This document shows, one piece after another, positions 1-32,222 of a DNA stretch of 32,222 bases (position 1 is the stretch's first letter; the number at the start of each line of letters is the position of its first letter). The DNA is from an uncultured bacterium. Its GTDB lineage: Bacteria > Bacillota_I > Bacilli_A > RFN20 > CAG-826. Location of the stretch: positions 1 through 32,222 of the forward strand of contig CASFZJ010000018.1 of assembly GCA_949299165.1 (NCBI GenBank), given 5' to 3'. The position numbers and the translations under genes are program-made. A model generated the notes under the pieces. That model was not told the origin of the DNA, did not search any database, and was given only the letters and a program-made list of their open reading frames with translations.

Positions 1-13
1 GTTGAATTCACCC

Positions 14-46
14 AAAAAGCGAAGTTTTACGGAATTTCGCTTTTTT
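14..46 (+). terminator. Intrinsic terminator of a gene left of the window
   Basis: A 10-bp stem (AAAAAGCGAA at 14-23 pairing with TTCGCTTTTT at 36-45) is followed by a T run. It probably ends a plus-strand gene outside the window. The A-rich left side means it could also act on the minus strand. Bases 47-144 hold nothing else I can support. Confidence 0.75.
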
Positions 47-144
47 ATTGCTTAAATACTTTATAAAATTGGGCAAATGTAAGTTATTTACCAATACAAA
101 AAATCTACTTTTTTCTTTAAAAAAAGATCCTTTCATTTTAAAAT

Positions 145-177
145 TAAGTCGTAAGTAAGTCGTAAGTTAGTCGTAAG
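145..177. repeat. Three tandem 11-bp repeats before the AlbA_2 gene
   Basis: The unit TAAGTCGTAAG occurs at 145-155 and 156-166, and once more with one change (TTAGTCGTAAG) at 167-177. The array ends 5 bases before the GGAGGG ribosome binding site of the gene at 197. An 11-bp period is close to one helical turn, so the copies face the same side of the DNA. It is probably an operator for autoregulation by the downstream protein; that role is inference. Confidence 0.8.
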
Positions 178-196
178 TCAAATGGAGGGATAAATA

Positions 197-1711
197 ATGG
201 CGATTCCTATCACAGTTGAAAAATTATTAAAAGAGAATATTGTTGAGAGTGAACGAATTGAGTTTAAAGAAAGTTGGAACCCTGACGCAATTATAAAAAC
301 AATATGTGCTTTTGCTAATGATATTGATAACCGGGGTGGCGGCTATATTTTAATTGGCATAAAAGAAGAAAATGGAAAAGTTGTTTATCCAATTAGTGGC
401 CTAGAAGACGATGAAATTGATAAAATCCAGAAAGAATTATTGAGATATTCTAAGTTAATTTCGCCTTCCTATTTACCAATTGTTGAAGTTACAAAATACG
501 AAAACAAAAATTTAATTTTAATATGGTGTCCAGGCGGAAATGATAGACCATATAAGACTTTTAAAAAAGTAACATCGAAAAATAGTGAAAAAGTTTATTT
601 TATAAGAAAATTTTCATCTACAATTGAGGCGAATGAAGCCAATAAAAAGGAATTAAATTCTTTAGCTGATGACATTCCTTTTGATGATAGAGTCAACCTA
701 AAAGCTGATGTTGAAGATTTAAGTTTACCTTTAATTAAAAATTATCTTCGGGAAGTTAAAAGCAATTTATTAGCTAATATTGAAAATAAAGAGTTGGTAG
801 AAATTTCTAAAGATTTAAAAATAGTGGACGGACCAAAAGAATTTATTAAACCTTTAAATGTTGGTTTGCTCTTTTTCTCTGATGATATAGAAAGATTTTT
901 CCCTTATTGCAGAATTGAGCTTGTGACAATATATGATTCGACAGGTCAAGGAATGGAAGAAAGAATTTTTCAAGGCCCAATTGACTGGCAACTTAAAAGT
1001 GTTTTAAGTTATATTAAAAATAATGTAATTGCTGAAAAAGTTTTTAAAATAGATAATGATGCAGAAGCAGTGAGAGTTAAAAATTACCCATATGAAGCGT
1101 TAGATGAATTTATTTCTAATGCTGTATATCACAGGTCGTATCAAATACACGAACCGATAACAATTAGAATTGAAAAAGCTCAAATAGAAATTACCTCTTT
1201 TCCAGGACCAGACAGATCAATTACGGATCGAGATTTAAAAAATTTAAATTTAAAGGCTAGAAGATATCGTAATCGTCGAATCGGAGATTTTTTAAAAGAA
1301 TTGCACTTGATTGAAGGTAGAAATACAGGCTATCCTACGGCTTTAAGAGCGATTGAAAATAATGGTTCGCCATTGCCTATTTTAGAAACTGATGAAGAAA
1401 GAAGCTTTTTTAGTGTAATTCTACCTATACACAATGCTTTTTTAACTAATAAAATTAATAAAAATGATTATTTAAGTGATAGCAAATCTTCTAAAAAGAG
1501 AAAAAATAAAGAAGAGATTAAAAAAGAGATTTTAGTAAAGTTGGAAGATAATAATTTATCTGCAAAAAAACTCTATGAATCAATCGGCTATTCAGGCAAT
1601 GTATCGAGAACTTTTAGAGAATGCATCAACGATTTGATAAAAGATAAGTTAATTAGATATAGTTCTCCTAAAATAAACTCTTCGTCCAATATGCTGATTA
1701 AAATTAAATAA
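197..1711 (+). CDS. AlbA_2 / HATPase_c_4 domain putative transcriptional regulator (COG2865-like)
   Basis: A 504-residue protein. The N-terminal third (about 15-145, with IEFKES and the glycine-rich GGGYILIGI segment) looks like the Schlafen AlbA_2 domain. A GHKL-type ATPase segment follows, with the N-box pattern E-x3-NA-x2-HR near residues 304-312 (DEFISNAVYHR). The C-terminal 70 residues are lysine-rich and look like a winged helix. The family is annotated as putative transcriptional regulators or ATP-binding proteins and is common in accessory DNA; targets are rarely known. GGAGGG at 184-189 supports the ATG. The gene stands alone between a terminator and the convergent MATE gene. The tandem repeats just upstream point to self-regulation. 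Family assignment is firm; the biological role is not. Confidence 0.85.
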   Translation: MAIPITVEKLLKENIVESERIEFKESWNPDAIIKTICAFANDIDNRGGGYILIGIKEENGKVVYPISGLEDDEIDKIQKELLRYSKLISPSYLPIVEVTKYENKNLILIWCPGGNDRPYKTFKKVTSKNSEKVYFIRKFSSTIEANEANKKELNSLADDIPFDDRVNLKADVEDLSLPLIKNYLREVKSNLLANIENKELVEISKDLKIVDGPKEFIKPLNVGLLFFSDDIERFFPYCRIELVTIYDSTGQGMEERIFQGPIDWQLKSVLSYIKNNVIAEKVFKIDNDAEAVRVKNYPYEALDEFISNAVYHRSYQIHEPITIRIEKAQIEITSFPGPDRSITDRDLKNLNLKARRYRNRRIGDFLKELHLIEGRNTGYPTALRAIENNGSPLPILETDEERSFFSVILPIHNAFLTNKINKNDYLSDSKSSKKRKNKEEIKKEILVKLEDNNLSAKKLYESIGYSGNVSRTFRECINDLIKDKLIRYSSPKINSSSNMLIKIK

Positions 1712-1726
1712 ATTATGTAAAATATT

Positions 1727-3226
1727 TTAGTTTTGCGAGGTTATTTCTAAATTTTCGGTATTATTTTCTAAAACTAGTTTCTTGTATTGCTTGTGAATAA
1801 AGATAAAATAACCTATTCCAAGTATTAAACAAGCTATTAACCAAGCAAATGGATCAGCTAAGCAAGTAGTAATAAATGGAGCTGGATTTTCGTATAAATT
1901 TAAACTTGTACTAATTTGATCAACAAACATATAAGGGCCAAATAAACAAAGTAGAGTTCTAGCTAAAAGTTCGCCTATCCCCGCAAAGAAAGGAATGACA
2001 GGTTTTCCAATTCCTTGAATTGAACATCTTAAAATGAATAAAATTCCTAAAAGTGGGAAAAATGGAACGGTCGATAACACTGAAAGTCTTCCTAAATATG
2101 CAGACTCATCAGTAATTTTTGAAGCATCGTAGAATAATTTCATATAAGTGTTATCAATGAGTAAAAGAAGTGCAATTGCAAAAAGTAAGACATAAATAAT
2201 AAACATTAAAGTTATTGAAGTTATAATTCCTTTTTTAACTCTTTTATATAATTTAGCACCATGATTTTGACCACAAAAAGACAACATTGCAGTTCCTAAA
2301 GCATTTAAAGGAGTCATCAAGAAATTTTGCATTTTATTAGCTGCACCATAAGCAAGTTGAGCAGGACCGTTATCAATTACTACACCAGCTATTGTAGTAT
2401 CGAATTTAATAATTGTAGATTGAAGGGTAATAAGCCCAATTCCTAATATTGAAAACTGAAGAGCTAATGGAAGCCCAAGTTTAAGATGTTCAGCATAAAA
2501 AGACCAATTTAATGCTTTAAAATCGCTACTTTTAAATCTTAAAAATGGATATTTAACAAAGGTATAAATATAACAAAGTAAGGCTGAAATACCTTGAGCA
2601 ATAATTGTTGCAATCGCGGCACCCGCAACCCCCCAATGAAACACAACGATAAAGAGCAAATCTAAACAAATATTTAAAATTGTAGATACTATTAAGAAAA
2701 GAAGTGGAGTTAAAGAGTCGCCCATAGCTCTTAATAAAGAACAAATTTGATTGTATGCAACTTGGCAAATTGTACCTAAAAAGATAATTAATAAGTATGT
2801 TTTTGCCGCTTCATAGGTTGCGCCACCAGTTGTGCTTGTTAATCCTACTAAAGATAATAAAGGATCTAATAAAGAAGTAGCTAATATTGTTAAAAATACC
2901 GCGATTATGAAACCTAAAATAACTTGTGTTAAAAATGATAATCTTAGTCCATCGTGGTCTTTTTGCCCCATTTTTTCTGATGAAATTACCGAAAAACCGG
3001 CTGAACAACCAAAAGCAAATTGCAAAATAATGTAAGTAATGGAACCAACATCGTTTACACCATTGACCTCGTTGGCGCTTAAATTTTGTCCAACAATTAT
3101 TGCGTCAGTTAATGTATAAATTTGTTGAAAAATATAAGAAATTAGAATTGGTATCATAAATACCAGGATTACTTTGTAAATCTTTCCATTTGTTAAGTCA
3201 ACTGGTGCAAAAAGTTTCTTAAACAT
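1727..3226 (-). CDS. MATE family multidrug/cation antiporter
   Basis: About 499 residues, almost wholly hydrophobic, with the twelve-helix pattern of the MATE (NorM/DinF-like) family. Family-like segments include IPILISYIFQQIYTLTDAII near the start and LRAMGDSLTPL mid-protein. The family exports cationic drugs or metabolites using Na+ or H+ gradients; the substrate here cannot be told. A longer reading frame opens at 3259, but the ATG at 3226 (MFKKLFAPVDLT) has a GGAGA site 5 bases upstream (3231-3235, minus strand) and fits family N-termini, so I prefer it. The protein ends in a charged tail. A structured minus-strand element with a terminator lies about 200 bases upstream and might control this gene. 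Confidence 0.9.
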   Translation of the reverse strand: MFKKLFAPVDLTNGKIYKVILVFMIPILISYIFQQIYTLTDAIIVGQNLSANEVNGVNDVGSITYIILQFAFGCSAGFSVISSEKMGQKDHDGLRLSFLTQVILGFIIAVFLTILATSLLDPLLSLVGLTSTTGGATYEAAKTYLLIIFLGTICQVAYNQICSLLRAMGDSLTPLLFLIVSTILNICLDLLFIVVFHWGVAGAAIATIIAQGISALLCYIYTFVKYPFLRFKSSDFKALNWSFYAEHLKLGLPLALQFSILGIGLITLQSTIIKFDTTIAGVVIDNGPAQLAYGAANKMQNFLMTPLNALGTAMLSFCGQNHGAKLYKRVKKGIITSITLMFIIYVLLFAIALLLLIDNTYMKLFYDASKITDESAYLGRLSVLSTVPFFPLLGILFILRCSIQGIGKPVIPFFAGIGELLARTLLCLFGPYMFVDQISTSLNLYENPAPFITTCLADPFAWLIACLILGIGYFIFIHKQYKKLVLENNTENLEITSQN

Positions 3227-3393
3227 AAAATCTCCACGAAACGTTAAATATTTAATCACAATTTAAATGAATTGTTAATCCTAAATTTTAGTTATTTTAA
3301 TTTTTTGAATTAAATCTTTTTTTGCTGCTTAAAATTTTAAGTAACTTTATTTTTCAAAAGTTTATTTTTTTGATTTTTTACAAAAAATAGTTG

Positions 3394-3409
3394 AGATTTG
3401 CAAGGTTTT
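3394..3409 (+). repeat. Dispersed intergenic 16-mer, copy 1
   Basis: AGATTTGCAAGGTTTT is found here and again exactly at 11325-11340. A one-base-shorter version lies on the minus strand at 22141-22155. All three are in spacers. Function unknown. In the long spacer 3227-3742 the other recognisable items are the minus-strand RNA unit and the promoter of the ECF gene. Confidence 0.6.
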
Positions 3410-3427
3410 TGAAAAATTTCATTGTAT

Positions 3428-3453
3428 AAAAAAAGAAATTCCATTGGAATTTC
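3428..3453 (-). terminator. Intrinsic terminator on minus strand
   Basis: A perfect 8-bp stem (GAAATTCC/GGAATTTC, loop of three, 3435-3453) is followed on the minus strand by seven T (3434-3428). No protein gene ends here on that strand, so it must end a non-coding transcript or attenuate the MATE gene. Confidence 0.75.
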
Positions 3454-3533
3454 GTTCAGTCAATCGTTAGTGATTTAACCACAGTTTTAGAATTTATCTA
3501 AGTCCATGTCGTGTCGTACAATTAAATCACACT
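3428..3533 (-). ncRNA. Candidate structured small RNA or riboswitch-like leader
   Basis: On the minus strand a promoter-like pair (3567-3540) is followed by a predicted start near 3533. Next comes a 9-bp closing stem (GTGATTTAA at 3530-3522 pairing with TTAAATCAC at 3478-3470), with a small inner hairpin (TTAGA/TCTAA), and then an intrinsic terminator at 3453-3428. The unit is about 105 nt with no convincing reading frame. It could be a free small RNA, or a terminating leader for the MATE gene that starts at 3226. I do not recognise it as SRP RNA, 6S, tmRNA or a standard riboswitch. Confidence 0.5.
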
Positions 3534-3539
3534 GTCATT

Positions 3540-3567
3540 AATATAAAGGATTTAAATTCTAATTCAA
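3540..3567 (-). promoter_or_regulatory. Putative promoter of the minus-strand RNA
   Basis: TTGAAT (3567-3562), a 16-base spacer and TATATT (3545-3540) read on the minus strand. The predicted start is near 3533, at the foot of the conserved-looking stem. Confidence 0.45.
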
Positions 3568-3693
3568 GTCTTATGCTTAAAATTTTACAAACAATTTACG
3601 TAATTAAAAGAATGTAAATTTTATGTATAAAAATTTAGTTATTTCGTTTGAAATACGAATCTTGAAATTAACTGACAAAACGACAAATCAATA

Positions 3694-3723
3694 TTGACAC
3701 GAATAATTTTTTAGAATTAACAT
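3694..3723 (+). promoter_or_regulatory. Putative promoter of the ECF S-component gene
   Basis: A consensus TTGACA (3694-3699) is followed, 18 bases on, by the weak -10 TAACAT (3718-3723). GGAG at 3731-3734 precedes the ATG at 3743. About 40 bases upstream, TTTCGT and ACGAA (3642-3659) form an imperfect inverted repeat that could be an operator. Confidence 0.45.
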
Positions 3724-3742
3724 TTTACTTGGAGATTAATTT

Positions 3743-4378
3743 ATGACGAAAAATCAAGTTCAAATCAATAAAATTTGTTTAGCTGCTATATTTTTAGCTT
3801 TAGGTTGGTTATTACCTTTTTTAACAGGTCAAATTCCTGAAATTGGGAGCATGCTCTTGCCAATGCATATTCCTGTTTTCTTAGCTGGATTCATCTTAGG
3901 TCCATGTTATGGCGCTTTAATTGGTTTTATCACACCATTAACTAGATCATTAATTTTTGGTATGCCACCAATTTATCCAACTGCGCTTGCAATGTCTTTT
4001 GAACTTCTAAGTTATGGATTTATTAGTGGTGCAATGTTTATTTTCTTAACGAAATACATTAAAAAAATACCAACTATCGCAAATGTTTATATTTCTTTAG
4101 TTACCGCAATGGTTTTAGGGAGATTTATTTGGGCTTTCTTTGATTATTTATTTTTAATAGGAAGCGATAATCCATTTACATTCATGGTTTTTGCAAATGG
4201 AGCCTATATTAATGCATGGCCAGGAATTTTATTACAATTAGTACTTATTCCTGCAATTGTTCAACTCTTATATTCATTTAATTTAGTTCAACATTTATTA
4301 CCTGATTATGCAAAAGTTTTCAAAAGAAGAAACGTTAAACAAGATAATACAGAAAATCCAACAAATAATAACAACTAA
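3743..4378 (+). CDS. ECF transporter S component (substrate-binding membrane subunit)
   Basis: A 211-residue membrane protein with about six hydrophobic helices, an N-terminal QINKICLAAIFLALGWLLP and the segment LPMHIPVFLAGFILGPCYGA. These are typical of energy-coupling-factor S components that bind vitamins or nucleoside-like compounds. No EcfA/EcfT genes are nearby, so it probably uses a shared (group II) ECF module encoded elsewhere. The last 22 residues are polar and asparagine-rich. A GGAG site supports the ATG. The 3' end overlaps the next gene, a small kinase, by 71 bases. A transporter-kinase pair suggests phosphorylation traps the imported compound. The substrate is not readable from sequence. 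Confidence 0.85.
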   Translation: MTKNQVQINKICLAAIFLALGWLLPFLTGQIPEIGSMLLPMHIPVFLAGFILGPCYGALIGFITPLTRSLIFGMPPIYPTALAMSFELLSYGFISGAMFIFLTKYIKKIPTIANVYISLVTAMVLGRFIWAFFDYLFLIGSDNPFTFMVFANGAYINAWPGILLQLVLIPAIVQLLYSFNLVQHLLPDYAKVFKRRNVKQDNTENPTNNNN

Positions 4379-4886
4379 CGGACAATGCGTAATCGCAATT
4401 GACGGAATGTGCGCTAGCGGAAAATCTACGCTTGCTTTTGAGCTAGCTGAAAAATTTAATTCTAGAATCATTCATATGGATGATTTTTATGAGCCAAGAG
4501 GACACATTGATCTTTCAACAAGCGTAAATGGAAACATAAATTTAGAAAGATTTAAAAACGAAATCGTAACACGTTTGAACGAAAGTGAATTAACTTATAA
4601 TGTATTTTCGTGTGCTGAACAAAAAATTGTAAGCTCCACAATCTTAGGAAAACGTGATTTAACTATTGTTGAAGGCAGTTATTCAACAAATCCATACTTT
4701 AAAAAGTACTATAATTTTGCAATTTTCCTGGAAATTTCAAAAAAAGTCCAAGAAAATCGAATAAAGACCAGAAATTTTCAAAATTTCCAGGATTTTTTAA
4801 ATAAATGGGTAGTTTTAGAAAATAGATATTTTGATTTTTTCGATATCAAAAGTAAGGCAGATTTCATCATCGAAAATGATTTATAG
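4308..4886 (+). CDS. Uridine kinase-like P-loop kinase
   Basis: A 192-residue P-loop protein: Walker A GMCASGKST at 33-41, an HMDDFYEPRG segment resembling the substrate-binding region of uridine/pantothenate kinase-like enzymes, and an EGSYSTN strand later. The length matches small nucleoside-kinase-like proteins. The ATG at 4308 lies inside the preceding gene in another frame. No other ATG/GTG/TTG lies between it and the P-loop, and about 30 residues before the P-loop are normal for this family, so the overlap seems real. There is no ribosome binding site, so it likely depends on translational coupling to the ECF gene. It probably phosphorylates the compound the S component imports; the substrate is unknown. 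Confidence 0.75.
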   Translation: MQKFSKEETLNKIIQKIQQIITTNGQCVIAIDGMCASGKSTLAFELAEKFNSRIIHMDDFYEPRGHIDLSTSVNGNINLERFKNEIVTRLNESELTYNVFSCAEQKIVSSTILGKRDLTIVEGSYSTNPYFKKYYNFAIFLEISKKVQENRIKTRNFQNFQDFLNKWVVLENRYFDFFDIKSKADFIIENDL

Positions 4887-4899
4887 TTTCGAATGAAAG
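4887..4899. promoter_or_regulatory. Possible operator TTTCGAATGAAAG (also a weak terminator)
   Basis: The same 13-mer occurs at 17675-17687 upstream of the class II aldolase gene. Here it is followed by six T, so it could also act as a short terminator for the kinase gene. It lies about 115 bases before the start of the isomerase/racemase operon; its spacing to the aldolase gene is similar. The mirror sequence CTTTCATT recurs at 5006-5013, abutting the GTG start. Confidence 0.4.
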
Positions 4900-4960
4900 T
4901 TTTTTAATTTATATTCATAATTAAATTTGCATTTTTTATAAAGTTTATATTTTTATTATG

Positions 4961-4988
4961 TTGATTTAGCATTTAAATAGTTTAAAAT
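4961..4988 (+). promoter_or_regulatory. Putative promoter of the isomerase/racemase/ABC operon
   Basis: TTGATT (4961-4966), 16 bases, TAAAAT (4983-4988). The predicted start is near 4995, and AAGGG at 5001-5005 serves the GTG at 5014. Confidence 0.4.
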
Positions 4989-5013
4989 TTAAGTAAATGT
5001 AAGGGCTTTCATT

Positions 5014-5826
5014 GTGAAAAAAATATATTTAAATTTGAAAAGATTCGATATACCAGCTAGTTTCGATGGTATAAACAAGACACGGAAAAACGAAACTTAT
5101 GGAAAAGAAATCACTGAAGGAATTGAAAAAATGAATCTTTCACTTCCTGTGACAATATTTTTTCAAGAAGCAAACCTTTTAAGTGCTTTAAGCGCAAACA
5201 AAAATGTTCATATTGGTTGTCAAAGCGTTCACTATCAAGATGTAAGTAAAGGTGGAAATTTTGGCGCCTTCACAACATTTAGAACAGCTAAATCAATGAG
5301 AGGTATTGGAGTTAGCGATACACTTATTGGCCACTGTGAAGAAAGAAATTATCTTAATTATCTTTTTGCTCAAGCAGGCGGACAAGGTGATATCAATAAA
5401 ATCTTAAATGAAGAAATTAAACGCGCTCAAGAAGCTGGTTTAGAAGTCTTATATTGTATTGGTGAGAAAGCCGAAGAACAAGATCACAAATATGAGGTTC
5501 TTAGACATCAACTCGAAGTAGGTTTAGAGGGGGTTGATTTAAGTAAAATTACAATTGCTTATGAACCTGTTTGGGCTATCGGACCTGGAAAAGTACCTCC
5601 AGGAAGAGAATATATAGAAGATATAGCAAAATTTGTTAAATCTGTTGTTAACGTCCCCGTAGTTTACGGCGGCGGATTAAAAATAGAAAACGCTGAAATG
5701 ATTGCGTCAATTCCTGAAGTTGATGGTGGACTCATTGCGTTAACAAAATTTGGTGCAGACTTTGGATTCACCTTAGAAGATTTTGAAAAAATCGTATTAA
5801 CTTATGAGAAAGGACTAAAAAAATGA
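5014..5826 (+). CDS. Triosephosphate isomerase paralogue (TIM-barrel sugar-phosphate isomerase)
   Basis: 270 residues with the TIM fold and its catalytic set: N7 and K9 (NLK), H107 (GHCEER) and E184 (AYEPVWAIG). Standard TIM reads GHSERR, so the motif is slightly changed. The phosphate-gripping loops differ more: YGGGLK (218-223) in place of the usual YGGSV, and LIALTKF (240-246) where TIM has a GG-containing loop 8. Members of this fold also isomerise tetrulose phosphates (EryH), so a non-triose substrate is plausible. GTG start, chosen for the AAGGG site 8 bases upstream. It is the first gene of an operon with a LarA-like and a NagB-like gene, and its stop overlaps the next start (ATGA). 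Fold and chemistry are sure; substrate is not. Confidence 0.85.
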   Translation: MKKIYLNLKRFDIPASFDGINKTRKNETYGKEITEGIEKMNLSLPVTIFFQEANLLSALSANKNVHIGCQSVHYQDVSKGGNFGAFTTFRTAKSMRGIGVSDTLIGHCEERNYLNYLFAQAGGQGDINKILNEEIKRAQEAGLEVLYCIGEKAEEQDHKYEVLRHQLEVGLEGVDLSKITIAYEPVWAIGPGKVPPGREYIEDIAKFVKSVVNVPVVYGGGLKIENAEMIASIPEVDGGLIALTKFGADFGFTLEDFEKIVLTYEKGLKK

Positions 5827-7256
5827 AAGTTAAATTAGAATACGGCGATGGTCAAGTAGATGTTGAAGTCCCAGAGGGAAGTGACGTATTTGAAACTGGC
5901 GTTACTGTAAAAGATCCTGAAGGAATTAAAGATGTCAAAAAAGCCACTTTAGAAGCTATTCGTAATCCAATGGATATGAAACCAATTAGTGAACTTGTTC
6001 ACAAAGGTAGCAAAGTCACTATTGTTTTCCCTGATAAAGTTAAAGGTGGATTCCAAGATGATTCACACCGTAAAACATCAATTCCTCTAATCATCGATGA
6101 ATGCTTAAAATATGGTGTTGAAGAAAAAGATATCTTACTTATTTGTTCCAATGGTTTACATAGAAAGAACAAACCAGATGAAATTAGACATATTTTAGGT
6201 GATGCTATCTTTGATAGATTTTATCCAAAAGGACAAATTATCAATCATGATAGTGAAGACTGGGATCATTTAGTTGATTGTGGAAATGAACCTAAGTATG
6301 GCGCAAAAGTCGTTATGAACAAATATGTTTATGATAGCGATATTTGTTTCTTAATTGGGCACGCTCAAGGAAATCCTTATGGTGGATATAGTGGTGGATA
6401 TAAACATTGCGCTACTGGTATCTCCAACTGGGAATGTATCTCTTCCCATCACTGTCCAGCAGTTATGCATAGAGATGACTTTGTTCCAGTCACATCACAT
6501 TCATTAATGAGAAAGAAATTTGATGCAATTGGTGAATGGATGGAACACAGCATGGGTAAAAAATTCTTCTGTGTTGATGCTGTTTTAGATTCATTCTCAC
6601 ATCAAATCGCAGTTTATGCTGGTGAAGCCCATAGAGTTCAAGAAGAATCTTGGAAGATTGCTGATAAGAGAACATATGTTCACTGGGCAAAGAAAAAATA
6701 CGATGTTTTAATCTTTGGGTTACCAAATGATTTCCAATATGGTACAAGACAAGGTAGAAACCCAATTCTTGTTGAACAAGCAATTTCTGCTCAAGTTGTT
6801 AGACTTAAGAGAGTTATGAGCGAAAAACCTGTTATTATTGCTCTTGCTCAATGTGATGGTGATTTTGGTGATGAAGAATTCCCAGCAATGAAAGATGTTT
6901 ATGAATATTTCCAAAAACATGGTAATACACTTCCTGAAGTCGAAAGCTATTACGATGAAATGGATACTAAAAAATATATTGAAATGTATAGACATCACTA
7001 TGCATTCCACCCATATCATGCTTTCTCAATGATCTCCTGTGCACATATTGCTGAAAGAGATTGTGCAGCAGTTTACATTGTTGGAGCAAAAGATCCTGGC
7101 ACAGCTCGTGGAATGGGTATGAAAACAAGAAGCACAGTTATGGAAGCTTTCAATGATGCAAAGAAATTTGTTGGAGACAAACCAAACGTTCTTGTTTTAC
7201 CAATGACATTCAAGAGACCATCAGTACATCTTTGTATGGAGGATGACAAAGAATGA
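5823..7256 (+). CDS. LarA-family (nickel-pincer) racemase/epimerase homologue
   Basis: 477 residues of the lactate racemase LarA/DUF2088 family. Recognisable are GLHRKN with H113, the IGHAQGNPYGGYSGGYK segment with H180 and K194 (position of the lysine that anchors the nickel-pincer nucleotide in LarA), and a histidine-rich stretch SSHHCPAVMH after it. The usual D-x-T-R of LarA is FPDKVK here, and the protein is about 50 residues longer than LarA, so it belongs to a divergent branch. Characterised relatives racemise or epimerise 2-hydroxy acids. The cofactor needs LarB, LarC and LarE, none of which is in this window. The start overlaps the TIM-like gene (ATGA) and the end overlaps the NagB-like gene (ATGA), implying translational coupling. 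The substrate is unknown. Confidence 0.8.
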   Translation: MKVKLEYGDGQVDVEVPEGSDVFETGVTVKDPEGIKDVKKATLEAIRNPMDMKPISELVHKGSKVTIVFPDKVKGGFQDDSHRKTSIPLIIDECLKYGVEEKDILLICSNGLHRKNKPDEIRHILGDAIFDRFYPKGQIINHDSEDWDHLVDCGNEPKYGAKVVMNKYVYDSDICFLIGHAQGNPYGGYSGGYKHCATGISNWECISSHHCPAVMHRDDFVPVTSHSLMRKKFDAIGEWMEHSMGKKFFCVDAVLDSFSHQIAVYAGEAHRVQEESWKIADKRTYVHWAKKKYDVLIFGLPNDFQYGTRQGRNPILVEQAISAQVVRLKRVMSEKPVIIALAQCDGDFGDEEFPAMKDVYEYFQKHGNTLPEVESYYDEMDTKKYIEMYRHHYAFHPYHAFSMISCAHIAERDCAAVYIVGAKDPGTARGMGMKTRSTVMEAFNDAKKFVGDKPNVLVLPMTFKRPSVHLCMEDDKE

Positions 7257-8071
7257 CAGAAGAAATTTTAAAGATTAAGGGTGAAGATATCAAAAAAGGT
7301 AAAGTCCCTGTTGATATCTATAAAGATAAAGAAGGTGCGTTTTCTGGAATGGCTGACATGATGGTTGAAGCTATTAAAGAAAATAACAAACTTGGGAAAA
7401 GAACTTTATTTATTTGTCCTCTTGGACCAATCGGTCAATATAAATATTTTGCAAAAAGAGTGAATTCTGAAAGGATTTCACTTAAAAACGTTACTTTTAT
7501 CAACATGGATGAATACATGTTAGATGAAAAAACAATTTGTGGAACAGACTATAAATTGTCATTTAAAAAGACAATGTATGAACTCTGCTATAATAAAATC
7601 GATGAAGATTTAATTATGCCGGAGTCGCAAAGAATCTTCCCAACATTAGATAACGCCGACTATATCGATCAAGTAATTGAAGATCATGGTGGAGTTGATA
7701 TCTGCTTTGGTGGAATTGGTATTACAGGTCATATGGCTTTCAATGAACCACCAGAAGAAGACGAAAAAGTTAGTGAAGAAGAATTTGTAAATTCAAGAAC
7801 TAGAGTGGTAAAGATTAGTAGAGAAACTAGAGTCGTTAATTCATTTGATGATTTTGATGGCGCTTATCCACTTGTTCCTAAATATGCCGTGACTATCGGA
7901 TTAAAAGAAATCCTTGGAGCAAAAAAAGTGCGATTATTCTGCTTCAGACCATGGCATAAATACGTTGTAAGACGTGCAGCATTCGGAGATTGTTCAATTG
8001 ATTTCCCTGCTTCATTATTACAAAAACATCCAGATGCTAGGATAGGAATCAGCGAAGAACTCGCTGAGTAG
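7253..8071 (+). CDS. NagB-like sugar-phosphate isomerase/deaminase
   Basis: 272 residues of the glucosamine-6-phosphate deaminase/6-phosphogluconolactonase superfamily. NMDEY (84-88) carries the general base, and GHMAFNEPP (159-167) carries H160 and E165. The Asp two residues before that His, present in true NagB (the D-G-H motif), is Thr158 here, and the C-terminal part FCFRPWHKYVVRR is unlike NagB. It may therefore isomerise a related aminated or non-aminated sugar phosphate rather than deaminate glucosamine-6-phosphate. GGAGG at 7238-7242 supports the ATG, which overlaps the racemase-like gene. Encoded with nagA, a PFK-family kinase and an aldolase nearby, it probably forms the isomerase step of the route. 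Confidence 0.8.
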   Translation: MTEEILKIKGEDIKKGKVPVDIYKDKEGAFSGMADMMVEAIKENNKLGKRTLFICPLGPIGQYKYFAKRVNSERISLKNVTFINMDEYMLDEKTICGTDYKLSFKKTMYELCYNKIDEDLIMPESQRIFPTLDNADYIDQVIEDHGGVDICFGGIGITGHMAFNEPPEEDEKVSEEEFVNSRTRVVKISRETRVVNSFDDFDGAYPLVPKYAVTIGLKEILGAKKVRLFCFRPWHKYVVRRAAFGDCSIDFPASLLQKHPDARIGISEELAE

Positions 8072-8081
8072 GGAGATATAT

Positions 8082-9050
8082 ATGAAGGATAAAAAATCTA
8101 ATGCTTTTCTTGATTTCTTCAAGAACATCGAGAAAAAGCGGGATGACTTCAAACTTAAAAGAGCTGAAGCAAAAAAAGTTAAACAACAAAACAGCGCTTT
8201 TGAGAAAGAAGTTCAATCCATTGACGTTTATGAGTTGACAAGACCATATAACGACCCAAACAAAACAGGGAATATTAAGGTGCGTGATTTTACTCCTTGG
8301 GACCGTTGGAAAAATTTACTTGTCGGACTCGTCGCAGTTATTGCGTTCTTCGTTCTTTGGTGGCTCATTACTGTAATTGACCCAACATTGACATCTATGA
8401 TTTCTTCTCCACAACTTGTTTGGGATAGTTTTTATAGATATGGAATCGAAAGCAACTTCTTGTGGATCCACTTGGGTTGGTCTCTTTCTAGAATTTTAAT
8501 CGGTTATGCTATAGCAACAGTTACTTCAATTATTGTTGCCTTCTTAATGGCATGGTATAAACCATTTAGAGCGATAATCGATCCATTTATTCAATTCTTA
8601 AGATGTATCCCACCACTAGCTTACATCACAATTGTTATTGTTGTATTAGGAACAGATGAACAATCAAAATACTTTGTTATTTGGATGGCATGTTTCTTAA
8701 GTATGACAGTTACAATTTATCAAGGTATTAGAAATGTTGATATGACATTAATCAAAGCATCATATACATTTGGCGCAAAAGATAAAGATTTATTTATTGA
8801 TGTTATGATGCCATCTAGCTTCCCATTTATTTTAACAGCTATGAGACTTGGTGTTGGTATTGCGTTAACAACATTAATTGCTGCTGAATTAACTGGTGGT
8901 AGTTTAGGTTTCGGTGCTTTCGTTAATAACCAAATGGGTACTTTAAACGTTAACAATGCTTTAATGGGCGTATTTGTCATTGGAATTGTTGGTATCGTTA
9001 TGGATAAAATACTACTTTTAGTAGAAAAACGTCTTACACGCTGGAAATAA
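8082..9050 (+). CDS. ABC transporter permease, TauC/SsuC type
   Basis: 322 residues. The C-terminal 240 form a BPD_transp_1 permease with about six helices and the cytoplasmic EAA-like loop IKASYTFGAKDKDLFIDVMMP that docks on the ATPase. The best family match is the nitrate/sulfonate/taurine (TauC/SsuC) group. Unusual is a charged N-terminal extension of about 75 residues (KNIEKKRDDFKLKRAEAKKV onward), predicted cytoplasmic and helical, not part of typical TauC. GGGAG at 8071-8075. It lies 10 bases after the NagB-like gene and 10 before the ATPase, so it is one operon with the catabolic enzymes; substrate inferred only from them. Confidence 0.88.
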   Translation: MKDKKSNAFLDFFKNIEKKRDDFKLKRAEAKKVKQQNSAFEKEVQSIDVYELTRPYNDPNKTGNIKVRDFTPWDRWKNLLVGLVAVIAFFVLWWLITVIDPTLTSMISSPQLVWDSFYRYGIESNFLWIHLGWSLSRILIGYAIATVTSIIVAFLMAWYKPFRAIIDPFIQFLRCIPPLAYITIVIVVLGTDEQSKYFVIWMACFLSMTVTIYQGIRNVDMTLIKASYTFGAKDKDLFIDVMMPSSFPFILTAMRLGVGIALTTLIAAELTGGSLGFGAFVNNQMGTLNVNNALMGVFVIGIVGIVMDKILLLVEKRLTRWK

Positions 9051-9060
9051 GGAGTGATTT

Positions 9061-9969
9061 ATGGAAAACAATAACGATGTAATTATTAAAATTGACCACG
9101 TAAGAAAAGTTTATACACCAGAAAATCGTCCTGAAGTTGTTGCGTTGAAAGATGTTGAACTCGAAATCAAACGTAATGAATTCATATGTGTCGTTGGACC
9201 ATCAGGATGTGGCAAAACAACTTTATTAAATATTATTGCTGGTCTTGAAAAACCAACTAGCGGTAAAGCTTATATTGAAGGAAGAGAAATCGTTGGACCT
9301 GGCCCAGATAGAGGAGTCATTTTCCAACAATATGCATTATTCCCTTGGTTAACAGTTAAGAAAAATGTTCTTTATGGAACAAAATTTATTAGACATTTAG
9401 CCCCTGTTTATAAGAAAAACAAAGAAACAGGAAAAATGGAACAAGTTTTCGAAAAAGACGAAAATGGTAATGTTACTGATAAACCATTAATGAAACCGGT
9501 TCGTTATAGTAAAGCTGAAAGAGAAGCTATTGCTAGAAAATATATCAAAATGGTTAGACTTGACGCTTTTGAAAATTCATATCCTAAAGAATTATCTGGT
9601 GGTATGAAACAAAGAGTCGCTATTGCTAGAGGATATGCATTAAACAGTGATGTCCTTTTACTCGATGAACCATTTGGTGCTCTTGATGCTCAAACTAGAT
9701 CACAACTTCAAGAAGACTTATTAAAAACTTGGGAAAAAGAAAGAAAAACATGTTTCTTTATTACTCATGATACTGATGAAGCTGTTTTGTTGGCTACAAA
9801 AGTCATTATTATGTCGGCTAGACCAGGTGTGGTTAAAGAAATCATTCCAATTGATTTACCTTTCCCAAGAAGCCAAGCTACAAAACTCGATCCTAAATTT
9901 ATTGAATACAGAAATCACATTTGGGATGTAGTTTACAAAATGTATCTTGCACAAGATCAAATTAAATAA
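9061..9969 (+). CDS. ABC transporter ATPase, TauB/SsuB type
   Basis: 302 residues with all ATPase motifs: Walker A GPSGCGKTT (46-54), Q-loop FQQYALFPW (88-96), signature LSGGMKQR (178-185), Walker B VLLLDEP (198-204), D-loop GALD and switch H236. It groups with the TauB/SsuB/NrtD importers. Compared with usual TauB (about 250-260 residues) it has an insertion of about 40 residues between Q-loop and signature (roughly 111-150: acidic and lysine-rich, KNKETGKMEQVFEKDENG), in the helical subdomain. AGGAG precedes the ATG. It powers the permease upstream. Confidence 0.92.
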   Translation: MENNNDVIIKIDHVRKVYTPENRPEVVALKDVELEIKRNEFICVVGPSGCGKTTLLNIIAGLEKPTSGKAYIEGREIVGPGPDRGVIFQQYALFPWLTVKKNVLYGTKFIRHLAPVYKKNKETGKMEQVFEKDENGNVTDKPLMKPVRYSKAEREAIARKYIKMVRLDAFENSYPKELSGGMKQRVAIARGYALNSDVLLLDEPFGALDAQTRSQLQEDLLKTWEKERKTCFFITHDTDEAVLLATKVIIMSARPGVVKEIIPIDLPFPRSQATKLDPKFIEYRNHIWDVVYKMYLAQDQIK

Positions 9970-9972
9970 AAT

Positions 9973-10000
9973 TACAAATAAATTTGTATTTTATAATAAA
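9973..10000 (+). other. Small intercistronic stem-loop
   Basis: TACAAAT (9973-9979) and ATTTGTA (9982-9988) form a short hairpin followed by TTTTATAATAAAA. It may stabilise or partly separate expression of the binding-protein gene, which usually needs excess copies. The TATAAT inside could also be an internal -10. Weak. Confidence 0.3.
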
Positions 10001-10020
10001 AATTAAAAAAAGGAGACTAT

Positions 10021-11175
10021 ATGAAAAAAACTAAATTATTCGGTTTATTAGCGGTTGGTTTATTATCAGTCGCTGGCGTTGCAAGCTGTGGCAATGACAA
10101 TCCAAACCCTACCCCAGGCGGCGACACTACAGGTTATACTGTCAGAATGGGTTTGCAAAATAACATGGGTGGAGCTTGTGGTACTGTTGCTTACACAGAA
10201 GGTTTCTTCGAAGACGAAGGCGTTAGTGTAACACAACAAGTTTTAGGCGGACCAGTTATTGCTCAAAACTTATTACAAGGACAACTTGATGTTGGTTTCT
10301 TAGGAAACGGTGTCGCATGGAACTATTTCACCGCAGATTCAAAAATTAAAATTGTTGCTATTGATAACATTACAGATGATGATAGATTATTAGCAAATCC
10401 AAATAGTGAAAAAGCTAAAAATTTACCAGCAGCTGACGGAAAATTAGATAACTATGAACAATTAGCAGATGCATTAGCAGGTGCAAACGTTTTATTTAAC
10501 CCAACAACAACTCCTGCAACATTCTTCTCATCATTAGTTACTGAAATTAACTCACATTTAGAAGATTCTGAAAGAATTTGGTGGGAATCAGCAAATGTTA
10601 AATTACCTGCAACAGGGATTACAGCTTATTCACAAGATAGAAAAATTAATGTTGACAACAACATTACTGAAGCAAATATGGCCGCCTCATTAAGAAGTGG
10701 TAATTATGACTTTGCAGTTGCTTTTGGTAACGCTGCAAGTACAATCCAAACAACTTTAAATTATAAGATTGTTGGTAGAACTTCATCCCATTTAAGCACT
10801 GATAAGATTGTCCCTTCAACATGGGCAGTTAATACAGACTTTGCTGCTGCACATCCAACTGAATTTGCTAAATTTATGAAAGGTTTAGTTAGAGGCATGG
10901 ATTTCAGACACGATGATCCAAGCAAAACTGCAGATGCTGTTGTCGAAGTTTTAAATCACACTGTTGAAAAAGAGACAATTGACCTTAACCCAGGTTATTG
11001 GCCAACAAGAGAAGATCAATTAGATTATATTAAAGACGGTGGAATCGCTTATACTTATGTTGAAAATATTAGAAATAACCATTTAGGTGGCGACAACAAA
11101 GATAAGATTGTTAAAACCGCTGCTGAAGCTGCTGACTTCTCATACTTAAAGACAGCTTGTGAAGCACTTGCTTAA
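10021..11175 (+). CDS. ABC transporter substrate-binding lipoprotein, SsuA/TauA/NMT1-like
   Basis: 384 residues. A signal peptide with lipobox VASC (Cys24) is followed by a proline/glycine linker, then a periplasmic-binding-protein type II domain. YTVRMGLQNNMGGACGTVAYTEGFFEDEGVSV and LLQGQLDVGFLGNGVAWNYF are typical of the SsuA/TauA/Thi5-like group that binds sulfonates, nitrate, aliphatic acids or thiamine precursors. It is attached to the outer face of the membrane. AAGGAG supports the ATG. It is the last gene of the operon and is followed by a terminator. The ligand cannot be read; its class suggests a small anionic or aminated compound, and the gene context a sugar-derived one. Confidence 0.88.
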   Translation: MKKTKLFGLLAVGLLSVAGVASCGNDNPNPTPGGDTTGYTVRMGLQNNMGGACGTVAYTEGFFEDEGVSVTQQVLGGPVIAQNLLQGQLDVGFLGNGVAWNYFTADSKIKIVAIDNITDDDRLLANPNSEKAKNLPAADGKLDNYEQLADALAGANVLFNPTTTPATFFSSLVTEINSHLEDSERIWWESANVKLPATGITAYSQDRKINVDNNITEANMAASLRSGNYDFAVAFGNAASTIQTTLNYKIVGRTSSHLSTDKIVPSTWAVNTDFAAAHPTEFAKFMKGLVRGMDFRHDDPSKTADAVVEVLNHTVEKETIDLNPGYWPTREDQLDYIKDGGIAYTYVENIRNNHLGGDNKDKIVKTAAEAADFSYLKTACEALA

Positions 11176-11185
11176 TTACCAATTT

Positions 11186-11210
11186 AAGGTAGGCCAAACG
11201 CCTACCTTTT
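11186..11210 (+). terminator. Terminator of the ABC/catabolic operon
   Basis: AAGGTAGGC (11186-11194), five-base loop, GCCTACCTT (11200-11208), then T. It begins 10 bases after the binding-protein stop. Confidence 0.85.
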
Positions 11211-11275
11211 AAAATGAAGAAAAGTTTAAAAAATCGACAAGAGATTAAAATACAATGCACTAATTATAGTTAAAT

Positions 11276-11303
11276 AAAAAGTTGGAAATTCATCCGACTT
11301 TTT
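11276..11303. terminator. Bidirectional terminator between convergent units
   Basis: AAAAAGTTGGA and TCCGACTTTTT pair with one G-T, with T runs on both strands. It serves as backup for the ABC operon and as end of the TSUP permease gene coming from the right. Confidence 0.7.
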
Positions 11304-11324
11304 ATTTAATTTTCAAAATACTTA

Positions 11325-11340
11325 AGATTTGCAAGGTTTT
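11325..11340 (+). repeat. Dispersed intergenic 16-mer, copy 2
   Basis: AGATTTGCAAGGTTTT is identical to 3394-3409 and lies just beyond the stop of the TSUP gene. Confidence 0.6.
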
Positions 11341-11355
11341 ATGAATTTTCAGGTT

Positions 11356-12198
11356 TTATGCTAATGCAATTCCTGATTTAATTATTAAGTAAATATTGAT
11401 TAAAATGATTGCGACAGTAGTTGCCATATAAACAATTTGAACGCCTTTATTATTCATTTCCTTGTTTAACCAAGTTCCAAGAAGTGATCCAATAATTGAA
11501 ACAGGAACAAGGATGATTAAAAATATCCACCAAGATTGATCGGCAGGAGATGGAAGTGCATCAATTGTAAATAATGTTACAAAAGTTCCATCAATTCCAG
11601 CCATTACAATTTTAGCCATTTGAGAGAAAATAATTGTAATAAGCGAGTTTATAGCTGCTTGCTTCATACTCATTCCAAAGAATAATAAAAGAACAGCAAC
11701 GTTAATTGGTCCGCCTCCAATTCCTAAGAATGTAGAGCAAACACCAAGGAAAATACCGATAATTATTGTAACAATGAAATTGTTAATATGCATAACTTTT
11801 CCTTTTGGAAGGAAAATTTGCATATAAATAAGAACAAATATTAATAAAGCAATTAAGATTGATGATTGAATAATAATTAAGACATCGCCATTCGATGAGT
11901 CTTTAACAAATTGGAACAAGAATTGTCCAACAACCCCCCCAACAACAGCGCCAATTCCCAAATAAACGGCTGTTTTCCGATTTTCAATCTTACTTTTAGA
12001 AGCAATATGACGAATGATTGAAGTGGAAGTTCCAAAAACAACACACATTGTTGAAATCATATTAGTGATTTCAGGGGTTTCAAAATAACCGAAGGCATCA
12101 AGTACAGGTCTTATAATAACCCCACCGCCTATACCTGCAATTGCCCCAATAATAGATGCAATAATAACTACTATTGGAAAAATAAAATAATAAACCAT
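11356..12198 (-). CDS. TSUP-family (TauE/SafE, DUF81) permease
   Basis: About 280 residues with the two repeated glycine-rich motifs of the family: IGAIAGIGGGVIIRPVLDAF at the first helix and FLGVCSTFLGIGGGPINVAV at mid-protein. About eight membrane helices. Family members move sulfite, sulfonates or other organic acids, often outward; in sulfoglycolysis loci they export the C3 sulfonate. An upstream ATG at 12228 would add ten residues (MLSFVLQYEC). Neither start has a clear ribosome site. I prefer 12198 because it matches family N-termini and leaves the AACGAAA element (12218-12224) in the leader. It is divergent from the DeoR gene and so probably part of the same regulon. Confidence 0.85.
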   Translation of the reverse strand: MVYYFIFPIVVIIASIIGAIAGIGGGVIIRPVLDAFGYFETPEITNMISTMCVVFGTSTSIIRHIASKSKIENRKTAVYLGIGAVVGGVVGQFLFQFVKDSSNGDVLIIIQSSILIALLIFVLIYMQIFLPKGKVMHINNFIVTIIIGIFLGVCSTFLGIGGGPINVAVLLLFFGMSMKQAAINSLITIIFSQMAKIVMAGIDGTFVTLFTIDALPSPADQSWWIFLIILVPVSIIGSLLGTWLNKEMNNKGVQIVYMATTVAIILINIYLIIKSGIALA

Positions 12199-12247
12199 AC
12201 ATTCATATTGTAGAACAAACGAAAGCATTTATAAATAAAAAGTATTA

Positions 12248-12277
12248 AATGTATTATTTATATATAAATAATACATT
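12248..12277. promoter_or_regulatory. Perfect 30-bp AT-rich palindrome
   Basis: Fifteen-base arms with no spacer and no mismatch; the left arm begins AATGTATTATTTATA. Its centre overlaps a minus-strand -10 (TATATA, 12266-12261) for the TSUP gene, with TTGCCC as -35 at 12290-12285 (spacer 18). A dimeric repressor site or a cruciform are both possible. Confidence 0.7.
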
Positions 12278-12328
12278 AGAAAGTGGGCAAAAATTTCCTA
12301 GGAATTTTTAAAAAAGTGCACTTTTACT

Positions 12329-12369
12329 CTTTCGTTTTGGTTGATAAAACGAAAGTTTTAGCGTATAAT
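12329..12369 (+). promoter_or_regulatory. DeoR operator over the regulator's own promoter
   Basis: CTTTCGTTTT (12329-12338) and AAAACGAAAG (12346-12355) are a perfect 10-bp inverted repeat with a 7-base spacer. The promoter is TTGATA (12341-12346), 17 bases, TATAAT (12364-12369), so the palindrome covers the -35 box. DeoR-family sugar regulators commonly bind TTTCGTT-like repeats, which makes autorepression likely. Confidence 0.75.
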
Positions 12370-12389
12370 CGAAACTAGGAGATTTAGAA

Positions 12390-13145
12390 ATGAAGATTAA
12401 TAAAAGACAAGGTGAAATTGTTGAACTTGTAGATAATGAAAAGCAAGTTACAGTTAAAGAATTATCAGAAAAACTTGGCGTAAGCGAAGTTACAATCAGA
12501 AAAGATTTAGATGTTTTGAGTGAATATGGAATTTTAATACGTCATCATGGTTATGCACTAAAAAAGAATACAGCTGATATCACGAATCGTTTATCAATTA
12601 ACTACGAAACTAAATGTAAAATTGCTAAAAAAGCTAATTCTTTAATTGGTTTTAATGAAACAATTTTAATTGGTAGTGGTTCAACTTGTGCTTTACTTGC
12701 CGAGGAAATAGTAAAAACAAAGCCAAGTGTCACAATTATTACTCATTCAATTTATATTGCTGAACACGCTTCAAAACTTGGAAATAATAAAATTATTTTA
12801 CTTGGTGGAGAATATCAACCAGATGCTCAAGTTATGGTAGGACCATTAGTTAGATCATCAGTTAGACAATATTATGTAGATAAAATATTTTTAGGAACTG
12901 ATGGATTTGTTAAAAATGTTGGCTTTATGGGAAGTGACGTTTTAAGAACAGAAGCAATTAAAAATATGGCTGAAAGTGCCAGAAATGTAATTATTCTTAC
13001 TGATTCATCGAAATTTTCTAAAAGAGGTCTTTTAGTACAATTTTCACAAAAAGAGCCATCTCGAATTATTACAGATCGCAAAATTCCTGAAGATTACCTT
13101 GAATTCTTTAAAGCAATTGGTGTGCCCTTAACAATTGTTGATTAA
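12390..13145 (+). CDS. DeoR-family transcriptional regulator
   Basis: 251 residues. The N-terminal winged helix is typical (KRQGEIVELVDNEKQVTVKELSEKLGVSEVTIRKDLDVLSEYGIL, with the recognition helix in VSEVTIRKDL). It is followed by the DeoR sensor domain, an isomerase-like fold that binds sugar phosphates (IGSGSTCALLAEEI, LLGGEYQPDAQVMVGP, GTDGF, ILTDSSKF). AGGAG at 12377-12381 supports the ATG. It sits amid the sugar genes, and its probable operators occur before itself, the TSUP gene, the epimerase/nagA pair and the aldolase. The effector is probably a phosphorylated intermediate of the pathway. The stop overlaps the convergent epimerase gene by four bases. Confidence 0.93.
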   Translation: MKINKRQGEIVELVDNEKQVTVKELSEKLGVSEVTIRKDLDVLSEYGILIRHHGYALKKNTADITNRLSINYETKCKIAKKANSLIGFNETILIGSGSTCALLAEEIVKTKPSVTIITHSIYIAEHASKLGNNKIILLGGEYQPDAQVMVGPLVRSSVRQYYVDKIFLGTDGFVKNVGFMGSDVLRTEAIKNMAESARNVIILTDSSKFSKRGLLVQFSQKEPSRIITDRKIPEDYLEFFKAIGVPLTIVD

Positions 13146-13984
13146 TCTTTATTATCAAAAGTTAAAGTATAGGAGAACGAGGCTTCCTCGTTCTTTTTTA
13201 ATGTATTTATAGCAATTCTTTTGCTCAAATCATTTGATTCATCTTTATAATTTGATATTCCCCACCATGGTTCGATGCAAACAAAATTTCCTTTATTTGG
13301 ATTTGACCAAATAGCAAAATATGGCGCATCAAATTTATAAGTAACACAAATATTTTTAACTCCTGTATAAAGTTCTAATTCTTCATTTTTTCCTTCAAAA
13401 ACTAAAGTATCGAGTTTTTTGAAGGATTCTTTCTTTAAATTAACGCAATTAAATAACATATTATCTTGGTTGTTTTGGTCAATAAGTCCGCAAATCAAAG
13501 GTAAAAGTTTATAATCTTTATCAAAATTAATTAACCCATTTTCTGGATACGCTCTTAATCCAGTGTGTGAGCCATATGAAAAATAGAGATCATTTTGACC
13601 TTCGTTTTTAATTTTGGTCTCGACTTTTAAAACATTATCAATAAGTTCATATGTCAAAGTAAAATCAAAGTGAAATGGATATTGAGTAAGGGTGTGTTCG
13701 TTAGCTTTTAAATTTAAAACAATTTTATTTTCTTTTTTCTCTAAGATGTCTAAATCTGTATTTCTTAAAAATCCATGTCGCATTTCGAGTTTATAATCTT
13801 TTTCTTGATATTTAAATTCTCCAGCACCAATTAAAGGAAAAATAACTACGTCTTGAAATGGCCAAGAATTTTCTTCGATTTGATATAAAAGCTCTTCATT
13901 TTCTTTTTTAAAGAAGATAGAAGTGAGATTTCCTCCTTTTAAATTGATACTAACTTTTAAGAAATTATTTTCGATTATTTCCAT
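13142..13984 (-). CDS. Aldose 1-epimerase (mutarotase)-like protein
   Basis: 280 residues of the galactose-mutarotase fold, closest to the LacX/YihR-like sugar-phosphate or sugar epimerases. Seen are FPLIGAGEF and MRHGFLRN near residues 50-75, the catalytic-type YGSHTGLRAY at mid-protein, and CIEPWWGISN, which carries the general-base Glu. It should interconvert the anomers of the imported sugar. An AAGGAAAGG site lies 9 bases before the ATG. It is divergent from nagA with a shared operator between them, and tail-to-tail with the DeoR gene. The DeoR gene's terminator is encoded within the last 60 bases of this gene. Confidence 0.85.
   Translation of the reverse strand: MEIIENNFLKVSINLKGGNLTSIFFKKENEELLYQIEENSWPFQDVVIFPLIGAGEFKYQEKDYKLEMRHGFLRNTDLDILEKKENKIVLNLKANEHTLTQYPFHFDFTLTYELIDNVLKVETKIKNEGQNDLYFSYGSHTGLRAYPENGLINFDKDYKLLPLICGLIDQNNQDNMLFNCVNLKKESFKKLDTLVFEGKNEELELYTGVKNICVTYKFDAPYFAIWSNPNKGNFVCIEPWWGISNYKDESNDLSKRIAINTLKKNEEASFSYTLTFDNKD
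13174..13199 (+). terminator. DeoR terminator inside the convergent epimerase gene
   Basis: AGAACGAGG (13174-13182), three-base loop, CCTCGTTCT (13186-13194), T run to 13199. On the other strand the same bases code for the epimerase C-terminus (KKNEEASFSY). Confidence 0.75.
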
Positions 13985-14004
13985 ATAAAATAGCCTTTCC
14001 TTTC

Positions 14005-14032
14005 TAACGAAACCTAATTGTGAATTTCGTTA
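14005..14032. promoter_or_regulatory. Probable DeoR operator between epimerase and nagA
   Basis: TAACGAAA (14005-14012) and TTTCGTTA (14025-14032) are a perfect 8-bp inverted repeat spaced by 12 bases. They share the AACGAAA core with the operator at 12329-12355. The site could control both divergent genes. Confidence 0.65.
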
Positions 14033-14061
14033 ATCCATAAGTCAAAATTCATCGTTTACTA

Positions 14062-14070
14062 TGATATAAT
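14062..14070 (+). promoter_or_regulatory. Extended -10 promoter of nagA
   Basis: TGATATAAT (extended -10, TG-N-TATAAT) lies 30 bases before the nagA start; no good -35 is visible. AAAGGAG at 14082-14088 is the ribosome site, with slightly long spacing. Confidence 0.55.
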
Positions 14071-14101
14071 TTTATATAAATAAAGGAGTTTTTAAAATAA
14101 T

Positions 14102-15229
14102 ATGAAGAAAGAATTTAAAAATATTAAAACTCTACTTGAGGGCGGTTATAAAACCGTCGATTTAGTGATTGAAGATGGAAAATTTTTAACAATTTCTGAA
14201 GCAAAAAAAGATGATAAAACTTATGAAGGAAAAATAATGATTCCTGGTTTTATTGACGAACACACCCATGGTGGTGATGGATATGATTTTTCAACTTGTA
14301 AATCGGTTGAAGAAATGGAAAAAATTCTCGCCTTTTATATTAAACATGGTGTAACTAGTGTTTTACCTACCTTACTTACTGAAAGAGACGAAGTAGTGTT
14401 TAAACAACTAGAACTTATTTATGAAACTAGTAAGAAAAATCCAATTATAAAAGGGGTACATTTAGAAGGTCCTTTCCTTTGTAAAGAATTTAAAGGAGCT
14501 CAACTTGAAAGTTGTCTTCAAAAGCCAACTCCTGAAAAAGCTAAAATTTTTATCGAAAAGTCACACAATTTATTAAAATTAATGACAATTGCACCAGAAA
14601 ATGAAGGTAGCGAAGAAACAATTGAATATTTAACAAAACACGGAGTAAAAGTTGCACTTGGTCATAGTGCCGCAACTTTTGATGATGCAACGCGAGCTTT
14701 AAAAGCTGGAGCAACAGACATCACTCATACATTTAATGCATCGAAAGGAATTCATCAACATTTCCCTTCGATTACAAGTGCTGCTTTATATCATGATGAT
14801 TTTTATTGTGAAGTTATCCTTGATGGAATTCACGTAAATCGTGAAATGGTTGAATGGATTAGAAAGATTAAAGGAAATAACAAAGTTATTGGTGTTACTG
14901 ATTCACTTATGGCGGCAGGTTTACCAGATGGAAATTATTTTATTGGCGAAACACCAATCACAGTTAAAAACCATGATTGCGTAATAACTGAAACAGGAGT
15001 AAGAGCAGGATCGACACTCGACATGAAAAGAGCGTTTGATAATGTAAAAGATTTCTGTAATATTGATGATTTAACAGCAAGTCAAATTTGTTCATTAAAC
15101 TGTGCAAAAATGCTTGGTATTGACGACAAAGTTGGCTCGATTAAAGAAGGTAAAAATGCAGATTTTATTATCTTAAACGATAAATATGAAATTGAAGAAG
15201 TATATATTAATGGGGAGAAAGTTTTATGA
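14102..15229 (+). CDS. nagA: N-acetylglucosamine-6-phosphate deacetylase
   Basis: 375 residues, the usual length for NagA. It has the amidohydrolase metal and catalytic residues in order: H54-x-H56 (DEHTHGG), E122 (HLEGPF), H188 (LGHSA), H209 (THTFNA), H244 (DGIHV) and D267 (GVTDSLMAAGLPDG). It removes acetate from an N-acetylhexosamine 6-phosphate in the cytoplasm. The stop overlaps the next gene (ATGATG), so it is coupled to a PFK-family gene. The partner deaminase in this locus is the NagB-like gene at 7253, which lacks the usual D-G-H aspartate, so the exact amino sugar may not be GlcNAc. Confidence 0.92.
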   Translation: MKKEFKNIKTLLEGGYKTVDLVIEDGKFLTISEAKKDDKTYEGKIMIPGFIDEHTHGGDGYDFSTCKSVEEMEKILAFYIKHGVTSVLPTLLTERDEVVFKQLELIYETSKKNPIIKGVHLEGPFLCKEFKGAQLESCLQKPTPEKAKIFIEKSHNLLKLMTIAPENEGSEETIEYLTKHGVKVALGHSAATFDDATRALKAGATDITHTFNASKGIHQHFPSITSAALYHDDFYCEVILDGIHVNREMVEWIRKIKGNNKVIGVTDSLMAAGLPDGNYFIGETPITVKNHDCVITETGVRAGSTLDMKRAFDNVKDFCNIDDLTASQICSLNCAKMLGIDDKVGSIKEGKNADFIILNDKYEIEEVYINGEKVL

Positions 15230-16386
15230 TGAAAAACGTAATTATTGCTCACGGAGGAGCACCAACTGCTGTTATTAATGCATCCTTATATGGAGCGATT
15301 AAAGAACTTAAAGAAAGCGGATTTGATGGAAAAATTCTAGCACCAAGATTTGGATCGGATGGTCTTTATAATGAAGATTTTATCGATTTATCAAATCTAT
15401 CAGATCACGATTTGGAAGTGTTGAAAGAGACTCCAGGGAGTGCAATTGGTAGTTCTAGATTCCCACTTTATGAAAAAGAATACAAAAAGATTGTTCAAAT
15501 TTTAGTTAAACACAATATCGGCTATGTTCTCTTTACTGGTGGAAACGGAACAATGGATACCATTGGAAACATCTATAAATATGCTAAAGCAGAAGGGGTT
15601 GAAGTAACTTGTGTTGGTATTCCAAAAACTATCGATAATGATATTGGTGTAACGGATCATGCTCCTGGTTTTGCAAGTTGTGCTAATTACATTGCTCAAA
15701 CTGTCGCAAGCTGTGCACAAGACGTTAAAGGTCTTCCAATTCACGTTTCAGTAATTGAAGTTATGGGAAGAAATGCTGGTTGGCTTGCTGCAAGCAGCGC
15801 ACTTGCAAGAAAAAATATAGGTGATGCGCCACATTTAATTTATTTCCCTGAAATTCCTTTTGATGAACAAGAATTCTTAGATGACGTCAAAAAAGCTTGG
15901 GAAAAAAGACATGGTGTAGTTGTTGTTTGCAGTGAAGGATTAAAATATGCTGATGGCACACCAATTGTAAAACCAATTTTCAAAACCGAAAGAGCTACTT
16001 ACTTTGGTGATGTTTCAACTCATTTAGCAACGCTTATTATTGAAAAACTTGGAATAAAAGCCAGAAGTGAAAAACCAGGTTTAATTTGCCGTTGTGATAG
16101 AAGCTTAGTTTCTAAAGTTGATCAAGATGAAGCAGTATTGATGGGAAGAACAGCAATTAAAGCAGCTTTAAATAAGACAAATGGGGTTATGGCTGGAATT
16201 AAGAGAATTTCAACCAATCCATATAAGATTGAACCTATTTTAATACCTATTGAAAAAGTCATGATGACTGAAGCAACTTTCCCATTAAAATACATTAAAG
16301 ATAAACATGATGTTATAGATGAGTTTATTGAATGGTTAAAACCACTAGTCAATGAAATTCCTGAAAATATTAGCTTTTTAGACTAA
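15226..16386 (+). CDS. Phosphofructokinase-family enzyme (ATP or PPi donor unresolved)
   Basis: 386 residues with the PfkA fold: NVIIAHGGAPTAVIN at the start, TGGNGTMDT (104-112), PKTIDNDIG (133-141) with the catalytic Asp, VIEVMGRNAGWLA, and a substrate region ending in KPGLICRCDRS. PPi-dependent enzymes typically have a lysine in P-K-T-I-D-N-D, as here, and an aspartate after GG-D/N. ATP enzymes have Gly at that second position, as here (G108). The mixed pattern leaves the phosphoryl donor open. It phosphorylates fructose-6-phosphate or a related ketose phosphate to make the aldolase substrate. Co-transcribed with nagA; two adjacent ATGs (15226, 15229) follow GGGGAG. Confidence 0.85.
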   Translation: MMKNVIIAHGGAPTAVINASLYGAIKELKESGFDGKILAPRFGSDGLYNEDFIDLSNLSDHDLEVLKETPGSAIGSSRFPLYEKEYKKIVQILVKHNIGYVLFTGGNGTMDTIGNIYKYAKAEGVEVTCVGIPKTIDNDIGVTDHAPGFASCANYIAQTVASCAQDVKGLPIHVSVIEVMGRNAGWLAASSALARKNIGDAPHLIYFPEIPFDEQEFLDDVKKAWEKRHGVVVVCSEGLKYADGTPIVKPIFKTERATYFGDVSTHLATLIIEKLGIKARSEKPGLICRCDRSLVSKVDQDEAVLMGRTAIKAALNKTNGVMAGIKRISTNPYKIEPILIPIEKVMMTEATFPLKYIKDKHDVIDEFIEWLKPLVNEIPENISFLD

Positions 16387-16412
16387 AAACCCTACAAAAC
16401 TCAAGTATAATT

Positions 16413-16445
16413 AAAAAAGACTCTCGATTTGAGAGCCTTTTTATT
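16413..16445. terminator. Bidirectional terminator between pfk and aldolase genes
   Basis: AAAAAG-A-CTCTC, a five-base loop, and GAGAG-C-CTTTTT form an 11-bp stem with one mismatch and T runs on both strands. Confidence 0.8.
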
Positions 16446-16463
16446 AGAAATTTTTAATAGAAA

Positions 16464-17564
16464 TTATTTATAGATGTAATAAGCATCACCAACGGAACCA
16501 AATTCAACATTAGCTGTTAAAACAATTTCTTTAACTGCTTTTTCCATTAATGGAATGAGTTCTTTGATTTCGCCAGTGATATTTTTGTTTGTTTCTAATT
16601 CGTTAATATATTCTTTTAAATAATATCTATATTCGAATGAATCTCTCTTTTCGATTAAGAGTGGATAAACTTTACTTCCTTCTTTCTTTTCTGGATTATT
16701 TTCGAAGTATTCTAACATATTTCTTGTTGTTGCAAGTCTAATGTCGGTATCCATATTAATCTTTGAAATACCACTTGGAATAACTTCTTTTAATTGTTCA
16801 ATTGGGATACCATGTCCTTTAACTGCTCCACCAAGAGCATTAATTTCGTTTACGATATATTGAGGAACTAAACTAGAACCATGTGAGACTAAAACAGCAT
16901 CAATATTTTCGTGTCTCATATTTTCCATTGTTGCAATAACGATTTCTTTTCTTAATTGAACATTATCGCCTTTAACTGCACCATGTTTTGTGCCATAAGA
17001 AATAGCTAATAAATCACAACCAGTTCTCTTTAAGAAATCAACTGCAGTAATTGGGTTTGTGTAAGTTGAATTAGCAGCGAAAACATGATCTTCAACACCA
17101 GCTAAAACACCAAGTTCAGCTTCAACAGATGCGCCATGTTTATGAGCATATGCAACAACTTTCTTTGTTTGAGCGACGTTTTCTTCATATTCTAATGCAC
17201 TTCCATCGATCATAACACTGTTGAATCCAGCATTTACACAGATTTTACATGTTTCAAAACTTCTACCATGGTCAAGGTGAAGTGAAACAGGAATAAATGT
17301 TTTTTCAGCTAATTTCTTGACATAAGCAGCAATTCTTTTTGCACCTAATTTCTTTTCTTCCATTGTTCCATGGATGAAATCAGGATTTCCTCCAATATAA
17401 GCAAGTCCAGGTTCAGCAACTTGAATGATAGCTGCACAACGCAATTCTTCGCAAGCTTCGATTATAGCTTTTGCTTGGCAAAGTGCGTTAACGTTAAAAG
17501 CACCATGAGCAATCTTATGATCACGTGCATACTTTAAAATCTCTTTTGATTGTATGTATGGCAT
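16464..17564 (-). CDS. fba: Class II fructose-bisphosphate aldolase family protein
   Basis: 366 residues. Class II motifs are clear: AHGAFNVN (19-26), the zinc/catalytic HLDHG (96-100), VMIDGSALEYEENV, VEAELG, SYGTKHGAVKG and VSHGSS, plus a phosphate loop KINMDTDIRLA. It is about 80 residues longer than GatY/FbaA-type short enzymes, mainly in a C-terminal extension after the barrel (FEYRYYLKEYINELETN onward). It splits a ketose bisphosphate into two trioses. GGAGG precedes the ATG. The gene faces the nagA-pfk unit and carries operator-like elements upstream, so it probably belongs to the DeoR regulon. Substrate could be fructose- or tagatose-bisphosphate or a relative. Confidence 0.88.
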   Translation of the reverse strand: MPYIQSKEILKYARDHKIAHGAFNVNALCQAKAIIEACEELRCAAIIQVAEPGLAYIGGNPDFIHGTMEEKKLGAKRIAAYVKKLAEKTFIPVSLHLDHGRSFETCKICVNAGFNSVMIDGSALEYEENVAQTKKVVAYAHKHGASVEAELGVLAGVEDHVFAANSTYTNPITAVDFLKRTGCDLLAISYGTKHGAVKGDNVQLRKEIVIATMENMRHENIDAVLVSHGSSLVPQYIVNEINALGGAVKGHGIPIEQLKEVIPSGISKINMDTDIRLATTRNMLEYFENNPEKKEGSKVYPLLIEKRDSFEYRYYLKEYINELETNKNITGEIKELIPLMEKAVKEIVLTANVEFGSVGDAYYIYK

Positions 17565-17632
17565 ATAAAAGCCTCCTATGACTTAATTATCTATTAATTT
17601 TTATGCTTATTCTAGTGAAAATAAGAGGAAAT

Positions 17633-17690
17633 TAACGAAAACTTGTGTTTCTATTTCATTAAAATGTGATTTTCTTTCGAATGAAAGAAA
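17633..17690. promoter_or_regulatory. Operator-like elements upstream of the aldolase gene
   Basis: TAACGAAA (17633-17640) matches one arm of the nagA operator. At 17671-17690 lies the perfect inverted repeat TTTCTTTC-GAAT-GAAAGAAA, which contains the 13-mer also found at 4887-4899. A possible minus-strand -10 TAGAAT is at 17614-17609. Confidence 0.5.
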
Positions 17691-17732
17691 AAATATTCTA
17701 GGAATTTTAAAAATATTCGGATTTTTTGGTTA

Positions 17733-17773
17733 CGTTCGAAATAAAATTCGAAATTATTTGATGTGTTCGAACG
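17733..17773. repeat. Inverted repeat CGTTCGAA...TTCGAACG
   Basis: Perfect 8-bp arms at 17733-17740 and 17766-17773, with a third TTCGAA between them (17747-17752). It lies between the aldolase promoter region and the tRNA terminator. Role unknown. Confidence 0.45.
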
Positions 17774-17777
17774 CAAT

Positions 17778-17802
17778 AAAAAAACACGATGTTCATCGTG
17801 TT
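17778..17802 (-). terminator. Terminator of tRNA-His
   Basis: AACACGATG/CATCGTGTT stem (17783-17802), followed by seven T on the minus strand (17784-17778). Confidence 0.85.
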
Positions 17803-17813
17803 ATTCTTGAGTC

Positions 17814-17890
17814 TGGGGCGAAATACCGGGATCGAACCGGTGCATGCTTGGTTCACAGCCAAGTGAGTTAACCACTTCTCCAATTTCGCC
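17814..17890 (-). tRNA. tRNA-His (GTG)
   Basis: The minus strand folds as a full cloverleaf: acceptor starting with the extra G at -1 typical of tRNA-His (17890), D-arm AGTGGTTAA, anticodon loop CTGTGAA with anticodon GTG, T-arm CCGGTTCGATCCCGG, and encoded CCA ending at 17814. Its promoter and terminator flank it closely, so it is a single-gene unit divergent from clpB. Confidence 0.95.
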
Positions 17891-17903
17891 AAATCGCTCA
17901 TTG

Positions 17904-17933
17904 ATTATAACGAAGAAACCTTATGTGTGTCAA
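17904..17933 (-). promoter_or_regulatory. Promoter of tRNA-His
   Basis: TTGACA (17933-17928), 18 bases, TATAAT (17909-17904) on the minus strand, about 14 bases before the mature 5' end. Confidence 0.8.
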
Positions 17934-17952
17934 TTAAATTTTTCTATAAATT

Positions 17953-17979
17953 TTAGCAATCTTATATTGACAGTGCTAA
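17953..17979. promoter_or_regulatory. Second, degenerate CIRCE-like operator
   Basis: TTAGCAATC-N9-CAGTGCTAA, two changes from the consensus TTAGCACTC-N9-GAGTGCTAA with the correct spacer. It overlaps the clpB -35 box. Confidence 0.7.
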
Positions 17980-17994
17980 TTTCATCGATATAAT
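17967..17994 (+). promoter_or_regulatory. clpB promoter
   Basis: TTGACA (17967-17972), 16 bases, TATAAT (17989-17994). It lies between and within the two CIRCE elements. Confidence 0.8.
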
Positions 17995-17998
17995 AATA

Positions 17999-18025
17999 TT
18001 AGCACTTAAATATTGAGAGTGCTAA
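17999..18025. promoter_or_regulatory. CIRCE operator (HrcA site)
   Basis: TTAGCACTT (17999-18007), nine bases, GAGTGCTAA (18017-18025): one change from consensus. It covers the expected transcription start, so HrcA should repress clpB until heat shock. Confidence 0.92.
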
Positions 18026-18041
18026 AAAGGAGGTATTTGAC

Positions 18042-20156
18042 ATGAATGAATATCAAGGACCTGTAGATTACAGCAAGGATGAAAATATTTTATCTAAATT
18101 TGGTAGAAACATTACTGATTTAGTGAAGAGCAATAAAATTGATCCTGTAATTGGTAGAGATGAAGAAATCAGAAAAATTATTACAATTTTAGCAAGAAAA
18201 ACCAAAAATAATGTTATTTTACTTGGTGAACCAGGTGTTGGTAAAACAGCTATTATTGAAGGTTTAGCTCAAAGAATAGTCAAAAACGATGTGCCTACAA
18301 CTTTACAAAATAAAGAAATTTTCGAACTTGATATGGGTGCGCTTGTAGCAGGAGCTAAATATCAAGGTGAATTCGAAGAAAGACTTAAAGCAGTTCTTAA
18401 CAAAATTAAAGATAGTGATCATAAAATCATCATGTTTATTGATGAAATTCACTTAATTGTTGGAGCAGGTAGAAATCAAGGCGCACTAGATGCTTCAAAT
18501 ATGCTAAAACCAATGCTTGCTAGAGGCGATATTGATTGTATTGGTGCGACAACTCTAAAGGAATATCAAGAATATATTGAAAAAGATAGAGCTTTAGAGA
18601 GACGTTTTCAACCTGTCATGGTTTACGAACCAACAAAGGAAGATACATTATCAATATTAAGAGGTTTAAAAGACAGATTTGAATCCCATCATGGTGTACA
18701 TATTACAGATAATGCTTTAGTAGCGGCAGTAAATTATTCAACTCGTTACATCACAAATAGATTTTTACCAGATAAGGCGATCGATTTAGTTGATGAAGCA
18801 TGTGCAGAAACTAGAGTAGAAATTGAATCAATGCCAAGCGAACTTGATGATGTTTCAAGAAAAATAAGACAACTTGAAATTGAAAGATTAGCACTTTCTC
18901 AAGAAAAAGATGAGCAATCAAAACTTAGACTCGAAAAATTAGATGAGGAACTTAATGGATTAAACAATCAAGCCGCTGAATTAACTAAGCAATGGCAAAA
19001 AGAAAAAACCGAAATTAAAGAGGTTAAGGATTTGAAAGCAAAACTCGATGATTTGAATTTCAAACTTCAAAGCGCTTTTAATAATGGAGATTACAAAACA
19101 GCAAGTGAAATTCAATATAGAGAAATTCCAAGTTTAAAATCAAGACTTGATGAATTAGAAAGTTCTGAACGTGGTCATAAGATTTTAAGTGATGTAATTA
19201 CAGAAGATAATATTGCCTCAATTGTTAGTAAAATGACCAACATTCCAGTTAGTCGAATTACTCAAGGTGAAAAAGAAAGAGTTTTATCACTTGATAAAAT
19301 ACTATCTAAACGTGTTATCGGGCAAGATAAGGCTATTAAATTAATTAGTGATGCTATTATTAGACAAAGAGCTGGAATTAACGATCCTCATAGACCAATA
19401 GGGAGCTTCTTATTTTTAGGATCAACAGGTGTTGGCAAAACCGAAGTTGCTAAAGCTCTTGCGGAAGCATTATTCGATAGTGATCAACATATTATTAGAA
19501 TTGATATGTCTGAATATATGGAAAAATATAGTGTTTCTAGATTAATTGGTGCTGCGCCAGGCTATATTGGTTATGAAGAAGGCGGACAACTTACAGAACC
19601 AGTTAGACACAATCCTTATTCAATAGTTTTATTTGATGAAATTGAAAAAGCAGCTCCTGATGTCTTAAATCTTTTATTACAAATTATGGATGACGGAAGA
19701 TTAACAGATGCACAAGGAAGACTTTGTGACTTTAAAAATACAGTTATTATTATGACAAGTAATATTGGCAGCGAACAAATTCTTGAAGGTAAATCCGAAT
19801 TAGTTGAACATATTTTGCATTCAAGTTTCAAACCTGAATTCTTAAATAGAATCGATGAAATTGTTTATTTCAATAGTTTATCAAAAGAAGTTCAATATAA
19901 GATTGTTGATAAGATGCTTAACGATTTAAAGATAAGATTATTAAACGAATACTATGTTGTAGATTTTACAGATAATGTTAAAGATTATGTTCTTGAAAAT
20001 GCATATTCACCAGAATTTGGTGCAAGACCATTAAAGAGATATATTCAACATAATATTGAAACTGTACTTGCTCGTAAAATCATCAATCAAGATTTAAAAA
20101 CTGGAAAGAAATATACAGTTGATTACGAAAAAGATAAAGGAATAATTATTCAATAA
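18042..20156 (+). CDS. clpB: ClpB disaggregase lacking the N-terminal domain
   Basis: 704 residues against about 860 for full ClpB. It starts directly at the linker before the first AAA+ domain (Walker A GEPGVGKT at 62-69). It contains the long coiled-coil M-domain characteristic of ClpB (about 270-395, e.g. [16 protein letters not shown] and [14 protein letters not shown]) and then the second AAA+ domain (GSTGVGKT near 461-468, LFDEIEKA, sensor and GARPLKRYI). No ClpP-binding loop is evident. With DnaK it would unfold aggregates. AAGGAGG, promoter and CIRCE lie just upstream, so the short form is the native product and not a truncated fragment. Mollicutes also encode ClpB without this domain. 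Confidence 0.93.
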
Positions 20157-20195
20157 AAAATATAGAAATTTATATCTTTTTTCCGAAAAAAACGC

Positions 20196-20235
20196 AAATC
20201 CTAGGTAAATTTTAAAAATTTCCTAGGATTTTTTT
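20196..20235 (+). terminator. clpB terminator
   Basis: AAATCCTAGG (20196-20205) pairs with CCTAGGATTT (20222-20231); the inner part adds AAAT/ATTT pairing, and a T run follows. A weaker hairpin lies at about 20155-20182 (AAAAAATATA / TATATCTTTTTT). Confidence 0.85.
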
Positions 20236-20286
20236 AATTTTTTGCTATGAAAAAATTTGCAATTTAAATAAAAAATTTACATTTTA

Positions 20287-20317
20287 TTTACAATTTCAAT
20301 TTTGTTTGTTTTATAAT
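20287..20317 (+). promoter_or_regulatory. Promoter abutting the phosphate permease start
   Basis: TTTACA (20287-20292) with a 19-base spacer (or TTACAA, 18) and TATAAT (20312-20317). Only six bases separate the -10 from the ATG at 20324, so transcription should begin at or next to the start codon. Confidence 0.6.
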
Positions 20318-20323
20318 CTTGGC

Positions 20324-21406
20324 ATGGACTTGAGCCAAATCTTAAATTTGTATGCTGAATTTCCGATGTTAATAATTGCATCAATTTTAGTCATCGGAGT
20401 TATTTTTATAAACGGATGGACTGACGCTCCAAATGCTATCGCAACTTGTATTTCCACAAGATGTATTAAACCAAAGACTGCAATAATAATGGCGGCCTTT
20501 TTTAATTTTTTAGGCGTTTTAACAATGTTCTTTATATCAAAGCAGACCGCTCAAACCATATCGGATATGGTTGATTTTGGTACAAATTATGCTGTTGCTT
20601 TAGATGCTTTATGTGCTGGCATGGTTGGAGTTATAGCTTGGGGAGTTTTGGCTTGGTGGTTTGGCATTCCTAGTAGTGAATCACATGCCTTAATTGCAGG
20701 AATTACCGGCGCTGGACTTGCTGCCATGACAATGGGGCTTGATGCTCGAATTGATTTTGGACCTTTATCAAGTTGGGCTTTAACAATATATGGACTTGTT
20801 TTAAGTTGTATTTTTGGATTTTTTGTCGGGTTTGGGTTAACGAAACTTATTGAATTGATTTGTAGAAAAGTAAATAGAAATAAAGCGAGACCTTTCTTTA
20901 AAAAAGCAGAAGTTTTTAGTGGGGCTGCAATGGCTTATGTGCATGGTGCCCAAGATGGTCTTAAATTTATTGGTGTTTTGTTTTTAGCGATTGAACTTGC
21001 TGCAAAAGCTAAAGATCCTAGTTCTACAATTGCTTTAACTAATGATTCAAGTTTATGGTGGTTAGCAATTATTGTTGCTCTTGTTATGGGGCTTGGAACA
21101 TCAATTGGTGGATATAAAATTATCAAAAAAGTTGGCATGGGAATGGCAAATTTAGAGCCATACCAGGGTTTTGCAACTGATACAACTAGTGCAATTGGCA
21201 TCCTTCTTTCTACTTTATTTGGTCTTCCTGTATCAACTACTCAAGTAAAAACAGTTTCTATTATGGGGGTTGGAGCAACAAAAGGTATCAAGAGAGTAAA
21301 ATGGTCAATTGCAAAAGATATGGTGTTGACCTGGTTATTTACTTTCCCAGGGTGTGGAATTATAGGTTATGTAATTACGCTTATATTTATAGCTATTTTT
21401 AGGTAG
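20324..21406 (+). CDS. PiT-family inorganic phosphate permease
   Basis: 360 residues, about ten membrane helices. The duplicated PiT signature is present: GWTDAPNAIATCISTR at the start and YVHGAQDGLKFIGV in the second half, with the PSSESHALI and PVSTTQVKT repeats. It takes up phosphate with H+ or Na+. An in-frame TTG at 20306 would lengthen it by six residues but overlaps the -10 box, so I take ATG 20324. No ribosome binding site is present, consistent with a leaderless message. It is coupled to the DUF47 gene nine bases downstream, the usual partner of PiT. Confidence 0.92.
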   Translation: MDLSQILNLYAEFPMLIIASILVIGVIFINGWTDAPNAIATCISTRCIKPKTAIIMAAFFNFLGVLTMFFISKQTAQTISDMVDFGTNYAVALDALCAGMVGVIAWGVLAWWFGIPSSESHALIAGITGAGLAAMTMGLDARIDFGPLSSWALTIYGLVLSCIFGFFVGFGLTKLIELICRKVNRNKARPFFKKAEVFSGAAMAYVHGAQDGLKFIGVLFLAIELAAKAKDPSSTIALTNDSSLWWLAIIVALVMGLGTSIGGYKIIKKVGMGMANLEPYQGFATDTTSAIGILLSTLFGLPVSTTQVKTVSIMGVGATKGIKRVKWSIAKDMVLTWLFTFPGCGIIGYVITLIFIAIFR

Positions 21407-21414
21407 GTGGTCGT

Positions 21415-22041
21415 ATGTTTGGTAAAAAGAAAAACAATTATTTTTATGAGTCGTTTGAAGTTTTAAGCGAATATGCTATTAAAGAAATGAGCATCTTAAA
21501 AGAAGGATTAAATAACTTTAGCAATGACAAGTTAAATGAATTAAAAGTAAATGTTCATAAAATAGAGCACGAAGCTGATGTTAAAAAGAAAGAAATTGAA
21601 GAAAAATTAGCTAAAGAATTTATTACTCCAATTGATAGAGAAGATATTTTTGTTCTTTTAGATAACATTGATGATTTATGTGATGCAATTGAAGAAATTT
21701 CATTCAAACTTTATATAAGAAACTATAAAACGCTTCCTCCAAAAACATCAATTTTTGTTGAAAAGAGTGAAGAGGCAATTTTAGCTTTACATGAAGTTCT
21801 AAAGAATTTTGAACATATTAATGATAAGAATATTATGGATCCGCTTATTAATAAGGTTTTAACCATTGAAGAAGCAGTCGATAAAATTTATGAAGTTCAC
21901 GTACATAATTTATATGTTGAAAATAAAGATTATGACACAATTAGACTTGGCGAAAGAGTCTACTCATACTTTGAATATGTAACTGATAAATGTCGTGATG
22001 TTTGTAAAACTATATTAATAATAATGTATAAAAATCTATAA
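21415..22041 (+). CDS. DUF47 (PhoU-like) phosphate transport accessory protein
   Basis: 208 residues, all-helical and charged, with metal-binding E-x3-D-like repeats (HKIEHEADVKKKEIE, DREDIFVLLDNIDDLCDAIEEI), as in PhoU/DUF47. The family pairs with PiT permeases and probably regulates them at the membrane. AGGTGG precedes the ATG by four bases, and the gene follows pit at nine bases. In many genomes DUF47 precedes pit; here the order is reversed. It ends at a strong terminator. Confidence 0.9.
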   Translation: MFGKKKNNYFYESFEVLSEYAIKEMSILKEGLNNFSNDKLNELKVNVHKIEHEADVKKKEIEEKLAKEFITPIDREDIFVLLDNIDDLCDAIEEISFKLYIRNYKTLPPKTSIFVEKSEEAILALHEVLKNFEHINDKNIMDPLINKVLTIEEAVDKIYEVHVHNLYVENKDYDTIRLGERVYSYFEYVTDKCRDVCKTILIIMYKNL

Positions 22042-22055
22042 ATTGCAGGGTTTTA

Positions 22056-22097
22056 TTAAAAAATCCCAGAAAAATTAATTTTTCTGGGATTTTTTAA
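22056..22097. terminator. Bidirectional terminator, 42-bp perfect palindrome
   Basis: Twenty-one-base arms around TCCCAG/CTGGGA, centre at 22076/22077, with A and T runs outside. It separates the convergent DUF47 and desulfoferrodoxin genes. Confidence 0.85.
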
Positions 22098-22140
22098 ATA
22101 TTTTTAGGCTTTTTTTATTTTTTTCCAAGTTTTTAATTAA

Positions 22141-22155
22141 AAAACCTGCAAATCT
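22141..22155 (-). repeat. Dispersed intergenic motif, copy 3 (one base shorter)
   Basis: On the minus strand AGATTTGCAGGTTTT, compare 3394-3409 and 11325-11340. A shorter relative TTGCAGGGTTTT occurs at 22043-22054. Confidence 0.45.
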
Positions 22156-22175
22156 TAAATTTTTTCTGGTGTTTT

Positions 22176-22562
22176 TTAAAGTTCTTTAACCCAAAGTCCA
22201 TGAAGATTGCAGTATTCATAAACTTTTAATGGTTTTTCATCTTCTCCAACAGTAAAAGTCCATTCTGGTGCATCAGTGAAAGCGAAATCATGTCTTCTGA
22301 TTTCTCTATCGGTTACAAGATAAACAAATGAGATGTGGTGTGCTTCTGTCATTGGGTGAGCAACACTTCCGATTTGTACATGGACTTTGTTGCCGTCAAT
22401 TGTTACAGCTGGAACGTGTTTTTCTAAAGCAGCATCCTTTGTATTTGCAACAAGTTCAGTCATAGGTTCCCCGCAGCACATAGTTGCGCAGCCATGAGTA
22501 TTAGGTAATTTTTCTACGATTTTACCGCAATGTTTGCAAAATAATAATTTAATATCTTCCAT
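22176..22562 (-). CDS. Desulfoferrodoxin (two-iron superoxide reductase)
   Basis: 128 residues. The N-terminal desulforedoxin domain has its four cysteines C9, C12, C29, C30 (CKHC, MCC). The superoxide reductase domain has E47, H49 (EKHVP), H69, H75, C118 and H121 (YCNLHGLW), the full catalytic iron set. It reduces superoxide to peroxide without making O2, typical of anaerobes. GGAGAA upstream supports the ATG. A single gene between a terminator and a divergent AlkD-like gene. Confidence 0.95.
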   Translation of the reverse strand: MEDIKLLFCKHCGKIVEKLPNTHGCATMCCGEPMTELVANTKDAALEKHVPAVTIDGNKVHVQIGSVAHPMTEAHHISFVYLVTDREIRRHDFAFTDAPEWTFTVGEDEKPLKVYEYCNLHGLWVKEL

Positions 22563-22634
22563 TTAAGTTATTCTCCTTTACTAATATTTTATCTTTTTTA
22601 GGAATTTTTTCTATTTCTATGTTAATCTAAAACT

Positions 22635-23324
22635 ATGGATATGTATACAAATTTGCTTTCTGATATTGAGAGATTAAAAAGTGAAAAATTAAAGCAATTT
22701 TCAAAAGGGATTTTAAACACAAAACTTGATGTAATTGGTTTATATACTAAAGATTTTAGGTTTTTAGTAAAAAAATATGAATCAATCGATATTGAACTAA
22801 TAGAATTAGACAAATTTTATGAATTAAATTCTTTATATATTAATATCGGATTAAAGCAATGTAAGACACTTAATGAAAAAGTTGATTTTATTGAAAAAAA
22901 TATTTCGCATATTGATGCTTGGGCGATTACGGACTCTTCATATCAATTATTTGATTTTAAAGATTTCGACGAAGCTGTGCCGGTAATAGAGAGATTTATC
23001 AATGATAAACATGAATTTTTAATTAGATACGGATATTTATTTTTATTTAATTATGTCAAAAATCCACAATATTTTAAAAAAATCACTAGTTTTTTCAAAA
23101 ATAGCGATTTTTATTATGTAGTTATGGTTGAAGCTTGGGTAATTTCTTATTTATTCATGTTTCATTTTGAAAAAACTTTCGATTATTTAAAATGTGCTGA
23201 TCTAAATTTAGATTTAAAAATTAAGAGTATCCAAAAAGCGATAGATTCATATAGATTGAGCAAAGAGCAAAAAGATTTACTTAAAAAATTAAGAACAGAA
23301 TTGCGAAATAGCGCTAAAAAATAA
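22635..23324 (+). CDS. AlkD-like DNA alkylation repair protein
   Basis: 229 residues, helical, matching the DNA alkylation repair (AlkC/AlkD, HEAT-like) family: KLDVIGLYTKDFRFLVKKY, the IDAWAITDSSYQLF segment containing the Asp expected at the active site, ERFINDKHEFLIRYGYLFLF and a lysine-rich C-terminus. It excises alkylated bases. No ribosome binding site precedes either the ATG at 22635 or the one six bases later. GTTAAT (22621-22626), a possible -10, would put transcription at the start codon, but its -35 is poor. The gene overlaps the promoter zone of the divergent desulfoferrodoxin gene. Confidence 0.82.
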   Translation: MDMYTNLLSDIERLKSEKLKQFSKGILNTKLDVIGLYTKDFRFLVKKYESIDIELIELDKFYELNSLYINIGLKQCKTLNEKVDFIEKNISHIDAWAITDSSYQLFDFKDFDEAVPVIERFINDKHEFLIRYGYLFLFNYVKNPQYFKKITSFFKNSDFYYVVMVEAWVISYLFMFHFEKTFDYLKCADLNLDLKIKSIQKAIDSYRLSKEQKDLLKKLRTELRNSAKK

Positions 23325-23350
23325 TTTTAATTTCTATATGTATTAAATGT

Positions 23351-23394
23351 AAAAATACCTCTTGGTTTTGCTATAATCTTAACAAGAGGTTTTT
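23351..23394 (+). promoter_or_regulatory. Overlapping terminator, promoter and ribosome site
   Basis: ACCTCTTG (23357-23364) and CAAGAGGT (23383-23390) form a perfect stem followed by TTTTT: a terminator for the AlkD gene. The loop holds TATAAT (23372-23377), and the right arm holds AAGAGG, the ribosome site for the ATG at 23398. Transcripts starting near 23384 would lack the left arm and leave the ribosome site free. Confidence 0.6.
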
Positions 23395-23397
23395 ATT

Positions 23398-25218
23398 ATG
23401 ATTTATAAAAATAGAGAAGTTTGTAAAGATACATATTACGTTGGTGCTAGCGATCGTCGTTTAGCTCTTTTTGAAAACATTTATCCATTAACAAATGGTG
23501 CAAGTTATAACTCTTACGTTATCTTAGACGAAAAAACTTGTGTTCTAGATGGAGTTGATACAAGTGTAAGAGAAATTTTCTTAGAAAAAGTAAAAGCTGT
23601 TTTAGGCGAAAGAAAGCTTGATTATCTTGTCGTTCAACATATGGAACCAGATCATGCAGCTTGTTTAAAGGATTTGGTTGCTCTTTATCCTGATTTAACT
23701 ATTGTTTTAAATTCTAAAACTTTAGATATGTTTAAAAACTTTAATGAAGGTGTTGAACTTAAAAATGTTAAGTTAGTTCAAGAATTTGACACTTTATCAC
23801 TCGGGAAACATACATTAACTTTTGTTTTTGCTCCAATGGTTCACTGGCCAGAAGTTATGGTCACATATGATTCATACACTAAAACTTTATTTAGCGCTGA
23901 TGCTTTTGGCACTTTTGGTGCGTTAAGTGGAAATTTATTCGCAGATAGAGTTAAATTTGAAAAAGAATTCGAAGATGAAGCAAGAAGATATTACACAAAT
24001 ATTGTTGGAAAATATGGAACTCAAGTTCAAGCAATCTTGAAAAAAGCCGGAACTATTGAGATTGAAAATATTTGTCCACTTCACGGACCAATTTGGAGAC
24101 AAGATTTAAATTATTTATTAAATCTTTATGATAAATGGTCAAGATATGAACCAGAAGTAAATGGTGCTCTTATTGTTTATGGAAGTGTTTATGGGCACAG
24201 TGAAGTTGCTGCTAATTTAATTGCAGATACTTTATCGGATTTAGGTCTTAAAGAAATTGCTTTATATGATGCAAGTAAAACTGATAAATCATATTTAGTG
24301 GCTGAAGCGTTTAAGTATTCTCATATTATTGTTTGTTCATCGACTTACAATATGGGAATTTTTACACCAGTTGAAGAATTTTTACTTGATTTAAAATATC
24401 ATAACTTACAAAACAGAAAATTTGCTGTTGTTGAAAACGGTAGTTGGGCACCAAATAGCGGTTCATTAATTGTTAAAATCCTTTCAGATCTTAAGGATTT
24501 TGAACAAATTGGTGATAAAGTTACATTTAAGAGTAGTGTTAAAACTGCTGATGCAGAAGAGGTTGTTAAGCTTGCAAAAGAAGTTTATGAAACCATTCCA
24601 CAAAGAAAAGTTGAATCAAATCCATTATTTAATTTAAGTTATGGTTTATACGTTCTTACAACTTTTGATGGCAAAAAACAAAATGGATGTATTATTAATA
24701 CAGTGAACCAAGTTGCAAATAATCCAGATCGAATCATGGTTTGTGTAAATAAACAAAATTACACAGCCGAAGTCATGAAAGAAACTAAAAAAGCAAATAT
24801 TAGTATTTTAACAAAACATACGCCATTCTCTATTTTCAAGAGGTTTGGTTTCCAAAGTGGGAAAAATGTTGATAAATTCTGTAATTTTGAAGATGTTAAA
24901 CTTGCTAAAAATGGAATTTACTATCTAACTAAATTTGTTAATTCTTATATTTCTTTAGAAGTTGTTGAAACAATTGATCTTGGCACTCACTATGGATTTG
25001 TTTGCACAATTAGCGAAACAAAATCACTTAATTCTGATACAAGTTTAACTTATGACTATTACATGAACGAAATTAAGCCAATTCCACCAAAATCAACAAA
25101 GAAGGTTGGTTGGATTTGCAAAATCTGTGGATATGTTTACGAAGGCGAAGAATTACCAAAAGATTTCATTTGTCCAATTTGTAAACATGGCGTAGAAGAT
25201 TTCGAGAAATTAAATTAA
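23398..25218 (+). CDS. Flavodiiron protein fused to flavin reductase and rubredoxin
   Basis: 606 residues in four parts. The metallo-beta-lactamase diiron domain has H81-x-E83-x-D85-H86, H149, D168 and H229. A flavodoxin domain with FMN loop GSVYGHSE spans about 255-395. A flavin-reductase-like domain (NGCIINTVNQVANNP) spans about 410-555. A short rubredoxin has C574, C577, C592, C595. The rubredoxin is of the compact rubrerythrin type, with only 14 residues between the cysteine pairs. The protein would reduce O2 (or NO) to water using its own electron chain. It likely leads the transcription unit that runs to 31908, being 10 bases from the MazG-like gene. Confidence 0.93.
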   Translation: MIYKNREVCKDTYYVGASDRRLALFENIYPLTNGASYNSYVILDEKTCVLDGVDTSVREIFLEKVKAVLGERKLDYLVVQHMEPDHAACLKDLVALYPDLTIVLNSKTLDMFKNFNEGVELKNVKLVQEFDTLSLGKHTLTFVFAPMVHWPEVMVTYDSYTKTLFSADAFGTFGALSGNLFADRVKFEKEFEDEARRYYTNIVGKYGTQVQAILKKAGTIEIENICPLHGPIWRQDLNYLLNLYDKWSRYEPEVNGALIVYGSVYGHSEVAANLIADTLSDLGLKEIALYDASKTDKSYLVAEAFKYSHIIVCSSTYNMGIFTPVEEFLLDLKYHNLQNRKFAVVENGSWAPNSGSLIVKILSDLKDFEQIGDKVTFKSSVKTADAEEVVKLAKEVYETIPQRKVESNPLFNLSYGLYVLTTFDGKKQNGCIINTVNQVANNPDRIMVCVNKQNYTAEVMKETKKANISILTKHTPFSIFKRFGFQSGKNVDKFCNFEDVKLAKNGIYYLTKFVNSYISLEVVETIDLGTHYGFVCTISETKSLNSDTSLTYDYYMNEIKPIPPKSTKKVGWICKICGYVYEGEELPKDFICPICKHGVEDFEKLN

Positions 25219-25228
25219 GGATATAAAA

Positions 25229-25573
25229 ATGGATAAAAAAGAAACACTAAGTTTTAATGAATATCAAAAGCACGCTTATAACTTAATCAGTGAAGATGGA
25301 AAAAAAGACATGATTACTAACGGTGTTTTAGGTCTTGCTGGAGAGAGTGGCGAATGTTGCGATATTGTAAAAAAATATAAATATCAAGGACATGAATTAG
25401 ACAAAGAACATCTTAAGGACGAACTTGGAGATGTTCTTTGGTATATCGCAGAAACTGCTTCGGGATTAGGAATTACTCTTGAAGAAGTTGCTCAATATAA
25501 TTTAGATAAACTTCATAAAAGATATCATGGCGAAAAATTCCATGTAAAAGATAGCGTAAATCGAGATGAATAA
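25229..25573 (+). CDS. MazG-like nucleotide pyrophosphohydrolase
   Basis: 114 residues with the all-alpha NTP-PPase signature: E39-x2-E42 (GESGE) and E65-x2-D68 (DELGDVLWY). It hydrolyses (d)NTPs to monophosphates, removing aberrant nucleotides. AAGGA ribosome site. Sits between the flavodiiron gene and the G3P-dehydrogenase-like set and overlaps the latter by 8 bases, so the grouping suggests oxidative-stress housekeeping together with flavin enzymes. Confidence 0.9.
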   Translation: MDKKETLSFNEYQKHAYNLISEDGKKDMITNGVLGLAGESGECCDIVKKYKYQGHELDKEHLKDELGDVLWYIAETASGLGITLEEVAQYNLDKLHKRYHGEKFHVKDSVNRDE

Positions 25574-27029
25574 AGAAGAAAAGCAAAAATTATACGATGT
25601 AATAATAATTGGCGGAGGAGTTATTGGTTGCTCAATCGCTCGTTATTTATCGCGTTTTAATTTAAAACTTTTACTTCTTGAAAAACATAACGATGTTGGG
25701 GATGAAGCAAGCGGAGCTAATAGTGGAATAGTTCATAGCGGATATGATCCAAAACCAGGCACGAAAAAAGCATATTTTAATTTGCGTGGAAATAAGATGT
25801 TTGATGAAGCCGCTAAAGAACTCGATGTTAGTTTCAAAAGAATAGGCTCACTTACTTTATCTTTTTCTGATGAAGATGATAAGACTTTGATAGAACTTAA
25901 AAAACGCGCCGATGGAAATAAAGTTGAAACTCGAATTTTAACTAAAAAAGAAACGCTTGAAATAGAACCTAATTTAAGTCAAGAAATTCATGGTGCTTTG
26001 TTTGCTCCGAGTGCCGGAATCGTTTCTCCATTTGCATTGACTAACAACTTAATGGAAAACGCAATTGATAATGGCGCAGAACTTTTATTAAATACAGAAG
26101 TTGTTAAAATAGAAAAAAGAGTTGAGTTTTACAGGGTTTTTGAAAAAAATGGTATTTTTTTTGATACAAAACTAGTAGTAAATGCAGCAGGTCTTTATAG
26201 TGATAAAATTCAAAATTTAGTCGGGGAAAGTGATTTTAAGATAACTCCTAGAAAAGGCGAATATTTTGTTTTAGATCATTTTGATAACAATTTTATTAAA
26301 CACACTATTTTTATGTGCCCTACAAAAGTTGGGAAAGGCGTTTTAATTTCACAAACTGCAAGTGGAAATTATCTTGTTGGACCAAGTAATGATGAATGTG
26401 CCATAGATGATGTTTCAACAGACTCATTAACCTTAAATGAAATTAAAAAAATTGCGTTAAGAATTTGCCCAACTTTACCATTTGAAGAAACAATTAGAGA
26501 ATTTTCGGGTATTCGACCAAATTCAGATATCGGTGATTTTATTATAAAAGAGAGTGAAAAAAATCCAGGTTTTTACACAGTTGGCGGAATAATGTCGCCA
26601 GGATTAGCATCATCTCTTGCGATTGGCGAATATGTTTCAGAATTAATTCAAAAGAAATTAAATTTAGAAATTAATAAGTCTTTTAATCCTTATATTAGAA
26701 AACATCTAAATTTAACTAAATTAGGTGAAGAAAAATATAATGAATTAATCAAAAAAGATCCAAGATATGGTCGCATGATTTGTAGATGCGAAAAAGTTAG
26801 TGAAGGCCAAATTTTAGATGCAATTCATCGTAATTCTGGTGCCAGAACCATAAAAGGTATCAAAAAAAGAGTCAGACCAGGATTTGGTAAGTGCCAAGGA
26901 ACGTTTTGTGAAACCGAAATTGCTCGAATTTTAGCTAGAGAGTTTAAAGTGGATTTAAGTGAAATTTGTTATAGCGATTTAGGCACAAATGTGTTGTTTA
27001 AAACTCATAAAGGTAAAGAAAATGATTAA
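25566..27029 (+). CDS. GlpA-like FAD oxidoreductase with C-terminal BFD-type [2Fe-2S] domain
   Basis: 487 residues. An N-terminal FAD site GGGVIGCSIARYLSR and a DAO domain (GANSGIVHSGYDPKPG, SGIRPNSDIGDFII) resemble GlpA/GlpO and L-2-hydroxyglutarate oxidases. The C-terminus has C406-x-C408 and C443-x4-C448, the BFD-like [2Fe-2S] pattern. With the next two genes it forms the three-part set seen in many Firmicutes as an anaerobic glycerol-3-phosphate dehydrogenase-like complex. Glycerol kinase in the same unit supports G3P as substrate, though other 2-hydroxy compounds are possible. The start overlaps the MazG gene by 8 bases and the end overlaps the next gene by 8. Confidence 0.88.
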   Translation: MNKEEKQKLYDVIIIGGGVIGCSIARYLSRFNLKLLLLEKHNDVGDEASGANSGIVHSGYDPKPGTKKAYFNLRGNKMFDEAAKELDVSFKRIGSLTLSFSDEDDKTLIELKKRADGNKVETRILTKKETLEIEPNLSQEIHGALFAPSAGIVSPFALTNNLMENAIDNGAELLLNTEVVKIEKRVEFYRVFEKNGIFFDTKLVVNAAGLYSDKIQNLVGESDFKITPRKGEYFVLDHFDNNFIKHTIFMCPTKVGKGVLISQTASGNYLVGPSNDECAIDDVSTDSLTLNEIKKIALRICPTLPFEETIREFSGIRPNSDIGDFIIKESEKNPGFYTVGGIMSPGLASSLAIGEYVSELIQKKLNLEINKSFNPYIRKHLNLTKLGEEKYNELIKKDPRYGRMICRCEKVSEGQILDAIHRNSGARTIKGIKKRVRPGFGKCQGTFCETEIARILAREFKVDLSEICYSDLGTNVLFKTHKGKEND

Positions 27030-28275
27030 AAAGGATTTAGTAATTATTGGAGGCGGAAGTGCAGGACTTGCTAGTGCAGTTTCAGCTTTTGATAATGGAA
27101 TTAAAGATCTAGTAATTTTAGAAAGAAACTCTGAACTTGGTGGAATTTTAAATCAATGCATTCATCCAGGATTTGGTTTACATCATTTTCATGAAGAATT
27201 AACTGGACCAGAATATGCCGATAGATATATTAAAGAAGTTCAAAAAAGAAACATTCCTTATTTATTAAATTCTCAAGTTTTAAATATCTCTAAAGATAAA
27301 ATTGTAACTTTTATCAATGAAAATGGTGTTCAAAAATTTGAAGCAAAAGCTATTATTTTTGCTGCGGGATGCAACGAAAGAACAAGAGGTCAAATTTTGA
27401 CGCCTGGTTTTAGGCCAAAAGGCGTTTATACTGCAGGACTTGCTCAAAAGTATTTAAATATTTATGGAAGATTAGTTGGTAAAAATGTTTATATTTTAGG
27501 AAGTGGGGACATTGGTTTAATCATGGCGCGAAGAATGACGCTTGAAGGAGCGAAAGTCCTTGGTGTAAGTGAAATTATGCCTTATTCAAACGGATTAAAA
27601 AGAAATATTGCGCAATGTTTAGAAGATTTTAATATTCCTTTAAGACTTTCAAATACGGTTACTAATATTTTTGGAAGAGATAGACTTGAAGCGATTGAAA
27701 TTAGTGATGTTGATGAAAATTTAAGGCCAATTAAAGGCAGTGAAAAAATAATTAAATGCGACACACTTTTATTAAGTGTTGGACTTTATCCTTTCAATGC
27801 AATGCTAAAAAGCGCAGGTTGTTCCGTAAATAAAGAAAGCAAAGGGAGCCTAGTTGATCAAAATTTAGAGACTAGTATTGAAGGAATTTTCTCAACCGGA
27901 AACGTGCTCCATGTTCATGATCTTGTTGATTTTGTTAGTGAAGAGAGTGAAAGAGCCGGCGCCAATGCAGCAAAATATATTCTAAATAAACAAGGTGAAG
28001 TTAAAAACATTGTTAATGTCTCTCATTCAAAAAATGTATCTTATTTAATGCCTTCAATAATTAAAGTTAGACAAGAAAATGAAGATATTATCTTCTCTTT
28101 TAGAGTTAGAAAAAATATCAAAAAAGCGACAATTATTTTGAAAAATCATGCAAAAGTCCACTATTCTGTTAAAAAAATGAATTTATTACCTGCAGAAATG
28201 ATCAAAATAAATGGTAAAAATCTAAATTTATTAGACTGCAAAGAACTTACTTTAGAGGTGATAGAAGATGAGTAA
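27022..28275 (+). CDS. NAD(P)/FAD-dependent oxidoreductase, second subunit of the G3P dehydrogenase-like set
   Basis: 417 residues. FAD-binding GGGSAGLASAVSAF at the start, then LGGILNQCIHPGFGLHHFHEELTGPEY, characteristic of the GlpB/HcnB-like flavoprotein group. A second dinucleotide site ILGSGDIGLIMARRM lies near residues 160-175, and STGNVLHVHDLVD closes the FAD site. It probably passes electrons from the first subunit to NAD(P) or another carrier. A longer frame begins at 26989, but ATG 27022 follows AAAGGT and starts exactly at the FAD strand (MIKKDLVIIGGG), so I use it. Confidence 0.88.
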   Translation: MIKKDLVIIGGGSAGLASAVSAFDNGIKDLVILERNSELGGILNQCIHPGFGLHHFHEELTGPEYADRYIKEVQKRNIPYLLNSQVLNISKDKIVTFINENGVQKFEAKAIIFAAGCNERTRGQILTPGFRPKGVYTAGLAQKYLNIYGRLVGKNVYILGSGDIGLIMARRMTLEGAKVLGVSEIMPYSNGLKRNIAQCLEDFNIPLRLSNTVTNIFGRDRLEAIEISDVDENLRPIKGSEKIIKCDTLLLSVGLYPFNAMLKSAGCSVNKESKGSLVDQNLETSIEGIFSTGNVLHVHDLVDFVSEESERAGANAAKYILNKQGEVKNIVNVSHSKNVSYLMPSIIKVRQENEDIIFSFRVRKNIKKATIILKNHAKVHYSVKKMNLLPAEMIKINGKNLNLLDCKELTLEVIEDE

Positions 28276-28606
28276 AAAGATTACCTGTATAGTTTGCCCT
28301 AATGGTTGTGAAATTGAAATTGATGGTGGAAAAATCTTTGGCTACACCTGTAAGAGAGGTTTAGAATACGCAAAAGAAGAGATGATTGCGCCAAAAAGAA
28401 TAATCACATCTACAGTAAAAATTAAAAATTCAAACGAAGTTTGCCCAATAAAAACATCAAAACCTATTCCAAAAGATAAAATATTTGAAGTTTTAACAGA
28501 AATTAACAAAGTTGAAATAGAAAAACCAATTAAAATGCATGCTATAGTGATAGAAAATGTATTAAATCTTGGTGTTGATATTGTTGCAACTAAGGAATTT
28601 TTATAA
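28268..28606 (+). CDS. DUF1667 iron-sulfur protein
   Basis: 112 residues. Four N-terminal cysteines (C7, C10, C14 in CIVCPNGC, and C28 in GYTCKRG) probably hold an Fe-S cluster; the remainder has the VCPIKTSKPIPKDKIFEV segment typical of DUF1667. The family nearly always follows the two flavoproteins above and is thought to be their electron-transfer subunit. The start overlaps the previous gene by 8 bases and the stop shares one base with the next start (TAATG). Confidence 0.88.
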   Translation: MSKKITCIVCPNGCEIEIDGGKIFGYTCKRGLEYAKEEMIAPKRIITSTVKIKNSNEVCPIKTSKPIPKDKIFEVLTEINKVEIEKPIKMHAIVIENVLNLGVDIVATKEFL

Positions 28607-29733
28607 TGGCAAACATAAGTAAATTTACAAAATTATACGCTGATAAAAATTTTGAAGAGGAACCATTCTGCGAAGCAGATGTTATTGTTGGTTCTCTTTT
28701 TTCTTATTCTCTTTTTGAAGAAAGTGAAACTTATAAAAAGTATAATTTGAAAGAAAAAACCTGCAAAGCTCACGTATTTTCTGATAATAATGAAATAAAA
28801 ATGATGTGTAAAAACTATTTAACGCCTAAAGTATTTGAAAAGTTCATAACACCATTATTTATTTCAAAAAGATATAAAGATGTCGAAGTTGGCCACATTA
28901 TTCACTATTTATCTGAATCTGATGTAATGCAATTTTGTACATTTTCGATTATTACGAAAAATTATAATTTAATTTTCTTTAGAGGAACGGACATTTCAAT
29001 ATTAGGTTGGAAAGAAAATTTTAATATGCTTTTAGAAGATAGCATACCTTCATGGGAAGCCTCAAAAGAATATGTTGAAAAAATAGCTAAACTTAACAAA
29101 AAACCTATTATAATCTCTGGACATTCAAAAGGCGGAAATCTGGCTTATTATGCTTATTTTAATTCTTCAAAAGAAATTCAAACAAGAGTGAAATATGTTT
29201 TCAATTTTGATGGTCCTGGATTTAAAGTTGATAATTATGATTATAGTGAGTTTGGCACTAAAATTTTTAAATATGTTCCAAGAGATGATATAGTCGGCGT
29301 TATCTTTGATACCTCAGACAATATGATTCCTGTTAGTACTTCAAAAAGAGGAGTTAATGCACATGATCTTTTAACACGGGACATGGATAAAAAAGAAAAT
29401 TATCGCAAAATTAAAAGAGTGAAGAATTTTACGAATTTATCATTAACTTTCAGAAAAGCTTCAGCTTTGTGGTTAAAGAAATGGGGCAAAGATTCAATGA
29501 AAGAATTAGTAGATTTTATTGTTGGTATTGCCACATGTAATGACTGCAAAAATTTATTTGAGTTAAAACTTGATATTATAAAGGCACGTAAAGTTTATTT
29601 AGATAAAATCAGTAATTACGATGAAGATACCAAAGATAGATTAAAAGTAATCAGTCGTGATTTAGTTAAAATTTATTTCAGAATTTTATTACATTTAAAC
29701 GAATACAATAATAAAGGTGAGAGAATTGAATAA
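28606..29733 (+). CDS. Mbeg1-like (DUF2974) alpha/beta hydrolase, predicted lipase
   Basis: 375 residues. Alpha/beta-hydrolase core with nucleophile elbow GHSKGG (Ser174), the FFRGTDIS segment (126-131) typical of lipase class 3-like and Mbeg1-like proteins, and FNFDGPGF followed by the region expected to hold the acid and His. No signal peptide, so it acts inside the cell. Between the G3P-dehydrogenase-like set and glycerol kinase, it could release glycerol or G3P from lipids. The C-terminal third is helical, without a match I recognise. Its substrate is inferred from context only. Confidence 0.8.
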   Translation: MANISKFTKLYADKNFEEEPFCEADVIVGSLFSYSLFEESETYKKYNLKEKTCKAHVFSDNNEIKMMCKNYLTPKVFEKFITPLFISKRYKDVEVGHIIHYLSESDVMQFCTFSIITKNYNLIFFRGTDISILGWKENFNMLLEDSIPSWEASKEYVEKIAKLNKKPIIISGHSKGGNLAYYAYFNSSKEIQTRVKYVFNFDGPGFKVDNYDYSEFGTKIFKYVPRDDIVGVIFDTSDNMIPVSTSKRGVNAHDLLTRDMDKKENYRKIKRVKNFTNLSLTFRKASALWLKKWGKDSMKELVDFIVGIATCNDCKNLFELKLDIIKARKVYLDKISNYDEDTKDRLKVISRDLVKIYFRILLHLNEYNNKGERIE

Positions 29734-29734
29734 T

Positions 29735-31213
29735 ATGAAAGAAAAATATATTTTAGTTGTTGACCAAGGCACAACGTCATCAAGAGCCATTTTATTTAAT
29801 CATAATGAAGAAATTGTTTACAAATCTCAGCAAGAAGTAACTTGTTTTTTTCCAAATGATGGTTGGGTTGAGCAAAATGCGCTTGATATTTATTTAAGTG
29901 TTTTAAATGTAATAAATGATATATTGCTAAAAACAAATTTAACTTATGATGACATCGATAGTTTAGGAATTACAAACCAAAGAGAAACAACAATTATTTG
30001 GGATAAGAGAACTGGAATGCCTGTTTATAATGCTATCGTTTGGCAATCTCGTCAAAGCGCTGATATTTGTGAAAAATGGAAAAAATATGAAAAAACTGTT
30101 CACGTGAAAACTGGTTTAATCATTAATCCATATTTTAGTGCATCTAAGATTAGATTCATTTTAGACCATATTGAAAATGGTCAAAAAAGAGCAGAAAATG
30201 GGGAATTAATGTTCGGGACTGTAGATACTTGGCTTATGTATAAACTTTCACGTGAAAACATTTTTAAGACTGATTATACAAATGCAAGTAGAACAATGTT
30301 TTTCAATATTCACACTTTAGAATATGATGATGAATTATTAAAATTATTCAAGATTCCTAAATGTATGCTGCCGGAAGTGTGCCCATCATCTTATTTTTAT
30401 GGGAACGCAACAGCACTAAATGAAAATTTAAAAATTAGAGCAGTAGCCGGGGACCAACAAGCTGCGCTTTTTGGACAAAATTGTTTCGAAAAAGGAGAAA
30501 GCAAAAATACTTATGGAACTGGTTGCTTCATGCTCATGAACACTGGAACGAGTCCAATTTTGAGTGAAAATGGGTTGATTACAACTATTGCATGTTCTTA
30601 TGATGAAGAGATTGTTTATGCTTTAGAAGGTAGTGTTTTTATGGGTGGAGCTTGCGTTCAATGGCTTAGAGATCAAATGAGAATGATAAAAAGTGCCGGA
30701 GAAAGTGAGAATTATGCTAAAAAAGTGAAAAATTCTGGCGGAGTTTATGTTGTTCCTGCTTTTGTTGGCTTAGGAGCCCCTTATTGGGATGACAATTGTA
30801 GAGGAGCTATTTTTGGACTTACGAGAGCCGCAACAAAAGAACATTTTATAAATGCGACTTTAAATTCAATTGCTTTACAAACTAAAGATGTTTTAAGCGT
30901 CATGGAAAAAGAGAGCAAAACAAAGATTTCACTACTTAAAGTCGACGGTGGCGCAACGGCAAATGATTATTTGATGCAATATCAAAGTGATATTTTAAAC
31001 GTTAAATTGTTGCTACCAAATTGCCTTGAAACAACAGCATTAGGGGCATGTTATCTTGCTGGTTTAAATAGTGGATATTTTGAAAGTATTGATGAAATTA
31101 AAAAGATACATAAATATAAGAAAGAATTTGTGCCAAAAATGTCTAAAAAAGTGCGCGATGAAATCGACAAAAAATGGGCTAAAGCAATCGAAGCGACTAG
31201 AGTATTTAAATGA
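29735..31213 (+). CDS. glpK: Glycerol kinase
   Basis: 492 residues, usual length. DQGTTSSRAILF at the start, GITNQRETT, the glycerol-binding W-x-D-x-RT region, AGDQQAALFGQ and the ATP-site motif GGATANDYLMQ. It makes glycerol 3-phosphate for the FAD oxidoreductases upstream. The activation segment reads PSSYFYGNATALN: the HFYG motif whose His is phosphorylated by HPr in many Firmicutes is missing, so PTS activation is unlikely. A GTG at 29717 would add six residues, but the ATG at 29735 directly follows the previous stop and gives the normal N-terminus. The end overlaps the next gene (ATGA). Confidence 0.95.
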   Translation: MKEKYILVVDQGTTSSRAILFNHNEEIVYKSQQEVTCFFPNDGWVEQNALDIYLSVLNVINDILLKTNLTYDDIDSLGITNQRETTIIWDKRTGMPVYNAIVWQSRQSADICEKWKKYEKTVHVKTGLIINPYFSASKIRFILDHIENGQKRAENGELMFGTVDTWLMYKLSRENIFKTDYTNASRTMFFNIHTLEYDDELLKLFKIPKCMLPEVCPSSYFYGNATALNENLKIRAVAGDQQAALFGQNCFEKGESKNTYGTGCFMLMNTGTSPILSENGLITTIACSYDEEIVYALEGSVFMGGACVQWLRDQMRMIKSAGESENYAKKVKNSGGVYVVPAFVGLGAPYWDDNCRGAIFGLTRAATKEHFINATLNSIALQTKDVLSVMEKESKTKISLLKVDGGATANDYLMQYQSDILNVKLLLPNCLETTALGACYLAGLNSGYFESIDEIKKIHKYKKEFVPKMSKKVRDEIDKKWAKAIEATRVFK

Positions 31214-31908
31214 TTGAATCATTATTAAATGAAATACTTTTTAAAGAATGTGATGTGTATGAAAACTTTTACAAAAGTTTTCACGCTAAAAATAAAAGAG
31301 CGATTTTTCATTTAGAAAAATTAATATATAGGGAAATTTTTTCGCATTGTTTATATATAAATAATTTCGAAATTTTGAAAACCAGAATTAGATATTTTTA
31401 TCAATTTATTTTATGTGATGAAAATTATTATCGAATTTCAAGAAACGAATTTGTAGTTGATGATAACAAATATAATTTTGATGCCTTTTTATTTGATGAT
31501 CGAAGAGCTATCCCAATTGTTGTAACTAAATCAAAATCAAGTCCAACCTTATTATCTTTATTATATAAATTAATAAAGAATTCTCTCCAAGCAGGTGGTT
31601 ATAAAAGCGATTCTTTGATTGTCATTAATATAGATTTAGTGGACCTAGATAAAGATCCAAGTAATTTTGTTAACGAAATTCAAAATATATTAGTCTATGA
31701 AGACAATGAAACTTGTTTTTTCTTCAAAAGGAAGAGATTACTTAGAGAATTCTTTAATTTAAGATATCAAGTCGAACCAGAATTACAGGATGAGTTAGTG
31801 CATTATTATCGCTTGCAAAAACAAGTCGATTTATATAAAAGATATTATTTTAATGAGTGCCTTACTTGTCCTTTTATATCGATTTGTCAAAAACCAAAAA
31901 ATATTTAA
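31210..31908 (+). CDS. Orphan protein with Cas4/AddB-like iron-staple cysteines
   Basis: 232 residues; I do not recognise a named family. The C-terminus has C217-x2-C220-x5-C226, and C14 sits near the N-terminus in ECDVYENFY: the C...C-x2-C-x5-C layout of the [4Fe-4S] iron-staple nucleases Cas4 and AddB. Between them lie pieces resembling a PD-(D/E)XK core: D91 in YNFDAFLF, then IPIVVTK (101-107) where E-x-K is expected but Glu is replaced by Val, then Q127-x3-Y131 as in Cas4. If the reading is right the nuclease site is altered or dead. It is the last gene of the glycerol unit, overlapping glpK by four bases (ATGA), and precedes an rRNA operon. C47 and C69 are also available as ligands. Confidence 0.5.
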   Translation: MIESLLNEILFKECDVYENFYKSFHAKNKRAIFHLEKLIYREIFSHCLYINNFEILKTRIRYFYQFILCDENYYRISRNEFVVDDNKYNFDAFLFDDRRAIPIVVTKSKSSPTLLSLLYKLIKNSLQAGGYKSDSLIVINIDLVDLDKDPSNFVNEIQNILVYEDNETCFFFKRKRLLREFFNLRYQVEPELQDELVHYYRLQKQVDLYKRYYFNECLTCPFISICQKPKNI

Positions 31909-31925
31909 AATAATTAAAAAAGTAC

Positions 31926-31953
31926 TTGCAACGACATAAGCCCTTGTTATATA
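31926..31953 (+). promoter_or_regulatory. rRNA operon promoter P1
   Basis: TTGCAA (31926-31931), 16 bases, TATATA (31948-31953). The sequence around it has an inverted pair ACTTGC (31924-31929) and GCAAGT (31968-31973). A G at 31959 is a plausible start. Confidence 0.6.
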
Positions 31954-31995
31954 CTTTTGAAGTTGTCGCAAGTTAAAGGGGAACAACCAAAAAAC

Positions 31996-32021
31996 TTTTA
32001 TAGAATATATATTCTATAAAA
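31996..32021. repeat. Perfect 26-bp AT-rich palindrome between rRNA promoters
   Basis: Thirteen-base arms, no spacer (left arm TTTTATAGAATAT). It is flanked by AAC and GTT that extend the symmetry. There is no T run after it on the plus strand, so it is not a normal terminator. Confidence 0.75.
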
Positions 32022-32037
32022 AAAGTTAAAAAACTTG

Positions 32038-32066
32038 TTGACACGATAGTATCGCTTTGATATTAT
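32038..32066 (+). promoter_or_regulatory. rRNA operon promoter P2
   Basis: TTGACA (32038-32043), 17 bases, TATTAT (32061-32066). The predicted start is the G at 32073, in line with GTP-sensing rRNA promoters of low-GC Gram-positives. The spacer contains the palindrome CGATAGTATCG. Confidence 0.8.
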
Positions 32067-32072
32067 TATTAA

Positions 32073-32222
32073 GCGCTTCACGAAAATATTAATTTCGTAT
32101 TAAGATTGATAGAATCAATAAGCGCAAGAGATCTTTGAAAACTAAATAGATGTACAAACAAACAACGTCAATTTATTAAGGAAAACTTTTTATTCGCAGA
32201 ATTTATTTCTGAGAAGCTAGAT
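32073..32222 (+). other. rRNA operon leader with boxA-like element
   Basis: GATCTTTGAAAACTAAATAG (32130-32149) matches the boxA/leader motif found before 16S rRNA in Bacilli. Several stem-forming pairs (ACGAAA/TTTCGT near 32082-32097, ATTGAT/ATCAAT near 32105-32119, AAGCGC/GCGCAA) fit a processing leader. The mature 16S sequence is not reached. Confidence 0.75.

Follow-up and report, generated by a model that had tools for sequence, protein, structure and literature searches.

What pathway could bring together a TIM paralogue, a nickel-pincer LarA homologue, a NagB-like enzyme and a TauABC-type importer? Genes for these proteins adjoin one another in the stretch of DNA analyzed here (the window), which comprises 32,222 nucleotides from an uncultured bacterium of the Bacilli_A. 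A sequence-only reading of the window proposed that six closely spaced or overlapping genes form an undescribed catabolic operon that ends at one terminator. All six open reading frames are confirmed on the forward strand (5014-11175), and their spacing is as described: 4-base ATGA overlaps occur at the TIM/LarA and LarA/NagB junctions, and gaps of 10, 10 and 51 bases separate NagB from the permease, the permease from the ATPase, and the ATPase from the binding protein. The six genes are genuine and form an operon, yet they are half of the unit, which runs on to position 17564 through genes for TauE, DeoR, an epimerase-like protein, NagA, PFK and aldolase. A strong hairpin does follow the last of the six genes, with only a short T run. 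The features are as follows.

3743..4378, + strand: ECF transporter substrate component (PF12822)
4308..4886, + strand: small P-loop kinase, overlapping the ECF gene (PRK06547/PRK07667-like, weak)
5014..5826, + strand: TIM paralogue (PF00121, 120.7 bits)
5823..7256, + strand: LarA homologue, single-histidine (Asn184) subfamily (Lar_N PF09861, 121.7 bits)
7253..8071, + strand: NagB-like deaminase/isomerase (TIGR00502, 100.8 bits, under the equivalog cut-off)
8082..9050, + strand: ABC importer permease, TauC type (PF00528; best NCBIfam model TauC, under cut-off)
9061..9969, + strand: ABC importer ATPase, TauB/NtrCD type (PF00005; TIGR01184, 250 bits, under cut-off)
10021..11175, + strand: substrate-binding lipoprotein, SsuA/TauA/NMT1 fold (TIGR01728, PF09084)
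11186..11208, + strand: terminator-like hairpin (fold -14 kcal/mol, z -5.2; short T run after the stem)
11356..12228, - strand: TauE/SafE-family exporter (PF01925)
12325..12357: inverted repeat TTTCGTTT-N-AAAACGAAA, candidate operator of a DeoR-type regulator (direct reading)
12390..13145, + strand: DeoR-family regulator (PF00455, PF08220)
13142..13984, - strand: aldose-1-epimerase-like protein, probable sugar mutarotase (PF01263)
14102..15229, + strand: NagA paralogue (TIGR00221, above cut-off)
15226..16386, + strand: PFK paralogue, PRK14072 group (NF010675, above cut-off)
16464..17564, - strand: class II fructose-bisphosphate-aldolase paralogue (PF01116, NF005481)

Repeats comparable to the candidate operator precede deoR in the other loci of the genus that were examined. 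A promoter scan yielded fewer matches than shuffled sequence did, and an Rfam search found a tRNA and nothing else. Occurrences of CTTTCG upstream of genes were also counted, a count that is exploratory only. As assigned by homology, the whole set is NagA-NagB-PFK-aldolase-TIM-LarA plus a TauABC-type importer. It resembles a separate duplicate of the routes for amino-sugar breakdown and glycolysis, adapted to a sugar whose usual phosphate is replaced by another acidic group, most likely a sulfated sugar like those of gut mucus.

The LarA protein is not the ordinary racemase that the initial reading assumed. It shares 56-57% identity with LarA_Sp and LarA_Bw, and the second catalytic histidine is replaced by asparagine (N184) in 75/75 loci. 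The first histidine (H113), K194 (the NPN lysine), H209 and H210 (nickel ligand) are each kept in all 75. By these residues the protein is a member of the single-histidine LarA_Bw/LarA_Sp subfamily, for which structures from Blautia and Streptococcus appeared in 2025 (PDB 9q2u, 9q3k, 9q3j; PMC12611868).

We collected LarA neighborhoods from 80 loci in Lachnospiraceae, Spirochaetales, Desulfosporosinus and others, and a common gene set is found even in distant lineages. Cultured hosts of such loci include Anaerobium acetethylicum (L087) and Mobilisporobacter senegalensis (L065). Because cluster members are related, the counts of genes given here, and of residues below, represent non-independent events: among 58 lineages, the genes near LarA include TIM in 56, PFK in 43, aldolase in 39, NagA in 32, the ATPase in 31, NagB in 24 and a binding protein of one type in 20. 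Within the genus, TIM accompanies LarA in 18/18 LarA-positive genomes, and a complete TIM of this kind is present in none of the LarA-negative genomes. The co-occurrence of the three enzyme families, on which the initial reading was staked, is thereby borne out. As a whole, the initial interpretation is partly supported. The co-occurrence is partly published already, since the authors of the LarA_Bw/LarA_Sp work noted TIM and NagB-type neighbors and gave no substrate or pathway (PMC12611868). A literature search, with subscription papers mostly outside its coverage, found no account of such a pathway, of N-acetylglucosamine-6-sulfate catabolism or of LarA with sulfosugars.

A clue to the substrate lies in the enzymes themselves. 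In our alignments, six enzyme families keep their catalytic residues and replace their C6-phosphate contacts almost without exception (TIM 72/72, NagB 41/41, NagA 45/45, PFK 56/56, aldolase 34/34 and PGI-like 14/14), and conserved Lys or Arg residues are newly present beside several former phosphate sites. The canonical C6-phosphate residues of NagA, NagB, aldolase and TIM are replaced in nearly every cluster sequence. This matched loss across enzymes, as read from the alignments, is a new observation.

The TIM paralogue in the window keeps the catalytic Lys, His and Glu, and its phosphate-binding loops 6, 7 and 8 are rebuilt (GPG, YGGGLK, IALTK). When 72 cluster TIMs were aligned with E. coli TpiA and the host's own ordinary TIM, H95 and E167 were found in all 72 and the N-x-K motif in 68/72. 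S211 is replaced by Gly, the loop 6 GTG by GPG and G233 by Leu, each in 72/72, and a new loop 7 lysine, K223, is likewise invariant (72/72). The ordinary TIM, encoded on another contig of the host genome, keeps its phosphate residues.

Similar changes occur in the other enzymes. The NagB in the window keeps the equivalents of D72 and H143, has a shorter TGGT loop, lacks R172 and carries His in place of K208. Among 41 cluster NagBs, D72 and H143 are invariant (41/41 each), D141 is Asn or Thr, K208 is His in 41/41 and R172 is lost in nearly all, and R232 is a new basic residue present in 41/41. An Arg or Lys adjoining K208 might take over the role of that residue. The NagA in the window keeps its metal and catalytic residues with His at the phosphate-binding R227; H195, H216 and D273 are kept in 45/45 cluster NagAs, R227 is His in all 45, and a new Lys or Arg is found in 44/45. 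The window PFK similarly keeps D127 and has His for R162, as do the cluster PFKs (56/56 for each position), and the host's second PRK14072-group PFK, on contig C21, retains the Arg. In related PPi-PFK structures R162 is Lys, which makes this position less telling. The window aldolase keeps its metal and DHAP sites, and has Ala at the equivalent of S61 with an adjoining insertion; cluster aldolases keep D109, H110, H226 and H264 (36/36), with S61 changed to Ala in 34/34. An ordinary aldolase and PFK are encoded on other host contigs, and the aldolase control retains its phosphate residues. PGI-like paralogues, found in some relatives, have S207 changed to Ala and T209 to Asn or Asp in 14/14.

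Retained catalytic residues, lost phosphate contacts, new Lys and Arg residues and ordinary copies elsewhere in the host suggest a hexose substrate whose C6 group is probably an anion different from phosphate. If instead the paralogues were redundant enzymes of ordinary amino-sugar-phosphate catabolism, acting on normal phosphorylated intermediates, then the resemblance of families and gene order to the Nag pathway plus glycolysis would be explained, as would the fact that the cluster NagB is the sole one found in the host genome, a search for a second having found none. We consider this quite improbable, given the replacement of C6-phosphate residues in six families and their retention in the host's ordinary enzymes (TIM, aldolase and PFK). 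A sugar with an unsubstituted C6 (plain N-acetylglucosamine, glucose or a 6-deoxy sugar), degraded by a fructose-1-phosphate route to DHAP and glyceraldehyde or lactaldehyde, would also be compatible with the lost phosphate contacts taken by themselves. However, new invariant basic residues near several former phosphate sites and an anion-type importer make such a substrate improbable.

The importer narrows the choice of anion. Its permease, ATPase and binding protein are of the TauABC/SsuABC family, and homology and structural matches confirm the TauABC-type importer named in the initial reading. The AlphaFold model of the binding protein in the window (pLDDT 85) has SsuA and TauA as its top structural matches, in a tie with CmpA and other binders, including those of bicarbonate and nitrate; a phmmer search of this protein against the PDB gave nothing meaningful. 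For the binding protein of a sister cluster, the closest solved homologue is taurine-binding TauA (E 7.5e-18; structural Z 30.2 versus 27.8 for the next match). Because of this match, a sulfate ester or sulfonate appears the likeliest C6 group, for example in N-acetylglucosamine-6-sulfate. The initial reading saw a mismatch between a sulfonate-class importer and sugar enzymes. Both components are present, but the mismatch is probably only apparent, since the enzymes make up a complete paralogous glycolytic route, and rebuilt C6-phosphate sites are what such a route for a sulfo-type sugar would be expected to have.

With a carboxylate at C6, phosphate contacts would also be expected to disappear while the positive charge stayed. 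N-acetylhexosaminuronic acids would then be degraded (uronates via the PGI-like enzyme), with the aldolase yielding tartronate semialdehyde along with DHAP, hydroxypyruvate arising through the TIM paralogue and LarA acting on its usual type of substrate, since LarA enzymes act on alpha-hydroxy acids (PMC7583248). To this scheme we give little credence: the TauA/SsuA-type binding protein and TauE both speak for sulfur, the recurrent annotated families include no transporter of uronate type, and this LarA is missing the second histidine that racemization in both directions requires.

The cofactor of LarA raises a separate issue. No match to LarC (PF01969 or TIGR00299) was found in the host genome or in the relatives searched, and the LarE model scores just 19.5 bits in the host genome against a cut-off of 150; the LarC and LarE pair for NPN synthesis is thus not found there. 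LarA's role is explained by no observed step. It is very improbable that the TauABC-type importer brings NPN or a precursor to an orphan LarA rather than a substrate, even though its binding-protein fold includes the cofactor importer PqqT. Importer genes occur in 14/30 LarC-positive and 11/17 LarC-negative genomes (Fisher p 0.36), which lends this idea no support, and the sister binding protein is most closely related to TauA. The ECF component and P-loop kinase are better salvage candidates. The ECF component also lies near LarA in loci L051, L071 and L097, and the pair is kept in L051 and L097; cofactor salvage is a possible function. In L052 and L054, gene sizes after LarA suggested an ECF set, but the sequences do not look like one.

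On balance, we lean toward a catabolic cluster for an N-acetyl-hexosamine with a non-phosphate anion at C6. A sulfate ester, as in N-acetylglucosamine-6-sulfate, is the likeliest form of this anion, and a C6 sulfonate is a less likely one. The substituted amino sugar would be taken up by the TauABC-type system, then deacetylated by the NagA-type enzyme, and deaminated and isomerized by the NagB-type enzyme to a 6-substituted fructose. Phosphorylation at C1 by the PFK and cleavage by the class II aldolase would give DHAP and a 3-substituted glyceraldehyde, on which the TIM-type and LarA-type enzymes would act. The PGI-like paralogue of some relatives may provide a second entry for 6-substituted hexoses, and TauE, where present, may export the sulfur product. 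Most speculatively, the TIM-type enzyme might eliminate the C3 substituent to form methylglyoxal, and LarA, with NPN and its one histidine, might transfer a hydride from the hydrated aldehyde to the ketone, so that lactate is formed. The order of these reactions and the non-phosphate nature of the C6 group are inferred, whereas the identity of that group is a guess, as are the reactions of TIM and LarA. TauE homologues lie near LarA in only 9/58 lineages, and in many loci NagA or NagB is absent from the surrounding 10 kb; both observations count against the proposed route, as does the tie in structural matches of the binding protein in the window.

GH3 enzymes are large neighbors of several loci. 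Neither GH20 enzymes nor sulfatases are among 20 annotated large neighbors, no PF00884 sulfatase was found in the host genome, and no oxidoreductase is among the recurrent neighbor families, for which annotation covered part of the neighbors. A bolder proposal, which we regard as doubtful, is that sulfatase-independent glycolysis of sulfated amino sugars is widespread in gut and sediment anaerobes. A full set of glycolytic paralogues would carry the C6 sulfate to the C3 stage, the TIM paralogue and single-histidine nickel-pincer LarA would detach the sulfur group and complete carbon breakdown through an intramolecular hydride shift, and LarC-less lineages would salvage the cofactor from neighbors.

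Keratan sulfate and sulfated mucin contain N-acetylglucosamine-6-sulfate as a component. This sugar is freed by bacterial sulfoglycosidases, and Bifidobacterium bifidum releases but does not assimilate it (reviewed in PMC11186840). The cluster is a concrete candidate for its consumption. If this is true, then the structurally solved single-histidine LarA subfamily gains a pathway, and a nickel-pincer reaction beyond racemization would be new chemistry. The parallel disappearance of phosphate contacts from six enzymes is also a signature by which other glycolytic routes for non-phosphate sugars can be sought.

Among the closest parallels are the sulfoglycolytic EMP pathways, sulfo-EMP (YihS/YihV/YihT) and sulfo-EMP2 (SqvD/SqiK/SqiA) (PMC12890257, PMC8873060). 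As in sulfo-EMP, a parallel route would phosphorylate a C6-acidic ketose at C1 and cleave it to DHAP and a substituted C3 aldehyde, although the sulfur group is here predicted. TauE-type exporters occur in some of these systems, and a TauE/SafE gene is present in the window. Unlike sulfo-EMP, the cluster has NagA and NagB for amino-sugar entry and a PRK14072-group PFK, and a TIM and LarA ending would replace sulfolactaldehyde reductase or dehydrogenase; NagB-like or PGI-like paralogues could serve as the sugar isomerase. The cluster has the same enzyme families and catalytic residues, and presumably the same order of reactions, as NagA-NagB catabolism of N-acetylglucosamine-6-phosphate, but its 6-phosphate residues are replaced and it has another importer and its own PFK, aldolase and TIM. 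Its importer matches TauABC/SsuABC in all three protein families, with the sister binding protein nearest TauA, whereas the binding protein in the window is a divergent lineage. The LarA protein has in common with LarA_Bw and LarA_Sp the Asn for the second His, the NPN lysine, the nickel ligand, a conserved dimer Arg and TIM/NagB-type neighbors, and differs from LarA_Sp in that His306 is Gln in 18/75 loci, including the window. To the published structures and partial contexts, the cluster adds a proposed pathway.

The sequence-only reading placed six genes at 5014-11175, and its open reading frames, which overlap or lie 10-51 bases apart, and its gene families (TIM, LarA, NagB and a TauABC-type importer) are borne out by annotation. 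The unit is larger than six genes, because cluster genes continue downstream. Annotated features following the six-gene unit are:

11186-11208, hairpin and short T run 3' of the unit (-14 kcal/mol, z -5.2)
11356-12228, minus strand, TauE
12390-13145, DeoR
13142-13984, minus strand, aldose-1-epimerase-like protein
14102-15229, NagA
15226-16386, PFK of the PRK14072 group
16464-17564, minus strand, class II aldolase

The same extended gene set recurs around LarA in the window genus. The PFK paralogue carries GGNGT, with the ATP-type Gly, yet GIPKTIDND, with the PPi-type Lys. Farther along, at 22176-25218, is an oxygen-defence group of an anaerobe, comprising desulfoferrodoxin and a flavodiiron/flavin reductase/rubredoxin fusion protein.

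A scan of genome contigs with a LarA alignment matched at least 596 stretches, of which at least 559 were confirmed; the best 80 represent 58 LarA lineages when the window genus is grouped as a single lineage. Among these best 80 of at least 559 loci, neighbour-family counts, which are lower bounds because some clusters run off locus ends, place in at least the given number of the 58 lineages TIM (56), PFK (43), aldolase (39), a LacI regulator (37), NagA (32), importer ATPase (31), NagB (24), importer permease (24), one binding-protein type (20), a sensor kinase (20), a response regulator (19), a PGI-like protein (15), an aldose-1-epimerase-like protein (13) and TauE (9). In 67 of 75 loci the TIM gene precedes LarA by no more than 700 bases. 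Among 25 further genomes of the window genus, a full-length TIM paralogue (at least 59% identity) is found in exactly the 17 that bear LarA, and G007 gives only a partial match; the window genome is the 18th with both genes. GH3 glycosidase genes near the cluster in four other loci (L027, L088, L090 and L092) are a possible source of free sugar.

Cluster enzymes were aligned with TpiA, NagB, NagA, PfkA, FbaA and Pgi of E. coli K-12 (loci L104-L107), whose residue roles, catalytic or C6-phosphate-binding, we take from general knowledge. With few exceptions, among them NagB D141 (Asn or Thr), the catalytic residues are conserved, and C6-phosphate-binding residues are replaced in the TIM, NagB, NagA, aldolase, PFK and PGI-like paralogues. 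Because cluster sequences share descent, the following counts reflect constraint, not independent origins: in TIM, loop 6 GTG becomes GPG and S211 becomes G (both 72/72), and loop 8 GG becomes A-L (69/72 and 72/72); in NagB, the TGGT loop is two residues shorter and K208 becomes H (both 41/41), and R172 is G or D in most; NagA R227 becomes H (45/45); aldolase S61 becomes A (34/34), with a conserved insertion adjoining this position; PFK R162 becomes H (56/56); and in the PGI-like protein S207 becomes A and T209 becomes N or D (14/14). As controls from the same genome, an ordinary TIM and an ordinary aldolase (VSEGA) have intact phosphate residues, and a PRK14072-type PFK on another contig, C21, retains the Arg. 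Invariant new K/R residues lie near some of the replaced sites, among them TIM K223, after YGGGL (72/72), NagB R232 and K/R236 (41/41) and NagA K/R215 (44/45). The alignments argue that the C6 group of the substrate would still be an anion, other than phosphate.

For the importer binding protein of the cluster at locus L051, TauA is the nearest homologue of solved structure in sequence (E 7.5e-18) and the best structural match to its model (pLDDT 85.6; Z 30.2, rmsd 2.6 over 288 residues); SsuA entries rank second to fifth (Z 27.2-27.8). The window binding protein is divergent; its top structural matches, SsuA and TauA (Z 20.4), are tied with CmpA and others. No PF00884 sulfatase was found in the window genome. 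N-acetylglucosamine-6-sulfate is abundant, and we know of no natural 6-deoxy-6-sulfo-N-acetylglucosamine; therefore a C6 sulfate ester is preferred over a C6 sulfonate.

We infer from sequence that the cluster combines amino-sugar catabolism with upper glycolysis for a C6-modified sugar. The steps would be deacetylation, deamination/isomerisation, C1 phosphorylation, aldol cleavage and a C3 ending. Elimination to methylglyoxal is a recognised side reaction of TIM when phosphate gripping fails, and our guess is that the TIM paralogue would carry out such an elimination. As a further guess, LarA might use NPN (the nickel-pincer cofactor) to shift a hydride from a ketoaldehyde hydrate to the ketone, for which a single histidine would suffice. 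The substrate, the order of the reactions and both final steps are proposals.

The window LarA shares 56-57% identity with LarA_Sp and LarA_Bw, Streptococcus and Blautia proteins whose structures are solved (PMC12611868) and in whose subfamily the second catalytic His is Asn. For LarA_Sp, lactate racemisation was not detected and a 316.5 Da adduct was observed; gene neighbours noted in that work include TIM, NagB-type, aldolase, FBPase, PFK and GPI-type genes (PMC12611868). LarA residues D71, K74, H113, N184, K194, H209, H210, Y306, H396 and H399 are kept in 75/75 loci. Position 305 is His in 57 of the 75 and Gln in the remaining 18, a number equal to that of the window genus set.

LarC is absent from the window genome (1.43 Mb, completeness 98.4%) by two models and was not found among the relatives searched; the best LarE score in the window genome is far below the cut-off. 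LarC is present in 30 of 47 cluster genomes, and importer presence is independent of it. The other 17 (including those of L050, L051 and L057), isolate assemblies among them, lack LarC, yet their NPN-type LarA retains every cofactor residue. An ECF substrate component and a small P-loop kinase lie directly upstream of the cluster in most window-genus loci (window 3743-4886) and near LarA in L051 (3532-5206) and L097 (3162-4884); L071 has the ECF component alone between TIM and LarA (9429-9989). The window genus, L051 and L071 are without LarC, and a search for the component and kinase gave no match in the 30 LarC-positive loci. The pair might provide a route of NPN salvage, which we offer as a lead and not as evidence. 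In Anaerobium acetethylicum (L087, 4870-6510), a gene for LarC, the nickel-insertion protein, lies close to the LarA cluster.

A clear TTTCG/CGAAA inverted repeat precedes deoR (12325-12357) and recurs in other genus loci; less clear copies precede the TIM operon (4884-4900), nagA (13998-14030) and the aldolase gene (17671-17690). At window 4998-5014, and at the matching position in genus loci, TGTAAGGGCTTTCA or TGTAAGGGCTTACA resembles a cre (catabolite-repression) site and overlaps the TIM ribosome-binding region.

Earlier work already describes the LarA subfamily, with its structures and some of its gene context. As far as the literature searched shows, the complete paralogous pathway is new, and so are the matching loss of C6-phosphate contacts across its enzymes, the assignment of the importer and the absence of LarC in many hosts.
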